Positions 1 through 64,000 of a stretch of 64,000 nt of DNA are shown piece after piece (the first letter of the stretch is position 1; each line of letters starts with the position of its first letter). Origin of the DNA: Thermoguttaceae bacterium (GTDB lineage: Bacteria; Planctomycetota; Planctomycetia; Pirellulales; Thermoguttaceae); contig JAFZNK010000211.1 of assembly GCA_017550965.1 (NCBI GenBank), positions 1-64,000 on the forward strand, written 5' to 3'. Under the pieces are notes generated by a model. It did no database searches. It saw only the letters and a list, made by a program, of their open reading frames with translations, and was not told the origin of the DNA. The position numbers were made by a program, and so were the translations under genes.

Positions 1-171
1 AATTTGGCGAGGCTCTGCGGCCTGTCGTTTGATTCCAATTCGTTCTTTATTTACTGGTCTGGCGCGTTCCAGTTGACGACGGTTTGCCTTATATTGTTCT
101 TAGGTCTATGGCCGGGAACTCGCGGACCGAACAAATACGGATCTCAACCCCGACAGAGGGGAAAATCATAG
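1..171 (+). CDS. DUF805 family membrane protein, C-terminal fragment (cut by window start)
   Basis: The frame is open from base 1 to a TAG at 169-171 and encodes the last 56 residues of a protein. It holds one hydrophobic segment (LTTVCLILFLGLW) followed by PGTRGPNKYG, the C-terminal signature of DUF805 inner-membrane proteins and nearly identical to the ends of the next three genes. It is the first visible member of a tandem array of DUF805 paralogues. DUF805 proteins are small four-helix membrane proteins of unknown biochemical role; nothing here gives a function. The N-terminus lies outside the window. Confidence 0.85.
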   Translation, partial: NLARLCGLSFDSNSFFIYWSGAFQLTTVCLILFLGLWPGTRGPNKYGSQPRQRGKS

Positions 172-218
172 AACGTCGTTGTCAACGCGGCTTTTGTTTT
201 TATTGAAAGGGTATGATC

Positions 219-848
219 ATGACGCAATCTGACGAAAAAACCGTAGCGGATATCGCCGTCGCGGCGCCGACGAACGAGTCGACGTTCTCTTCCGGGAACG
301 CTAACGAACCGAAAAGGGGATTATTAAGAAGGCTCTTCTCTTTCCGAGGAAGGGCGGATCAAGCCGAGTTTTGGGGCGTCAGTCTGACGGTTTGCGCCGC
401 CTGGTGGTTTCTATTGTTTCCGCCTTGCTTTGGCTTTATAACGGCCACGAGGATCGATCAGCCTCGCGACGTTCACTATTATTTGGCTCAAGCCGCCGTT
501 TTTGCTCTCGCTTTTGGGACGTTGCTTGGGGGACTGTTAATTCTGGCGGCGGCCGTTCGAAGGTTTCACGACGTCGGTCTGCCGGGCTGGTCCTGCTTCG
601 GTTTCTTTCTCCTTATATTCCTGCTCAATCCAGGAAGTACGTTGACCATGTTCGCCTTGTCGCCGCTGAACGTCGTTCTGCAACTTTTCGGCGCGGATAG
701 AATCGATATGTTCGACTATCGCTGTCCCGAGACTTATTTTGCGACGTGGATTGTCGTTCTGACTCTGATAGTCGTCCTTTTATGGCCGGGAAAGAACGGC
801 GCGAACAGGTACGGGAAACGTTCCTTGGAAAACGCGCAGACGCAATGA
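219..848 (+). CDS. DUF805 family membrane protein
   Basis: A 209-residue protein. An ATG also exists six bases upstream at 213, but the AAGG at 207-210 is only 2 nt from it and 8 nt from 219, so 219 is preferred. A hydrophilic N-terminus of about 35 residues is followed by the DUF805 entry motif (FSFRGRADQAEFW), about four hydrophobic helices, the conserved loop RRFHDVGLPGW between helices, and the exit motif LLWPGKNGANRYG. Function is unknown for the family; location should be the cytoplasmic membrane. Its stop overlaps the start of the next paralogue (ATGA), so the array is translationally coupled. Confidence 0.88.
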   Translation: MTQSDEKTVADIAVAAPTNESTFSSGNANEPKRGLLRRLFSFRGRADQAEFWGVSLTVCAAWWFLLFPPCFGFITATRIDQPRDVHYYLAQAAVFALAFGTLLGGLLILAAAVRRFHDVGLPGWSCFGFFLLIFLLNPGSTLTMFALSPLNVVLQLFGADRIDMFDYRCPETYFATWIVVLTLIVVLLWPGKNGANRYGKRSLENAQTQ

Positions 849-1462
849 CTTCAAACGATAAAGAAGAACGCGACGCTTCTTCCGTCGCCGCGCCCGAGAT
901 TCCGGGGTTTGGTCGCGCGATAACAATCTGCCTGTCGGAAAAATACGCGTCTTTCGACGGTCGCGCGTGCCGCAGGGAGTTTTGGTTCTTTTGTCCGAGT
1001 TTGTTTTTTCTCGGGTTTGTCGTCCCCGCGCTCGTTTTTGGACCGCTTGACGGCTACGATATTTTAACGTTGTTTTGGATCGTCGCGTTCTTTTATCTGC
1101 TGACGCCTGTTTCTGCGGCTGTCTTTAGACGGCTTCACGACGTCGGGCTTTCGGGCTGGACTTTGTTCGCCTGTCTTTTGGTTTTAAGCTGTTTCAATCC
1201 GTTTAATCCGCTATTGCCGCCGGCCTTGCGAGCGTATAACTACCTAAAATACGGGGCTTATCTTCTTCCGTCGGACAACGTTTATTGGGCTCCCTACTGG
1301 TATTGGAACGTAGCGCCGTTCGCGCGTTTGGAGGCGATTGCGCTGTTCGCAATCGTTCTGTTATGGCCGGGAACGCGCGGTCCGAACAAGTACGGCCCCG
1401 CGCCGACAAAAAGGCCGAAATCGCCGGCGATTCCATTTGACGACAGGATTAACGAACAATGA
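845..1462 (+). CDS. DUF805 family membrane protein
   Basis: A 205-residue protein. The frame is open further upstream, but ATG 845 overlaps the preceding stop (ATGA), the usual arrangement in this array, and gives an N-terminus like the paralogues. It has the entry motif (ASFDGRACRREFW), several hydrophobic helices, FRRLHDVGLSGW and the exit motif LLWPGTRGPNKYG, so it is full length for DUF805. The C-terminal tail is hydrophilic and Lys/Pro-rich. It overlaps the next gene by 4 bp. The cellular role is unknown. Confidence 0.87.
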   Translation: MTSNDKEERDASSVAAPEIPGFGRAITICLSEKYASFDGRACRREFWFFCPSLFFLGFVVPALVFGPLDGYDILTLFWIVAFFYLLTPVSAAVFRRLHDVGLSGWTLFACLLVLSCFNPFNPLLPPALRAYNYLKYGAYLLPSDNVYWAPYWYWNVAPFARLEAIALFAIVLLWPGTRGPNKYGPAPTKRPKSPAIPFDDRINEQ

Positions 1463-2151
1463 CGAAGCGTTGCGAACGATGCGGAAAAGACGTCGACGAC
1501 GCCCCTTTTTGCCCGAATTGTTGGACGCGACTTGAGCCCGTCGCGGAAAGAACGGGGATTGGGATACTGCAGAAGATCGCTCGTTTTCGGGAAAAGACTC
1601 TTTGTTTCGACGGCAGAGCGACCCGTTCGGAATTTTGGCTCTTTCTTTTGACGGCGTTCTTTGCGTGTCTCCTTCTTCTTTGCGCGTTTGTCGCCGCGTG
1701 CATGCTGGTTCAGTATTTGCTTGGCCCCTAGGACGGTTTTTCGATTCAGGGTCTTATTATCGCCTTTTTTGTCATGCCGCCGCTTATGGGGCTCGCTTTC
1801 ATTCTTGGCGTCGCGCTTTTGGCGGCGGCGGTTCGACGGTTTCACGACGTCGGACTTCCCGGCTGGATTTTGGTCGTTTTGCTCTTTTTTCTGTTCAATT
1901 TCAATTGTCCCGGCTCCGTTCAGGGGTTTCTGTCGAACACCGCGCTGCTTTTCAGCGAAGAATGGCATTCGCGTTTCATGGACTATCTTCCGCAATGGTA
2001 TTGGACGGGCGTCGATTTCTTCACCGGGATTGTCGGCTTGTTTATCCTGGTCGTCTCATTGTGGAGAGGAACCCAGGGACCGAACAAATTCGGGCCGCAA
2101 CCTCAAAAGAAGAAACGATTTGTCGGGGATCGTGAAGAGCCGCGCGAGTGA
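1459..2151 (+). pseudogene. Zinc-ribbon plus DUF805 gene interrupted by an in-frame TAG
   Basis: ATG 1459 overlaps the preceding stop and starts a protein with an N-terminal zinc ribbon (CERCGK, then CPNCW, two CxxC pairs) and the DUF805 entry motif (LCFDGRATRSEFW). The frame meets a TAG at 1729-1731, just after the first membrane helix. The same frame continues without another stop to 2151 and contains the rest of the family: helices, AVRRFHDVGLPGW and the exit motif LWRGTQGPNKFG. The reading is therefore one gene split by a single nonsense codon. A sequencing error or readthrough cannot be excluded. The 3' half has its own ATG at 1774 but no clear ribosome-binding site. Confidence 0.75.
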
Positions 2152-2176
2152 AAAAACGTTTTTTATCGCCCGTTTG

Positions 2177-2205
2177 TTGAAATCGGGGTCGTCGACGAGT
2201 ACAAT
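2177..2205 (+). promoter_or_regulatory. Sigma70-type promoter for the oxidoreductase/lyase cluster
   Basis: TTGAAA at 2177-2182 and TACAAT at 2200-2205 are separated by 17 nt, close to the sigma70 consensus. It lies about 100 nt before the ATG at 2304 and after the end of the DUF805 array. The same type of promoter appears at 21498-21526 and, on the minus strand, at 18012-18039. Confidence 0.6.
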
Positions 2206-2303
2206 TAACGGCGAATTAATCGGACGCGTTCGCTAAGTCGCGGCGCGTGTCCTTTCCCCGTTATGAAAGGCGTCGCGCCGCGGCGTCGTTGGAGCGATTG
2301 ATC

Positions 2304-3773
2304 ATGAGAAAACTTAACCGACGCGAATTCCTTTATTCAGGCGCGTTTGGCGCGCTGGCTCTTTCCGGCTCTCTTTTGGCTTCTCCCGCCGTGTTGGCGG
2401 AGCCGCCCAAAGACAAATTGCGCGCTGCTCTTCTGGGTTGCGGCGGACGCGGAACGTTCTTGGCGGGCTGTTTCCCAAAGATTCAGAACGCGGAACTCGT
2501 CGCGCTGTGCGATCCCGATTCCGAACGCGTCGCCGCCTTGTGTAAAAAAACGCCCGGCGCTAAAAATTGCGGGGCCGACATGCGCGTCGTCTTCGACGAT
2601 CCGAACGTCGACGCCGTCATGGTCGCGACGTGCAATCATTGGCACGCGCTCGCCGCGATCTGGGCGATGCAGGCCGGTAAAGACGTCTATCTGGAAAAGC
2701 CGATCTGTCTGAATCTCTGGGAAGGAGAACAACTTGCCGCCGCCGCGAAGAAATACGGCAAGCTCGTTCAGGTCGGCACGGAACTGCGAACCGATCCGGA
2801 GCATCATCAGGAAGCGAAGAACTTCCTGCGCGTCCAAAAAGAACTTGGCGAGATGAAATCGGTTCGAATCAGCCGGTTCGCCGCGCGTTCCGGAATCGGC
2901 AAGCGCGAAACGCCGTTGGTTCCGCCCGCGAGCGTCGACTTTAACTTATGGCTCGGCCCCGCGCCCGAAGGCCCGATCTATCGCAATTCGCTCCATTACG
3001 ACTGGCATTGGGACTGGCGCACCGGGAACGGCGAGACGGGCAACTGGGGCCCGCACCTGCTCGACGACTGTCGAAACGACGTTTTTCTGGACGAAATCGG
3101 CGCGCCCAAACGCGTCTTGTCCGTCGGCGCAAGAGTCGGTTACGACGACGCGGGAGAGACTCCGAACGAAACGGCGATCTTCTACGATACCGGTCTGATT
3201 CCCGTCGTTTTCTGCGTCTCGAACCTTCCGGACAAAACGAATCCCAAAACGGCGGGCTCCTGCGCCGGGCCGTCGAGCGGCTATACCGTCTTTTGCGAGG
3301 GCGGACGTTACGAGAAACAGCTGGGTTCCGCCGTCGCGTTTGACGAAAAAGGCGAGAAGATTCGCGATTTCCCGGCGACCCACGAGGCGATCAGCTCTGT
3401 CTACCATGTTCAGAACTTCGTCGACTGCGTCTTGCAAAACGCGCCCGAGAAGTTGAACGCGCCTCTTAAAACGGGCGTCGACACGGCCGCGTGGTACAAC
3501 GGCGCGAACGCCGCGCATCGACTCGGCGAGCCGTATTCGAAAAAAGAGACGCTCGACCTGCTTGGAAACGACGAAACGTTCGCGACCGCGCTTGTCGATT
3601 TGGAAAAACATCTTGCCGCCCAGGGAATCGCCATGAACGCCGACGCGTTCAAAGCGAGCCGGTTCCTCGAACTTGACGGAACTTCCGGAATCAAGGGCGA
3701 ATACGCCGACGCGGCGAAAGAGCTTCTCACGATCAGGTATCGCGAGCCGTTTGTCGTGCCGTCGCTCGTTTGA
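2304..3773 (+). CDS. Gfo/Idh/MocA family oxidoreductase, Tat-type signal
   Basis: A 489-residue protein. ATG 2304 is preferred over an in-frame upstream ATG because GGAG lies 9 nt before it and the protein then begins with a twin-arginine signal (NRREFL) and a hydrophobic stretch ending in PAVLAEPP, so export by Tat is likely. The Rossmann fold begins with GCGGRG (residues 45-50) and the family lysine motif EKP is at 131-133. The C-terminal half contains the conserved YDWHWDWRTGNGETGNWG block common in planctomycete secreted members. The family uses NAD(P) to oxidise or reduce sugars and related compounds; the substrate cannot be read from the sequence. It shares most of its sequence with the next gene and probably forms a cluster with it and the downstream lyase. 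Confidence 0.9.
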   Translation: MRKLNRREFLYSGAFGALALSGSLLASPAVLAEPPKDKLRAALLGCGGRGTFLAGCFPKIQNAELVALCDPDSERVAALCKKTPGAKNCGADMRVVFDDPNVDAVMVATCNHWHALAAIWAMQAGKDVYLEKPICLNLWEGEQLAAAAKKYGKLVQVGTELRTDPEHHQEAKNFLRVQKELGEMKSVRISRFAARSGIGKRETPLVPPASVDFNLWLGPAPEGPIYRNSLHYDWHWDWRTGNGETGNWGPHLLDDCRNDVFLDEIGAPKRVLSVGARVGYDDAGETPNETAIFYDTGLIPVVFCVSNLPDKTNPKTAGSCAGPSSGYTVFCEGGRYEKQLGSAVAFDEKGEKIRDFPATHEAISSVYHVQNFVDCVLQNAPEKLNAPLKTGVDTAAWYNGANAAHRLGEPYSKKETLDLLGNDETFATALVDLEKHLAAQGIAMNADAFKASRFLELDGTSGIKGEYADAAKELLTIRYREPFVVPSLV

Positions 3774-3837
3774 GCAAAGCGTTTTTTCCCGCGTTTTATG
3801 AAGGCGTCGCGCCGCGATGTCGCCGGAGTTGTCTGTC

Positions 3838-5298
3838 ATGAAAAAAATGAATCGTCGCGAATTTTTCGGCGCGAGCGCGCTGACTCTTTCGAGCTTGTTG
3901 GTTTCGTCCCCCTTCGTTTTGGCGGAGCCGCCTAAGGACAAATTGCGAATCGCGCTTGTCGGGTGCGGGGGGCGCGGCTCCTTTTTGACGACGTTCTTTC
4001 CGAACATACCCAACGCGGAGCTCGTCGCGCTGTGCGACGCCGATTCCGCGCGCCTTGCCGAGACGTGCAAAAAGGTCCCCGACGCGAAGAACGCGGGCTC
4101 CGACATGCGCGCCGTTTTCGACGATCCGGACGTCGACGCGGTCATGATCGCCACGTGCAACCATTGGCACGTTTTGGCCGCGATTTGGGCGATGCAGGCG
4201 GGAAAAAACGTCTATCTCGAAAAGCCGGTCTGCCTGAACTTTTGTGAGGGGGAACAACTTGTCGCCGCCGCGAAGAAGTACGGCAAATTGATCCAGATCG
4301 GCACGCAAATGCGAAGCGATCCGGTGCATCATCCGGAAGCGAAACGCTTTTTGCACGAAGAAAAAGCGCTTGGCAAAATTAAGTCGGTTCGCGTGAGTCG
4401 ATTCTTCGCGCGCAACGCGATCGGCAAGCGCGCGACGCCGTTGGTTCCGCCCGAGACGGTCGATTTCAACATGTGGCTCGGCCCCGCGCCCGAGACGCCG
4501 ATCTATCGCAATTCGCTTCATTACGACTGGCACTGGGACTGGCGCACCGGGAACGGGGAGACGGGCAATTGGGGCGCGCATCTGCTCGACGACTGCCGCA
4601 ACGACGTTTTCTTCGACCAAATCGGCGCGCCGAAACGCGTTATGTCGGTCGGCGCGCGCATTGGCTACGACGACGCGGGGGACTCGCCCAACGAATTTGC
4701 GATCTTTTTCGACACGGGCGTAATTCCCGTCGTTTTCTGCATTTCGAATCTTCCGGACAAAGCGAATCCGAAAACCGCCGGCGCGTGCGCGGGGCCGACG
4801 AGCGGCTATACCGTCTTCTGCGAAGGGGGACGTTACGAAAAGCATTGGGGCGGCGCGGTTGCGTTCGACGAAAACGGCGAGCAAATTCGCGAGTTTACTG
4901 CGACGGCGGAGCATATCGGGCCGGGCCCGCACATTCAGAATTTCGTCGACTGCGTTTTGCAAAACGCGCCCGAGAAATTGACGGCGCCTCTGAAAGTCGG
5001 AATCGACACGGCGACGTGGTATAACGGCGCGAATACGTCGTTCAGGCTCGGGGAACCGTATTCGAAAAAAGACGCGCTCGATTTGGTCGACGACGAGGAG
5101 ACGTTCGCGACCGCGCTCGACGATATCGAGAAACATCTTGACGCGCAGGGACTTAAGATGAACGCCGACACGTTCCGGGCGAGTCGGTTCCTGGAATACG
5201 ACGGAACCGCCGGAATCAAAGGCGAATACGCCGACGCCGCGAAGAAACTGCTGACGATCGACTATCGCGAACCGTTTGTCGTGCCGACGTTTAATTGA
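3838..5298 (+). CDS. Gfo/Idh/MocA family oxidoreductase, Tat-type signal (paralogue)
   Basis: A 486-residue tandem paralogue of the preceding gene, colinear over its full length. ATG 3838 is chosen (GGAG 9 nt upstream; another in-frame ATG is at 3817). It has the same twin-arginine start (NRREFFG), GCGGRG nucleotide-binding loop, EKP motif (EKPVCLN) and YDWHWDWRTGNGETGNWG block. The 64-bp gap before it carries a degenerate copy of the leader that precedes the first gene, so the duplication included the translation-start region. Predicted to be an exported NAD(P)-dependent sugar-type oxidoreductase, with a substrate close to that of its neighbour. Confidence 0.9.
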   Translation: MKKMNRREFFGASALTLSSLLVSSPFVLAEPPKDKLRIALVGCGGRGSFLTTFFPNIPNAELVALCDADSARLAETCKKVPDAKNAGSDMRAVFDDPDVDAVMIATCNHWHVLAAIWAMQAGKNVYLEKPVCLNFCEGEQLVAAAKKYGKLIQIGTQMRSDPVHHPEAKRFLHEEKALGKIKSVRVSRFFARNAIGKRATPLVPPETVDFNMWLGPAPETPIYRNSLHYDWHWDWRTGNGETGNWGAHLLDDCRNDVFFDQIGAPKRVMSVGARIGYDDAGDSPNEFAIFFDTGVIPVVFCISNLPDKANPKTAGACAGPTSGYTVFCEGGRYEKHWGGAVAFDENGEQIREFTATAEHIGPGPHIQNFVDCVLQNAPEKLTAPLKVGIDTATWYNGANTSFRLGEPYSKKDALDLVDDEETFATALDDIEKHLDAQGLKMNADTFRASRFLEYDGTAGIKGEYADAAKKLLTIDYREPFVVPTFN

Positions 5299-5363
5299 AT
5301 TTAACGCGGCGCTTTTATTGTAATGATAAGAAATTTTAGACGCTTTTTAAATAAGGACGCGAC

Positions 5364-6482
5364 ATGGCTGACTGCAAATATTCACGACGTAGTTTTCTGG
5401 GGACCTTGACGGCGGGCGCGCTGGGCGTCGCCGCGTCGGACTCGTTTACGCAACACGCCGATTCACAAGTTTTGGCAGAAGAAGGCGCGACCAACGCGCA
5501 ACGCGAGGTTATCGGCGATCCGCGCGTTCGCGGACCGTTTCCGATTTTGTCGACTCCGTTCCTCGAGTCGGGGGAGGTCGATTACGAAACGCTCGCCGAT
5601 CAGGCGAAATTCGTCGACTGGTGCGAAAGCCCCGGCATGATCTGGCCGCAAGCCGGGGACGCGGTCGATCTTCTGACGATGGACGAGAAAATGCAGGGAA
5701 TGGAAGTTCTTGCGGCGACGATGAAAGAACGCAAGACGGCGCTTTGTCTGGGCGTTCAGGGCAAAGATATCGACGAGATGCTCGTCTACGCGAAAAAGGC
5801 GGAAGAGCTCGAGCCGACCGCGATTATTTCCCGCCCGCCCGACGACGGCAAGACCGAAGAGGACCTTGCCGACTACTGGCGCGCGCTCATGAAAGTCGTC
5901 AATCGGCCCGTGATCATTCAGACGTCGGGCGGCACGAAATACAAGGGCCCCGCGCCGTCCCTTGAGCTGTTGATTCAGCTGGGCAAAGAGTCGCCCTATT
6001 TCGGATACGTCAAAGAGGAGTCGGCGCCAATTGAAGCGAGGATGCAGAAGCTTGTCGCGGCCAAGCCCGATATCAAGCGCGTCTTCTCGGCGATGGGCGG
6101 ACACGCGTGGCTCTATCAGCTCCGACTGGGAACCGAAGGCTTAATTACCGAACGCGCGCCCTTTGCGGACGTTCTGGCCGCCGTCTGGCGCAACTACCAG
6201 GCGGGCGACGTGCTCGCCGCCGCCGGCGCGTACAGTAAATTGGTTTTAATGCTCAATATGCGCGAGTCGATCGGCGGAAACAGTCTTCGCGGATTCACCT
6301 TGTACATCTGGCAGAAGCGCGGCGTCTTTAAGAACCGACTCTCCCGCGAATACGGCCCGAACAGTTCGATTCCCGAAAAGCCGATTATTTCCGATTTCAA
6401 ACTCAACGACTTCCAAATCGCGGAGCTCGACATGCGATTTGAGGCGATGAAACCGTATTTGAAAGAGGGCGGTTGGAAATAA
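5364..6482 (+). CDS. DapA/N-acetylneuraminate lyase superfamily protein, Tat-type signal
   Basis: A 372-residue protein starting with a twin-arginine signal (SRRSFLG, residues 7-13) and a short hydrophobic segment. From about residue 55 (RGPFPILSTPF) it follows the class I aldolase TIM barrel of the dihydrodipicolinate synthase/NAL family. Lys217 in YVKEES sits where the Schiff-base lysine is expected. The usual YNxP tyrosine motif is replaced by IIQTSGG, so the substrate need not be that of DapA or NanA. An exported lyase next to two exported oxidoreductases suggests a shared route for a sugar acid or similar compound, which is inference. It converges with the minus-strand radical SAM gene. 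Confidence 0.8.
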   Translation: MADCKYSRRSFLGTLTAGALGVAASDSFTQHADSQVLAEEGATNAQREVIGDPRVRGPFPILSTPFLESGEVDYETLADQAKFVDWCESPGMIWPQAGDAVDLLTMDEKMQGMEVLAATMKERKTALCLGVQGKDIDEMLVYAKKAEELEPTAIISRPPDDGKTEEDLADYWRALMKVVNRPVIIQTSGGTKYKGPAPSLELLIQLGKESPYFGYVKEESAPIEARMQKLVAAKPDIKRVFSAMGGHAWLYQLRLGTEGLITERAPFADVLAAVWRNYQAGDVLAAAGAYSKLVLMLNMRESIGGNSLRGFTLYIWQKRGVFKNRLSREYGPNSSIPEKPIISDFKLNDFQIAELDMRFEAMKPYLKEGGWK

Positions 6483-6523
6483 GGCGGCTCTTATGAATCC
6501 GCGCGGCGCCTTGCTTGTCATAT

Positions 6524-6543
6524 CCGCCGTCTACAGACGGCGG
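6524..6543. terminator. Hairpin between convergent genes
   Basis: An 8-bp perfect inverted repeat (CCGCCGTC / GACGGCGG) with a TACA loop lies about 40 bp after the lyase stop, between two convergent genes. There is no T tract on either side, so intrinsic termination is only a possibility. Confidence 0.35.
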
Positions 6544-6570
6544 CTCGCGCCTGCGGCGATTGGCGTCGCG

Positions 6571-6865
6571 CAGCGACCAACGGGAGCGGGTATTTTAGTT
6601 TCGCGCGGTAGCGCGAACCGGGAGTCCGGCGTCGGACCGGCGCGGTAGCGCGAACCGGGAGTTCGGCGTCGGACAGCGACCAACGGGAGCGGTTGTTCAG
6701 TTCCGCGCGGAATCGCGAACTGCCAGTCCGGCTTCGGACCCGCGCGGTAGCGCGAACCGGGAGTCCGGCGTCGCGCAGCGACCAACGGGAGCGGTTATTC
6801 TAGTTCCGCGCGGTAGCGCGATCCGGGAGTCCGCCGTCGGACCGCGCGGTAGCGCGATCCGTCAG
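6571..6865. repeat. Three copies of a ~103-bp tandem repeat
   Basis: A block starting CAGCGACCAACGGGAGCGG recurs at 6571, 6674 and 6776, about 103 bp apart. It is followed each time by one or two copies of a shorter element (GCGCGGTAGCGCGAACCGGG and an arm with TCCGGCGTCGG), found near 6602, 6640, 6704 (degenerate), 6741, 6806 and 6844. The array occupies the space between convergent genes and extends into the 3' end of the radical SAM gene, whose last codons are made of repeat. No coding function is seen in the 6483-6799 gap itself. Confidence 0.8.
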
Positions 6866-8011
6866 CGGCGACGTCGCCGTCTCGAAGTCGCAGTCGGGCT
6901 CGGGGCCGAGGTAGTCGCCGGTAACGGCGTAGGCGCGGGATCGACTGCCGCCGCACGAATGGCGGAACGAACATTGACCGCAAATTCCATGATAGTTGTC
7001 GGGGTTCTGGAGCGCTTTGAACGTCGGATGGTTCTGATAGACGTCGACGACCGAATCGGTCGGGAATTTTCCGCATAGAACCGGGAGGAACCCGGCGGGA
7101 TAGATTTCGCCGTTATGGCCGACAAACATAATCCCGCGCCCGTCGGTAACGCCCAGCGGCGCGCGACCGCGTTCATGCGGCGCTTTGGCTTCTTGTTCCG
7201 ACGCTTGCGTCTTCATCGCGGCGGCAAACGCCGAGTTCGGAAAGCTCGGTCGGTTCTTCGGCGCCGCCGTCGGGGAGCCGCCCTGTTCCATCACAAACCT
7301 TCTGTAGTGCGGCGCTTCGGTCGTTCTGACCGAAAACGGCTTCGTCTGCGAATGTTTGTAGAGCTTCGCAAAGACTTCGCGATATTCTTTTGGAGAAATA
7401 CGAATCTCTTCCACGCCGCGCCCAACGGGGACGAGGAAGAATACCGACCACATCATAATTCCTTTGTCGGCGAGCATTTCGGCGATCTCGTCGACCAAAT
7501 GCGCGTTGCGGCGCGTGATCGACGTGTTGACCTGAACCGGCAATTCCAGGTCGCGCGCGTACCGCAACATTTCGAGCGCTTTTTGAAAGCTGCCCTCGAA
7601 TCCCCGAAACGCGTCGTGAACTTCGGCGTTTGGGCCGTCGATACTCAATCCGATCGCGGAAACGCCCGCCTCTTTAGCTTTTTTAAACGCGTCGAACGTC
7701 GCCAGAGGCGTCGCCGAAGGGGTTAGCGCGGAGCCGATTCCCAGGTCGGTCGCATGGCGAATTAAGTCGAATAAGTCGGCGCGTTTGAGCGGATCGCCGC
7801 CGGTAAAGCAGATCGTCGGCTTGCGCGGAAAGCGCGCGACGTCGTCGAGGAGCGCGAGCGCGGTTTCCGTCGAGAGCTCGTCGGGCGCGGCGTCTTCCTG
7901 CGCGGACGCGCGGCAATGCTTGCACACGAGATCGCACGCGCGCGTAACCTCGTAGTAGAACATGAGCGGGTTGATCGAAAAATCTTCGGACGTATACGGT
8001 TGAGGTCGCAT
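6800..8011 (-). CDS. Radical SAM/SPASM domain protein
   Basis: A 403-residue protein starting at the ATG whose complement is at 8009-8011 (MRPQPYTSEDF), with AAGGG about 10 nt upstream. The open frame continues further upstream, but through a terminator hairpin. Cys26, Cys30 and Cys33 (CDLVCKHC) form the CxxxCxxC site for the SAM-binding 4Fe-4S cluster. GGDPLKR follows, and near the C-terminus a SPASM-type cysteine group (CGQCSFRHSCGG, then CDF) binds an auxiliary cluster. It resembles the BA_1875/TIGR04053-like group and, more remotely, AhbC/AhbD haem-pathway enzymes; the reaction cannot be assigned. The final ~20 residues (two TDRATAR/DRATAR units) are encoded by the intergenic tandem repeat, so the original C-terminus was probably replaced. 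Confidence 0.85.
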   Translation of the reverse strand: MRPQPYTSEDFSINPLMFYYEVTRACDLVCKHCRASAQEDAAPDELSTETALALLDDVARFPRKPTICFTGGDPLKRADLFDLIRHATDLGIGSALTPSATPLATFDAFKKAKEAGVSAIGLSIDGPNAEVHDAFRGFEGSFQKALEMLRYARDLELPVQVNTSITRRNAHLVDEIAEMLADKGIMMWSVFFLVPVGRGVEEIRISPKEYREVFAKLYKHSQTKPFSVRTTEAPHYRRFVMEQGGSPTAAPKNRPSFPNSAFAAAMKTQASEQEAKAPHERGRAPLGVTDGRGIMFVGHNGEIYPAGFLPVLCGKFPTDSVVDVYQNHPTFKALQNPDNYHGICGQCSFRHSCGGSRSRAYAVTGDYLGPEPDCDFETATSPLTDRATARSDGGLPDRATARN

Positions 8012-8030
8012 AGCGTAGGCCCTTGTTATG

Positions 8031-8079
8031 AAAAAACAGCCGAAACGGGTCGCCTGACGCGGAGCTTCCGTTTCGACTG
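8031..8079 (-). terminator. Rho-independent terminator after the 3174-aa gene
   Basis: On the minus strand a 12-bp stem (CAGTCGAAACGG paired with CCGTTTCGGCTG, one G-T pair) with a 19-nt loop is followed directly by six T residues. It starts about 30 bp after the stop of the giant repeat protein and ends about 20 bp before the radical SAM start, so it separates these two same-strand genes. Confidence 0.75.
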
Positions 8080-8111
8080 TTTGATTTGTTGAAACTCTTT
8101 GTCGGACGAGA

Positions 8112-11100
8112 CTACATCCCGCGCGTACGAGCGGCGGGCGTAGCGCCGCCGGCGCCCGGTACGATCGCCGCGCCGGGAACAAACGTCGCGCCGCCGTAAT
8201 TTCCGCCGTAGCCGCCGCCCATCAACATCATATTGCGTTGACGCGCCGCGGCGTTGTACATCGCGCCGCCGCCGTAAGCGCCGCCCATGCCGCCCATCAC
8301 GCCCGCTCTAAGTTGCGGATTCATCATGGGGGAGGTCATGCCGATATAGGGCGTGGAAAGCATCTGCTGCGCGACCTGTTGCGTGCGGAGGTTGGTCAGG
8401 TACTGCGCGAGCACTTTCGAGTTGATCGATTCCAACGGGACGACGCGCACTTTGCGAACGCTGTCTTCCAGAATCTCTTTGTCCATCTCCTTGACGAATT
8501 CTTCAATCTCTTTTGCAAGAGAATCGGGCGCGTAGACTTCGAGCGTGCCCGTGGCGACGTTCGGCATAATTCTCGGCGTCAAATTGCCCGGAAGCAGCGT
8601 CGTCTGGAACTTGCGCGAAAACGCGCTGAGCACCTGTTGCGCCATACGCGTCGGGGACGTGTTTTCCACCTTGATTTTATAAGGCTTGGTGATCGGTTGC
8701 GGGAAGAGGTCCGTGTTGTCGAGGACTACGATCAACGCGCCCGCCGCTTCGCGGTCGGCTCGCGTGCCGTAGACCATGAGGGTGTTGAGCGCGACGTCGG
8801 GCTGGAACGACAGCTGCGTTCCCGAGCCGATCGTTTGAACGTTGATGCCCGTGCTTGAGTAGTAGCCGTAGTCGTTGGCGCGTCGATTAATGCGATCCGC
8901 CATGTACGTTTGCAGCAGAGGAACAATTTGTTGCACGCCGACGTTTTCGACGCGGAAGACCGTGTAATTGCGGCTGTCCATCAAGACGCGTTCTTTCGAC
9001 TTCGCAAGATTCTCTTCGGTCATGTACGAAAGGTACCCGTTCGGATCGGCGAGAAGAGAAGCTCCGTTTTCGTCGCTTTCCGCTCCTTCGTCGTTTTGAG
9101 GCGCGGGCGCCGAATCGTCGATCGCAACGTTAAGTTCGTTCGCGGGCGCCGTCGTTTCGGGCGTCTGCGGCGTTTGATCCGCCGACCTGGCCGCTTTCAT
9201 GGAATCGACCGCTTCGTTCAACTTGCGCTGAAACTCTTCGAGGGCGGCTTCGTCGCTCGACGAGAGGAGGAGCGATCCGTCGGGATTGACCACGACGTAA
9301 ACGCCGGGCGCTTGCGGAAGTTCGACCGCTTTGGGCGCTTCGGTCGTGTTCTCGGTAACCGGAACAGGCGCGGGCTCTTCGGCTTTGGGTTGCTCTTGCG
9401 CGGGGTCGTCGGCTACGAGAGCGCCGAGAAACGCCGTCTTAACGAGCAGACGATTCGCGGAGAAGAGAAGGGAGGAAACGGTCGCCGCGACGGGCGGTTG
9501 CGGAGCCTGCTCTTCGGCGGGCTTCGGCTCGTCGACGGGCGCGTTTTCCGTCGCCGGAACTTCCGGCGCGGGCGCGGGTTGCGGCGCAGCCTCTTCTTTT
9601 TCCTGAACGATTCCGCCGTCGCCGTTGACGACGGTGACGGGATTGTTCAACGTCCAGTTCTTAAGCGCTTCCTGAACGACCTGCGCGGCGTCGCCGCCGG
9701 TGATCGTCATCGAACGCATCGGGCCGGAGCTTTCCTGGACCTGAACGGAAGGCGTTTGCGCAATCGGCGCGACGGCGACGTTTGAATCGTCCGTCTGGAC
9801 CGGAAGCGTCGCGGGCGTCAGCGGCTCGAGTTTCGACAAATCGATATTGTCCGACTCTTGCTTTTGAGCGTCTTCTTCCTGACGCTTCTCGTTGTCGCGC
9901 ATATAGATGCGTCGGCCGTTGGTCGACGATCCGACGCGTTCGGTCGTGTTTGCGAACGGCTTCATCTTCGACAGGCCTTTTTCGCCCATCTTGATCAAGA
10001 CCTGACGAATTTCTTCGAGTTTCTCAGGCGTGGCGCGAATGAACAGCTGGTTCGACGCGGCGTCCAGACGCACGTCGACGTAAGAGCCGTCCGTTTCGAT
10101 CATTGCGAAGACCTGACGCGCCGTCGACGGATCGACGTAAACCAGATCGAACACGGCGAGTTCCGTCTCTTCAGGCGCGACGACGTCGAGAATGTCCTGA
10201 ACGAGCTTATGCTCTTCGGGACGTCCGATGACGATCAACTTGCCCGTGGAGTAGTCGCGATACATGTTGATATCGCGGCCCTGTTCGTAGAAGACCGAGT
10301 ACAGCGACGTGAGCGCGTTGGAGTTCTTGATCGCGTACGACTGCATGTACGATTCCGGATCGGCCAGCCCGCCGGCGCGAACCTCTTCGATAAGTTCTTC
10401 CACTTGCTTATGTTGAATCGCCGTGCCGCGCACGATCAGACATTGACTCGAGGAGTCCAGCTGAATCTGGAAGCCGGGGTCGCCGCTGTAGAAGTTGCGC
10501 AGCGCCGCGATAAGGCGCGTGAAGTTGAGCGAGCCGATGTTGAAGACTTTGAACGACGTGTTGCGCTCGGGGTCTTTTTCGTCGATCTCGTTAACGAGCT
10601 GTTCGATCTTCTTATGTTCGTCTTCATACGCTTTGACGAGCGCCGAGCGCGACATCTGGTCGATGACGACGGTCGCTTGCGGATACATCGTCATGATCGC
10701 GGTTTGCGCGACAGCAAGTTGCGAATTTCGAAGACGATAGACGCGCGAGGTCATGCCGTCGTCACGCTCATCGTTGAGCTGGTCGACTAGCGCGGAGATT
10801 TTGGCGTGTTCGTCTTCTTTGGCAAGAATGACAATCTGGTTTGCGCTCGTTCCCGCGCCGATTTTGATATTGGGATACAGCGGGAGAAGGAGTTGCGACA
10901 GTTGCGCGAGCGTCATGCGTCTAACCGTGTAAGCGACCATGCGTTGCGTGGCGCTCGGGCGGTTCTTGAGCATTTCGTCGACGATCTCTTTGATCTTCTT
11001 GTGCTCGCCCTGACGCGCGTAAATCACGATAAAACCGGGCGTCGACGTCGGAAGCTGAACGCATTCGATCGAAATGCTTTGAATTGCCTGCGACACATAC

Positions 11101-14100
11101 GGCAACGACGCGGCGGGTATGTCGCTCACGTCGTACGCGACCGGATAGTACCGGGCTTCCTCGGGATTCTCGACGTCCATTTCCTTGAGCATCGCAGCAA
11201 TCTGCTCGTGCACTGCGGGAACGGCGGAGACCATGAGGTCGCCGGACGTCGACGAGAAGAAGTAGCCTTCGCCGCTAAAGTTGTACGTGCAATAGTTAAG
11301 CACGTCCGCCAGGCGGATATGAACGAGCGGATAGCGCTTCAACACCGGGGTCGGAAACGCTTCGCCGGTCGTTTCGAGCGCTTTTTCCACGTACGCGTGA
11401 TCCGTTTTACTGCCCCAGACGACGAGACGACGGCCCGTGAGCGCGTACATCACCGCGCCCGGCAACTGAGGTTGCAAAATGGCGATCGTCATGGCCGGAG
11501 CGGACGTCTCGTAGATCTTCGGCGCGATTCCGTCCGCTTGTTCTCCTTCGGGAACCGATTCCAACTGAGCTAACGTTCGCTCGAATTTGGCGTGATCCAT
11601 AGGCGTGGCGATCACGAAGATTTCGTTGGCGCCTTTGCCGGGATAAAGCGCGACGGTCGGAAGAAGCGCCGGGACGATTTGCGCGATCTTCGAGAAGTTG
11701 ACTTCCTTTAAGTAGTACGATCGGAGCTGATACGAACGTTCCGCCTGATCCTTGCGGCGCATTTCCAGGTACTTGGCGATCTTTTCATGAATCGCTTCCG
11801 TCGTCGTTACGACAAATTCGTAGTCCGTATAGGAAGGAACGATGACCGGATCGTACTGGTCGAAATAGGCGTGCAGTTCGGAGTAGACGGGCCAGTAGGT
11901 GGTCGCGTCGTCCCAGGTGTACGTCGCCAGTCGCAACGCGACCTCGGGTTGAGAGGGAACGTCGTACGCCTCGAGCGCCGCCTTGCACGCGGCGTGTTGT
12001 TCGGGCGTGCCGTAAATAACCAACGCGCGTTTTTCGTAGTTCGGCGTGATCGTCAGGTTGGGGCAGACCATCGCCAGAAGTTCCCACGCCGTGTCGAGGT
12101 CCGTATGGGAAATCGGATAGGTTTTATAGGTCGATTCGTTGGGTTCGGCGAAAATTTGTTCGAGAAAATCCGCGACGGCGTCGAGTTGCGTGTCGAGCCC
12201 CCAGGTAATGACCTGGTCGCTGATCGCGCCCGGATACGCCGAGACGCCCAGCGTCGCGAAGTTCGAGTTGATAATGTTGACCATACGGTCGCGATTATAG
12301 CGCGAATCGCCGGGAATATGGAACAGACGCATTCGGCGAATCCCCTTGTCGAAATCGCCGCCGTCTTTGAGTCCTTCGATCATTTTGTCGAATTCTTCCA
12401 TATCTTTTTCAGGGCCGAACGCGACGAGTTCGTACGCCGACGTAGGCGTTGCGACGACCGAAGGGCTCACTTGCGGCGCGAATTGCGAAACGGAGTACGC
12501 GAGCGGCGCGGCAAGACGATAGACTTTCGTAATCGACTTGGCTTCGTTGACGTCGAGAACGGCGAGTTTTTCCAGCGCGGTTCGGATCTGTTCGTGCGAT
12601 TCTTCCTTAGCGAGAACGGCGACCGTCTTGGTCTTTTCGTCGACGCGATAGAACGGAATCGGCGCGTCGGGACTCGACTGATATCCGCTGTTCATTCGCG
12701 TCGTTCTCATTGTTTGCAACATCTGGCTTTGTTGCATGCGCATATATCGCGGCCCGTAAGCGCCGGCGCCGCCGAATCCCGGAGCGGAACCCGGCACGGC
12801 CATCGCGTCGGGGATAATATTGCCGACGAGCGCTTCGACCGCGCCGACTTCGGCTTCCCCGTAGGGATAGATCGCGAAGACGAGTTCGTCGTCGCTTTTC
12901 TCATTGAGCGATTCGATAATCGACGCGATCATCTTATGCTCGCGACCGTTGGCCAGAATCGTCACTTTCTGTTTGGCGAGAGGACGGGTTCCGTACGCCG
13001 CCTGGCTGCTTCCGCCGAACACTTCGACGCCGGGGAACAGCGAGGTTACGACGCCGCGCAATTGCATGGCGATCGTCGCGTTTTCCACTTCGTAAACGAC
13101 GACTCTTGGACCGGGCGCGTTTTCGATCGCGTCCGGTTTATTAGGGTTTTCGGGATCGACTTCCCCCGACTCTGAGTTGATTCGCGCGATTTCTTCGGAA
13201 ATTTTAACGTGATCGTCGAGCGTGGCGCGAGCGAGAATACGTCCGCCGCGAACGTCCGCGTCAAATTGCGCGGAAGGATACGCCTTGGTCATCGACGCGA
13301 CAAGATCTTCGACGTCCATGCCGTAGACGGGGTAGGGGATCAGACGAAGGTCGGAAGATCCGTAAGTTTTGGCAAGTTTCTCGACGCTGTCGGCGATCGT
13401 TTTGTGCTCGACCGCCGTGCCGATGACGAGCAACTGCTTGGTTTTCGCGTCGATTTTCACGAGCGCGGCGTTGGGAACCAGCGCGTTGACCGCCGCGAGC
13501 AGGTCGTCGGACGGCTCCGAGCCGACGTCGTAGTAGTTCAGATAAGCGTCGAATTCCGAAGGCTCCTCGGGATCAAGGAGTTCGAGCAGCTCTTTCACGG
13601 CGTCGAGCGCGACGCCGTTGGTCGCGCGAACGACGAGCGTTTTAGACGCGGAGTCGTACGTGGGCACCGCGCTGGGATAGACCGCCGAAATTTGCGACGA
13701 AAGAGTCGAGTAATTGGCGCGCCGAATTTGCCAACGCAAAATACGTTTTTCGAGCGGGTCTTTTTCCGCCAGGTTGGCGACCGCTTTTTCGATAATCGAG
13801 TGTTCCTCTTCGGTTCCCCAAACGACGAGCGCCTGATTGTAGTAATCGTAGGTGACGCGCGCGGCGGGAACGAGTTTGCTCAGGTCGCGGACGTAATACG
13901 CCGGCGAGTAATACGAACCGACTCCGTCGTAGGAGTAGAACCCCTTGATCGGATACGATTTAAAGGTTCGCACAATCGCGTCTTCTTCAAGGACGTCGAT
14001 CGCGGCGAGCGTCCCCTTAGCCTCGTCGAGTTCCTCGGCGGAACCGCGAATAATGAGGCGCGCGTTGACCGTGTCGTTCGTCACTTTAAGATTCGGCTGA

Positions 14101-17100
14101 AGATCCTTTAGAACCGAAACGAGCGTCGCGGAATCGACGTGTTTGGGCGTGTACAGGATCGCCGTTTCTTTTTCGCCCGATTCGAGCGTGGCGAGTTCGT
14201 CGAGCAATTTCTTGAGCGCTTCGTGTTGAGACGGATTCGCCCAGACGGCGAACGAATTGTTCGCGTCGTCCTGCAGAATTTTAATCGAGCCGTACTGTTT
14301 CGTGAAATCGTCTTTCACCTGATCGAAACGAGCGCGGAGTTCTTTGGTCGTCTTGTAGGAAACGAACGTGTTCTGATCGCGGAACGGATAGTTCTCTTTG
14401 AGCTTCTCGATCTCGGCGGCGAGCAGTTCGTGCTGATACGGCTTCGCGACGGCGCGCAAGACGGTTTTGTCAAATTCGTCGCGTTCGATTTGCTTCATTC
14501 CCTTGACGCGCTCTTTAAGAAGGTCGATCATGCGGTCGGGAATCTGCTCGTCCATCTTGTAGAAACGCGTTTCGTCTTCGGGAGGAAGATTTTGAACCGC
14601 GTCGACGAGCAATTTGGCGGCGGCGATTTGTTCGGTCGGCGTGCCGATAATTGTGAAGCGGCGGCTCGGCTGATCGTATTGCAGCTCGATTCCGGGAACC
14701 GCGCGTTTGACGTAGTCCTGGAGCGCGCCGGGAACGTCGCGTTCGACGTCCAGATAATAGACGCCGTCTTCTTCGTCGGAAGTCGCGTTCTCAATCATGG
14801 CGACATACGCTTTCAGACGTTCGACCGGGGCTTTTTTGCCGTAAACGAACAGACGTTGATTCGCTCGATCGTACGTAGCCGTCGCCAAAGGCTCGATTCG
14901 CGGAAGCGCCGAGACGACTTCCGTCGGGAGCTCTTTCTTGAGCGGAATGATTTCCAAATTCACGTCGAGCTGGCCTTCGAGACGCGACGCGAGTTGAATC
15001 GCCGCCTCGACCGATTTCTTCGTGCCGTAGACGATTAACGACGGAGTCGTGTAGTCGATCGTAACGTCCAGACCCGGAATCGTGTTGAGCATGAGCGACG
15101 AAGCCGTGCTGATAGCGACGTGCGTGAATGGAATGACCGTCATGTACGTGTTCGAGTTGGCGACGTTGATCGTGTTCTCGAGACTGGCGGCAAGCGTTTG
15201 TTTTTCAACGGAAACGGGTTCCGGCGCAGGTTCCGCCGGAGCGGGAGCCGGTTCTGCCGGCGCAGGAGCGGGCTCAGCCGGAGCGGGAGCAGGTTCCGCA
15301 GGGGCGGGAGCAGGCTCCGCAGGGGCGGGAGCAGGCTCGGCCGGAGCGGGAGCAGGTTCCGCAGGCGCAGGAGCAGGCTCTGCCGGGGCGGGAGCGGGTT
15401 CAGCCGGAGCCGGAGCGGGCTCAGCCGGGGCGGGAGCCGGTTCTGCGGGAGCGGCTTCCGCCGGTTCTTGCGGCTCGGGGAGTCCTTGCGGGACGACCTC
15501 TTCTTGCGCGTAAGCTTCCGCGTTGACAATTTGATCGATGATCTTTTGGATTTGCGCGTGTTGCGCGGGCCTGGCCCAAACGGCGAAACGCGTCGGAATA
15601 TACGTGTCGGGAATGCGAACGACGCCGCGCATCTCGGGGGAATCGGAGACTTGCGCGAAGATCGTGTTGAAGCGCTGAACCTGGCGAGTCGTCATCACGT
15701 AGACTTTCAACTCGTTTTGAACGGTCGGGTCTTCCGCGCTCGCTTCAAATTCTTCCATCACTCCGGCGACCGCGTCGTGTTCCGCCTGCGTGCCGATAAC
15801 GAGCAGCCCGCCGTCGGACGTGGGCGTCGCCTGGATCATCGGCGCGACGGTTCGCATCGCCATGAAGAGCGAGTTGTCGAACGCGCCGCCGTAAGGCCCT
15901 CCGCCTCCGCCTCGACGCTGTTGATTTTTCATGCGGTAAATTTTAATAACCGGCTTGTCCGTCTCCTCGACTTTGGTCGTGAGACTTTCAAGCGTCGCGG
16001 CGATTTTTTCGTGATCCGACGCCGAAGCGACGACGAACAGTTTGCGCGACGCGGAAATGAGTTCGATCGTGGCGTCGGGAGCCTGTTGGCGCAACGAGTC
16101 GAGAATTTGCTCGAAGAGTTCTTCGGAAGCGTTCGGACCAAATCCGCCGAAACCGCCTCCTCCTTCGCGGTACATACGTCGAGCCATCGCCCAGAGATTG
16201 GAGCTGTCGGCGGCGGTGATCGCGTCGAGAGAATACGTTTTGGCGATCGCGTTTCTGGCGGGGTCGGCGCCTTCCTTGAGTTTGGCCATAAGACCGGCGA
16301 CGACGGCGTGAACGCTCGGTTTCGCGAGGTAATAGAGCGTGTCCGACTGGGGATTGTACAAAGGCTTGGCGTCCGGCGCGAAGACTTCAATTTGATCGCG
16401 AATCGTCGCGTAGGCGACGCCTTCGAGTTCGTAGTCGCGCCATTCGGGCGTCTCCGGAGGAGGCTGCGGGGCGCCTTCGCCTCGCGGACCGCGTCCGCCG
16501 CGGTTAATACGCGCCTGTTCTTCCGGCGTCGGATCGGGGTTGTGGACCGACATCGCCGCCGCGTAGATTTCGCGCAGCGCGTTGACGGAGTCGACGACCA
16601 TCAGCGAGTTGCCGGGCAGCGAACGAACGACGCAGTACGGGCCCATATAGGGCTGGATCGTCGTGCGAACCGCGACCATATTGCGGCGCTCGAGCGGAAT
16701 CGTCAGCGCGACGTAGTCGAATTTGCTTTGATTCGGAAGGTCGTCGGGGGTGATTTTCGGAAGGTACTGAAGCGGGAGAGTTCCCGTTTTGAAGTCGTGC
16801 AAAATGAGCATATCGTTGTAGCGGATCAACGTATACCCTTTGAAGTTCAAATAGCCGTTCAGGACGTCGAGCGCGTCTTTAGGGGCGTACGCTTTTTTGT
16901 CGCTGTACGTAAAGGTGCCTTGAGGGGGCGCGCTCATGACCATCTGCAAACCGCATTCGGAGGCGAACCAATTCAAGACGTCGGCCCAGCGTTCTTTGCT
17001 GAAACGCATGACGATCGTCTTTTCGGTGATTCCGCGCTTAAAACGCTCGTTTTGTTCCGGCGTCAACACCGCCTCGAGCGCTTTTTCCGACTCGAGCGTA

Positions 17101-17636
17101 ATCGCGTTCCACTCTTCTTTGGGCGCTTTGGCGAGCTTTTGAGCGCGCTCGGACATGAGTTCGTTAATGCGCGCGCTTTGCTCTTCGGACAGACCGACGC
17201 GCGTCGCGACCGCCGGATAAAGCAGACGCGAATAGCTTTTTTTCGGGTCGAAGTCGGGCGCGAGTTCCACGGCCACCGACGGCTCCGGAGGCGGAGGCGT
17301 CGGGTTGGCGAGCGCGTTGTTCATCTTTTCGGTGAACGCGGCCGCGGCGGCGGGATCTTCGGCGGGATTGGGAATTTCCGTCGTGCTTTCAATTCCCATT
17401 TGCTTGAGCGCCGCCGAGCGTTGTTCCGGGGTGGGATCGGCCGGGGGCGCCGGGGCGGCTTCCGCCGCGGGCTCCTCCGGAGCGGGTTCCTCCTGCGCGA
17501 AAACGGCGGCGGGACGCGCGCAAAACGCGCCTAACGCCAGCGCCGCATATAGAACGCACATACGCGAAGTCGGCAGGACGCGCGGCGCGCGTTCGAACGA
17601 CTTTCTCTTGTTTCTGTTCTTCTCGGTGACAGTCAT
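8112..17636 (-). CDS. Giant exported protein of tandem secretin-N/NolW-like repeats
   Basis: A 3174-residue protein starting at ATG 17636, with GAGG 9 nt upstream. A long basic N-region and a hydrophobic stretch ending ARPAAVFAQ (about residues 26-48) act as signal peptide. After a Pro/Ala-rich spacer the chain consists of more than 25 repeats of roughly 75-110 residues with beta-alpha-beta-beta-alpha pattern: a strand with hydrophobic Y/V residues, a helix, L.P..V..D, then a strand ending G/A T or equivalent, followed by EH..I and an amphipathic helix (GTQAEHDAV, WGTEEEHSII, IGTAVEHKTI, LAKEDEHAKI, RGTAIQHKQV). This is the pattern of the secretin N1/N2 (NolW-like) domain. Interruptions are an Ala-Pro-Glu linker (about 723-804), acidic/proline spacers (about 2600-2900) and a Gly/Met-rich tail. 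No C-terminal secretin barrel is seen, so a pore is unlikely; a periplasmic scaffold or binding fibre is inference. It has its own promoter and terminator. Confidence 0.85.
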   Translation of the reverse strand: MTVTEKNRNKRKSFERAPRVLPTSRMCVLYAALALGAFCARPAAVFAQEEPAPEEPAAEAAPAPPADPTPEQRSAALKQMGIESTTEIPNPAEDPAAAAAFTEKMNNALANPTPPPPEPSVAVELAPDFDPKKSYSRLLYPAVATRVGLSEEQSARINELMSERAQKLAKAPKEEWNAITLESEKALEAVLTPEQNERFKRGITEKTIVMRFSKERWADVLNWFASECGLQMVMSAPPQGTFTYSDKKAYAPKDALDVLNGYLNFKGYTLIRYNDMLILHDFKTGTLPLQYLPKITPDDLPNQSKFDYVALTIPLERRNMVAVRTTIQPYMGPYCVVRSLPGNSLMVVDSVNALREIYAAAMSVHNPDPTPEEQARINRGGRGPRGEGAPQPPPETPEWRDYELEGVAYATIRDQIEVFAPDAKPLYNPQSDTLYYLAKPSVHAVVAGLMAKLKEGADPARNAIAKTYSLDAITAADSSNLWAMARRMYREGGGGFGGFGPNASEELFEQILDSLRQQAPDATIELISASRKLFVVASASDHEKIAATLESLTTKVEETDKPVIKIYRMKNQQRRGGGGGPYGGAFDNSLFMAMRTVAPMIQATPTSDGGLLVIGTQAEHDAVAGVMEEFEASAEDPTVQNELKVYVMTTRQVQRFNTIFAQVSDSPEMRGVVRIPDTYIPTRFAVWARPAQHAQIQKIIDQIVNAEAYAQEEVVPQGLPEPQEPAEAAPAEPAPAPAEPAPAPAEPAPAPAEPAPAPAEPAPAPAEPAPAPAEPAPAPAEPAPAPAEPAPAPAEPAPAPAEPAPEPVSVEKQTLAASLENTINVANSNTYMTVIPFTHVAISTASSLMLNTIPGLDVTIDYTTPSLIVYGTKKSVEAAIQLASRLEGQLDVNLEIIPLKKELPTEVVSALPRIEPLATATYDRANQRLFVYGKKAPVERLKAYVAMIENATSDEEDGVYYLDVERDVPGALQDYVKRAVPGIELQYDQPSRRFTIIGTPTEQIAAAKLLVDAVQNLPPEDETRFYKMDEQIPDRMIDLLKERVKGMKQIERDEFDKTVLRAVAKPYQHELLAAEIEKLKENYPFRDQNTFVSYKTTKELRARFDQVKDDFTKQYGSIKILQDDANNSFAVWANPSQHEALKKLLDELATLESGEKETAILYTPKHVDSATLVSVLKDLQPNLKVTNDTVNARLIIRGSAEELDEAKGTLAAIDVLEEDAIVRTFKSYPIKGFYSYDGVGSYYSPAYYVRDLSKLVPAARVTYDYYNQALVVWGTEEEHSIIEKAVANLAEKDPLEKRILRWQIRRANYSTLSSQISAVYPSAVPTYDSASKTLVVRATNGVALDAVKELLELLDPEEPSEFDAYLNYYDVGSEPSDDLLAAVNALVPNAALVKIDAKTKQLLVIGTAVEHKTIADSVEKLAKTYGSSDLRLIPYPVYGMDVEDLVASMTKAYPSAQFDADVRGGRILARATLDDHVKISEEIARINSESGEVDPENPNKPDAIENAPGPRVVVYEVENATIAMQLRGVVTSLFPGVEVFGGSSQAAYGTRPLAKQKVTILANGREHKMIASIIESLNEKSDDELVFAIYPYGEAEVGAVEALVGNIIPDAMAVPGSAPGFGGAGAYGPRYMRMQQSQMLQTMRTTRMNSGYQSSPDAPIPFYRVDEKTKTVAVLAKEESHEQIRTALEKLAVLDVNEAKSITKVYRLAAPLAYSVSQFAPQVSPSVVATPTSAYELVAFGPEKDMEEFDKMIEGLKDGGDFDKGIRRMRLFHIPGDSRYNRDRMVNIINSNFATLGVSAYPGAISDQVITWGLDTQLDAVADFLEQIFAEPNESTYKTYPISHTDLDTAWELLAMVCPNLTITPNYEKRALVIYGTPEQHAACKAALEAYDVPSQPEVALRLATYTWDDATTYWPVYSELHAYFDQYDPVIVPSYTDYEFVVTTTEAIHEKIAKYLEMRRKDQAERSYQLRSYYLKEVNFSKIAQIVPALLPTVALYPGKGANEIFVIATPMDHAKFERTLAQLESVPEGEQADGIAPKIYETSAPAMTIAILQPQLPGAVMYALTGRRLVVWGSKTDHAYVEKALETTGEAFPTPVLKRYPLVHIRLADVLNYCTYNFSGEGYFFSSTSGDLMVSAVPAVHEQIAAMLKEMDVENPEEARYYPVAYDVSDIPAASLPYVSQAIQSISIECVQLPTSTPGFIVIYARQGEHKKIKEIVDEMLKNRPSATQRMVAYTVRRMTLAQLSQLLLPLYPNIKIGAGTSANQIVILAKEDEHAKISALVDQLNDERDDGMTSRVYRLRNSQLAVAQTAIMTMYPQATVVIDQMSRSALVKAYEDEHKKIEQLVNEIDEKDPERNTSFKVFNIGSLNFTRLIAALRNFYSGDPGFQIQLDSSSQCLIVRGTAIQHKQVEELIEEVRAGGLADPESYMQSYAIKNSNALTSLYSVFYEQGRDINMYRDYSTGKLIVIGRPEEHKLVQDILDVVAPEETELAVFDLVYVDPSTARQVFAMIETDGSYVDVRLDAASNQLFIRATPEKLEEIRQVLIKMGEKGLSKMKPFANTTERVGSSTNGRRIYMRDNEKRQEEDAQKQESDNIDLSKLEPLTPATLPVQTDDSNVAVAPIAQTPSVQVQESSGPMRSMTITGGDAAQVVQEALKNWTLNNPVTVVNGDGGIVQEKEEAAPQPAPAPEVPATENAPVDEPKPAEEQAPQPPVAATVSSLLFSANRLLVKTAFLGALVADDPAQEQPKAEEPAPVPVTENTTEAPKAVELPQAPGVYVVVNPDGSLLLSSSDEAALEEFQRKLNEAVDSMKAARSADQTPQTPETTAPANELNVAIDDSAPAPQNDEGAESDENGASLLADPNGYLSYMTEENLAKSKERVLMDSRNYTVFRVENVGVQQIVPLLQTYMADRINRRANDYGYYSSTGINVQTIGSGTQLSFQPDVALNTLMVYGTRADREAAGALIVVLDNTDLFPQPITKPYKIKVENTSPTRMAQQVLSAFSRKFQTTLLPGNLTPRIMPNVATGTLEVYAPDSLAKEIEEFVKEMDKEILEDSVRKVRVVPLESINSKVLAQYLTNLRTQQVAQQMLSTPYIGMTSPMMNPQLRAGVMGGMGGAYGGGAMYNAAARQRNMMLMGGGYGGNYGGATFVPGAAIVPGAGGATPAARTRGM
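15222..15462 (-). repeat. 21-bp minisatellite encoding AEPAPAP repeats
   Basis: About eleven consecutive 21-bp units within the giant repeat protein encode AEPAPAP, with third-position differences between units (GGC/GGA/GGG on the plus strand). It forms an extended Pro-rich linker between two blocks of globular repeats. Copy number is likely to vary between strains. Confidence 0.9.
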
Positions 17637-18144
17637 GACAACAATCCTCAGCGCCTTGTTTGGCGGCGCGCTTTCGCGTAAAGGCGACGCGTTGATCGAC
17701 GCGTTTTCGCCAAAGCCGTCCTCGCCGGTTTAAAGGCGTTCTATAGTTTTTCGCGCGCGGCCGGGTCGGCTCCGAGGCGCCGCTAACGCGCCCGGTTCGC
17801 CGCCGACCAGCCTGACGACGCAAGTTAATCAGCTAAATCGCGGACGATTGAACGATCGATCGCTTGACGGGAACTCCTGCGAAAAGCGCGTACGTTCCCT
17901 ATCTTGCCAATACGACGCAATCAATAATCGTATCGTATAATTTAGTTCCTAAGCAAACTGAGTAAAGGATATTTTTACAAAAACCTTCTCAATTTACGCA
18001 TTTTAACAGTGATTGTATTGCTTTTGGTTCCTGTGTCAATTATGCGAAAAGTTACTGTTTTAACAAGAAAAGAGAAAAAACGACCTTGAACGCGGAAAAG
18101 AAGAAAAGGAGGGATTCGACAAGGACAAACAGGCGGGTCAGGCG
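17637..18144. other. 508-bp intergenic region: leader and promoter of the giant repeat protein
   Basis: No credible gene. The half nearest the giant repeat protein is GC-rich and would be its ~370-nt untranslated leader; the far part (about 17930-18110) is AT-rich and contains a good minus-strand promoter at 18012-18039. No T-tract hairpin was found after the ArfB-type gene upstream. Confidence 0.6.
18012..18039 (-). promoter_or_regulatory. Sigma70-type promoter of the giant repeat protein
   Basis: Read on the minus strand, TTGACA (complement of 18034-18039) and TACAAT (complement of 18012-18017) are 16 nt apart, a near-consensus promoter. The only gene in range on that strand is the 3174-aa protein starting at 17636, implying a leader of about 370 nt. 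Confidence 0.65.
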
Positions 18145-18642
18145 TTAGTCAAAATCGCGTCGACCGCGTTCGCGTTTTTTATTCGACAGTCGTTTTTTGG
18201 CGTCAAGGCGACGCAACACGGATCCGCGCGTCGGTTTGGTCGGGATCCGTTCTTTCGGCTTATACGCCGCTTTTTTGATCGCGACGCGGAGTTTTTCCAG
18301 GCAGGCGATCTTGTTTTTGAGCGCGTCGCGCGAAATCTGGCTCGCGATCACCACGTCGCCCGATTCCGTCACCCACGACGGATAAAGCTCTTTGAACCGT
18401 TCGACGACCTCGGGCGCCAATCTGCCCGACGTCAGCTTCCAACGCAGTCGCGCTTTGCTCGACACTTTGTTCACGTTCTGGCCGCCGGGGCCGGAACTGC
18501 GCGCGTACGTGATTTCGATCTCCGACAGGGGGATCGACGCGACGCCCGGCACGTCGAGCGTCTGCGCGGGAGAACGGCCGTTTGTTGGGCGTTTCCCGGC
18601 GGGAGAATCGGACGACGATTCCTTGGAACGCGGTTCTGACAT
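18145..18642 (-). CDS. arfB: ArfB/YaeJ-type peptidyl-tRNA hydrolase (ribosome rescue)
   Basis: A 165-residue protein with the release-factor catalytic core SSGPGGQNVNKVSSKARLRW; GGQ is at residues 53-55. The stop-codon-recognition domains of full release factors are absent and the C-terminus is a strongly basic tail (about KKRLSNKKRERGRRDFD), which in ArfB inserts into the empty mRNA channel. Expected role: hydrolysis of peptidyl-tRNA on stalled ribosomes in the cytoplasm. An N-terminal extension of about 35 polar residues is longer than in E. coli ArfB. The gene stands alone, divergent from the DUF3467 gene. Confidence 0.88.
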   Translation of the reverse strand: MSEPRSKESSSDSPAGKRPTNGRSPAQTLDVPGVASIPLSEIEITYARSSGPGGQNVNKVSSKARLRWKLTSGRLAPEVVERFKELYPSWVTESGDVVIASQISRDALKNKIACLEKLRVAIKKAAYKPKERIPTKPTRGSVLRRLDAKKRLSNKKRERGRRDFD

Positions 18643-18971
18643 AAAAGGACGACCTCGGCTCCAACGTCGGTTCCCGACGCGTCTGAATTCAAAAAGCGCT
18701 CTTGCGGAACGACCGGGAATTTGTCATAATCCCGGCGCGTTTTACGAACGATTCCTGGGGGATATTGCGTTATCGATTATTATGATTATAACAAATAATT
18801 GAGAAAACGCAAGTTTTTTCAGCGGTCGTTTCAAAAAAACTTGTCGTCGCGCGCGCAAGCGCGGAAACGACGTTTGCTTGCGTCGAGTTCGACGCGTTTT
18901 CAGACGCGTCGTCGCGCGAGCCGCGCCAATTTTATTTTTGGTTCAAGACAATTTTTAAGGAGAAATCCGAA
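18643..18971. other. Divergent intergenic region, nothing coding seen
   Basis: The 329-bp space lies between the divergent ArfB-type and DUF3467 genes. It contains an AT-rich stretch (about 18765-18835) suited to promoters for either side, but no box pair is good enough to assign. Short frames here lack ribosome-binding sites and recognisable motifs. Confidence 0.5.
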
Positions 18972-19265
18972 GTGCCAGAAGAAGCTCGTCCCCAATTGAA
19001 GATCGACGATTCCAAAGTCGTCGCCACATACGCCAATTTCTGCCGCGTTACCGGAACGCCGGAAGAACTCATCGTCGATTTCGGGCTCAATCCGCAGCCG
19101 ATGGGCGTTCCCTCGGAGCCGATTCCCGTCAACCAACGTCTCGTGTTGAATTTCTATACCGCCAAACGCCTGTATCACGCGCTTGGCATGACGCTTCAAC
19201 GCCATGAAAAAGCGTTTGGCGTCCTTGAAGTCGACGTCAATAAGCGCGTTCAGGCGCAACATTGA
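18972..19265 (+). CDS. DUF3467 family protein
   Basis: A 97-residue protein with a GTG start at 18972, supported by AAGGAG at 18957-18962, 9 nt upstream. The sequence (ATYANFCRVTGTPEELIVDFG early, then RLVLNFYTAKRLYHAL) matches the small DUF3467 family, found widely in bacteria and fitting a compact beta-rich fold. The biochemical role is unknown. It probably acts in the cytoplasm, as no signal or membrane segment is present. It lies upstream of, and in the same direction as, the metallo-hydrolase gene. Confidence 0.8.
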   Translation: MPEEARPQLKIDDSKVVATYANFCRVTGTPEELIVDFGLNPQPMGVPSEPIPVNQRLVLNFYTAKRLYHALGMTLQRHEKAFGVLEVDVNKRVQAQH

Positions 19266-19379
19266 TCCTTCGTTGAAAAGGCGCGCATGCGCCGATTGCT
19301 GACGAAAAACGAACGCCCCGATAATTCGCTTCGACTTCGGTCCAGGCGCAGGGCGTTTTCTGTTAAACTATCCCAAAAA

Positions 19380-20177
19380 ATGATTGTTTGCCCCATATTG
19401 AGCGGAAGTTCCGGCAACGCGACCTACGTGGAAAGCGGCTCCTCGCGCGTCCTGGTCGACGCGGGCGGAACGGGAACGGCTATTGAGAGCAATCTTGCCA
19501 AAATCGACGTCGATCCGCGTTCGCTCACCGCTTTGCTGGTAACTCACGCGCACGACGACCACATTCGCGGCCTGGGCGTTCTCTCTCGACGCTACAATTT
19601 GCCGATCTACGCGAGCGAAGGCGTCTGGAAACAGATCGAACGCGGAAGACTCGGTCGGATTTCCACCTGTTTTATCAAGCGGTTCCGAAGTCTGATCGGC
19701 GACGTCATCGATCTCGGCGACGTTAAAGCGACTTATTTTTCCACGCCGCACGATTCCTACGATTCCGTCGGGTACGTGCTTTCCGACGGCTCCGTAAAAT
19801 TCGGAATAGCGACCGACGTCGGGCACGTCACGCCCAATATGCGCGAACGCCTGTCCGGATGCGACGCCGTCCTGCTCGAAGCGAACTACGACTACGAGAT
19901 GCTCGTGAAAGGGCCGTATCCGTATCCTCTCAAACAGCGTATTCTCGGGCCGGACGGACATTTGGACAATCGCGACGCGGGCAAATTTGCCGTCGAACTC
20001 GTTCGCAGCGGCGTGCGGCATTTGTTTTTAGGGCACCTGAGCGAGAACAACAACACGCAGGAGCTGGCTTATTACGCCGTGAGAGACGCGTTGCTCGACG
20101 CCGGCGTCGATCTCGAAAAAGACTGCAGCGTCTACATGACGCGGCGGTACGAACCAAGCAGGAAATTAGTCCTTTAA
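19380..20177 (+). CDS. Metallo-beta-lactamase-fold hydrolase, YycJ/WalJ-like
   Basis: A 265-residue protein. ATG 19380 is preferred because MIVCPILSGSSGNATYVESG is the normal start of the YycJ/WalJ group; the open frame extends 31 codons upstream without family-like sequence. The zinc-binding motif HAHDDH (residues 56-61) is intact, and later metal-ligand positions are suggested by TDVGHV and FLGHLSENN. Members are cytoplasmic phosphodiesterase- or exonuclease-like enzymes, some tied to cell-wall regulation or DNA repair; the substrate here is not known. The next gene, waaA, begins 12 bp after the stop, so the two are probably co-transcribed. Confidence 0.85.
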   Translation: MIVCPILSGSSGNATYVESGSSRVLVDAGGTGTAIESNLAKIDVDPRSLTALLVTHAHDDHIRGLGVLSRRYNLPIYASEGVWKQIERGRLGRISTCFIKRFRSLIGDVIDLGDVKATYFSTPHDSYDSVGYVLSDGSVKFGIATDVGHVTPNMRERLSGCDAVLLEANYDYEMLVKGPYPYPLKQRILGPDGHLDNRDAGKFAVELVRSGVRHLFLGHLSENNNTQELAYYAVRDALLDAGVDLEKDCSVYMTRRYEPSRKLVL

Positions 20178-20189
20178 GAGCGTTCGTTC

Positions 20190-21479
20190 ATGTTGGATTT
20201 GATCTATTTGCTCGCGTTGGTTTTCGCGTCGCCTTTTCTTTTCTACAGAGCCGTCCGACAGAAGAAATATCGCGACGGCTGGGGACAAAAATTTCTCGGA
20301 CGCGTTCCTGTTCTTCCGACGACAGGCGAAGGCAAAAAAAGAATCTGGCTTCACGCCGTGAGCGTCGGCGAAGTTAATCTTCTCAAGCCGATCGTCGCTC
20401 AAATAGACGCCGATTATCCCAATTGGGAGTTTGTCGTTTCCTCGACCTCCAAAACGGGGCTTGAACTTGCCAAAAAGCTCTTTGGCGATCGAACAGCCGT
20501 TTTTTACTGTCCGCTTGATTTTTCGTGGGCCGTCAAACGCGCGTTGCGGCGAATCAAGCCAAACATGCTCGTTCTCGCGGAATTGGAACTCTGGCCGAAT
20601 CTGATCAAAAAAGCGAGCCGTTCGGGCGTTAAGGTCGCGATCGTCAACGGACGCGTAAGCGACGGCTCGTTCAAAATTTACTATCGAATTCGGATGTTTC
20701 TGGCGTCGACGTTTCGAAAGATCGATCTGATCGTCGCGCAAGACGACGTGGCCGCGAATTATTTCAGGAGCATGTCGCCTGTCCCCGAGCGCGTAAACGT
20801 TTCCGGCTCGATTAAATTCGACGGCGTAAAAACCGACAGAAACAACTCTGCGACTCAGGCTCTCGCCAAACTCGCCGGCGTTCGGGAGAGCGACGTCGTC
20901 TACATGTGCGGAAGCACGCAGGACCCCGAAGAGAAGGGAGCGTTGGAAGTCTATAGAAGGCTTCGTCGCGATTACCCCGCGCTTAAGTTGATCGTGGTTC
21001 CGCGCCATAAAGAACGATTTGAGGACGTTGCGAAACTCCTTGACGCGTCGGGATTTCCGTGGACGAGGCGTTCCGCGATCGCCGAGCCGGTCGATCCCGC
21101 CGCCGAACAAAGCCGCGTCGTTTTAGTCGACGCGCTGGGCGAACTTGGCGCGTGGTGGGGACTTGCGAAAATCGCGTTTGTCGGGGGTAGCTGGGGCGCG
21201 CGCGGAGGTCAAAACATGCTCGAGCCCGCCGGATACGGCGCGGCGGTTTCGTTTGGCCCGAACACGAAGAATTTCCGCACGATCGTCGAAGCGCTTCTGC
21301 GCGAAAACGCCGCGAAAGTCGTCGCCGACGTCGACGAAATGGAAGCGTTTGTCAAAAAATGCCTCGACGAGCCCGATTACGCGGAGCGTCTTGGCGCCGC
21401 CGCGCGGGCGTTGACGATCCGAAACGCCGGCGCGACAAAGAGAACCCTTGAAGAGCTGGCGCGTCTTTTCGACTCCTGA
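20190..21479 (+). CDS. waaA: 3-deoxy-D-manno-octulosonate (Kdo) transferase
   Basis: A 429-residue glycosyltransferase of family GT30. It begins with a membrane-anchoring helix (LDLIYLLALVFASPFLFY) and the typical KYRDGWGQKFLGR stretch, then HAVSVGEV, LAELELWPNL and, in the C-terminal nucleotide-sugar domain, VGGSWGARGGQNMLEPAGYG with FGPNTKNF. These match WaaA/KdtA along the whole length. The enzyme transfers Kdo from CMP-Kdo to lipid A precursor at the inner face of the cytoplasmic membrane, which implies a lipopolysaccharide-type outer membrane in this organism. Confidence 0.93.
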   Translation: MLDLIYLLALVFASPFLFYRAVRQKKYRDGWGQKFLGRVPVLPTTGEGKKRIWLHAVSVGEVNLLKPIVAQIDADYPNWEFVVSSTSKTGLELAKKLFGDRTAVFYCPLDFSWAVKRALRRIKPNMLVLAELELWPNLIKKASRSGVKVAIVNGRVSDGSFKIYYRIRMFLASTFRKIDLIVAQDDVAANYFRSMSPVPERVNVSGSIKFDGVKTDRNNSATQALAKLAGVRESDVVYMCGSTQDPEEKGALEVYRRLRRDYPALKLIVVPRHKERFEDVAKLLDASGFPWTRRSAIAEPVDPAAEQSRVVLVDALGELGAWWGLAKIAFVGGSWGARGGQNMLEPAGYGAAVSFGPNTKNFRTIVEALLRENAAKVVADVDEMEAFVKKCLDEPDYAERLGAAARALTIRNAGATKRTLEELARLFDS

Positions 21480-21497
21480 TTTTTTCTCGACTAATTA

Positions 21498-21526
21498 TTG
21501 AAAACGCGCGGAACCGAGTTTATAAT
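21498..21526 (+). promoter_or_regulatory. Sigma70-type promoter of the Nramp-like gene
   Basis: TTGAAA at 21498-21503 and TATAAT at 21521-21526 with a 17-nt spacer, about 90 nt before the ATG at 21617 and just after the waaA stop. Confidence 0.7.
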
Positions 21527-21616
21527 GAAACAAATTGTCGGCGCCTGTGTTTTGGCGTCTCGACAAGCGCGATATCGAACTTGTAGCAAATAGACGTCAA
21601 CACAAGGAAAACGCCA

Positions 21617-23242
21617 ATGTCGTCCGAGACTGAAAACAAGCCCGCGCCGCGAGCCGACGCCGGGCTGCCCATGAGCCCGAAATGGGATCCTGAGAAATTA
21701 GCCGCTGAAAAAGCGGAACTTAAAAATCTGGAAACGTTGCCGTTGGGTCGGCGTTCGATCGGGTATATCAAACGCACGGGGCCGGGCCTGCTTCAAAGCG
21801 CGATGACTCTCGGCGCGGGCAGCGCGACCGCTTCGGTGATCGCCGGCGCCTCGTTTGGATACAAGCTCCTGTGGGTTCAGCCTTTGGCGATGTTCTTTGG
21901 CGTTATGATGCTCGCGGCGTTGTCGAACGTCGTTTTGACGCGCGGCGAACGTCCGTATCAGTCGTTCGGCAAGCAAATCTGGAAGCCGATCGTCTTTCTC
22001 TGGGCGTTGGGCACGATTCTTTCGTCCGTCATTTGGCATTTCCCGCAATACGCGCTTCTTGCCGGCGCGGGCCGCGACCTGTTCTCCGCGTTTGGCGCGC
22101 AACTTGCCGTCCCCGAGGGAGAAGCGGTCCCCGGATGGATTCAGGGCCTTTCCAACGCGTTGACTCCGCTTGGTTTTAAGGTCAACACGTCGATCAACAC
22201 GCTCGGGTATCTCGTGAGTTTCGGCGTCGGCGCGTTCATTTTGATTATGAACATCATCGTCGTCTTCAACTACGGCAAAGGCTCCAAAGGCGTCAAATTT
22301 TACGAGCGGTTCCTTCGCACGATGATCGCGCTGGTGATTTTCTTCTTCGCGCTTGTGTGTCTGATGAACGTTAACAAGATCCAATGGGGCGAAGTCTTCA
22401 AAGGCTTCTTTGGCTACTACGGCTTCCCGAAGAACCCAGAAGGCGTCGTTGAAACGAACACGTATTTGCAGGTTCTCGGCATGCTCGGCGCCGCCGTGGG
22501 CATCAACATGACGTTCCTTTATCCTTATTCGCTTCTGGCGAAAGGCTGGGGCGAAGAGCATAAGAAGCTCGCGCGCTGGGACCTGGGCATGACGATGTTC
22601 CTGCCCTTTACGATCGTGACGTCGCTGATCATCGTCGCCATGACCGTCACCGGCGTCTATACCGGCGCGGACGCGGTCAACTCGACGTTGACGCCCCTTG
22701 GCGCGGCCGCCGCGTTCCAGGGAATTCCTTACGGAAACGTGATTTTCTGCCTCGGCCTTATGGGGATGTGCGGCGGCGCGGTCTCCGTTCATATGGTCGC
22801 GTGCGGGTTCACGATGTGCGAAATGCTCGGCCTGGACATGACGCAAAAGCGGTTCCGACTCTTCGCGCTCACGCCGTGCATAGGCTATCTTGGCGTCGTG
22901 ATCAGCCTGCCGATGTGGTTCCCGGTCGTCGCGTCCGCCGTGTGCTTCACGATGCTTCCGATCGCGTACTTCATCTTCCTGTACCTGAACAACAAGAGGA
23001 GCTACATTGGCTCCGCGGTCGGCAAAGGCTGGAAGCGCGCCGTCTTCAACGTTATTCTAGTCGCCGCGCTGATCTTCGCGTGCATCGGCTCCGGAAAGTC
23101 GATTAAGTCGAACGTGATCGACAAACTCGCGCCCAAGCCCGCGCCCGCGGCCGAGTCCGCCGAGCCTCAGGCGGCGGACGAGCCCGTCCTTGAGGAGCCC
23201 GTCGAAGCCGCCGTCGAGGGAGAGGCTCCCGCCGCGGAATGA
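21617..23242 (+). CDS. Nramp-superfamily transporter lacking the canonical metal-site motifs
   Basis: A 541-residue membrane protein with about 11-12 hydrophobic helices, a 50-residue hydrophilic N-terminus and a Pro/Glu/Ala-rich tail. The first helix (GPGLLQSAMTLGAGSATASVIAG, then FGYKLLW) aligns with TM1 of Nramp/SLC11 metal transporters. The metal-binding DPGN of that helix reads GAGS here (about residues 66-69), and the MPH motif expected in TM6 is replaced around residues 291-300 by GINMTFLYPYS. In known Nramp proteins these positions hold Mn/Fe; their loss points to a different cation (some relatives carry Mg or Al) or another substrate. It has its own promoter and no linked gene that suggests the cargo. 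Confidence 0.75.
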   Translation: MSSETENKPAPRADAGLPMSPKWDPEKLAAEKAELKNLETLPLGRRSIGYIKRTGPGLLQSAMTLGAGSATASVIAGASFGYKLLWVQPLAMFFGVMMLAALSNVVLTRGERPYQSFGKQIWKPIVFLWALGTILSSVIWHFPQYALLAGAGRDLFSAFGAQLAVPEGEAVPGWIQGLSNALTPLGFKVNTSINTLGYLVSFGVGAFILIMNIIVVFNYGKGSKGVKFYERFLRTMIALVIFFFALVCLMNVNKIQWGEVFKGFFGYYGFPKNPEGVVETNTYLQVLGMLGAAVGINMTFLYPYSLLAKGWGEEHKKLARWDLGMTMFLPFTIVTSLIIVAMTVTGVYTGADAVNSTLTPLGAAAAFQGIPYGNVIFCLGLMGMCGGAVSVHMVACGFTMCEMLGLDMTQKRFRLFALTPCIGYLGVVISLPMWFPVVASAVCFTMLPIAYFIFLYLNNKRSYIGSAVGKGWKRAVFNVILVAALIFACIGSGKSIKSNVIDKLAPKPAPAAESAEPQAADEPVLEEPVEAAVEGEAPAAE

Positions 23243-23449
23243 CCTTCGTCAATCTCGTCGCGAAGTTGCGATTTTTAGCGCGAAACGCGGCGAGAGAAGG
23301 TTTATCCCCCGCCTAGCGCTTGATTTGTTTTTCCCTATAATGAATTGAGCGCGCGTTGCGAAACGATCGAACGATCGCGTCGCCGCGTTCAAGACGAGGG
23401 CCTGGCGTCGCGCGATTTTGCCCAGGGCGGTTGTTAAGGTTGCTAACAG

Positions 23450-24103
23450 ATGACGTTGTTTTATTTTGTCGTCGCGAGTTTTCCCTTTGCGTTGTACTTG
23501 TTGACGTTGGCGTGCGTTCACGGTCGGCCCGTTCCGTTTGTCGTGAGCGGGCGACGCGATTTCATCGCCATGTGCCTCGCGTTGTCCGGAGTCTTTTTTA
23601 TAGGGCCCGGCCAACTGCTCGTTACGTGGGGCGCGGCCGCCGTCTGGGGAAAATACGTCTGGGCGCTCCTTGCCGCGCTGTGTTTCCTGGTCGTTCTTCT
23701 GATCTCTTCGAACATGCGTCCGAGGATCGTCGTCTACAACGCGTCGCGCGAATCGCTCCGAAAGACGCTGACCACGACCGCGATTTCGCTCGACGACGAG
23801 GCGTGCTGGAGCGGTTCCGCGCTCAACATGCCCGGCCTGGGCGTGCAGTTCTATCTCGACGCGCAGGGGCTTGGACGCGCCGCGACGATTGTGCGAATCG
23901 ATCCCGGCCTGTCGCAGGAAGGCTGGCTGCGCTTTGCCAGAGAACTGAAAAAAGCCGCCAATAGCGCGGAGCGCGCGAGAGGGCGCGCGACGTGCGCGGT
24001 CTTTTCGATCCTGGGGCTTGGGCTACTGATCGCCGACGCGTTTTGCTTCCTGCAACGTCAGGACGCGCTGCGCGAGGCGTTTTCGTTTTACATGTCCGTA
24101 TGA
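23450..24103 (+). CDS. Hypothetical membrane protein
   Basis: A 217-residue protein, not recognised. Three hydrophobic helices lie in the first 90 residues (about 3-22, 38-60 and 66-86), then a soluble domain of about 90 residues, and a last helix near 180-200. The start codon (ATG 23450) has no strong ribosome-binding site. The stop is 37 bp before the PP2C phosphatase gene, suggesting co-transcription, so the protein may belong with that phosphatase. Real coding sequence is likely from length, codon use and the neat spacing. Confidence 0.65.
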   Translation: MTLFYFVVASFPFALYLLTLACVHGRPVPFVVSGRRDFIAMCLALSGVFFIGPGQLLVTWGAAAVWGKYVWALLAALCFLVVLLISSNMRPRIVVYNASRESLRKTLTTTAISLDDEACWSGSALNMPGLGVQFYLDAQGLGRAATIVRIDPGLSQEGWLRFARELKKAANSAERARGRATCAVFSILGLGLLIADAFCFLQRQDALREAFSFYMSV

Positions 24104-24140
24104 AACGCAATGAAAGATTTTGATCCGAAGGTTGATTAAA

Positions 24141-25475
24141 ATGGACGACAATTGGCGGAACGAATCGATTGCGTTTTCAGCGCGGACCGACGTCGGCATG
24201 CGACGTTCGAACAACCAGGACCACTATTGCGTCGAGCCCGCGTCCACGCTTCGACTTTGGAACGCTCGCGGCCATCTTTTTATCGTCGCCGACGGCATGG
24301 GCGCGCACGCCGCCGGGGAGCGCGCGAGCGAATTGGCGACAAAAGTCGTGTCGCAGTCTTATCTTAAAAGGACGAACGAAAATCCGCCCGAGGCGTTGAA
24401 AAACGCTATTCTTGAAGCGCACTCCGTTATTAAGAAACAGGGAGAGAGCGACCTGTCTTTTGAAAACATGGGCACGACGTGCGACGCGCTGGTTCTTTTC
24501 CCCGATCGCGGTTATATCGGGCACGTGGGCGACTCGCGCGTTTATCGCGTTCGCGACCGCGTCGTCGAGCAAATGACGTTCGACCACAGCCTCGTCTGGG
24601 AAGTGAAATACAATCCTTCCGCGCATTCGGCGCTGCGTCAGGTCGCGCATATTCCCAAAAACGTCATCACGCGTTCGCTTGGTCCGACCGAAAATCTGGT
24701 CGTCGACGTCGAGGGGCCTTTTAAAACCAAGCCGGGCGACGCGTTTCTTCTGTGCAGCGACGGGCTTTCCGGGCAAGTTTCCGACACGGAAATCGGTCAG
24801 GTTCTCGAAATTTTCCAGCCGGAGGACGCGACCGAATCGCTCGTCAATCTTGCGAATCTTCGCGGCGGTCCGGACAACGTGACGGTCGTCGTCGCGCGCG
24901 TCAAGTCGGTCTCGAAATCGGAAGAAATCGATCAGGAAATCAAGAAGTCGACGAAAGTTTACGAGAAGCGGCCGCCTCTGAGCGCAGTCGCGCTCGGCGC
25001 GGCGATTACGGCGTGCGTGCTATGGGCGCTTGCCGGAGTTCTGTTGCTGATCCGGGAAGACGCGCAGTGGTTCATGGCCGTCAAAATCGGCGCGGCGGTC
25101 GCCGCCGCGATTAGCACGACGGTCTTTTTCGTTCTCGGGCGCGCGTCTATTTTCCGCGGCGCGTTTTCGGACCAAAACGAACAAAAGCTCGGCAAAGGCC
25201 CGTATATTCGCGCTTCCGCCGCGCCGACGCGGGAATTTCACGACAATATCGACGCCGTTTGCGACGAGCTGTGTCTTGTGCTGAAAAACGACGAAGAAAG
25301 CGCGAAAATTGGATTCAAGCCCGACTGGAAGGGAATCGACGAGGCCAGAAAACAGGCGAAAAGCGCGGCGGCGTCCGAAGATTACGCGACGTCGATTCGC
25401 GCCAATTTCAGCGTTGTCAACTACGTCATGAGAGAATACAAAAAAAATTCTCCTCAACGAAAAAACGGTCGATAA
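24141..25475 (+). CDS. PP2C-family serine/threonine phosphatase with membrane anchor
   Basis: A 444-residue protein; ATG 24141 has GAAGG 9 nt upstream. The N-terminal 250 residues carry all PPM/PP2C motifs: ARTDVGMRRSNNQDHYCVE, VADGMGAHAAGERAS (metal-binding Asp51 and neighbouring Gly), GDSRVYRV, LCSDGLSG and DNVTVVVARV. The enzyme uses two Mn/Mg ions to dephosphorylate Ser/Thr proteins and would counteract Hanks-type kinases, which are abundant in planctomycetes. Two hydrophobic helices follow (about 285-340), then a cytoplasmic tail of about 100 residues with no recognised domain. No kinase is adjacent. Confidence 0.9.
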   Translation: MDDNWRNESIAFSARTDVGMRRSNNQDHYCVEPASTLRLWNARGHLFIVADGMGAHAAGERASELATKVVSQSYLKRTNENPPEALKNAILEAHSVIKKQGESDLSFENMGTTCDALVLFPDRGYIGHVGDSRVYRVRDRVVEQMTFDHSLVWEVKYNPSAHSALRQVAHIPKNVITRSLGPTENLVVDVEGPFKTKPGDAFLLCSDGLSGQVSDTEIGQVLEIFQPEDATESLVNLANLRGGPDNVTVVVARVKSVSKSEEIDQEIKKSTKVYEKRPPLSAVALGAAITACVLWALAGVLLLIREDAQWFMAVKIGAAVAAAISTTVFFVLGRASIFRGAFSDQNEQKLGKGPYIRASAAPTREFHDNIDAVCDELCLVLKNDEESAKIGFKPDWKGIDEARKQAKSAAASEDYATSIRANFSVVNYVMREYKKNSPQRKNGR

Positions 25476-25626
25476 AACGCGCCGACGGCTTCGCCGAACG
25501 TCCGCACGCGGTTGACGTTTTGCGAAAATTTTTTAAACTATTGTTCGGTTTCTCGCGATTGACGTCGCGAGGTCGCCGACCGGGAGTCGTCGCGAAAAGA
25601 ACATAGACGAAAGAGACTAAAAGACA

Positions 25627-26394
25627 ATGTTGGCAAAAAGGGTGATTCCCTGTTTGGACGTTTGCGGCGGGCGCGTCGTCAAAGGCGTTAATTTCCTGAA
25701 TTTGCAAGACGCCGGAGATCCCGTCGAAGTCGCGAAACGATACGAACGCGAGGGCGCCGACGAACTTGTCTTTCTGGATATTACCGCCAGTCACGAACAG
25801 CGCGACGTGATCGTCGACGTCGTGAGAAAAACCGCCGACGTCGTGTTTATGCCGTTGACGGTCGGCGGCGGAATTCGAACGGTCGAGGATTTTCGCAAGA
25901 TCCTCAACGCGGGTTCCGACAAAGTCTCCATCAATTCCTCCGCCGTGAAGACGCCCGATCTTATCAACGCGGCCGCCGAGCGATTCGGCAGTCAGTGCGT
26001 CGTCGTCAACATCGATCCGAAACGCGTCATGCGCGACGGAAAGGAGTTTTGGGAAGTCTTCATTCACGGAGGACGCGTTCCGACAGGGCTCGAGGCGGTC
26101 GCGTGGGCGCGCGAAGTCGAAGAGCGCGGGGCGGGCGAGATCGTCCTGACCTCGATGGACGGAGACGGAACAAAAAACGGATACGACCTTCCAATACTCA
26201 AAGCGGTCGCCGACGCCGTGCGCATCCCGGTGGTGGCGAGCGGGGGCGCGGGCGAGCCGAAACATTTTGTCGAGGCGGTCGTGGAAGGAAACGCTTCCGC
26301 CGTGCTGGCCGCGAGCGTTTTCCATTACGGGCTGTATTCGATCGCCGAAGTGAAAGAGGCGATGCGCGCCGCGGGGGTTCCCGTCAGAATTTGA
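25627..26394 (+). CDS. hisF: Imidazole glycerol phosphate synthase cyclase subunit
   Basis: A 255-residue TIM barrel of the expected length. It starts [20 protein letters not shown], with catalytic Asp11; the second catalytic Asp lies in VVNIDPKRV; the phosphate-binding loops VGGGIRT, INSSAV and VASGGAGEP are present. HisF combines ammonia from HisH with PRFAR to give imidazole glycerol phosphate and AICAR in histidine synthesis. HisH and other his genes are not adjacent, so the pathway is dispersed in this genome. Confidence 0.96.
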
Positions 26395-26484
26395 TTATTA
26401 TCGCGGCCTTGTCCAACGAGCCGCCAACATCGCGCGTCGACGAGAACGTCGATCGTCGCTTGACCATAAATAAGGAGACGTTTA

Positions 26485-27627
26485 ATGTCGTCAATCGATC
26501 TGCCGGATCGCGTGTTTAGAAAGAAGAAGGATCTTGAAATCGACCCGTTGTTCAGAGCGTTGGTAAAGCTCTCCGGGTCCGACCTTCACCTGAAGGTCGA
26601 CCGACCGCCGTACGTGCGCGTCAAGGGCGCTTTGCGCACTCTTAATCGCGGGCCTATCGACGACGACGAAATGAACCGTCTCATCTTCCCGATGATGGAC
26701 GAGCGCAACCGCAAGATCTACAACGACACGGGCGGGGCGGACTTCGCGCACACGTGCGTGGTCGACGGCGTTTCGTGGCGTTTCCGCGTCAACGTTCTGA
26801 CGCAAATTGGGCACGTAGGGCTCGTCGCCCGTCGTATTAACAACTTCATTCCCGAGCTGGAAAAACTTCATATTCCGTCCGTTCTTTACGAGCTTTGCAA
26901 GTTCAGCCAGGGAATGATCCTTCTCGCGGGCGTTACGGGTTCCGGAAAATCGACGACCATCGCGTCGATGTTGAACTGGATTAACAAGAACTACAACAAG
27001 CACATCCTGACCCTCGAAGACCCGATCGAATTTATGTTCACCGAGGAAAAGTGCCTGATCAATCAGCGCGAAATCGGTCAGGACGTCGTCGACTTCGAAG
27101 TCGGCATGAAACACGCCGTCCGCGAGGACCCCGACGTCATGCTCGTCGGGGAAATGCGCGACCGCGAAACGTTCGAAACCGCTATTCACGCGGCGGAAAC
27201 GGGCCACCTGGTTTTCGGTACGATCCACGCGTCGACGGCGCCGTCGACGATTGGGCGTATTCTCGACTTGTTCCCCGCGAATATGCATAAGGCGATTCGC
27301 TCCGCGATCGCGATGAACATGAAGGGCATCGTCGCTCAGAAGCTGCTTCCGTCGATTCTGCCCGGCGTTCAACGCGTTCCGACCTGCGAAATCATGATCG
27401 TCAACAACGTTATTCGCAAGTTGATTCTCGAAGGCGAAGACGAAAAACTCGGCGACGCCATTCGTATTCAGGCTCAGGAAGGCATGCAGGACTTCACGAT
27501 GTCGCTCAAGTCGCTCGTTCAGATGAAGAAGATCGACCGCGCGACGGCGTTTGAAGTCGCGCCGAACATCGAATCGCTGAAGATGGCTCTTAAAGGCATC
27601 GAAGTTAAGGAGCCGGGTATTCTCTGA
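26485..27627 (+). CDS. pilT: PilT-type retraction ATPase
   Basis: A 380-residue ATPase of the GspE/PilT superfamily, with GGAG 9 nt before ATG 26485. The N-terminal domain has SGSDLHLKVDRPPYVRVKG; the ATPase core has Walker A GVTGSGKST (residues 149-157), the Asp box LEDPIEF, Walker B DPDVMLVGEMRDRET and the His box AAETGHLVFGTIHAS. All catalytic motifs are intact. PilT powers type IV pilus retraction at the inner membrane; the usual AIRNLIRE helix is replaced by AIRSAIAM. It is followed by a degenerate PilB/GspE-like gene, suggesting the two work in one machine. Confidence 0.88.
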   Translation: MSSIDLPDRVFRKKKDLEIDPLFRALVKLSGSDLHLKVDRPPYVRVKGALRTLNRGPIDDDEMNRLIFPMMDERNRKIYNDTGGADFAHTCVVDGVSWRFRVNVLTQIGHVGLVARRINNFIPELEKLHIPSVLYELCKFSQGMILLAGVTGSGKSTTIASMLNWINKNYNKHILTLEDPIEFMFTEEKCLINQREIGQDVVDFEVGMKHAVREDPDVMLVGEMRDRETFETAIHAAETGHLVFGTIHASTAPSTIGRILDLFPANMHKAIRSAIAMNMKGIVAQKLLPSILPGVQRVPTCEIMIVNNVIRKLILEGEDEKLGDAIRIQAQEGMQDFTMSLKSLVQMKKIDRATAFEVAPNIESLKMALKGIEVKEPGIL

Positions 27628-27752
27628 TCGACCCGAAACCGTTTGCGGCCGGCGCTTTTGTCGACCGCGAACGCCGCGCGTGCAAACTGCGGAGCGTTTC
27701 GACGGCGCTCCGCTCGATTGGCAACGATATTTTCGTTAAAAGTTGGTAAGAT

Positions 27753-29612
27753 ATGAAATTAGATAAGATTAAGAAGTGTTCGCGTTTTCTGGCGATTTTA
27801 GCGCTTGCGACCGTCGCTCTGACGGCGTTTGCCGATCTCGCGACAGCCGCCGAATACGACGCCTGGGCGAAAGAAGCGACGACCAACGGTTGGCGCGGCG
27901 GGTACGGTATGACGTTATGCCCCATTAAATTGGGGATCTTGCTTGTTTTCTATCTTGCCTGGGTCGCGTCGACCGGATGGTGCAACAACGACTCCGAAAG
28001 ACTCGGCGACCCCGACCAGTCGAAGTGGAACGGAATCAACATGATCGTCTTTGCGAGCGCGTTTATCGTCGCGCTCCTGATTCCGATCTTTTGGGCCGGA
28101 CTTCCGGTCGTGATTCTCGGGTGGCTGGTTCCCATCCTGACGTACGTCAAAGCGCGCAACAAAGGCATGCTCGACGCCGACAAGGTCATGACGCCTTCGC
28201 ACCTTTCGTTCTGGTTCAAGACGAAAGTGCTTAAAATGAAGGTCAAGCCCAAGCCGTTGGCGTACGAAGGCGGCTCGTCGATTCAGCTCGAGGCGACCGG
28301 TTTGAATCTCGACGAAAACGTCAAGATGCTGCGCACCGTCGAAGCGCGCAACTACGAAGGAAGCGTCGGATACAACTTGTTCCGCGAACTTCTATATCAC
28401 GCTCTTCACGCGCGCGCCACCGAGCTTCTCATCGATTTTGGCGCCGAGGAGACGAAATTCCAATACCAAATCGACGGCGTCTATCATCCGATCAACGACG
28501 CGGTTAAGAAACCGTGGCCGCGCGAAAACGCCGATCTTGTCGCGGCGACCGCCAAAAAGCTTGTCGGCGCGAATCCCGACGACCGCCGCAGTCGTCAAAG
28601 CGGGCTCTTTAAAGTCCTCTACGATAAGAACAAAAAGGGCAAGCCAAACACGTGCGACGCGACGCTTCAGTCGGCGGGGACGGCGACGGGCGAGATGTTT
28701 AAGGTCGTCTTCCAATTCAAGACGGCGTCCTTTAAAAACGTCTCGGAAATTTGCGACGACCCCGATCGTCAGGAGAAGATGCGCGCGCTCATCAACAGCG
28801 ACAAAGGGCTCGTCGTTCTCGCGTCCGCGCCTCATCAGGGATTGAAAACGCTTACGACCGTTATGTTCAACACGGCGGACCGATTCACGCGCGACTTTTC
28901 CGGCGTCGAAGACGTGCAGCGTCCCTACGAATTCATTGAGAATATTACGACGTTCAAATACGATTCCGCCAAGGGGCAAACTCCGATGGACGTCCTGCCG
29001 GACGTCTACTTCCGCGAGCCGAAAGTCGTTCTGGTTCGCGACATGGTCACCCTCGACGCCTGGAAGCTCGCTTGCGACGAAGTGAAAAACGACCGTCTGA
29101 TCATCTCGACGTTCCGCGCGCCGGACGCCGTTTCCGCGATTATCGCGCTTTTGAAATTCGGAGTCGAACCCGAAAGCCTCGCTTCCGCGCTCACCGCCGT
29201 CATGGCGCAAAAACTCGTGCGAAAATTGTGCGAGACCTGCAAAGAGGACGTCAAGCCGGATCCTCGCGTTATCCAACAACTTGGACTCGATCCGAAAACC
29301 GAAACGATTTATCGCAAACGCGTGCACGAGCCGGTCGAGCCCGGTCAGCGCGACTACTACGTTCCGTGCGAAGATTGCCGCGACATCGGATTCAAAGGGC
29401 GCGTCGCCGTGTTCGACCTGCTCGAAATCAACGACGACATGCGTCAGGTGATCGCCGCGAACGCCGATCTTGCCAAGAAAGAACAGGCGTTGCGTCAACT
29501 TGCGCTTAAGAGCGGTCAACGCGGCTATCTTGTCGACGGGGCGCGACTTGTGCAAAAAGGCGTCACCTCCTACGAAGAACTCGTTCGCTGCCTGTCCAAT
29601 AAGTCGAAGTGA
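27753..29612 (+). CDS. Membrane-anchored, degenerate PilB/GspE-like ATPase homologue
   Basis: A 619-residue protein with a signal-like N-terminal helix, two further hydrophobic regions before about residue 140, then a GspE/PilB-type fold. The P-loop position reads APHQGLKT (359-366): Lys and Thr remain but the glycines of GPTGSGKT are lost. The Walker B region is PKVVLVRDMV instead of D..MVGE.RD, and the His box is NDRLIISTFRAPDA. The C-terminal zinc motif (CETC and CEDCRDIGFKGRVAVFDLLEI) and the MAQKLVRKLC segment are well kept. The protein therefore belongs to the family structurally but may not hydrolyse ATP; a regulatory or scaffold partner of the intact PilT upstream is plausible. Confidence 0.78.
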   Translation: MKLDKIKKCSRFLAILALATVALTAFADLATAAEYDAWAKEATTNGWRGGYGMTLCPIKLGILLVFYLAWVASTGWCNNDSERLGDPDQSKWNGINMIVFASAFIVALLIPIFWAGLPVVILGWLVPILTYVKARNKGMLDADKVMTPSHLSFWFKTKVLKMKVKPKPLAYEGGSSIQLEATGLNLDENVKMLRTVEARNYEGSVGYNLFRELLYHALHARATELLIDFGAEETKFQYQIDGVYHPINDAVKKPWPRENADLVAATAKKLVGANPDDRRSRQSGLFKVLYDKNKKGKPNTCDATLQSAGTATGEMFKVVFQFKTASFKNVSEICDDPDRQEKMRALINSDKGLVVLASAPHQGLKTLTTVMFNTADRFTRDFSGVEDVQRPYEFIENITTFKYDSAKGQTPMDVLPDVYFREPKVVLVRDMVTLDAWKLACDEVKNDRLIISTFRAPDAVSAIIALLKFGVEPESLASALTAVMAQKLVRKLCETCKEDVKPDPRVIQQLGLDPKTETIYRKRVHEPVEPGQRDYYVPCEDCRDIGFKGRVAVFDLLEINDDMRQVIAANADLAKKEQALRQLALKSGQRGYLVDGARLVQKGVTSYEELVRCLSNKSK

Positions 29613-29668
29613 GCGCGGCTGTTTTGCATAGAGAACAATAAAACGAATAAAGGGTATAAGGCGATATC

Positions 29669-30262
29669 ATGGGAATGGGTTTTTGGATCCTGGGCGGTCT
29701 AATGGCGATTGGCGCCCTGGCGTTTTGGCACAACATGAGGCTTTGGAGCGTGACGATCGTCGGCTTCAACATTATTTTCGCGACGCTCTTTGCGATCGGC
29801 TTGTTCGAGATGGTCGCGAATATTTTAGACGGGTTCATGGCCGTGACGATGTTCTACAACGACATGATCGCGTTCGCGGTGATTTTTGTCGTCGTTCTGG
29901 CGATTCTGATGGTCGCGACGAGCTCCATGTCGAAGGTCGACCTTTTCTTTTCAGACAAGACGAACGCGATAGGAAAATGGGTCGTGTCCGTGCTTGTCGT
30001 TCTCGGATTTGCGAGTATCACGACGTTTGTGTTCTACGAAGTGATGCCCGAAAAGCCCAAAGCGTCCGCGAAACTTCCGTCGATGGCGTTGATCGACTTC
30101 ATGTCGGGAGGCTCGTTGGCTCCGATGATCGGCGATTCGAAATGGAGCACGGACAGTTTCGTTCAGGAACAGCAGAAGCGCGACGCTGCCGTCTACACGC
30201 AAACGCTCTCCGACGGAAACTCCGGATGGAAATTTGACGGCGATTCTCCAAACGCGCAGTAA
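29669..30262 (+). CDS. Hypothetical membrane protein
   Basis: A 197-residue protein, not recognised. Four hydrophobic helices are visible (about residues 3-18, 26-48, 64-85 and 105-125), followed by a soluble C-terminal region of about 70 residues. It lies 56 bp after the degenerate PilB-like gene and 86 bp before another membrane protein, in the same direction; the three may form one operon with pilT. No catalytic motif is seen. Confidence 0.65.
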   Translation: MGMGFWILGGLMAIGALAFWHNMRLWSVTIVGFNIIFATLFAIGLFEMVANILDGFMAVTMFYNDMIAFAVIFVVVLAILMVATSSMSKVDLFFSDKTNAIGKWVVSVLVVLGFASITTFVFYEVMPEKPKASAKLPSMALIDFMSGGSLAPMIGDSKWSTDSFVQEQQKRDAAVYTQTLSDGNSGWKFDGDSPNAQ

Positions 30263-30348
30263 CGCGTTGTGAAATAATAAGAAAAGCGAATAAAAAACGT
30301 CGGCTCGAAAGACGGCGGACGTCCGCAACAGAGACAAGAGGCATAAAG

Positions 30349-31197
30349 ATGGCGAAAAAAGAAGCGTTGCAAAAGACGAGCGGCTCGTTGTTTGATTCTT
30401 CCTGGAACGAACTCTCGTACGCGCAGTCCGACGTCGACGAACAGGTTTCCAAGCGTCTTACGCCCTGGTCGGTCGTCGCGCTTGCGTTTGGCGTCTTGTC
30501 TCTTCTGACGTTTGTGAACGTTGGGTTCGCGTTCTTCTCCGTCGTCGCGGCGTTGTTCGCGATTGCCGCGCTCGCGACGATCGCGCGTTCCGGCGGGGAA
30601 ATTACCGGGCGGAAATTGGCGTGTCTGGGACTTGCGCTCGCGCTCATGACGGCGATTGGCGGACCGGTTCGACGCGCCGTCTACCGCATGGAGTTTGAAC
30701 GGCAGGCGGGCGAATTTTGCGAGGCCTGGTTCGACGCGGTCAAAGCCGGCGACATATGCCAGGTTCGTCAGATGGAGAATCCGTACTGGAAGCGCGCGAC
30801 GATCGTTTCTCATCAGGACGAAATCGACTATTTCATACGCAACATGGGCGCCGACGACGAGCCGCACTACGGAATTCACGCGTTTCTAGCGAATCCCACC
30901 TTGCTGACTCTCTACACCCTTGGAGACCGCGCGAAGCATTCGTACTACGCGACGACGTCCACGTTGCTTACCGGCAGCTCCGAAAGCACGGAACGCGTTT
31001 ACGCCGTTACCTGCGAGCCCGATCCGTACAATCCCAACACGAAAAAGCAGACGTTTTTCTTCCGACTCGTCTGCAACCGTTCGCACAACGAAACTGAAGA
31101 CGGCGAAAAACTGGTCGGTTGGTCGACGATTTCCTCCGACTTAACCCCCATGGAACTGGACGAAAACGGTCGGCCCGTCTGGGAATTAAACCGATAA
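30349..31197 (+). CDS. Hypothetical membrane protein with DUF4190-like helices
   Basis: A 282-residue protein. After about 40 polar residues two hydrophobic helices (about 40-85) contain VVALAFGVLSLLTF and an ALATIARSGGEITGRKLACLGLALALM stretch broken by a short basic loop. This helix-loop-helix resembles the small DUF4190 membrane module, in which GR(K) and LAxxGLxLG are common. The remaining ~180 residues form a soluble domain, probably outside the membrane, without known motifs. Last gene of the group that follows pilT. Confidence 0.65.
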   Translation: MAKKEALQKTSGSLFDSSWNELSYAQSDVDEQVSKRLTPWSVVALAFGVLSLLTFVNVGFAFFSVVAALFAIAALATIARSGGEITGRKLACLGLALALMTAIGGPVRRAVYRMEFERQAGEFCEAWFDAVKAGDICQVRQMENPYWKRATIVSHQDEIDYFIRNMGADDEPHYGIHAFLANPTLLTLYTLGDRAKHSYYATTSTLLTGSSESTERVYAVTCEPDPYNPNTKKQTFFFRLVCNRSHNETEDGEKLVGWSTISSDLTPMELDENGRPVWELNR

Positions 31198-31240
31198 GCG
31201 ATCGCCTGAATCTGACCGCCGAACCGTTCTAAAAACTCTT

Positions 31241-33559
31241 ATGTTCAATTATCGCGACGTGTTAGATTCCGACGGACTCATTGCGAGGGGTCGGTCTCAT
31301 TATGAACGTCGCGCCGCGCAGCTGGCGATGGCGGCGGAAGTCGACGCCGCGATTCGCGATCGGCGCTGTCTTGCCGTCGAGGCGGGCACCGGGGTTGGAA
31401 AGAGCTTCGCGTATCTTGTCCCCGCGATTCTTTACGCCGTCGAAGATCAGGTTCGCGACTTTTCCAAAGACCGGGGGCGCTTTTACCCCTCTTTCGACGA
31501 ACTTGTCGAAAAGTTCTCGCCAAAGGACGTTTTAAAGGACGGAACGGCTCGCGAATCGCTTGTCGACGAGCCGAGCATGCGCGCGAGTTCGACGTCGTAC
31601 GACTCCGTCGACGACAATCCGCTCGACTTGCGTCGCGTGATCGTTTCCACGCATACGATCAGCTTGCAGGAGCAGCTTTTCGACAAAGACATACCCTTTC
31701 TCAATTCGATTCTTCCTTTTGAATTTACCGCCGCTCTGGCGAAAGGCCGCTCGAATTACGTCTGTCGGCGCCGATACGCGCAGGCGAAGAAGAGCGTTGC
31801 GAACGGGTCGTTGCTTGAGACGGACGCGCAAGTCGAATTCGCCCGACTCGACGACTGGCTGCAAAAAACGACCGACGGTTCGAAGTCGGATATTTCGCCG
31901 ACGCCGTCGTTCGACGTCTGGAACGAGATTTGTTGCGAGCAGGGGAATTGTCTGGGCAGAAAGTGCGAGCGCTACGACTCCTGTTTTTACTATCGCGCGC
32001 GTCGACGACTGGAACGCGCGCAGATTATCGTGGTCAACCACGCGCTTTTGTTTAGCGATCTGGCGATTCGACAGGGCGGATACGGAATATTGCCGAATTA
32101 CGACGTTCTCGTTTTCGACGAAGCGCACACGATGGAACAGGTCGCCGCCGAGCATATGGGGAGCGAATTGACTCATTTGGCCGTCGATCGGCTTCTCATG
32201 CGGCTCTATAACGACCGAACGAACAAGGGGCTGCTTGTCGAAGAGACGAGCAAAATCGAGGTTCCCGAAATTCGTCAGGCGTTTATCGACGCCAAAAAAA
32301 TCGTCGACGATTGCCGGGACAGAGCGGGCGTCTTTTTTGAGGAACTTGCCGACTGGCTCGACGACCGCCCCGGCTCCTCGGGGCGCGTTCTGGAAACAAA
32401 TATCGTCAGGAACGGAATAGGCGAAGGATTGAGACTTCTGAGCGTTCAACTTCGCCATGTCGCCGATTTTATAGAAGATCCCGGCAGAAGACAGGAATAC
32501 GTTTCGACGCGAGCGAAAGTCGACGCTTTTGTCGACGTGATCGACGACTGGCTCGAACAGCGTAACGAGGGGTTCGTCTACTGGCTGGAAAAAACGCTCG
32601 GACGCGGCAAGCCGCGAATTACCATGTGTTCGGCTCCAATCGACGTCGCGCCGATTTTGCGCGAGAAATTGTTCAACGCGATTCCGACGGTCGTCGCCGC
32701 GAGCGCCACGCTAACGACAAGCCAACGCGTCGTTAAGTCGACGGAGCCTCAAAAAGAAGACGACGACGCGAACCCGGAGGAAATCTCCGTCGACGCGACG
32801 GCTGCGGAGCCCGACGCCGAGTCGGAGGAGACGAAAAAAGCGTTTGAGTTCTTCCGATCGCGCGTGGGCATGACCGGAGCGCGCGCCAGAGCTCTGGGCA
32901 GTCCGTTCGACTATCGGCGCCAAATGACGCTTGTTCTCGCCAAAGGTCTGGAACTGAACGAATTGGACGCGCGCGTTCAGTCTCTTGCTTCCGCAGAACG
33001 CGACCGCTACAACGAGCGCCGGCTCTTCGCCGCGCTGCAGGAGTACGTCGAGGAGACGCAAGGGGGCGCGTTTGTGCTCTTTACCAACGCGTCGCAGATG
33101 AAACGCGCGACCGAAACGTTTACGTCCTGGACGGCGAAGAAGAACTATCCGTTTTTCTCGCAGACGGACGGAACGCCCCGACGCCGCATGGTCCAGATGT
33201 TTAAAGAGAGCGCCAACGGCGTCCTCTTTGGCGTCGACAGCTTCTGGCAGGGGGTGGACGTGCCGGGCGCGGCGTTACGCAACGTGATCATTGTGAAACT
33301 GCCCTTTTTGTCGCCGGGCCAACCGTTAGTCGAGGCGCGACAGGAGCTTATTCAGGAACGAGGAGGCAATCCTTTTAAAGATTATCTTCTTCCGACCGCT
33401 ATTTTGAAATTCAAACAGGGCGTCGGGCGCCTGATTCGCACTAAAGACGACGAAGGACAGGTCGTCGTTCTCGACGAGCGCGTTCACACGAAATCGTACG
33501 GCCGTTCGTTCCTGCGCGCGTTGCCCGACTGCAAATTGCGCGTCGATCTTTTCGACTGA
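31241..33559 (+). CDS. DinG/XPD-type iron-sulfur DNA helicase
   Basis: A 772-residue superfamily 2 helicase. Walker A is EAGTGVGKS (residues 47-55), DEAH is in VFDEAHTMEQ (about 290-298), and motifs V/VI are in FGVDSFWQGVDVPG and KQGVGRLIR. Four cysteines between motifs Ia and II (CRRRYAQ, then CCEQGNCLGRKCERYDSC) fit the 4Fe-4S domain of DinG/XPD. An acidic insertion (about 500-535) is unusual. The family unwinds DNA 5' to 3' and acts in replication-repair conflicts and R-loop removal. miaB follows 52 bp downstream. Confidence 0.9.
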   Translation: MFNYRDVLDSDGLIARGRSHYERRAAQLAMAAEVDAAIRDRRCLAVEAGTGVGKSFAYLVPAILYAVEDQVRDFSKDRGRFYPSFDELVEKFSPKDVLKDGTARESLVDEPSMRASSTSYDSVDDNPLDLRRVIVSTHTISLQEQLFDKDIPFLNSILPFEFTAALAKGRSNYVCRRRYAQAKKSVANGSLLETDAQVEFARLDDWLQKTTDGSKSDISPTPSFDVWNEICCEQGNCLGRKCERYDSCFYYRARRRLERAQIIVVNHALLFSDLAIRQGGYGILPNYDVLVFDEAHTMEQVAAEHMGSELTHLAVDRLLMRLYNDRTNKGLLVEETSKIEVPEIRQAFIDAKKIVDDCRDRAGVFFEELADWLDDRPGSSGRVLETNIVRNGIGEGLRLLSVQLRHVADFIEDPGRRQEYVSTRAKVDAFVDVIDDWLEQRNEGFVYWLEKTLGRGKPRITMCSAPIDVAPILREKLFNAIPTVVAASATLTTSQRVVKSTEPQKEDDDANPEEISVDATAAEPDAESEETKKAFEFFRSRVGMTGARARALGSPFDYRRQMTLVLAKGLELNELDARVQSLASAERDRYNERRLFAALQEYVEETQGGAFVLFTNASQMKRATETFTSWTAKKNYPFFSQTDGTPRRRMVQMFKESANGVLFGVDSFWQGVDVPGAALRNVIIVKLPFLSPGQPLVEARQELIQERGGNPFKDYLLPTAILKFKQGVGRLIRTKDDEGQVVVLDERVHTKSYGRSFLRALPDCKLRVDLFD

Positions 33560-33610
33560 CGACGAACCGAGAACCTTAACGTCAACAACAGCAAAAACAT
33601 AGACGATATC

Positions 33611-35128
33611 ATGAACTTCTATATCGAAACGGTCGGCTGCCAAATGAACACGCTCGACTCCGAACTTGCCGCCGCCGAACTTGTCGCCGCAGGCTGGACG
33701 CGAACCGATTCGCGCAAAGACGCCGACTTGATCGTCTTCAACACGTGCAGCGTGCGCGAACACGCCGAAGAAAAGATTTACAGCGCGCTCGGAAGGCTCA
33801 AACACTGGAAGACGCAAAAGCCGGGAACGCTGATCGCCGTCATGGGGTGCATGGCGCAAAAAGACCAAACGACGATTTTCAAACGCGCGCCGCACGTCGA
33901 CGTCGTGTGCGGGCCGGGCCAAATCGACCGGTTGACAAAACTTGTCGCCTCCGCCGCCGCGACCGGCGCTCAGCAAATCGCCGTGAGCGTCAACCGCTTC
34001 GAGAACAAAAACAATCCGCACGCCGTGCGCGACTCTTTTCGCCTTTACGACCCGATTCGTTTGAAAGAAACGCGCCCGCGCGTCTTTCAGGCGATGGTTC
34101 GCATCATGTTCGGATGCAATAAGTTCTGCTCCTACTGCATTGTGCCGAGCGTAAGAGGCCCCGAGCAGTCCAGACCTCCAAAAGACATTCTCAACGAGAT
34201 TAAAACGCTCGCGGACCAGGGCGTCGTCGAAGTCGTCCTGCTCGGCCAGACGGTCAACAGCTATCGATACGTCGAGGGCGAAAAGACGACGCGATTGTCC
34301 GACCTGCTCGTGGAAATCGATAAAATACCGGGGATAAGGCGCGTTCGCTTCGTCAGTTCCTATCCGACCGACATGACCGACGAGCTCCTTCAGGCGGTTC
34401 GCGACTTGCCCAGTTCGACCCCTTTTCTGCACGTCCCCGCTCAACATGGCGCGAATTCGATGTTGAAGAGAATGCGGCGGCATTATACGCTCGAAGAGTA
34501 TAAAGAGCTCGTCGACCGAATCTATCAAATTGTGCCGGGCGCGGCGATTACGAGCGATTTTATCGTCGGGTTCTGCGGCGAGACGGAAGAGGAATTTCAG
34601 CAGACGGTCGATCTGGTTCGCTACGCGCGATTCAATAACAGCTTCATCTTCAAGTATTCGGAACGGCCCGGTAACGAGGCGGCGCGAACGATGAACGACG
34701 ACGTCCCCGAAGACGTTAAAAAGCGCCGGAACAACGAACTCCTCGCCGTGCAAAACGAGATCAGTCTGGAACAAAGCAAGTCGTTTGTCGGCAAGACGGT
34801 CGAGATCCTCGTCGAAGGCCCGAGTAAACGCGAGACGAAAAATTCCCCCGTCGACGCGCTTTATGAAGAAGCCGCGCCCGTCGAAGCGACGGTCGACGCG
34901 ACGGGAAACGTCGCGCCGATTCCGGCGCAAACCGTCGCGACCGTCGACGACCTGCTCGCGAACTCCGCCCCTTCCGCGTTCGGTCGCGACGTCGTTCAGA
35001 TGACCGGGCGAACCGTATGCGATCGGATCGTCGTCTTCGACGGCTCAAGAAGCCTCGCCGGAGAGTTCCGCAAGATCAAAATTACCGACGCCACGCCCTT
35101 TACGCTCGTCGGCGAATTGGTTGAATGA
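33611..35128 (+). CDS. miaB: tRNA-2-methylthio-N6-isopentenyladenosine synthase MiaB
   Basis: A 505-residue radical SAM methylthiotransferase. The UPF0004 domain has Cys10, Cys46 and Cys80 (auxiliary cluster); the radical SAM cluster cysteines are 169, 173 and 176 (GCNKFCSYC). A C-terminal TRAM domain follows, with an insertion of about 50 residues (acidic, Ala/Val-rich, about 420-465) not usual in MiaB. It converts i6A37 to ms2i6A37 in tRNAs reading UNN codons. The 3' end of this gene (codons for DATPFTLVGELVE and the stop) is duplicated about 10.7 kb away at 45783, so the accessory island lies directly behind it. Confidence 0.94.
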   Translation: MNFYIETVGCQMNTLDSELAAAELVAAGWTRTDSRKDADLIVFNTCSVREHAEEKIYSALGRLKHWKTQKPGTLIAVMGCMAQKDQTTIFKRAPHVDVVCGPGQIDRLTKLVASAAATGAQQIAVSVNRFENKNNPHAVRDSFRLYDPIRLKETRPRVFQAMVRIMFGCNKFCSYCIVPSVRGPEQSRPPKDILNEIKTLADQGVVEVVLLGQTVNSYRYVEGEKTTRLSDLLVEIDKIPGIRRVRFVSSYPTDMTDELLQAVRDLPSSTPFLHVPAQHGANSMLKRMRRHYTLEEYKELVDRIYQIVPGAAITSDFIVGFCGETEEEFQQTVDLVRYARFNNSFIFKYSERPGNEAARTMNDDVPEDVKKRRNNELLAVQNEISLEQSKSFVGKTVEILVEGPSKRETKNSPVDALYEEAAPVEATVDATGNVAPIPAQTVATVDDLLANSAPSAFGRDVVQMTGRTVCDRIVVFDGSRSLAGEFRKIKITDATPFTLVGELVE

Positions 35129-35145
35129 GTTGTGAGAAGCTCCCT
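35085..35145. repeat. Left copy of the miaB 3'-end direct repeat (putative attL)
   Basis: About 61 bp covering the last 14 codons of miaB, its stop and 17 bp beyond. It matches 45783-45843 in the same orientation at 54 of 61 positions by hand alignment, and all seven differences are transitions. Such a repeat of a gene 3' end on both sides of foreign-looking DNA is what integration into that gene end leaves. Confidence 0.75.
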
Positions 35146-35169
35146 TTATCTCTCCCTATGAGTAATCCC

Positions 35170-35274
35170 TCATTTGACGATCATGCCCTGCGGATAGTGT
35201 GCAAGGTCACGATTGTCTATGAGGATGGCGATTGCATCCGTGTAATCATTTGATCGACAATTGGTACACTTCAT
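35170..35274 (-). CDS. Possible small CxxC peptide or fragment
   Basis: A 34-codon frame beginning MKCTNCRSND, with one CxxC pair, and ending PQGMIVK. The MKC..C start is like YgiT/MqsA-type zinc fingers, but the second CxxC pair and the rest of such proteins are absent. It may be a short relic at the left edge of the island. Evidence is weak. Confidence 0.2.
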   Translation of the reverse strand: MKCTNCRSNDYTDAIAILIDNRDLAHYPQGMIVK

Positions 35275-35358
35275 TCCCCCGCAGAATTGCCTGCGGAGTT
35301 TGCTTGTCCGTTTTTCTTCCCTCGGGATTTTTACCCTCTGGATTTTCCCGTTGCCATG

Positions 35359-35367
35359 TGTTATACT
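35359..35367 (+). promoter_or_regulatory. Extended -10 promoter upstream of the defence operon
   Basis: TGTTATACT fits an extended -10 element (TGnTATAAT with one mismatch); no good -35 is seen at the usual distance. A strong CGGAGGG follows at 35387-35393, in front of an ATG at 35400 that opens a 46-codon frame ending inside the first operon ATG. This could be a leader peptide coupling translation into the operon, or chance. Confidence 0.4.
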
Positions 35368-35379
35368 GCTTCCAGTGAT

Positions 35380-35529
35380 AACCTTTCGGAGGGATTAGCA
35401 TGGCAAAAGTTAATTCTCCCAACCATGAAAGAGCAGGAACGATTTGTTGGATTCTTACGGCAAGTCGACAAATCAAAGTATTGCTTACAGGGACTGCAAG
35501 CAGCGCTGAGAAATCGAGCAAGGTGGTGA
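35380..35529 (+). pseudogene. C-terminal remnant of a type I restriction specificity subunit (HsdS)
   Basis: The frame reads SEGLAWQKLILPTMKEQ then RFVGFLRQVDKSKYCLQ and stops at 35527-35529. The block P.(M/L)..Q..F..F..Q.DKSK is the characteristic end of the second target-recognition domain and helix of HsdS. Only about 45 residues remain; no HsdM, HsdR or other HsdS sequence is in the window. The remnant ends 4 bp before the operon start, so the four-gene system was probably joined to DNA that once carried a type I restriction locus. Confidence 0.6.
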
Positions 35530-35533
35530 GACA

Positions 35534-37084
35534 ATGCTAAAAAATGTGTGGACACGTGACGCCCACGGCGAATGGGTCAGAACCGATGCTGAAAAGACGG
35601 ACCGCAGCCATCGGTATACTGTCTCAGCGGACTCGCATATGTTTCGTTGCTATAGCTGCTTTCAATATGTTACTTTTGTCAAGGGCAACGAATACCTCGT
35701 CAGTCACTTCCGTCATAGCGCTTCGGAAACCAACAAGGACTGCGAAGACCGCAGTCTCGTCTATAGCTCAGGAACCTATTCTCCGCAGGGGCAGGCAAAT
35801 GCTCCGGACCCGCTACGTCTGTTGTTGGACAGGAATCGTGTTATACTGGAAATCGGCTTTTTGCCTGCCAGCGCTGCTGAACTGAAAAAGGCCATTGACG
35901 CAAACGCTACCATCTCCATCCATGGTTCAACGGGGAAGCCGGATATATATCGTGTAGACTACTCGCGCTTCGCTCCACATACCATGTGCTGGTTGCATCT
36001 GCCTTTGGCATGGGCGTCAAACTTCTCTGTCACAGCCAAGCCAGCAGGAAGCATACCAAAGCTCTGGTCTATCCAAAGGACAGCTCTGTCCAAATCGGGG
36101 AATTTGTTCGATTGCAGAACCGGAAGACGGGTGCCTGAGAAGAGCGACGTCGTGGTTGGAGAGGAATACTATCTCCTTTGCAGCAGGTTGACTTATCTCC
36201 GGGCAAGACGCTCCATCGAAGTCAAACAGATTGATATTTACGACGGAGAATGGAGCCTGTACAAGATCTGTGCGAGAAAATATACGGATGACGCCGCAGA
36301 TTTCTTTTTTGACCTGCACTTCCGCCTGACGACTGAGCCTGCCGACATTAATATCCTTTGGCCGCCTGTTGTTGAAGATGACGACATGGTCAACACGAAC
36401 CAAAAGAACCTGGTCTTCCTTGTCAGCGGAGAATCTGATTTTGAAGCATTTCCGACTTACGGTTGCTTTGTGACCTCCAACAGGGAGATTGCGGAGCACG
36501 AACGGATTGTCTGTATCAAAAACACCTGTGCTTTGCAAATGGTCAGCGCGTCGAGATACAATCAAAAGCTACGGAGCTTATATGTCAGACCGCTGGAGGC
36601 AGTTCCGGAGGCTCTCCCACCAAATATACATATTCTGGACGAAGACAGAAAACCTATCGCAGAAAACGAACTGACCAAGCTTCCAAAGAACGGTGTCCTT
36701 GTTCTCAATTCTGACGTTGACGCATATGTTGATGTTTCAGATCAATATGGTTTCTGCTATAGGGAAAACTTGGTGTTCGGAACGGAGCGCCGAATTACCG
36801 ATTTAAAGTATGGAATGACGCTCACCATCCGTCAAGGCCAGGATATTGTCAGGACGATCTCTATCAAACAAGCGCAGCGCTCAAAAGGCCGCCTGGGTGA
36901 AGGCGTCAAATGGAGTGGGAAAATGGTGCAGTTCCCAAGGCGGTATGCAGGTATCCTGAACCAAATTGATCGTTCAAGTGCTCTATATGCAAAGGTGTTC
37001 AATGCCCTTCAAACTGGCCGAATACCGGAGAATGGTCTCAAGAGCCTGATTAAGCTTTTGGAGGTGGATCGACATGTCGAATAA
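35534..37084 (+). CDS. DruB-like protein with CxxC/HxxH zinc motif (first gene of the defence operon)
   Basis: A 516-residue protein, not recognisable by a common enzyme motif. The N-terminal 75 residues hold C39-Y-S-C42 and H58-F-R-H61, with Cys70 nearby, a probable zinc site like the (C)..HF.H pattern of CoiA-type and other nucleic-acid-handling proteins. The rest is predicted mixed beta-rich sequence with no membrane segment. Its size and its place as first of four genes before a DUF1998 helicase fit DruB of type I Druantia; this is inference from architecture. The ATG at 35534 is preceded by AAGGTGGTGAG, and the end overlaps the next gene by 11 bp, so they are translationally coupled. Confidence 0.65.
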   Translation: MLKNVWTRDAHGEWVRTDAEKTDRSHRYTVSADSHMFRCYSCFQYVTFVKGNEYLVSHFRHSASETNKDCEDRSLVYSSGTYSPQGQANAPDPLRLLLDRNRVILEIGFLPASAAELKKAIDANATISIHGSTGKPDIYRVDYSRFAPHTMCWLHLPLAWASNFSVTAKPAGSIPKLWSIQRTALSKSGNLFDCRTGRRVPEKSDVVVGEEYYLLCSRLTYLRARRSIEVKQIDIYDGEWSLYKICARKYTDDAADFFFDLHFRLTTEPADINILWPPVVEDDDMVNTNQKNLVFLVSGESDFEAFPTYGCFVTSNREIAEHERIVCIKNTCALQMVSASRYNQKLRSLYVRPLEAVPEALPPNIHILDEDRKPIAENELTKLPKNGVLVLNSDVDAYVDVSDQYGFCYRENLVFGTERRITDLKYGMTLTIRQGQDIVRTISIKQAQRSKGRLGEGVKWSGKMVQFPRRYAGILNQIDRSSALYAKVFNALQTGRIPENGLKSLIKLLEVDRHVE

Positions 37085-39155
37085 AATCATTTCATTATGC
37101 TTTGTGAGCGAACGAACTGACAAGTATACAAAGTTTTGCAGAATCGCAGACTTGGATGATGGAAACTTTACCCCCTATACTTACAGCGTAGACACTGATT
37201 TCTATGACACAGATCGTGATCTACTCTATGGACCACCAACCATGTTATCCGAACCGGGGTCCATTGGCGTATATGAGTGGAGCGCATATCTCAATGCGGA
37301 TAACAAGTGGCGCACCAATGTCAACAAGGCGGAAGAGTACTCTTGGTGTGAGATTCTACATACAAACCATGGCTCCATAGAGGAGCTTGTGCAAGCGCTA
37401 AAATCTGGTTTCTCAATGCCAAAATATGATCGCCTTCACGATCACGATCTTATTCTTTGTTGCCGTTTCGTGGGTAACAAATGTGAAGCCATCTATGTAT
37501 CCACGACTGATGCTGAGTATAATAGTGTCGGGAAACTTTGCTTGCTTGATTCCGTAGTTGCCCTTACGCGTGTTACGTTGGATACGCGCTATGCAATCGG
37601 CGAGTGTAAGCACCGCTATTTGTCTAATTGTAGAAGAAAATACCTTGCGCGAAAAGACGCATGTCATGTAGTCGGTACTGTAGAAGTTAAAACAAAGGAT
37701 GAAGTTATCGGCGATATCATCAAGCAAAGCATAAGCAAAGATGCCCTTTCCAGGAGAGATCGACAAGCGGCTCGCTTGGCGCTTGATAAACTTTCCATGC
37801 CGTCCATTGTTGAGATGATTGCCGCGCGGTTTCAATGTTCAAGTAACCAGGCACAGAAGTGTGCAGAAGAGCATATCACACGCACCCGTGAAAGGCTGGA
37901 CTCTACAATAGCTCAACGGCTAATCGAAATGCTGATCGAGAATGATAGTGAGTCCGTTCAACGCATGAGGACCGCTGTCCAAAAACAGTGGGACGAAACA
38001 CAACAGGAGCAAATCGAAGCCGCTCAAAAAAGACAAGCTGCGGCTGCCGCAGCGTTTGAGGCGATCCGGAAACAGATAGCCGACGCGGAGGTGGCGCTTC
38101 AAAAAGCACAGGAACGGCAAGCCGAAGCTGAGTCAAAAGTCGAAGAGACTCTCGTGCTCCAAGAACAGATAGAAACAGAGATTCAGAAACGACTCGAAGG
38201 TTTTAAAGCCGATTATGCGTCCGTCTTGGTTGAAAATGCCATTATTGCTTCCACGACAATACCCCTTCAACAAAGTGGCGCGGTTAATGTGGCTTCTACC
38301 AGACATGAAGGATGGACGGTCATTCTTCCGGAAAATAGTATTCACTCAGGCGCGCTTGAAGAGAATATTGATGTCGCTGTTGAAAACTGGGAAGAAATAT
38401 GTGCTAACCAAGATATGGCGCGTGGACTGACACTTCTGTCTTTTGCCGCATATGCCAGGAAGCAACCTCTACTGGTTGTCGGAGAAGGAGCAATTCCGGT
38501 ATCGGACATAATTTCGTCCTCTATTTGTGGACAACCCGCTATCAAGATTCATGCCACCGGTGAATCGCAGGATTATCAGATCATCATTGAAGAGATTGAA
38601 AAGAAGCCGAAAGCTGTAGTTTGTCTAACCAATGGTTTGAAGACAGGCTATGAACATCTGCGGACACTTATGCAGATGTGTCCGCATCGGATGTTTGTTG
38701 TCACGGAGATGCATGCCGAGTCCTTAGCAATAGAGCCTACCAGCTTGCTTACGGTATTCCTGCCCATATTCTGTGATTATTTCTACACCGGTGGAATGAT
38801 TGAAGAACTACCAACATACGATTGTAGCAACGAGCTTCATACTAAGGCAAGTCAGATAGAAACAAGGAGTATCAAACAGGCAAGGGCGATTGTTTCGCAG
38901 TGGCTCAGTGATGGTTTCTATCCGCCGGTCGTGAGAGAAAGATGTGCAAACCTGTTTGCGGCAATGAGCTTGCTGGCCCAGCCGCTTGGCGTCAATACAA
39001 ATACTGTCATGGCGCTGGCAATCGAGTTCTTGTTTGTCCCGTTATTGAAGTGTATGCGGAAGGAAGACGCTTTGAAAACTCACCTGGAAGAAAATACTGT
39101 TCTTGACCCTGACCGCAAAGCCACGCTGATCAGTTTTATTAACTCGGAGGATTGA
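37074..39155 (+). CDS. DruC-like coiled-coil protein with a degenerate NTPase-like domain
   Basis: A 693-residue protein. After about 300 residues without known motif comes a long Gln/Glu/Ala-rich coiled coil (about 303-375). The C-terminal third resembles an AAA-type fold: LLVVGEGAIPVSD (about 465-478) sits where a Walker A would be but lacks GK(S/T); a hydrophobic strand KAVVCLTNG (about 511) sits at the Walker B position without the acidic pair; RMFVVTEMH resembles a sensor-1 strand. ATP binding is therefore doubtful. Position two in the operon and length fit DruC. A 4-bp gap separates it from the next gene. Confidence 0.65.
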   Translation: MSNKIISLCFVSERTDKYTKFCRIADLDDGNFTPYTYSVDTDFYDTDRDLLYGPPTMLSEPGSIGVYEWSAYLNADNKWRTNVNKAEEYSWCEILHTNHGSIEELVQALKSGFSMPKYDRLHDHDLILCCRFVGNKCEAIYVSTTDAEYNSVGKLCLLDSVVALTRVTLDTRYAIGECKHRYLSNCRRKYLARKDACHVVGTVEVKTKDEVIGDIIKQSISKDALSRRDRQAARLALDKLSMPSIVEMIAARFQCSSNQAQKCAEEHITRTRERLDSTIAQRLIEMLIENDSESVQRMRTAVQKQWDETQQEQIEAAQKRQAAAAAAFEAIRKQIADAEVALQKAQERQAEAESKVEETLVLQEQIETEIQKRLEGFKADYASVLVENAIIASTTIPLQQSGAVNVASTRHEGWTVILPENSIHSGALEENIDVAVENWEEICANQDMARGLTLLSFAAYARKQPLLVVGEGAIPVSDIISSSICGQPAIKIHATGESQDYQIIIEEIEKKPKAVVCLTNGLKTGYEHLRTLMQMCPHRMFVVTEMHAESLAIEPTSLLTVFLPIFCDYFYTGGMIEELPTYDCSNELHTKASQIETRSIKQARAIVSQWLSDGFYPPVVRERCANLFAAMSLLAQPLGVNTNTVMALAIEFLFVPLLKCMRKEDALKTHLEENTVLDPDRKATLISFINSED

Positions 39156-39159
39156 TGCT

Positions 39160-40140
39160 ATGGCTCTTGGTACGACAGCATTCTGGCAAGAAGCAGGTAA
39201 GCAGATGGGTATATTAAAGGATTGCTCAGAAACCGATCTGTCTTTTTGCTGTCGTGTCATGCTTTCCGCGCTTTCAAAATGGGCGCTTACTGTTGCTGGA
39301 GGATCAGAGCAGGTCAGCATTGTAAAGGTTCAGCAGATTGTCGAAGAAAAGCTTGCCGGTTATCTGAAAGTATTGCCCACCGATGATACTATCAATTCTG
39401 AAGGCATTGTGGAGACAATGTATAAGCTACTTTTGGAAAACGGCGCATTCTATCATCTGCGATACAATGTCCGACCAGCGCCACATAAGCTGATAGGTTG
39501 CGGAGACATATCACTTATACGAGGGTTGACGCCAGAAGAAAAGGTTTGCTTCAGCGGATTTGCTCCGTATGTTGTGGAGTCGTCGCCAGATGGGAACATG
39601 GCAGACGATTTCATGCTGTGGCCACTCGTCGGTTCAGAGACCATTGATCTGGTCTGGAGACGGAGCACGACTGTTGAAAGTAGAGTGAATCTTGAAGAGT
39701 ACTTGAATATTGAAAGAACCAGCGGGAGGTATTTTTCAAGCAAAAAGAACCCGAGCTGGCCTTTCACATTAGCACGAAGCAGACAGCCAGGAAATAACTC
39801 CAGCTATGAATATTACCTCATCACTGGTGATGAGGTACGGCATATACCCGGTGACTATGTGGAAGCGTCGATACATGAATACGTTCGTCTTGCAATGATG
39901 AATAAGGTTAAGAAGCAATCTGTTACCGCTACGATCAGAGAGTCTATCGTTTCTGTTGAATGTGGGTATTTGCTCCCTGCTCCGGATTTACGTTTTATTA
40001 GATTCATGTCATGGCCTGCGAATATTGCCGACATGAAAGATGCTTTCAAATTTAAATTTATACTACATCCAGCTGTCTGGCCTGGTGTCAGGGAGAGACT
40101 GATATCACTTGGATACGAGGTGCATGAGAACCATGATTAA
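39160..40140 (+). CDS. DruD-like protein of unknown function (third gene of the defence operon)
   Basis: A 326-residue protein with no membrane segment, signal or catalytic motif that I recognise. The first 110 residues look helical; the central part (about 130-230) is rich in aromatic and charged residues (SGRYFSSKKNPSWPF); the last 60 residues end in a short helix before HENHD. A ribosome-binding site (GGAGG at about 39147-39151) lies inside the preceding gene. The last 8 bp overlap the helicase start. Size and position fit DruD. Confidence 0.6.
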   Translation: MALGTTAFWQEAGKQMGILKDCSETDLSFCCRVMLSALSKWALTVAGGSEQVSIVKVQQIVEEKLAGYLKVLPTDDTINSEGIVETMYKLLLENGAFYHLRYNVRPAPHKLIGCGDISLIRGLTPEEKVCFSGFAPYVVESSPDGNMADDFMLWPLVGSETIDLVWRRSTTVESRVNLEEYLNIERTSGRYFSSKKNPSWPFTLARSRQPGNNSSYEYYLITGDEVRHIPGDYVEASIHEYVRLAMMNKVKKQSVTATIRESIVSVECGYLLPAPDLRFIRFMSWPANIADMKDAFKFKFILHPAVWPGVRERLISLGYEVHENHD

Positions 40141-43100
40141 AGGAGCGCATTACGTTCACCAGCAGCTCAAGGATGAGCTCATCCATTACCTGCAGAGTCA
40201 GTATCTTGGCCAAAGCGAGGTGCTACTTAATGCATGCAGCTACCAAATGCAACAGCCTGGCAATCTGTGGTCGCACCCATATATTGAGTCTTCGCCTGCT
40301 TACGAGAGCGTCCCTCACGGTATCGAAGGCTCAAATATACCTCAAGAATTAAAGCGCCTTTTTAGACTAATGGCTTCAATGCGGTTAGGGGTTTATGACA
40401 CTCCGTTCCGTCATCAGGTGGAGGCTCTTGAAGCCGCATGCGCAAGTAAAGACCTGTTCGTCTCCACGGGTACAGGTTCCGGTAAAACGGAGTGCTTCAT
40501 GTGGCCTCTTGTTGCAAAGATTGCAAGTGAAGCGCTCTACAAGGACAGCTGGCCCGAGCGTGGTATTCGCGTCATTATCATGTATCCAATGAATGCGCTT
40601 GTTGCGGACCAGATTGGCCGCTTAAGGCGTATGCTTGGAGATCCAAAAGGAAAGTTTATACAAGCTCTGCGTGAAGTGGCTGGTCCATCTACCAGACAGC
40701 CTCAATTTGGCATGTATACTGGCAGGACTCCTTATCCAGGCGCTTCCACCGACAGAAGTCAAGACCAATCCTTGGCAAAATCCCTTGAAAGGTTATTGCC
40801 AACATCAGCTGACGACGAGTACTATGCCGAACTGCTTAGAAGCGGGAAGATTCCGTCAAAAGCGAGCCTTCGCAACTACATCGATGAAATCAAACGCGGA
40901 AATCATATCACATCGCCAAATGACGCTGAAATGATTACTCGCTTTGAGATGCAGAAAACGTGTCCGGACATCCTTATTACAAACTACTCCATGCTGGAAT
41001 ACATGATGATCAGGACGCGGGAAGACAGAATTTGGGATGCTACGCGAAACTTTTATCATGGTCATCCTCAGGAAAAGTTGTTGTTCATCATCGACGAAGC
41101 TCATATGTATAGAGGGTCAGCCGGTGGAGAAGTCGCTCTCTTGATACATCGACTGATGGACAAGCTGGACCTTGACCGGAGTCGATTTCAGTTTATTCTC
41201 ACAACGGCCAGTATGCCTCATGAATCTGAAGCAGATCAAAAGGCTGTGCAAAAGTTTGCTTGTGATTTGACTTCTACTGAACGATGGGAATCCTTTGTGT
41301 ACCTTCGCGGACATCAAAAGGATGGAGGGAATTCTGCTGGAATTCCTATTGATGCGGATTTACTTACCAGCATTGATATCAGCCGCATTGATGAGTCCGA
41401 AATAGCGCGTCTTGATGAGCTCAACACTTTTATCCAACGGTTATCGCCCACCGTTTCCCGGAAGGATACCATGGCTGCTGCGTCGCAGTGGTTGTATCAA
41501 CATCTTGGCGAGTATTTGCCTTTCAGACTGCTATTCAGTAAGTGCCGGGGAAATGCTGTAGCTCTGGATGAGCTTGCAAATCAAATATTCCCTGGATGCG
41601 AGAATGCAATGCAAGCATTGGATACCATGCTGACTATTGCTCCGCTTGCTCACGACGAGAACGGCAACGTACTGTTTCCGGCTCGTATGCATATGCTTTT
41701 CAGAGGCTTTAGTGGTGTTTATGCATGCATGAACAAAGCATGCCCAAATTCGCATGAAGGCAACGGAATCCGGCTTGGCGACGTTTTCTTAAGCGATAAC
41801 CGTCTCTACTGTCCGCACTGTCACAGTCGCGTCTATGAACTCTATACGGACAGACGGTGCGGAGCTCTGTTCCTGCATGGGTTTGTTTCCGAGGTTCATG
41901 GCAGACAATATTTATGGCGCAACAAAGGTGCGTTTTACGCTGAAGGTCAAATGAAGGAACTTCACCTATACCTTCCAATGACAGGCGATACATTACCCGA
42001 ATATAAAAAGGGAAATGCGCGTCAACTGCGCTGTTGGTTGGACCTTCGCAGCGGTTTCATCACTTTCAATGACGCCGTGGAGAACGAAAACGAGTATAGA
42101 GAGCTATGGTACTCAATACCGGCAAAGCCTCGTAAGGATAATCCCGACCTGTTTACCTTCGGAACGTGTCCTAAGTGCAAGAGTAGTTTTGCGCATGCGA
42201 CCGTCCAGAGCTTTTCCACTCGTGGCAATGAACCGTTTTACAACGTGATTCAGTCACAGTTCCAAGTGCAGCCACCTGCCAGCGAGCAGAAAGAACAGGA
42301 CGAAAGGCTACCCAATGATGGTCGTAAGGTATTGCTCTTCTCGGACAGTCGACAAAAAGCAGCGCGTCTTGCGCGGGATATGTCTATTTCATCAGATAGC
42401 ATGGCAATTCGCAAACTGTTTATCATAGCGCTGAAACAGTTGACAGAGGAGCGGCAGAACAGTGAGACTGATCCCGTTCTCGATGACGTCTATTCCTACA
42501 TGGTGAGGGAGGCCGCTCGACAAAATCTCGATTTGTTCTCAAACGAAAGTCGGGTTATTTTTCGGGACGCTCAGCAATGGTATAAACGTCCACATACAGA
42601 GAGAACGTCACAGCGCAGGAGAAGCGCGATCAGAAGACTTCCTCTGGGGGATGCGCCTCAGGAGATGCAGGAACATTTCCTAAGGCTGTTTTGTATGCCT
42701 TATAATACGTTGATGGATAACGGCCTTTGCTATCTTGAGCCGGAATACGAAACCATGTCAGAAGCGCTTGCTGTTTTGGAAAGCAAGGGAATTCACGTGG
42801 AAGATCAAGAGTTTGTAGAGGTGTTTTCTGCCGTAACGAGGGAGTTTCTTGTTGACCAAAAGGCGCTTTGTCATTCGATTCGAGAAGAATGGCGAATGAA
42901 TGTTAGTCAGAAATTTGGTGGAGAGGATTTTGGCGTTGCCAATTTCGACGAATTGCCAACTGTCGTTGCTGATATCCTCGGCTGCAAGGATCAGTCATTG
43001 ACTCAGCAGGCATGGATGGATGCTATGAAGCAATTCATGACTGCAGGCGTGGACAATAATCGTCAGTATTTTTTAAATCCGACTCGACTCGTCGCTGTTT

Positions 43101-45376
43101 ATGATCCAGAGCACACTTGGTATCGATGTAGCAGATGTGCAAAGCTATCTCCATATATGCTCCACGGTCATTGCCAATTCTGTGGATCAGAAGAAGTAAA
43201 AGCAACCAGTGACTTCAGACGGGAATCCTTCTGGCGCGATGGCGTGCTTGGTGCGCTGGCCGGAGAGCCAATTCGCGTCATAGACACTGAGGAACATACT
43301 GCGCAACTTGGTCATAAGGATCAGCGCAATAGCGCGTTTGCGCAGACAGAAGAATATGAGATGCGCTTCCAGGACTTGGTGCGGGACGACGAAAAACCCA
43401 TTGACGTTCTTTCGAGCACCACAACCATGGAGGTCGGTATTGATATCGGCTCTCTGGTTGCGGTTGGTTTAAGAAATATGCCCCCTATGCGGGAGAACTA
43501 CCAGCAACGAGCCGGTCGAGCAGGTCGAAGAGGCACGAGTTTGTCAACGATTGTGACGTTTGCTGAGGGTGGCCCGCATGACTCCTATTACTTTGCGAAC
43601 CCGTCTCCTATGTTTAGGGGGGAGCCGAGACGTCCATGGATCGATGTGAGAAGCCCCAAACTAATAGAAAGGCATTACGCGCTCATTGTCCTAAACCATG
43701 TCGTTCGAAAACTTGGTTACGACTTGGATTCTCTGTCAGCAATAGCCTTTTTTGCAGAGGACAGTGTACAGGTTCAAACCCTCGTGCAACAAGCGGTCGA
43801 AAAGATATGCGCTTCGCAGTTGTTCCGAGATTATATTGTGGACGCCAATGCGTTTCAGGGCAGATTGATGGTATCACTCGAAAACTTGGAGAAGAAGATT
43901 GCCGCGCATCCCGACCAATACGGAGGAGGCTCAAAGCCAAACCAGCAGAAATCTTTATTGGACGCCTTGTATGAGGAGGGCATTATTCCGACATACTCAT
44001 TCCCGAAAGATGTGGTTAGCACTTATATCGAACGGGAGGACGGCTCTCTTGAACAACAGGTAGATCGTGGTTTGGACATTGCCATCAGCGAATACGCGCC
44101 GGGGCGCTCCATTGTTGTGGATAAAAAAACTTACGTCATTGGCGGTTTCTACAGGCACAACGAAGGCCGCTATAGCTTTAGACAGGCAGCTGATTATCTT
44201 GGCGACCCGAACTATGTAAAACGGTTGAAAAGATGCGGCAAGTGTGGTTGGTTCGGCTTCGCTGAAGAAGCGCAGCAAAGCATCTGTCCATTCTGTCATA
44301 GCAGAGAGGTTGAAGATATCCCTCCAATGGTGCGTCCGTGGGGATTCAGCCCTCGAGACAATAGAGCAGAAGCAGCAACTGTTGTTGAAGACTACTCAAT
44401 GAGTGAAATGCCACTATATTCAACTCTCCCTGATGAGAAATTGCTTCAACCAATAAGCGGTTATCAAGCTGTTCGCAAGGCTGTCAGGAAGGATCAGCGG
44501 ATTATATTGCTTAATACGGGCAAAGGTGACAAAGGTTTCACGGTATGCACTTCGTGTGGTGCAGCTGTCCCAGGCGATAAAGCCGAACTTCTTCGTGGGA
44601 GAAAGCGTCCTGGCAATGGCATTAACCAAGGATGTGCTCATACGAATACCAAGCACATTAATCTCGGATATGACTTCTTGACAGATATGCTTGTGCTTAC
44701 GTTCGATATGCCGACAGATTCTGTAGAAACATCGACAGAAGACGCTCGTGAATGGTTGAAAAAGGCGTCGACTTCGTTAGCTGAAGCCTTAAAGAAGGCA
44801 GCTACAATCTTGCTTGATATCGAGTATGATGAGATACAGTCTGGCTACCGTATTCGTCGAAATGATGGAATTACGAACGTTGATATCTATCTGTATGACA
44901 GCCTGTCGAGTGGCGCGGGCTATTGCGCCCAAATCGGCGAGTCAGTCGAAGAATTGTTTATAAAATCGCGAGAAATACTGTCAGGTTGTGACTGCGACAG
45001 CGCTTGCCAACGCTGTCTGAAGCATTATCGAAATCAACGAATACAGTATGATTTGGATCGATTTATGGCCATGGAACTGCTGGACTATGGCAAGACGCAC
45101 GAAATACATCCGATTTTCAGCGCACAGGAAGCATTTGACGCTATTTTCCCTCTGAGGCAGCTTTTGAGAGACGAAGGCATGGCTATTTCTACTGATAGCT
45201 CGACAGTCATCGTGAAGTGTGGAAGCAAGAGCAAGCATTGCATCGTCCATCCTGCATTACTGAAACGGCCAAGCCTTGTGGCTGAAAATTCGGTATTTGT
45301 ATCGATTGAAGCTTTAAAGTATGCAAAGCCATTTGCACTGAAAAGGATAACGGATGCTTTCAACCCAAAACCGTAA
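40133..45376 (+). CDS. druE: DEAH helicase with DUF1998 C-terminus, DruE-like
   Basis: A 1747-residue superfamily 2 helicase. ATG 40133 overlaps the preceding stop; upstream in-frame starts at 40109 (TTG) and 40124 (ATG) are alternatives. Walker A is TGTGSGKTE (about 110-118), motif Ia MYPMNALVADQ, DEAH in IIDEAHMYRG (about 318), motif III TTASM, LLFSDSRQKAARLARD, motif V TTTMEVGIDIG and motif VI QQRAGRAGRRG (about 1123). At least four zinc-ribbon CxxC pairs are inserted along the chain (near 41730-41825, 42173, 43130-43190 and 44235-44300). The C-terminus has YDSLSSGAGYC and CDCDSACQRCLKHY, the DUF1998 cysteine cluster shared by DISARM DrmA/B, MrfA and DruE. The size excludes MrfA and fits DruE. 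Expected to unwind or translocate on invading DNA together with the three upstream products. Confidence 0.8.
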   Translation: MIKGAHYVHQQLKDELIHYLQSQYLGQSEVLLNACSYQMQQPGNLWSHPYIESSPAYESVPHGIEGSNIPQELKRLFRLMASMRLGVYDTPFRHQVEALEAACASKDLFVSTGTGSGKTECFMWPLVAKIASEALYKDSWPERGIRVIIMYPMNALVADQIGRLRRMLGDPKGKFIQALREVAGPSTRQPQFGMYTGRTPYPGASTDRSQDQSLAKSLERLLPTSADDEYYAELLRSGKIPSKASLRNYIDEIKRGNHITSPNDAEMITRFEMQKTCPDILITNYSMLEYMMIRTREDRIWDATRNFYHGHPQEKLLFIIDEAHMYRGSAGGEVALLIHRLMDKLDLDRSRFQFILTTASMPHESEADQKAVQKFACDLTSTERWESFVYLRGHQKDGGNSAGIPIDADLLTSIDISRIDESEIARLDELNTFIQRLSPTVSRKDTMAAASQWLYQHLGEYLPFRLLFSKCRGNAVALDELANQIFPGCENAMQALDTMLTIAPLAHDENGNVLFPARMHMLFRGFSGVYACMNKACPNSHEGNGIRLGDVFLSDNRLYCPHCHSRVYELYTDRRCGALFLHGFVSEVHGRQYLWRNKGAFYAEGQMKELHLYLPMTGDTLPEYKKGNARQLRCWLDLRSGFITFNDAVENENEYRELWYSIPAKPRKDNPDLFTFGTCPKCKSSFAHATVQSFSTRGNEPFYNVIQSQFQVQPPASEQKEQDERLPNDGRKVLLFSDSRQKAARLARDMSISSDSMAIRKLFIIALKQLTEERQNSETDPVLDDVYSYMVREAARQNLDLFSNESRVIFRDAQQWYKRPHTERTSQRRRSAIRRLPLGDAPQEMQEHFLRLFCMPYNTLMDNGLCYLEPEYETMSEALAVLESKGIHVEDQEFVEVFSAVTREFLVDQKALCHSIREEWRMNVSQKFGGEDFGVANFDELPTVVADILGCKDQSLTQQAWMDAMKQFMTAGVDNNRQYFLNPTRLVAVYDPEHTWYRCSRCAKLSPYMLHGHCQFCGSEEVKATSDFRRESFWRDGVLGALAGEPIRVIDTEEHTAQLGHKDQRNSAFAQTEEYEMRFQDLVRDDEKPIDVLSSTTTMEVGIDIGSLVAVGLRNMPPMRENYQQRAGRAGRRGTSLSTIVTFAEGGPHDSYYFANPSPMFRGEPRRPWIDVRSPKLIERHYALIVLNHVVRKLGYDLDSLSAIAFFAEDSVQVQTLVQQAVEKICASQLFRDYIVDANAFQGRLMVSLENLEKKIAAHPDQYGGGSKPNQQKSLLDALYEEGIIPTYSFPKDVVSTYIEREDGSLEQQVDRGLDIAISEYAPGRSIVVDKKTYVIGGFYRHNEGRYSFRQAADYLGDPNYVKRLKRCGKCGWFGFAEEAQQSICPFCHSREVEDIPPMVRPWGFSPRDNRAEAATVVEDYSMSEMPLYSTLPDEKLLQPISGYQAVRKAVRKDQRIILLNTGKGDKGFTVCTSCGAAVPGDKAELLRGRKRPGNGINQGCAHTNTKHINLGYDFLTDMLVLTFDMPTDSVETSTEDAREWLKKASTSLAEALKKAATILLDIEYDEIQSGYRIRRNDGITNVDIYLYDSLSSGAGYCAQIGESVEELFIKSREILSGCDCDSACQRCLKHYRNQRIQYDLDRFMAMELLDYGKTHEIHPIFSAQEAFDAIFPLRQLLRDEGMAISTDSSTVIVKCGSKSKHCIVHPALLKRPSLVAENSVFVSIEALKYAKPFALKRITDAFNPKP

Positions 45377-45497
45377 CGAGGCTCGTTTACAATAATTGAC
45401 ATTGCGTAAAACGGGTTTTCTTCAAAAGTTGGGAAAAAATAAAGCACAATTTCCAACCCGATTCCTAAGGATCCCCGACGATGATTATAACCGGCCT

Positions 45498-45767
45498 CTA
45501 TTCCTCAAATGTTCGTTGAAAAGAGATAGAACAGGGATTTTCGAGCGCCCCGGAACGCGAGATTTCCCAAGCTCTGTAATTCGCGTCGGTTCCTTCCGCC
45601 GCGTTTCCGTCGGTCGTCGATGATCCGACCGCTGTAAGCAACTCCCGATTTTCAAGCGCATCGATTCTCATCTTTTGGCGCTTGGGAGCGGATTGAATAC
45701 GTTCGGTTTTCTTGCCAAAAAGCAAACTACAAAAGTTTCGTAACGAGGCGTTCATGATTATTTCCAT
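45498..45767 (-). pseudogene. N-terminal fragment of a LEPRQLL-type surface protein
   Basis: An 89-codon minus-strand frame. The start MNASLRNFCSLLFGKK, basic stretch and RIDALENRELLTAV match the N-terminus of the giant protein at 49320 (SGLVNRVLSSKE, then MEPLEDRQLLAV). After about 60 residues it loses any family character and stops. Such proteins usually have hundreds of residues, so this is a truncated relic. It lies between the end of the defence operon and the right miaB repeat and has host-like codon use. Confidence 0.6.
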
Positions 45768-45782
45768 CCATGAAACTGGAAC

Positions 45783-45843
45783 CCGACGCCACGCCCTTTA
45801 CGTTTGTCGGCGAATTGGTCGAGTGAGTTGTAAGAAACTCTCT
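45783..45843. repeat. Right copy of the miaB 3'-end direct repeat (putative attR)
   Basis: A second copy of the miaB end: in frame it reads DATPFTFVGELVE and stop, followed by the same 17-bp tail with three transitions. There is no miaB sequence before it. Compared with 35085-35145 it has seven transitions and no indel. Confidence 0.75.
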
Positions 45844-46591
45844 GGCGTTACGAGGCGAACCAGTAGAGGACGTGATGTTTGATTTTGGCTCCGCGTTGTT
45901 TACAAATTCCCATGCGACGACAAGTGAGAAACGTCTCGCGCGAAGCGCGGATAGCCGTCGCGTGACCGCGACGAAAAATTGCGCAAGCAATTTTTAAACG
46001 AGCGTTGTGTTGTTCATGCAACCCGCTCGCACGGCGAGCGGCTCGGAGACGCGTTTTGGCGTCGCGTTGTTTGAAAGATACTGTGTTAACGGGGGATATT
46101 GTACTTCCCGCCGCCGGACTCCGAGCCACAAGGGCTCTGCGTCCTTTAGAAGGCGGCTTGCGAACTGTAGGCGTAGCGTTGCGTTATTTGAGAGATCTTG
46201 CGTTTTGGCGTCGCGTTGTTTGAAGGATACTGTGTTAACGGGGGATATTGCACACCCCGCCGCCGGACTCCGAGTCACAAGGGTTTTTGGCGTCGCCGCT
46301 CGTTGGCGGCTCTGCGTCCTTTAGAAGGCGGCTTGCGAACTGTAGGCGTAGCGTTGCGTTATTTGAGAGATCTTATGTTTTGGCGTCGCGTTGTTTGGGG
46401 GAGAACGAAGTCGACGCGTCGCCTTAAGCGTCGAGCCGCCGCCTGTAGGCGGCGGGTTCGTGGATTTTGGCGCCGCTTTGTTTACAGAATCTCTTTTTTT
46501 GGCGCCGCCGGAACGCAGAACGCGTCGCCGGGGAAAAACAAAAAAACGAGAGAGCCGGACGACTCCCTCGTTTTTCAAGGAAACGAAACAG
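45844..46591. repeat. Repeat-rich non-coding stretch with a ~150-175-bp tandem duplication
   Basis: Two tandem units, 46051-46199 and 46200-46374, start GTTTTGGCGTCGCGTTGTTTGAA, share GATACTGTGTTAACGGGGGA and end in TTGCGTTATTTGAGAGATCTT; the second carries a 26-bp insertion near 46285, and a third partial unit begins at 46375. A separate 31-bp element (GATTTTGGCTCCGCGTTGTTTAC) at 45881-45911 recurs with changes at 46463-46493. Frames seen here on either strand only mirror the repeats. No gene is supported. Confidence 0.7.
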
Positions 46592-46666
46592 TGGGCGCAC
46601 ATGGATTCGGACCATGGACCTCAGCCTTATCAGGGCTGCGCTCTAACCAAACTGAGCTACGCGCCC
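46592..46666 (-). tRNA. tRNA-Ile (anticodon GAU)
   Basis: On the minus strand a full cloverleaf can be drawn. The acceptor stem GGGCGCG pairs with TGCGCCC (one G-T), the D arm is GCTC/GAGC, the anticodon stem CAGCC/GGCTG encloses CTGATAA with anticodon GAT, and the T arm is CATGG/CCATG with loop TCCGAAT. Discriminator A is followed by CTG, so CCA is not encoded. GAU reads AUC and AUU codons. Confidence 0.95.
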
Positions 46667-46695
46667 GACGCGTCGCTTGTTCAAACGACTTGGGT

Positions 46696-46723
46696 ATTCT
46701 AATACGGAACTTAAATAACGCAA
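46696..46723 (-). promoter_or_regulatory. Possible tRNA-Ile promoter
   Basis: On the minus strand TTGCGT (complement of 46718-46723) and TAGAAT (complement of 46696-46701) are 16 nt apart, about 29 nt before the tRNA 5' end. The -10 fits five of six positions, the -35 only three. Confidence 0.4.
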
Positions 46724-46724
46724 G

Positions 46725-46760
46725 GGGCGGCGAAAAATTTTTTCAGATTATTCGCCGCCC
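46725..46760 (-). terminator. Stem-loop after the phosphofructokinase gene
   Basis: A perfect 10-bp inverted repeat (GGGCGGCGAA / TTCGCCGCCC) with a 16-nt loop lies about 40 bp after the phosphofructokinase stop and before the tRNA gene. No T run follows on the minus strand, so it may act with Rho or only stabilise the 3' end. Confidence 0.45.
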
Positions 46761-46801
46761 GATTGTCGTTCAGATCCGTAAAATCGCTCGGCGAGCTAAA
46801 C

Positions 46802-48163
46802 TCATTTCCACGCTTCGAGGTAGCGCGCGAGTTCGTGCATGTCGCTGCCGACCTTGATCGGGCGCGGATACGCGCGGAGTTTGCTCATATTGATAAGCTC
46901 TTCGAATTTCGGGTAGGACAGCCCCATCGGATCGGATCCGCTGTTGACGGAGATCATGACGCCGTTCATATTCTGTTCGCAAAGCGCCTTGTAGCATCCG
47001 ACGCCAATCTGACTGCCGACGCAGACGTCGTAAGCGGTCGGAATGTTGCATCGCACTTCGTAGCCGAATTGCAGCCCGTTGAACTTCTGGCTCTTGCCGG
47101 TGCGGCGCTTGTACTCTTCCGCCATCAGGCGGCCCAGACGCGACGAGTACTTAAGTTGCGAGACGGGGAAGTGTCCGAACGTGTCCGGCTTGAGGGAGAC
47201 GTATTCGTCGTGCGAAACGCATTTTTCGATTTCGGACAGGGGCAGGAATTCCGCGACGCCCTCGGAAATGACGGCGACGAACCCTTTTTTGCCCTCGCGT
47301 TGACGCGCTTCGAAGACGTCGACGAGGTGTTTGACAATATGCGACATGTCGACGATCGTGCGCATGAGCGGCTTGCCGTCGGCGTCGAGAACCTCTTTGC
47401 CCGTCTCGGGGTCGATTGTAACTTCGGTCGATTTCCACGATTCGTCGATGTCTTCGAGCCCGACGACCGCGCTCGCTTCGCCGGCGACCGCGGCTCCGTA
47501 GGCGAGCCACGCGGCCGCGCGACCCATCAGCTGGCAGACGAACCCCGCGCCCGCCGCCTGGCTGTCGGCGAGGAGGTTGCGCAGTTGTTTCGCGAGCATT
47601 TCGACGGCGCTGAAATAACCGAACGTGAACGGAATTCCTTCGTAGTCGTTGTCGATCGTTTTCGGAAGGTGGACGACTTTGATTCGCTTGGCGTCGGCGG
47701 GCTTGCGATCCATATAGAGTTTGAATTTGGCCGCCGTGGTGAGCGTGTCGTCGCCGCCGATCGACACGAGCGCGTCGATTCCAAGGGAGCAGAGGGCCTT
47801 ATAAACGGTTTCCATCGGCGCGAGTTTCTCGGGATCTTCGAGGTCGGCGGGGGTTTTGAGCGCTTTGCCCGGATTCGCGCGGGCGGTGCCGATGCAGATC
47901 CCCTGCTGCGTGCGGAGTCCGTCGAAGACGAGTTTGTCCAAACGGACGTACGCTTCGCCTTCTTTGAGGACGTCGCCGTCTTTATAGTCGACCAGATGCG
48001 AATACCCGTTCAACATACCGTAGACTTCGACGCCGGCTCGCGCGAAGCACATCGCGGCCCCGCCGATAACCGCGTTCGCCGCCGGCGCGGGCCCGCCGGA
48101 GAAAAGAATAGCGACTTTTTTGACGTCTGTGTTCGGTCGGGAAGGACTGGATAACGACGACAT
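46802..48163 (-). CDS. pfp: PPi-dependent 6-phosphofructokinase
   Basis: A 453-residue protein. The ATG whose complement is at 48161-48163 has AAGAAGG 7-8 nt upstream; the open frame continues further but without family sequence. The phosphate-donor loop FSGGPAPAANAVIGG (21-35), GGDDT (136-140) and PKTIDND (167-173) are the active-site blocks. Asp in GGDD, in place of Gly in the ATP enzymes (GGDG), and Lys in PKTIDND mark use of pyrophosphate rather than ATP. It interconverts fructose 6-phosphate and fructose 1,6-bisphosphate reversibly in the cytoplasm, in glycolysis or gluconeogenesis. Confidence 0.92.
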   Translation of the reverse strand: MSSLSSPSRPNTDVKKVAILFSGGPAPAANAVIGGAAMCFARAGVEVYGMLNGYSHLVDYKDGDVLKEGEAYVRLDKLVFDGLRTQQGICIGTARANPGKALKTPADLEDPEKLAPMETVYKALCSLGIDALVSIGGDDTLTTAAKFKLYMDRKPADAKRIKVVHLPKTIDNDYEGIPFTFGYFSAVEMLAKQLRNLLADSQAAGAGFVCQLMGRAAAWLAYGAAVAGEASAVVGLEDIDESWKSTEVTIDPETGKEVLDADGKPLMRTIVDMSHIVKHLVDVFEARQREGKKGFVAVISEGVAEFLPLSEIEKCVSHDEYVSLKPDTFGHFPVSQLKYSSRLGRLMAEEYKRRTGKSQKFNGLQFGYEVRCNIPTAYDVCVGSQIGVGCYKALCEQNMNGVMISVNSGSDPMGLSYPKFEELINMSKLRAYPRPIKVGSDMHELARYLEAWK

Positions 48164-49319
48164 GGACAACCTTCTTTCGTAAAGTTGGAAAATGCGTGGA
48201 AGACGCGCCGGGCGCGTCGTGAAATTTAGCCTGAGCGCGCGAGAACTCCGCTCTGAACGAGCGCGACGCCCGCGACGGAAACATTCTAGTAGATTCCGAA
48301 AATTTTTCAATCGGGAGTCAGGAAACTATGTCGAAGGCAAATGGCGCGTCGACGCCGGTTCCCGCGGCTCGACGCGTTTTTCTTCGCCGTTGGCGCTTCT
48401 GAAAAAGGAAAATTCCCCGCTGGACGTAACGAATATTCCAATTTTTACTCAGGCGTTTTTTTTGACGGGAACAAAAAAGGACGGAAAACGTCAAAAAAAT
48501 CGCGTGAGATTCTTGAGTCGTCAGGGGCTTTGTCGCGTTTTGACCGGTCTCTTTCGACGTTGGAGAAGCGCTCGCGCGGCGCGGTAAGACGTCCGGCTTA
48601 GGCAAAATGGAGAAACGTTGAAAAGTAGGTTGATCTTAAACAAGTAAAATAGTTAAAATCAATACAATCAGAAAAATTTCCTTAATTTATAATATTTTTT
48701 TGATTGGAGCAAAAAAACTAAACGTAGATTCCCGGCCTGCCGGTATAATTGGAATATCCTCGTCAATTCATAATCAAAAGGAAGACGTCCCCAAAAAATT
48801 TGGTTTTTTTGTGGTAATTTCAGGCAATCCGTATTAAACTAGATGAAAATACGTCTCAATAGGCGAAGTCTGCGTTTTTACGGGCAGGAGCGCGCTTCAG
48901 GGCTCGGTTTTTACCGAGTTCCGGTCGTTGTCGGCGCGTTTCCGTCGCAGGGTCGCAGACGTCGCGCCGAGCGAACGTCGATCGCGTTCGTTCGGGACGC
49001 CGCGAAACGCGTCTTTTTCGATTAACGAATTAGAAACGCGCGAGCGCGGGTCGTGAGCGGAGTCGGGCCGTCCCGAACTTCGCGACGACGTTTCGTCGTT
49101 CGCGACCGTCGAACGACGGAAGTATGACGACTTGCGCGAGGCGTCGCGCTTTTTCGTTTGGCAAATTAGACAAAAATAGACGACACGTCGGCTCCGCCGA
49201 CAAAAGAAAGAGACTCGCGATAGCGTCGTCAGCGGCGCTCGCGCGCGGGTAACGCGAAAGTTGGATCCGCTTTCGCTCGCGCGCCGCGCTCGGTAAATAT
49301 AAACGAAGGAATGAAAACT
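48164..49319. other. 1.15-kb divergent intergenic region before the giant surface protein
   Basis: No credible gene. A strongly AT-rich section (about 48625-48840) probably holds promoters. TATAAT at 48744-48749 is preceded immediately by the palindrome CCGGCCTGCCGG (48732-48743), which could be an operator, but no -35 is evident. The rest, to the ribosome-binding site AAGGA at 49306-49310, would be a leader of about 560 nt if this -10 is used. A 60-codon frame at 48843-49025 has no support. Confidence 0.45.
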
Positions 49320-52300
49320 ATGTCGCAATCAGGTAAGCGTTTTCTGTCCGGCCTTGTCAATCGCGTTCTAAGCTCGAAAGAAGCGCGCGCGGAAAAGCGT
49401 CGCGAACGTTCTCTCACCGCAAAAAGACTCGGCATGGAGCCGTTGGAAGACAGGCAGTTGCTCGCCGTCGATCCCACTCTCCTGAGCGCCGCTTCCATGG
49501 CGGAAGCCGCTCAAACGGAAACGAACGTCGTCCAATCGGTCGATCTTTCCGCGCTTGCGACGACCGGCGCGGGCGTTACGATTTCCGTCGACGGCGTTTC
49601 GAACGCCGCTTCCGAAGACACGACGGGCACGCGCCTGATCGAGGCGAATCTCACGGCGAACATCTTCGACCGCCTCGTGAGCTGCTCGCAAATGACCTGG
49701 GCCGCGTCTCTGGCCAACGCGCTGACCTACACCGGCTGGAGCGTGACTTCGATCGTCGATCCGACGAGCGAAGTCGCCCCCGAACAGCAAACGCTCGACT
49801 ATTTCGTCAACTCCTTCACGAACGACCCGTCGAACGTCGCGCTTGCTTACGCGTGGTTCATGGGCGGGGCGAGCGAGTACACGCTTCAGGGCAACGAAGA
49901 GTGGGCGCAGATCCTTCCGAACAACGAAAACGGCGGTCTCTTCCCCGCAAGCTCGGGCGACTACGCTGATCCTTCCGAATATTGCAAAGAATTCCTCGCC
50001 GCGGAAATCGCGTCGCCTCTCTACGGTATCGCGACCGACTACCTCGACAACAACTGGGGCGTCGTCTGCGAAATCCATTACAGCGGATCCACCGGCGTCG
50101 ATATCGAAACCGGAAACGCCGGTCAGGCGCGCGCTTCCTGGCTCACTTTATGGGGATACGATTACGATTCCTCGTATTCGCCCGAAGACAAAGAATACTA
50201 CACCGCGATTTACGCGTCCGATCCGTACACCGGCATGGTCGAACGCATGACGATCGGGTGGAGCGACGTCCTCAATTCCTACGTCCTGACGAACTCCGGC
50301 AGCAACGTCTCCGGACAGGTTCCGTACATTTACTCCTTCACCGTGATCGAGCGCATGCCCGGCTACGGCGTCCTCCTGCCCGACCAATACGAAGTTAACA
50401 ACACGACGGCGGACTTCGACGTTCCGGACGTCAAAGCCGACCTCGGCAAAGTCGACGTCGTCATGCCGAGCGCCACCACCGGCGCCGCGACCTACGGCAA
50501 CACGTTCACTTTGGAAGACCTGACCTTGTACGCGCAAGGCTCCGAAGACGGCCAAATCGCCGCCGACCCCGTCGACTTCTTCAAGTTCGAACTCACGCAG
50601 AACGCGTCCCACTCCGACTCCATTATCGTTTCTTACGGCACGGGCTACCTCAATTCGCCTCTTAAGGCGACGCTGTACGTCTGCGGTCAGGACGGCGAAG
50701 CGTTCCCTGTCGATCCCGCCGAATACGGCTATGTCGGCGATCACTTCGACTCCGTTCTTTCTTCGAAGACGTCCTATTACGTCGGAGAAGACGGCAAGAC
50801 CTATTCCGAAGTTACGAACAATCTGAAGATCGATATTTCCGGCCTCACGCCCGGCTTCTACTATTTGAAAGTCGAATTTGCCGACGACGTCGTCGGAGGA
50901 ATCAACAGCGGATACTCGATTACGTTCAACGCCGGATACGACGACCTCTACGAATCGAACGACTCCTTCGAAGAAGTCAACTCGCTGCCGGTCGACACGC
51001 CGGCCCGTCCGTCCGCCAACTTTGGAGTTCTTTACGGACGTAAATTTGTCGACGACCTGGTTTTGAAACAATACGACTCGAACATCAGCGAAACCGACTG
51101 GTTCCGCTTCGAAATGACGTCGACCGGAAAAGCGGGAGACGCCGTCAACGTCTACTACAACTCCACGACCAACGACGTCAACGACGCGGACCTTGACTTC
51201 GTCCTCTATCGCGAAGATCCGGACGACGAGTACGGGCGCGGCTATTCGATGGTCGACCGCAGTTGGGAAATTATGACCGACGTCGAGACGGTCTCGCTCG
51301 AAGGTCTCGAGCCGGGCGTCTATTATATTAAGGTCGTCGGCAACCTGGCGGCTGAAGACGCGGTGTTCGTCAACGTCGAATATAAGCTCGAAATTCTTCC
51401 GGGCGTCGACGAAAATCTCCCCCCCGACCTCCGCGCCGAAGTTCTTCCCGGCAACAATTGGGAAGGTCCGTTGGTCGTCGCGCTCGATCGCTACGTCCCG
51501 AGCGACACGGAACAATTCAAGAGCGAATCGACCGTCGGTCTTGACGGAAACGTCTACCTGAACTACTCGTTCGCCGTCTACGGCGCGAAGACCAAAGACA
51601 AGACCGCCGAGTACGAAAACGTTCAGCTTGGTCTGTACATCAACGGCGTTCGCGTCTCCGCCGACGACATGCGCGAAGCGATTGCGAAGTCCGGCGTAAC
51701 CGACGCGAAAGCGACGCAGCTCTACGACCTGTTCTGCAACGGCGGGATGACGATGCAGGCCGGCGACACGTTCGAATTCCTGAACTTCAATATTGGCAAG
51801 ATCGCCAATTCCGACTCGCTCGCGGGCAAATACTTCGACAACTCCGTCTTCGCTCCGAACGCGATCGTCGTCGTCATCAATCCCGACAACTACGAATACG
51901 GCGAAACGTTCGGCAAAGTCGTCGACAACTACACGACGACCGAACAGTCGCTCAGCTATCATAACGGCCAGCTCTTCAACGGAAACGTCGCGACGACGGT
52001 CGAGAAGGGCGAAACGGTCAAAGTCTTCCGCAACAACGTTCTTGTGAAGACCTTAAAGTACGGCGTCGACGAATTTAGCTATCGGGAAGGCGACGTTATC
52101 GTAACGCAGGTTATCAAGCACAACTACGGCGTCGATTCGACCAGCTACGTCGTCAAAGACGGCGTTCAGGGCGTTCTGGAATACATGGTCGACAACAACT
52201 TCGCGACCGCGTTCTTCGTCCTCGACAACCTCAGCGAAGACGTCTTCGCTCCCAACGGCAGCATCACCGAGGTGATGAACAACACGAACCCGGCCGACGA

Positions 52301-55300
52301 GAACCCCGATCTTGGCGTCGCCAATATCGAATACCTCGATCAAAACGGCGTCTGCCATATCGACAACCTTGTCATCACCGGCAAGAAGGATTCCAACGGC
52401 GCTTATATTTCCGACTGGTTCAAATTCGAACTTCTCACCAGTCAGGAAGACGCCGCGCAGGGAAGAACCAACTACGAAGACGCTTACGTCGAGATCGAGA
52501 TGGACGACCAGTTCTCCGCCGTCAGCGATCCGAGCAACGTCGGCGACCTCGACCTCTACCTCTACAAAGTTGTTCAGACGGACAATTCGATCTCCTTCGA
52601 CGAAGCGTTTGAACAGGGCGCGTACCGTCTCAGCCTGGTCGCGAGCAGCAAAGACGTTCAATCGACCGAACGCATCGACTTCTCCGACTACAACATGGAC
52701 GACGGAACCTACTTCGTGTGCGTTTCCGGATTCAACGGCGCCGCGAACCGCTACTCGCTCGAACTTGGCGGATTCACCCAGTCCGGCGAGATCCTTCCGA
52801 CCGACCCGAACGAATATTTCGACGAAGACGCCGTCGCTATTTTGAACTCCGTCGCCACGCTGAACTGGCGCGTTCCGACTGCCGACTACGTCTCCCGCGC
52901 GATTATTTCCTATCGCAAGGTCGGCGATCAGGACTGGACCGAAGTCGGTCAGTTCAAACCGTCCGTCACTTCCTGCAAGATCGCCGGGCTTGATCCCGAC
53001 ACGGAATACGAGTTCCAACTTGCGGTTACGAACTACTTCGTCAAAGACAATCCTCTGACGGCGACCGTTACGAAGAAGACCGCCGACTACCTCAACGAGG
53101 TCGTTTATCGCGCGATCATCGTCGGCGTTTCCGACTATCCGGGCGCGTCCGCCGACCTCGTCGCCGCCGCCAACGACGCCAACGCGTTCCGCGAAGCGCT
53201 TCTCGCCGACCCGCAATGGGCGGAAGAGAACATTACCGTTCTCACGAACGACAACGCCACCAAGGCGAACGTTCTCGACGCGATCTCGACCGTCGGATAC
53301 GTCTCCGACGACAACGACGTCCTGGTCTTCTACTTCGCCGGTTCCGGCTCTTACGCCGTGACGGGCGGCAGCGCCGTCGGCTACTTAAAGACTTACGGCA
53401 GCGCGCGTTCGGCTTATCTTTCCAGCTCCGAGCTCGCCGCCGCGATGGGCGACGTCGCCGCCGGTTCCAAGCAGTTCATTTTGGACGCGGGCCAGGTCGC
53501 GCCGGGCGTTGAAGAAACGTCGATCAACTACGACGCGTTTATCAACAAGCTCATGAACATGGAGAAGAACGGCGCGTCGAATCGTCCGGCTCAAGTCTCC
53601 GTTCTGACGTCCGGCGAAAACGGCTCCGTCTCCCCGGTCGGACAGGGCAGCCGCACCGTCTTCAGCGCCGCGCTTGTCGACGCGATCAAGTACTACAGCG
53701 AAGTCGTTACCGCCGACGAAGCGGCCGCGATTAACGAAGCGAATAAGAATACCGAAGCGCCCGTCGCGATCGAGTCGGACGGACGCGTCGCCTTCGACGA
53801 ACTCGCCAATTACCTCAACGCCGATCAGCGCCTTGCCGACTACGACATGGCCGCGATGTTCGCCACGAACGCCGAGGGCGAGCAGACGATCATGATGAAC
53901 GGCTTCTGGAGCGAGTCCGAAGCGTTTGCCGAACAATGGCTTGCCAACGACGCGATCGTCGTGACCACCACCGTCGACGTCGTCGACGACCACGACGGAA
54001 AAGTTTCGCTCCGCGAAGCCGCCAACTTCATCGGCACGACGCTCAATCGCGAAACCGCGCTTGAAAACGGAGCCGAATTCACAATCGCCGCCGGCTCGAT
54101 TATTACGATCGGATCCTCGACCGGAACGCTCGTCGACGACGCGCAAGTCGCGTACTCGAACGGCTCCTTCAAGACGACCGGCCCGTGCTCGCTGGAAATC
54201 GGCACGAAGATCGTCGACTTCTCCAAGAAAGGCAACCTCGTCGCCTGGACGACCGCCAACTGGAACGACGGAAACGTGACGATGTACGACGCTTCCGGAT
54301 TGGAAGTCGCCGACGTCCTTTATAAGCTCCGCGCGAACGTCGGTTCGACGATCGTCGACAAGGTCGAATACGTTACGTCGATCGACCTCGAAGAAGGGGA
54401 CGTTCTCTACACCGCGCCCGTCAACGGCAAAGAAGCGGTCGTTACGAAGATCGGCCAGAATTATAAACTCGTCGTCGACGGAGCCGTCTACAACAAGACG
54501 ACCGGTCTGTATCGTAAGACGACCGACGAGAGCGGCGCCGACGTCTACGAGTCCGTAACGCTCACGACCTACGCGGCGATCGACCAGAACGTCGTCCTCA
54601 ACAAGATTATCTTCGACGAATCGCTCGAAGGCCAGTCGATCACCGTCAACGCCGGCAAAGGCGCGATCGTCTTTGAGAAAGGCGCGATTATCGACGCGAC
54701 GAGCCTCAAGGGCGGCCTTGGCTTCGACGGCGAAGGTCAAAACACGCTGATCAAAGTTTCCGGCGACAAACTCGTCTCCCTGATCGCCGCGAAGATCACG
54801 AACTCCAACGGCGCGGCGATTGTCGTCGACAAAGGCGCCGATTTCGAACTCGCCAACTCCGTCGTCTATCGCAACGCCGGCGGTTCCAAAGGCGTGTTCG
54901 CCAACAACGGCAATATGACCCTCGTCAACGTTACCGTCGCGAACAACACGGCGTCCGGCAAGTTGTTTGTCGGTTCCGGAACGACGACGATTACCAACAC
55001 GATCGTCGCGCTCAACTCCGGAACGCTGACCGGCTTTGATTACGACGGCACGTCCTTCGTCGGCGGCGAGAAGGTCAACCCCGGCTTTAACGACGCCAAG
55101 AACGACGACTACTCGCTCGTTAAGACGTCCGACGCGGTCGATATCGGCCTCAACTCCGCCGTCAATCTTCGTTGCGGCGTCGTCCTCGACTACGACCTTG
55201 CCGGCGGCGATCGTTACGCGCTTGGCGGCACGATCGACGCGGGCGCGTACGAATTCGCCGTCCCCGAAGAAGATCGCGAAACTCCGTCCACGGTCGTTAC

Positions 55301-58300
55301 GATTCTCGACGATATCGTCGACCCGACCGACAACGAAATCTCCTTGCGCGAAGCGGTCGCGTACGCCGGAACGACTTATCGCGTCGAATACATGCTTTCC
55401 GAAGGAGACGTCGTTACCGACTCCGACGGAAACGAATACGAAGTTAAGAACGGCAAGCTCGTCTCGTTCGACGGCGTCACCGGTATTCAGTACGGCATGT
55501 ACTATACCGTCGAAGGCGTTTATATCGTCGACGCTTACGGCGATTCGGTTGCGCTTGAAGAGGGCGAAGTCGTCATGTTGTCGAACGGCACGAAAGCGAC
55601 CGTCGTCGGCACGAAGCTTCTGTACGCTTCCGGCATCCCGGTCGAAAACGGCGCGGGCATTACTCTGGCGGACGGAACGGCGGGAACGTTGTCTTACGGC
55701 GCGGTTGTCGACTTCTATCGCAACGACCGAATCGCGGTCAATTTGACGGCCGCGTTAATCGATCCGTCGACCCCGGTCGGAACCTTTGACGCCGGAACAT
55801 ACGTCTTAACCTTCCAGCCGAACGGAACGTTCCACGCGACGCTGCGCGTTACAACGACCGAAAACAACCAAACGACGACGACCGAATTTGAAGCGAACTT
55901 CAAACTCGTCGCGAACACCCCGTTCATTTTTGTTGTCGAAGACGGCGAAGTTAGCGCGGCGGCGAAGATCGCCACGTCGCGCAACGTCGATCTCGAAGAC
56001 GGCAAGTATACGCTTCTTAACGACTTGACAGAAACGATCGACGGACAAAAAGTTACGGTCTACGCCGCCGGCGCGCAGCTGACGCTCGAGCGCGGCGTCT
56101 TCACCGACGCCGACGGATACGTCGTCAAAGTTCCGAAGGGAACGCAACTCACTTCGCCGACCGGCGCGACCGTCGTCTACCAGACGTCGAACTTCACGCC
56201 CGCGAATCTCGACGCAGGCGCCGAAGTCGTTTCCGCCGACGGAACGGTCCGACAGTACAAAGACGGTTTCTCCCTCTACGAACAGGTTACGCTTGGCAAG
56301 ACGATCGGATTTAAGAGGGGCCTTGAAGGCGGTACGATTTCGCTCGATCGTGGCGCAATCGTCGTCGAACGCGCGATTACTCTTGACGCCGATTTGAATT
56401 CCGGCCTGACGATCGACGCGCATAACGACAGCCGAATCTTCACCGTCGACACGTATCGCGAATCGAACGCGAACGCGACGGTCAACATGAACGGCCTGAC
56501 GCTTATCAACGGCTCCGCCGACGAAGGCGGTATGATTTACGTCGCCGCCGGCTCGAATTTGAGATTGACCGACTCCACGCTGTCGACCTCGACGGCGACG
56601 TTGGGCGGCGCGATTTACAACGCCGGTAAGACGACGTTCGAAGCCGCGTCCAAGCCCGCGACGATTACCGGCGCGACCGCCGAACAGGGCGGCGCGATTT
56701 ACAACGTCGGCACGATGACCGTCAACGCGGCGACTATCGAAAACGTCTCGGCGACCGACAAGGGCGGCGCGGCGTACAACGAGGGCGTCATGAGCCTCGC
56801 CGGCGCGAAGATCGACGGCGCGCAAGCCAAAGACGGCGGCGCGGTCTACAACTTCGGAACCCTCACCGTTTCCAAGGGCGCCGAAATCACGAATTCGCAG
56901 GCGACGAATCAGGGCGGCGCGATCTACAACGCCAACGCGTTCACCGCGATCAACGCGACGTTCAAAGACAACGCCGCGAAAGAAGGCGGCGCGGTCTACA
57001 ACGCCGCCGGCAAGACCTCGCTCACAAGCGCCAAGATGCTCGGCAACAGCGCGACGTACGGCGGCGCGATTTACGACGCGGCGCAGTTCTTCGCGACGCG
57101 CACCGTCTTCGCGGAAAACACGGCGACTGGCGCAGGCGCCGCCGTCTATACGACGGGCAAAGCGACGATCGTCAGCTCTCTCGCCCTCGCTAACACCGAC
57201 GCAGAGAACAAGGTCATCGCAGCGTTCAGCGCCTTTAAAGGGGCGAATCTGACTTTGGTTAACGACACGGTTGTTGGCAACGTTAACGGCGTTCATGTAA
57301 ACGAATCTACCGCGACGATCTACAACTCGATCATTGGCGATAATTTGAATAATGACATTGTTAATGCGGATTCGACGTTAAACGTCGAATACAGCATGAT
57401 CCAGACGACGAACGAGGCGCTTTCAGCGACGAATCCCGAATATAATCCGGGCTTCAAGAGCTTCGATCCTTCCGCCGACTGGACGACGTGGTCGCTCATG
57501 CCGGCGAGCGGTTCGGCCGCCGTCGACGCGGGCTCCGCGAGTTACGCGTACTACTACAACTTCAACGGCGCGAAAGTCGCGTTGACCGTCGACTTCAACG
57601 GCAACGCGCGTCTTGGAGGCGAAGGCGTCGATATTGGCGCGTACGAACTCAGCGATATCGCCGAAGACGTCTCCACCGTCGTTACGACGTTTGACGACGT
57701 CGTCGATCCGACCGACGGACTCGTCTCCCTCCGCGAAGCGATTCGTTACGCCTCCGCGGGCAAGACGGTCGCCGAACGCACCGTTACTTTCTCGCCCGAC
57801 CTCTTCCCGATCACCAACGACGGAACGATCTACCTTGACGCCGATCTGCAAACGATCGTCATTGGAGCCGCCGTTACCGTTACCTCCGAGTACACCGACG
57901 AGTTTGGCGACGTTGCGTATCGCAATATTACCGTCGACGGAACCAACTCCAACGCGCCTTTGTTCATGCTCGTGGACGGCGCCGACGCCGAAATGCGCGG
58001 CCTGACGTTCGCCAACGGTCACGCGACCGGCGAAAATCCCAGCGGCGGCGCGTTCATCGTTCGCGGCGGCGATTTGAGCGTCGTCGACTCCAAGTTCGTC
58101 GACAACAAAGCCGATCGCAACGGCGGCGCGATCTATCAGGAAGACGGTTCGGTCTTCATCGTCAACTCGTTGATGACCGGCAACGAAGCCAACACGACTC
58201 GCGGCTACGGCGGCGCGTACTGCCAGACCGGCGGTCAGGCCTTTATTTACAACACGACGATCGCCGCGAACAACGCGGCCGTGTACGGCGGTATTTTCGC

Positions 58301-61300
58301 CAACGACGGTCTGCTCGTCCTGGCCAACTCGATCGTCGCGCAAAACGCGGGCGCGCAAAACGTCGACGTCTACGCGACAAACATCGAAGCGACGTCGAAC
58401 TTCATCGGCGCGATGGACGCGTGGCGTTCGGTCAACGGCCTCAACGGCAACATCGTCGGCTCGCCGCTGAACGTGCTCGATCCGCAATTCAAAGATTTCG
58501 AAGGCGGCGATTTCCACCTCGCCGACGGCTCGCTCGCGGTCAACGCGGGCGTCAACGCCTACGCGTACGGACCCGACGGCGTTCGTCTTAAGCTCGACCT
58601 CGACGCGAACGAACGTATCGTCGGCGGAGTCGTCGACATGGGTTGCTACGAATCCGGCATGGCCGACGTCCCCGCGACGGTCGTTACCACGCTCCGCGAC
58701 GTCGTCGATCAGGAAGACGGGCTTATTTCGCTCCGCGAAGCGATCGAATACGCGAAGCAATACGGCACGCCGATTACGTTCAACCTTGGCGAAGACTACG
58801 ACGGCGATTCCACGATCTATCTCGATTCCGAACAGGGCGCGATCGACGTCGTCAACAACCTCGTCATCGACGCGTCCGCGTTGCCCGACGGCCTGACGAT
58901 CGTCGGAAACGACGACCGCGTCTTCTTCGTCCATAAGAGCGGTTCGATCCTCGAAGACGGAACGCAGACGGTCGAAGACGGCGTTCTCGTCCTGAAGAAC
59001 GTCGCGCTTACCGGCGGAACCGCGACGCGCGGCGGCGCGATCTACATGGACGGCGGCGAAATCAACTTTACCAACGTTCTCATTTACGGCAACGAAGCGG
59101 AAGAGTACGGCGGCGCGATTTACGGAACCGCTGGAAAAGCGACCCTGCTCAACACGACGATTGCCGGCAACTCCGCCGAAAACTATCCCGGCGTTTACTT
59201 CAACGGAACGCTTTCGCTGCAAAATACGATTATTGCCGACAACGCGACCGAAGAGTCCGTCGCCGATTACAACTTCGATCTGTACAGCGGCGGTAAGACG
59301 ACGTCGATAGCAAGCGTCGTCGGCGCGACTGACGACGCGACCGCCGCCGCTTTCAACGGCTACAACGGCAACACGTTCGGTACGACCGCCGAAATGGTCG
59401 ACGCCGGATTTACCGCTGCCGAATCGAACGATTACACGCTGAAGCAAGACTCCATCGCCATCAACGCCGGGTCAAACAGACTTGTCGGACTGCCCGGCTA
59501 TTATGCGTCGATTTTGCAAACGGCGTCGAACGTCGCCGTCGTTCAGACCGACTTCGCGGGCGCCGCTCGTATCGTCGGCGGAACCGTCGATATCGGCGCT
59601 TATGAATTCCAGACGGAAACAGAAGCTCCGTCGGTCGTCGTTACGACGCTGCTTGACGTCGTCGATCCGTTCGACGGCCTGATCTCCCTGCGCGAAGCGG
59701 TCGACTACGCGGGCTCGTCCTTCTTTGTCGACGGCGTCGTTACGAAAGTCGGTCGCACGATCACGTTCGCGCCCGAACTTGCCGACGGCGTGATCACGCT
59801 TCAGTCGCCTCTGACGATCGCCAAGTGCGTTACCGTCGACGCGACCGACCTGGTCGGAGCTCTTACGCTTGACGCGGCGGGCGAGTTTGGCGCGATTGTT
59901 CTCGACGGCAAGCCAGATTCAGTCCAGAAGGAAATCTTTGTTTGCGGCGTTACGATTACCGGCGGCAACGCGGAATATGGGGGCGGCGTCTATCATAAAG
60001 ACGGCGCGGCTACTCTGTTCAACTGCGTCGTAACGGGCAACGCGGGCGTCTACGGCGCGGGCGTCGCGTCGATTGCGCGAAGTTCCGACGACGCCGACAA
60101 TAAGCTTTCGCTGATCAACTGCACGATCGCGGGCAACGACGCGACCGGCGGATACGCCGGGGTATGGAGCGTTGGCGGCCCCGTCTATATCGCGAATACG
60201 ATTATCGCCGAGAATACCACAAACGGCGAACTTGGGACCGACGTCTCTATCTCGAACGTCGACAAGGTTGAGTACTCCATTATCGCCGTTGGGACCGCCT
60301 CGTTTGCGCATGCGTATAACGGCCTCAATTTTAATCACGTCGGTCGATCGGATTCGCCGGTTAATCCCGCGTTCGTAGACTCTGCGAACGGCGACTATGC
60401 GCTTACGCGCGGCGAGGACGGGTTCGTTTCGTTGGCGATCAACGGCGGCAACAATTCGCTTGCCGTCCTGCCCGACGGCTCGGTTCCCGCGACGGACGCG
60501 GGCGCCAGCGTGCGTATTATCGGCAACCAGGTCGATATGGGCGCGTTTGAGTCCGCAATGGGCCCGACGGAACTGCCCAGCCTCATGGTTACGACGCTTG
60601 ACGACGTGGTCGACGCATACGACGGTCTTATCTCGTTGCGAGAGGCTGTTTTGTACGCGAACAACTACGGCTTAAAACAGACGATCACTTTCGCGCAACG
60701 ACTCAGCGGCGGGACGATCTACCTCAACGAATCGTTGAATCTCTCCAACGATATTACGATCGACGGTTTGGCGAACAACGTCGTCGGCATTACGTTGACG
60801 ACGTCCGACGCCGTCGAGGACCAGAGCGTTATTTACGCTAACGCGGGCGACTCGGTTATCAACGGTTTGACGATTACGAACCGTTACACCGAGCGTCGAC
60901 GCGCCGGCGGAGAACCTCAGGTCGACAAGGGCGGCGCGATCTTCGTTCGGTCCGGCTCGATTTCGCTGTATAACTGCCTCCTGTGCGACAACGCGGCGGC
61001 CGTTGGTTCGGCGATCTATATCAATCCCGAGATCGACGGCGCGACGGTCAACCTCGTCAATACGACGGTCGTCTCCAACGTCGGTCAAACGACGGACGCG
61101 AACAAGGGCGCCGCTATTTACGGCGAAAAAGGCGCGCTCAATTTGTGGAACTCGATCGTCGCGTCCACGTCGCTGGCTTCCGGCGGCGTCGCGCAGGACG
61201 TCTATAAGGGTGTCGGACAGCTCGCGACCGACACGGTTGTTACGCGTTCCAGTGAAACCGTCGTTATGACGCTTTACGATCCGACGTCGTTCTATACGCC

Positions 61301-64000
61301 TTCTTCCGAAGACAAGCTCAGATACTTTAGTTCAAACGCCCTGGATTACGGCAGGGAAATGGTCTATGAAAACGGCGTGTTCTACGAGGTATACTCTTCC
61401 GATTATCGCGTCGAACATACCTTCGTCGACAACGAATGCCTGTCCGTTGGAAGGGACAAAACGATTCGATACTCCAACGACGCATGGTTTGACGACGGGG
61501 TCGCTTACGAATTGGATCTGGACGCCGGCGAACACGCGACGTGGTACGACGCTTCGACCGACACGACTCATGAAGTGACTTACTACTACGGCACCTTCTA
61601 CGTGACGTCTCCGAGATACAGGGTCGTTGAGTTTGGCGAGGGCGACACGTTGACGTTCAGCGAACCTCAGTACTATATTTCCCGAGGCGGGGCGTTCTTC
61701 CCGCTCAATATTTCCGGACGCGGCGACTACTTCGGACGAATGTCCGTCACCAATCCGGTCATTAGGAAGTATACGGAAGAGCTTTCTCAACGGCTGCAGG
61801 AAGAGCTTGACGGCCAGTCGGAATATCAGAAGGTGGTCAACGGCGTCGTCGTTTCCTATCCGATCGTTTCCGGAACGGCGACTATTACCGGTTTGAGCGC
61901 CAACGTTTCGAGAAGCCAGGCCGGCGACGATTTGAACTACGACGTTACGTTCACGTGCACGGTAACATACGACTATCTGACCCGCGTTTCGTCGAACGTG
62001 TACAATACGTTCGTCGGTCTCTCCGACACTCTCGCCGCGCAAACGTCCGGCAACGGATCGTATATCGGAAGTAGCGATCTGGATCTCTCCGGAGAAGTCG
62101 CCTCGATGTTCGTCGACGTCGACAACGGCGACTACTCGTTGCGCGACGGTTCGCTTGCGACTAACGGCGGAAACAACGCGTACATCAACCAGGGCACGAT
62201 CAACGGCACGTTCGATTCGTTCGACGTCCTGGGCAATAAGCGCATCTACTATACGACGATCGACATGGGCGCTTTTGAGAACCAGACGGCGCGCGATTCG
62301 GCGATTACGTCGGTTAGCGGCGACTCTGCGACGTTGACCGTGTCGACGTACCGCGACGTCGTCGATCCGACCGACGGCGTAACCTCGTTCCGCGAAGCTC
62401 TCCAAATGGCGGACAAGATGTACGCGCTCGGGTACTCCAACGTCGTCGTTCAATTTGCAGACGATTACACGATTTCCGTCGACAATACGCTTGGAACGCT
62501 TTCGGTTAACTCGCCGATGACGATTGTTGGTCGCGGCGCGACGATCGACGCCGACCATGCCGGTTGCGCGCTGAACGTCGCCACCGACGGCGACGTTCTG
62601 CTCAGAACGCTGATTATCGCCAACGGCACGAGCGGCGACGGCGCGGGGATTAACTTCATGCGCGGCAATCTGACGCTCGACGACTGCCTGATTTACAACT
62701 GCGAAGCGTCCGGCAAGGGCGGCGCGATCTACGACGGGTCGCTCGGAACCTTGAATCTTTACAACACGACGATTGCGAAGAACACGTCTGTTGAAGGAAA
62801 CGGCGTTTACGGCGCCAGAGGATCGAACGTCAACCTGTACAATTCGATCGTCGCGACGAATCGTTCGTCCGTCGCCGGAGCCGACTCCTACGACGTCGCT
62901 TTGAACGGAACCGTTTCGATCAGCAATTCGTTGATTGGAAACGCGGGCACAAGCGCTTACGCGGCGATTCTGTCGAGGAACGCGGTGAATTCCAAGATCG
63001 GATACGGTATCGACAATTCGATCGACCCGCTCTTCATCAACGCTACTGGCGGAAACTTCCGCATTTCCGCCACGCAGAGCCCCGCCAAGAACGCGGGCGC
63101 CGCGGGATACGTCTATAACGGCGCGTCCGACCTGGACGGAAACTACCTGCCGAGCCGTATGTTCGTTTCGATGGGCGCGTATCAGATCGGCGTGGAAGAA
63201 CCGTCGCTGGTCGTTACGACCCTCGAAGATATCGTCGACTCGACCGACGGTCTGATTTCGTTGCGCGAAGCGCTTGAATATTCGCATCGGTGGGGCGACA
63301 ATATTCTCGGCAACTATCATTCCACGAAGATGGTCGATTCCGCGTATAACGCCGTGAATGCGATGAACAACGCCGGGAACTACAGCGCGACGTATTACGC
63401 GCCCGTTACCTTCGATCCGAGCCTGGCGGGCGGGACGATCTACCTGACCAGCCCGATCACGTTGGATTACGACGGCTATATTGGCGGAAACAACACGTAC
63501 GATTACATGATCGACGCGTCCGCATTGAGCGGTCTCGGAGGAATTACGATCGATACGACCCGCATGGAGGACGAGGGAATTATTAGTACCGGCGACGTTT
63601 TCCGTATTATTGGACATTACAGTCAGGACGGTCCGGTTTACTACATCACGCATCTTGACGTTCGTAATATCCACTTTGTCGGCTCGCGCGGTCAGGTCGC
63701 GCTTCATGCCAACGACAACGGGTTGATTACCGTTCGCAACTGCCTCTTCGAGGGATATAGGAATTCGGTTACGTGCGATTACAACACCGAGACGCAGAAC
63801 CAGGGTTGCGTCCACGTATACAGTTCGACGATCGTTGGGAATAATGGGGTCGCCGGTCTCGGGTACATCTATAATTCGATTGTAACCGGGCAATTGGTAG
63901 CTTTTCGCAGTTACTCAACAATCGCCATCGGCGGCGGCGCTTCCGGGAACAACAGTATCAACGGCGGATCCGTTACCGACCTGTTCGTCGATTACGCTAA
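49320..64000 (+). CDS. Giant LEPRQLL-type surface protein with dead protease-like domains and CSLREA/beta-helix repeats (3' end outside window)
   Basis: The frame is open for about 4890 codons to the window end. ATG 49320 is chosen over ATG 49311 because AAGGA at 49306-49310 is 9 nt from it. The N-terminus is basic with MEPLEDRQLLA (39-49), the planctomycete extracellular signature. Domains in order: papain/IdeS-like fold (about 115-340) with MTWAASLANAL and WLTLWGYDYD but no catalytic Cys or His at the expected sites; PPC-like beta modules (about 380-700, again before FN3); an FN3-like module (about 1180-1260); a caspase-like domain from about 1262 (VYRAIIVGVSDYPG) with GSG for GHG and LDAG for LDAC; then right-handed beta-helix sequence with GGAIYN repeats (dense at 56600-57100). 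At least eight CSLREA motifs (DVVDPTDGLISLREA type, near 53960, 55293, 57678, 58680, 59637, 60588, 62338 and 63210) each open a module, most ending in VDIGAYE. Probably a cell-surface adhesin or matrix protein. Confidence 0.88.
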   Translation, partial: MSQSGKRFLSGLVNRVLSSKEARAEKRRERSLTAKRLGMEPLEDRQLLAVDPTLLSAASMAEAAQTETNVVQSVDLSALATTGAGVTISVDGVSNAASEDTTGTRLIEANLTANIFDRLVSCSQMTWAASLANALTYTGWSVTSIVDPTSEVAPEQQTLDYFVNSFTNDPSNVALAYAWFMGGASEYTLQGNEEWAQILPNNENGGLFPASSGDYADPSEYCKEFLAAEIASPLYGIATDYLDNNWGVVCEIHYSGSTGVDIETGNAGQARASWLTLWGYDYDSSYSPEDKEYYTAIYASDPYTGMVERMTIGWSDVLNSYVLTNSGSNVSGQVPYIYSFTVIERMPGYGVLLPDQYEVNNTTADFDVPDVKADLGKVDVVMPSATTGAATYGNTFTLEDLTLYAQGSEDGQIAADPVDFFKFELTQNASHSDSIIVSYGTGYLNSPLKATLYVCGQDGEAFPVDPAEYGYVGDHFDSVLSSKTSYYVGEDGKTYSEVTNNLKIDISGLTPGFYYLKVEFADDVVGGINSGYSITFNAGYDDLYESNDSFEEVNSLPVDTPARPSANFGVLYGRKFVDDLVLKQYDSNISETDWFRFEMTSTGKAGDAVNVYYNSTTNDVNDADLDFVLYREDPDDEYGRGYSMVDRSWEIMTDVETVSLEGLEPGVYYIKVVGNLAAEDAVFVNVEYKLEILPGVDENLPPDLRAEVLPGNNWEGPLVVALDRYVPSDTEQFKSESTVGLDGNVYLNYSFAVYGAKTKDKTAEYENVQLGLYINGVRVSADDMREAIAKSGVTDAKATQLYDLFCNGGMTMQAGDTFEFLNFNIGKIANSDSLAGKYFDNSVFAPNAIVVVINPDNYEYGETFGKVVDNYTTTEQSLSYHNGQLFNGNVATTVEKGETVKVFRNNVLVKTLKYGVDEFSYREGDVIVTQVIKHNYGVDSTSYVVKDGVQGVLEYMVDNNFATAFFVLDNLSEDVFAPNGSITEVMNNTNPADENPDLGVANIEYLDQNGVCHIDNLVITGKKDSNGAYISDWFKFELLTSQEDAAQGRTNYEDAYVEIEMDDQFSAVSDPSNVGDLDLYLYKVVQTDNSISFDEAFEQGAYRLSLVASSKDVQSTERIDFSDYNMDDGTYFVCVSGFNGAANRYSLELGGFTQSGEILPTDPNEYFDEDAVAILNSVATLNWRVPTADYVSRAIISYRKVGDQDWTEVGQFKPSVTSCKIAGLDPDTEYEFQLAVTNYFVKDNPLTATVTKKTADYLNEVVYRAIIVGVSDYPGASADLVAAANDANAFREALLADPQWAEENITVLTNDNATKANVLDAISTVGYVSDDNDVLVFYFAGSGSYAVTGGSAVGYLKTYGSARSAYLSSSELAAAMGDVAAGSKQFILDAGQVAPGVEETSINYDAFINKLMNMEKNGASNRPAQVSVLTSGENGSVSPVGQGSRTVFSAALVDAIKYYSEVVTADEAAAINEANKNTEAPVAIESDGRVAFDELANYLNADQRLADYDMAAMFATNAEGEQTIMMNGFWSESEAFAEQWLANDAIVVTTTVDVVDDHDGKVSLREAANFIGTTLNRETALENGAEFTIAAGSIITIGSSTGTLVDDAQVAYSNGSFKTTGPCSLEIGTKIVDFSKKGNLVAWTTANWNDGNVTMYDASGLEVADVLYKLRANVGSTIVDKVEYVTSIDLEEGDVLYTAPVNGKEAVVTKIGQNYKLVVDGAVYNKTTGLYRKTTDESGADVYESVTLTTYAAIDQNVVLNKIIFDESLEGQSITVNAGKGAIVFEKGAIIDATSLKGGLGFDGEGQNTLIKVSGDKLVSLIAAKITNSNGAAIVVDKGADFELANSVVYRNAGGSKGVFANNGNMTLVNVTVANNTASGKLFVGSGTTTITNTIVALNSGTLTGFDYDGTSFVGGEKVNPGFNDAKNDDYSLVKTSDAVDIGLNSAVNLRCGVVLDYDLAGGDRYALGGTIDAGAYEFAVPEEDRETPSTVVTILDDIVDPTDNEISLREAVAYAGTTYRVEYMLSEGDVVTDSDGNEYEVKNGKLVSFDGVTGIQYGMYYTVEGVYIVDAYGDSVALEEGEVVMLSNGTKATVVGTKLLYASGIPVENGAGITLADGTAGTLSYGAVVDFYRNDRIAVNLTAALIDPSTPVGTFDAGTYVLTFQPNGTFHATLRVTTTENNQTTTTEFEANFKLVANTPFIFVVEDGEVSAAAKIATSRNVDLEDGKYTLLNDLTETIDGQKVTVYAAGAQLTLERGVFTDADGYVVKVPKGTQLTSPTGATVVYQTSNFTPANLDAGAEVVSADGTVRQYKDGFSLYEQVTLGKTIGFKRGLEGGTISLDRGAIVVERAITLDADLNSGLTIDAHNDSRIFTVDTYRESNANATVNMNGLTLINGSADEGGMIYVAAGSNLRLTDSTLSTSTATLGGAIYNAGKTTFEAASKPATITGATAEQGGAIYNVGTMTVNAATIENVSATDKGGAAYNEGVMSLAGAKIDGAQAKDGGAVYNFGTLTVSKGAEITNSQATNQGGAIYNANAFTAINATFKDNAAKEGGAVYNAAGKTSLTSAKMLGNSATYGGAIYDAAQFFATRTVFAENTATGAGAAVYTTGKATIVSSLALANTDAENKVIAAFSAFKGANLTLVNDTVVGNVNGVHVNESTATIYNSIIGDNLNNDIVNADSTLNVEYSMIQTTNEALSATNPEYNPGFKSFDPSADWTTWSLMPASGSAAVDAGSASYAYYYNFNGAKVALTVDFNGNARLGGEGVDIGAYELSDIAEDVSTVVTTFDDVVDPTDGLVSLREAIRYASAGKTVAERTVTFSPDLFPITNDGTIYLDADLQTIVIGAAVTVTSEYTDEFGDVAYRNITVDGTNSNAPLFMLVDGADAEMRGLTFANGHATGENPSGGAFIVRGGDLSVVDSKFVDNKADRNGGAIYQEDGSVFIVNSLMTGNEANTTRGYGGAYCQTGGQAFIYNTTIAANNAAVYGGIFANDGLLVLANSIVAQNAGAQNVDVYATNIEATSNFIGAMDAWRSVNGLNGNIVGSPLNVLDPQFKDFEGGDFHLADGSLAVNAGVNAYAYGPDGVRLKLDLDANERIVGGVVDMGCYESGMADVPATVVTTLRDVVDQEDGLISLREAIEYAKQYGTPITFNLGEDYDGDSTIYLDSEQGAIDVVNNLVIDASALPDGLTIVGNDDRVFFVHKSGSILEDGTQTVEDGVLVLKNVALTGGTATRGGAIYMDGGEINFTNVLIYGNEAEEYGGAIYGTAGKATLLNTTIAGNSAENYPGVYFNGTLSLQNTIIADNATEESVADYNFDLYSGGKTTSIASVVGATDDATAAAFNGYNGNTFGTTAEMVDAGFTAAESNDYTLKQDSIAINAGSNRLVGLPGYYASILQTASNVAVVQTDFAGAARIVGGTVDIGAYEFQTETEAPSVVVTTLLDVVDPFDGLISLREAVDYAGSSFFVDGVVTKVGRTITFAPELADGVITLQSPLTIAKCVTVDATDLVGALTLDAAGEFGAIVLDGKPDSVQKEIFVCGVTITGGNAEYGGGVYHKDGAATLFNCVVTGNAGVYGAGVASIARSSDDADNKLSLINCTIAGNDATGGYAGVWSVGGPVYIANTIIAENTTNGELGTDVSISNVDKVEYSIIAVGTASFAHAYNGLNFNHVGRSDSPVNPAFVDSANGDYALTRGEDGFVSLAINGGNNSLAVLPDGSVPATDAGASVRIIGNQVDMGAFESAMGPTELPSLMVTTLDDVVDAYDGLISLREAVLYANNYGLKQTITFAQRLSGGTIYLNESLNLSNDITIDGLANNVVGITLTTSDAVEDQSVIYANAGDSVINGLTITNRYTERRRAGGEPQVDKGGAIFVRSGSISLYNCLLCDNAAAVGSAIYINPEIDGATVNLVNTTVVSNVGQTTDANKGAAIYGEKGALNLWNSIVASTSLASGGVAQDVYKGVGQLATDTVVTRSSETVVMTLYDPTSFYTPSSEDKLRYFSSNALDYGREMVYENGVFYEVYSSDYRVEHTFVDNECLSVGRDKTIRYSNDAWFDDGVAYELDLDAGEHATWYDASTDTTHEVTYYYGTFYVTSPRYRVVEFGEGDTLTFSEPQYYISRGGAFFPLNISGRGDYFGRMSVTNPVIRKYTEELSQRLQEELDGQSEYQKVVNGVVVSYPIVSGTATITGLSANVSRSQAGDDLNYDVTFTCTVTYDYLTRVSSNVYNTFVGLSDTLAAQTSGNGSYIGSSDLDLSGEVASMFVDVDNGDYSLRDGSLATNGGNNAYINQGTINGTFDSFDVLGNKRIYYTTIDMGAFENQTARDSAITSVSGDSATLTVSTYRDVVDPTDGVTSFREALQMADKMYALGYSNVVVQFADDYTISVDNTLGTLSVNSPMTIVGRGATIDADHAGCALNVATDGDVLLRTLIIANGTSGDGAGINFMRGNLTLDDCLIYNCEASGKGGAIYDGSLGTLNLYNTTIAKNTSVEGNGVYGARGSNVNLYNSIVATNRSSVAGADSYDVALNGTVSISNSLIGNAGTSAYAAILSRNAVNSKIGYGIDNSIDPLFINATGGNFRISATQSPAKNAGAAGYVYNGASDLDGNYLPSRMFVSMGAYQIGVEEPSLVVTTLEDIVDSTDGLISLREALEYSHRWGDNILGNYHSTKMVDSAYNAVNAMNNAGNYSATYYAPVTFDPSLAGGTIYLTSPITLDYDGYIGGNNTYDYMIDASALSGLGGITIDTTRMEDEGIISTGDVFRIIGHYSQDGPVYYITHLDVRNIHFVGSRGQVALHANDNGLITVRNCLFEGYRNSVTCDYNTETQNQGCVHVYSSTIVGNNGVAGLGYIYNSIVTGQLVAFRSYSTIAIGGGASGNNSINGGSVTDLFVDYA

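What the first reader, a model, noticed from the sequence alone, without database searches (positions are those of the whole stretch)
35534..45376. Four-gene Druantia-like anti-phage operon without druA
Four tightly coupled genes (11-bp overlap, 4-bp gap, 8-bp overlap) encode proteins of 516, 693, 326 and about 1747 residues, the last a DEAH helicase with DUF1998. Established: type I Druantia is druA-B-C-D-E with DruE a very large DUF1998 helicase. The order and sizes match B-C-D-E. DruA (DUF4338) is not visible in the window, so this is either a druA-less variant, a decayed system, or a related undescribed type. The set sits in a compositionally foreign segment behind miaB, as defence systems often do.
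Basis: partly seen in the sequence, partly recalled or inferred. Interest (0 to 1): 0.82.

Follow-up and report, generated by a model that had tools for sequence, protein, structure and literature searches.

The report
Druantia type I variant lacking druA
A gut planctomycete carries a horizontally acquired four-gene anti-phage operon (druB-C-D-E) that belongs to a widespread, so far unnamed branch of Druantia type I in which the signature gene druA is consistently missing and, in one sub-branch, a swappable restriction-modification gene pair sits in its place.

Summary
In detail: four intact, tightly coupled genes at 35534-45376. Gene 4 is a DruE1 helicase (PADLOC 1666 bits; next DruE type 638; DISARM DrmA 49). 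Genes 1-3 match DruB, DruC and DruD of a canonical system one-to-one in profile comparisons, weakly but without cross-matches. No druA in the window or its genome; the DruA model was shown to work on five positive records.

This is not decay of one copy. Of 80 genome loci and 2 viral contigs found by DruE, 70 show all four genes in this order (58 with >1.5 kb visible upstream); none has druA, and 49 host genomes have no DruA anywhere. In DruE trees they form one fully supported clade with the window, apart from druA-bearing type I. Fourteen loci carry a type II restriction enzyme (Eco47II or EcoO109I family), nearly all with a C5-methyltransferase, immediately before druB. DruC is a coiled-coil protein with an AAA+-like domain lacking Walker A; DruB has an invariant zinc motif.

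The window's copy is an ~11.4-kb insertion between miaB and tRNA-Ile, absent from a congener, flanked by a 61-nt miaB 3'-end repeat. Verdict: new variant of Druantia type I; anti-phage function is inferred, not tested.

The parts
35534..37084 (+). druB homologue, 516 aa; N-terminal CxxC...FxH...C zinc-type motif (C39, C42, H61, C70 invariant in 54 sequences), rest mostly beta domains
   Evidence: hhalign to P. putida DruB 92%, to G164 DruB 91%; pLDDT 84.8
37074..39155 (+). druC homologue, 693 aa; beta-rich N-terminus, ~94-residue coiled coil (292-385), C-terminal AAA+-like domain (about 405-690) without Walker A
   Evidence: 80% to P. putida DruC; RavA Z 12.7, Cch Z 12.2, BrxL Z 10.6; 0 of 50 have GxxxxGK[ST]
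39160..40140 (+). druD homologue, 326 aa, unknown fold
   Evidence: PADLOC DruD1, 27 bits; 72% to P. putida DruD
40133..45376 (+). druE (DruE1), 1747-aa YprA-family DEAH helicase with MZB/DUF1998 domain; no conserved nuclease signature in the C-terminal tail
   Evidence: (1666 bits)
35085..35145 (+). left copy of a 61-nt direct repeat: 3' end of miaB and its stop
   Evidence: 89% identical to the right copy
45783..45843 (+). right copy of the miaB 3'-end repeat, far side of the island (putative attachment-site scar)
35129..46535 (.). inserted DNA relative to a congeneric genome in which miaB is followed within ~70 bp by the sequence that leads into tRNA-Ile
33611..35128 (+). miaB (tRNA methylthiotransferase), host gene at the insertion site
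46591..46666 (-). tRNA-Ile(gat), host side of the insertion

Best explanation
A four-gene Druantia type I variant (DruB-C-D-E, no DruA) acquired horizontally from the gut Bacillota gene pool and inserted at the 3' end of miaB. Shown: gene content, order, intactness, DruE1 class, monophyly of the druA-less clade, absence of druA in the genomes searched, the insertion and its flanking repeat. Inferred: it is an anti-phage system in which DruE, an ATP-driven YprA-type helicase, engages abnormal or replicating phage DNA (as reported for type III DruE on 3'-tailed DNA, PMC13192584), while DruB (zinc motif), DruC (coiled-coil pseudo-AAA+ scaffold) and DruD form the sensing and assembly part. No nuclease signature was found in the four proteins, so damage would come from helicase remodelling or from a nuclease supplied by the host or a neighbour; in the methyltransferase/restriction-enzyme sub-branch the adjacent pair could supply cutting and self-marking. 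DruA is therefore likely dispensable or replaceable in this clade.
For: PADLOC DruE1 1666 bits against 638 for DruE2 and 49 for DrmA; canonical P. putida DruE scores 2332 on the same model. Profile matches are diagonal: B only to DruB, C only to DruC, D only to DruD. Same order in 70 loci, druA in 0, 58 of them with >1.5 kb upstream visible. No PF14236 in 49 host genomes or in G000; the same model rings in 5 of 5 records with annotated DruA/DUF4338 genes. DruE trees: all 83 druA-less rows one clade, support 100; a 25-row mixture-model tree agrees, 100. Helicase motifs conserved in 82-83 of 83. C5-MTase plus Eco47II or EcoO109I family enzyme directly 5' of druB in a sub-branch. Insertion absent in congener G1090; closest DruE is from a Bacillota MAG at 52%.
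Against: No phage assay exists for any member that I know of. Homology of B, C and D to the canonical proteins rests on weak matches to single sequences (72-92%), and most of DruC and about half of DruB are not covered. Absence of druA in draft genomes is never absolute. Canonical type I is thinly sampled here (about 8 loci). Absence of a nuclease is judged by sequence motif only; DruD's fold was not predicted.
Confidence: 0.8

Rival explanations
1. A decayed type I Druantia that recently lost druA and is non-functional in this genome.
For: druA absent; the islet sits alone without other defence genes; an 80-codon ORF of unclear origin remains upstream.
Against: All four genes are full length with normal family lengths and intact helicase motifs; druA is absent across the whole clade of 70 complete loci, so the loss or non-gain is ancient.
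Confidence: 0.07
2. A separate system class (DISARM, ARMADA, BRIGADE or another YprA-family system) that only resembles Druantia.
For: DruB is missed and DruC barely seen by PADLOC profiles, and DruE is only about 31% identical to P. putida DruE.
Against: DruE1 wins by about 1000 bits over other Druantia types and by far more over DISARM and Dpd; no PglX-type methylase or BrxHII-type helicase, which define ARMADA (PMC12458937), is in the operon; B, C and D match DruB, C and D.
Confidence: 0.06
3. The true system needs a fifth, non-homologous component that replaces DruA (for example a methyltransferase and nuclease in trans), so the four genes alone are an incomplete module.
For: One sub-branch has a conserved MTase+REase slot before druB; no nuclease motif in the tail of DruE.
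Against: Most of the clade, including the window, has no conserved neighbour: the commonest Pfam family among 80 upstream genes occurs 4 times.
Confidence: 0.2

Closest known systems
Druantia type I (druA-B-C-D-E; e.g. Pseudomonas putida pKF715A, L083)
   Same: DruE1-class helicase; druB, druC, druD homologues in the same order; similar sizes
   Different: no druA; B and C too diverged for PADLOC profiles to call them; DruE in a separate clade
Druantia type II (DruM cytosine methylase, DruF, DruG, DruE; called type IV CoCoNuT in PMC12458937)
   Same: YprA-family helicase; inactivated AAA+/GTPase-like coiled-coil partner as described in PMC12458937; a C5-methylase neighbour in the RM sub-branch
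   Different: DruE2 scores 638 against 1666 for DruE1; the methylase is absent at the window and is part of an RM pair elsewhere
Druantia type III (DruH-DruE)
   Same: DruE helicase core
   Different: no DruH among the four proteins; no nuclease signature found in the DruE tail (type III DruE has PLD domains, PMC12458937)
ARMADA / DISARM
   Same: YprA-family helicase with DUF1998/MZB region
   Different: no BrxHII-type helicase, no PglX methylase, DrmA scores 49 bits

Membership tests
Druantia (any type) | very large DruE helicase with DUF1998/MZB | tested here: met
Druantia type I | DruE of class 1 | tested here: met
   1666 bits DruE1 against 638 DruE2
Druantia type I | DruB, DruC, DruD in the operon | tested here: met
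   diagonal hhalign matches 92, 80 and 72%; PADLOC alone finds only DruD and a marginal DruC
Druantia type I | DruA (DUF4338, PF14236) in the operon | tested here: not met
   absent from window, genome and 70 complete relatives; the model works on 5 of 5 positive records. Hence filed as a variant, not a standard member
Druantia type II | DruM, DruF, DruG with DruE2 | tested here: not met
   no such hits among the four proteins; DruE1 far above DruE2
Druantia type III | DruH with DruE3 | tested here: not met
   DruE3 507 bits at best, no DruH hit
DISARM | DrmA + separate DrmB + methylase | tested here: not met
   DrmA 49 bits; DUF1998/MZB fused in the helicase
[quoted passage not shown]
   neither in the operon
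Anti-phage defence | reduces phage plating | not testable with these tools
   needs an experiment
Site-specifically integrated element | direct repeat of the target at both ends and an empty site in relatives | tested here: met
   61-nt repeat; empty site in congener G1090; no integrase gene in the island, so the mechanism is inferred

The most novel reading that the evidence does not exclude
The druA-less DruBCDE clade is a distinct Druantia subtype in which the slot held by DruA in type I is free, and in one branch is filled by an interchangeable type II restriction-modification pair that acts together with the DruE helicase: the methylase marks self, the helicase finds or opens foreign DNA and the restriction enzyme cuts it.
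Probability: 0.25. Interest if true: 0.75.

Novelty: new variant of a known kind. Interest (0 to 1): 0.55.

Why it matters
DruA is the gene usually listed first for type I Druantia and its role is unknown. A clade across several phyla in which it is not found defines a minimal B-C-D-E core, makes the question 'what is DruA for?' testable by adding or removing it, and shows that standard profiles miss the B and C genes of these systems. The swappable restriction-enzyme slot suggests a concrete link between Druantia and restriction-modification.

Tried and rejected
Pfam, NCBIfam and PDB sequence searches give no function for genes 1-3. The PDB fold search of DruB returns only generic Ig-like beta-sandwich matches (Z at most 7.8), uninformative. 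Keratin-type PDB hits of DruC are coiled-coil artefacts. No conserved fifth gene was found upstream, and the few downstream neighbours scanned were a mixed set (RNA methyltransferase, recombinase, type IV restriction enzyme and others). The ORF at 35287-35529 looked by eye like an HsdS C-terminus, but Pfam gave no match, so no claim is made. L080 was labelled RM in the tree by a weak downstream methylase hit and is not counted among the 14. The MT hits of 77-88 aa (L002, L007, L012, L016, L071) are only the HTH part of the methylase query, not methylases. Paper searches for 'Druantia-like' and for Druantia with Eco47II found no description of this clade, but subscription papers are not held.

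Full report
Observation. The segment has about 46.6-49% GC in a 55-60% GC neighbourhood. Protein 4 has DEAD, Helicase_C and MZB/DUF1998 domains and intact motifs GTGSGKT, DEAH and QRAGRAGR.

Identity. Against PADLOC, protein 4 scores 1666 bits as DruE1, 638 as DruE2, 589 as DruE4, 507 as DruE3 and 49 as DISARM DrmA; protein 3 scores 27 bits as DruD1, protein 2 scores 17.7 as DruC1 and protein 1 nothing. A canonical system, P. putida pKF715A (annotated DruA, then B, C, D, E), scores 2332 bits for DruE1 and 715, 762, 902 and 386 for A-D. I built family alignments of B (54 sequences), C (50) and D (48) and compared each with the canonical B, C and D by hhalign: B matches only DruB (92% P. putida, 91% in G164), C only DruC (80%), D only DruD (72%); cross-comparisons stay below 10%. 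Family HMMs also find P. putida DruB (8e-9) and DruC (2.5e-10) among the fetched ORFs. So genes 1-3 are diverged DruB, DruC and DruD; the matches are to single sequences and do not cover the whole proteins.

druA. Pfam PF14236 finds nothing in the window's genome and nothing in 49 genomes that carry relatives. Because the tool's own controls do not ring, I ran the model on five plasmid records with annotated DruA/DUF4338 genes: 5 of 5 ring. A DruA HMM from three canonical proteins finds none in the window or in L001-L082.

Relatives. DruE brought in 80 loci from the genome collection and 2 from viral contigs. 70 show B, C, D and E in that order, 58 with more than 1.5 kb upstream of druB and 52 with that much on both sides; none has druA. 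They are mostly gut Bacillota, with Pseudomonadota, Planctomycetota, Actinomycetota, a Bacteroidota MAG and a Methanogenium. A FastTree of 93 DruE proteins puts all 83 druA-less rows, the window included, in one clade (support 100), apart from the druA-bearing rows. A 25-row tree with a mixture model gives the same split (SH-aLRT 100). L098 had no visible druA but its contig ends upstream; it falls with canonical type I and is not informative. The window's nearest DruE is from a Desulfitobacteriaceae MAG (52%). That the window's host is a planctomycete is inferred from the kinship groups and the gut Thermoguttaceae relative L028, not shown directly.

RM-coupled branch. Directly before druB, 14 loci carry a type II restriction enzyme of the Eco47II (8) or EcoO109I (6) family (L081 repeats L041 and is not counted again), preceded, where the contig reaches that far, by a C5-cytosine methylase (L040's has an HTH_26 N-terminus); L047 has a methylase alone. 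REase-to-druB gaps are mostly 15-50 bp. The two unrelated enzyme families are interleaved in the DruE tree, so the enzyme has probably been swapped in the same slot more than once (inference). A cytosine methylase is also a core gene of type II Druantia (DruM; one search shows the similarity). The rest of the clade has no conserved neighbour: the commonest Pfam family among 80 upstream genes occurs four times.

Protein anatomy. DruB: C39, C42, F59, H61, C70 invariant, a zinc-type motif, followed by beta domains; resemblance to CoiA-type zinc modules is from memory and rests here only on a sub-threshold DUF7830 hit. DruC: beta-rich N-terminus, long coiled coil and a C-terminal AAA+-like domain closest in fold to RavA, the SCCmec Cch helicase, MCM and BrxL (Z 10-12.7). 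None of 50 homologues has a Walker A GxxxxGK[ST], so it is probably an inactive AAA+ domain. This agrees with the statement in PMC12458937 that Druantia types I and II encode inactivated CnuB/McrB-like proteins. DruE: the tail after the MZB domain keeps only the four-cysteine cluster and an HYxNQ...LDR stretch; no D...ExK pattern is conserved, in line with the inactivated Vsr nuclease reported for type I (PMC12458937).

Insertion. In congener G1090 (MiaB 93% identical), window positions 35106 and 46536 lie 68 bp apart, against 11.43 kb in the window; others in the genus also have miaB close to the tRNA-Ile. A 61-nt repeat of the miaB 3' end (89% identical, including 20 identical bases at its start) lies at 35085-35145 and 45783-45843. 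No integrase is encoded between them. I read this as site-specific integration at the miaB 3' end by an integrase that is now absent or acted in trans (inference).

Mechanism. Work on type III (PMC13192584) shows DruE preferring 3'-tailed DNA and argues that subtype-specific partners determine activation. By analogy, B, C and D would be the recognition and scaffold part here and DruE the motor. Since no nuclease signature was found in the four proteins, DNA damage would come from remodelling or from another nuclease; in the RM branch that nuclease is next door. These steps are inferred.

Verdict. It is a new variant of a known kind; whether it deserves its own type number depends on a broader tree and a phage assay.

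Noticed in passing
window 8112-17636 (-): A 3174-aa ORF with repeated Secretin_N domains (PF03958, 212 bits), an unusually large secretin-like protein.
   Followed up: partly
window 46051-46402: Imperfect direct repeats of 84-95 nt ('GCGTTTTGGCGTCGCGTTGTTTGAA...') between the island and tRNA-Ile, absent from the congener's short spacer.
   Followed up: no
window 35287-35529: 80-codon ORF ending 5 bp before druB; its end (MKEQERFVGFLRQVDKSK...) looks by eye like a restriction specificity-subunit C-terminus, but Pfam found no match.
   Followed up: partly
L039-L041, L044-L047, L050-L052, L054-L057, L082, upstream of druB: Type II restriction enzymes of two unrelated families (Eco47II, EcoO109I) occupy the same slot, nearly all behind a visible C5-methylase, apparently swapped during evolution (L047 has the methylase only).
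   Followed up: yes
L007:1993-2226, L012:4386-4619, L016:5143-5376, L071:5103-5336, L002:4298-4564: Small 77-88 aa HTH protein 16-85 bp before druB, similar to the HTH part of the RM-branch methylase; possibly a controller.
   Followed up: partly
L030, L099, L100: One Anaerobiospirillum genome carries two B-C-D-E sets back to back and another DruE on a second contig, which may be the continuation of the cut second set.
   Followed up: no
L081, L082: Two IMG/VR contigs carry the RM plus B-C-D-E set; L081 is identical in DruE to a Selenomonas chromosomal locus, so carriage by a prophage, or an island mistaken for one, is possible.
   Followed up: no
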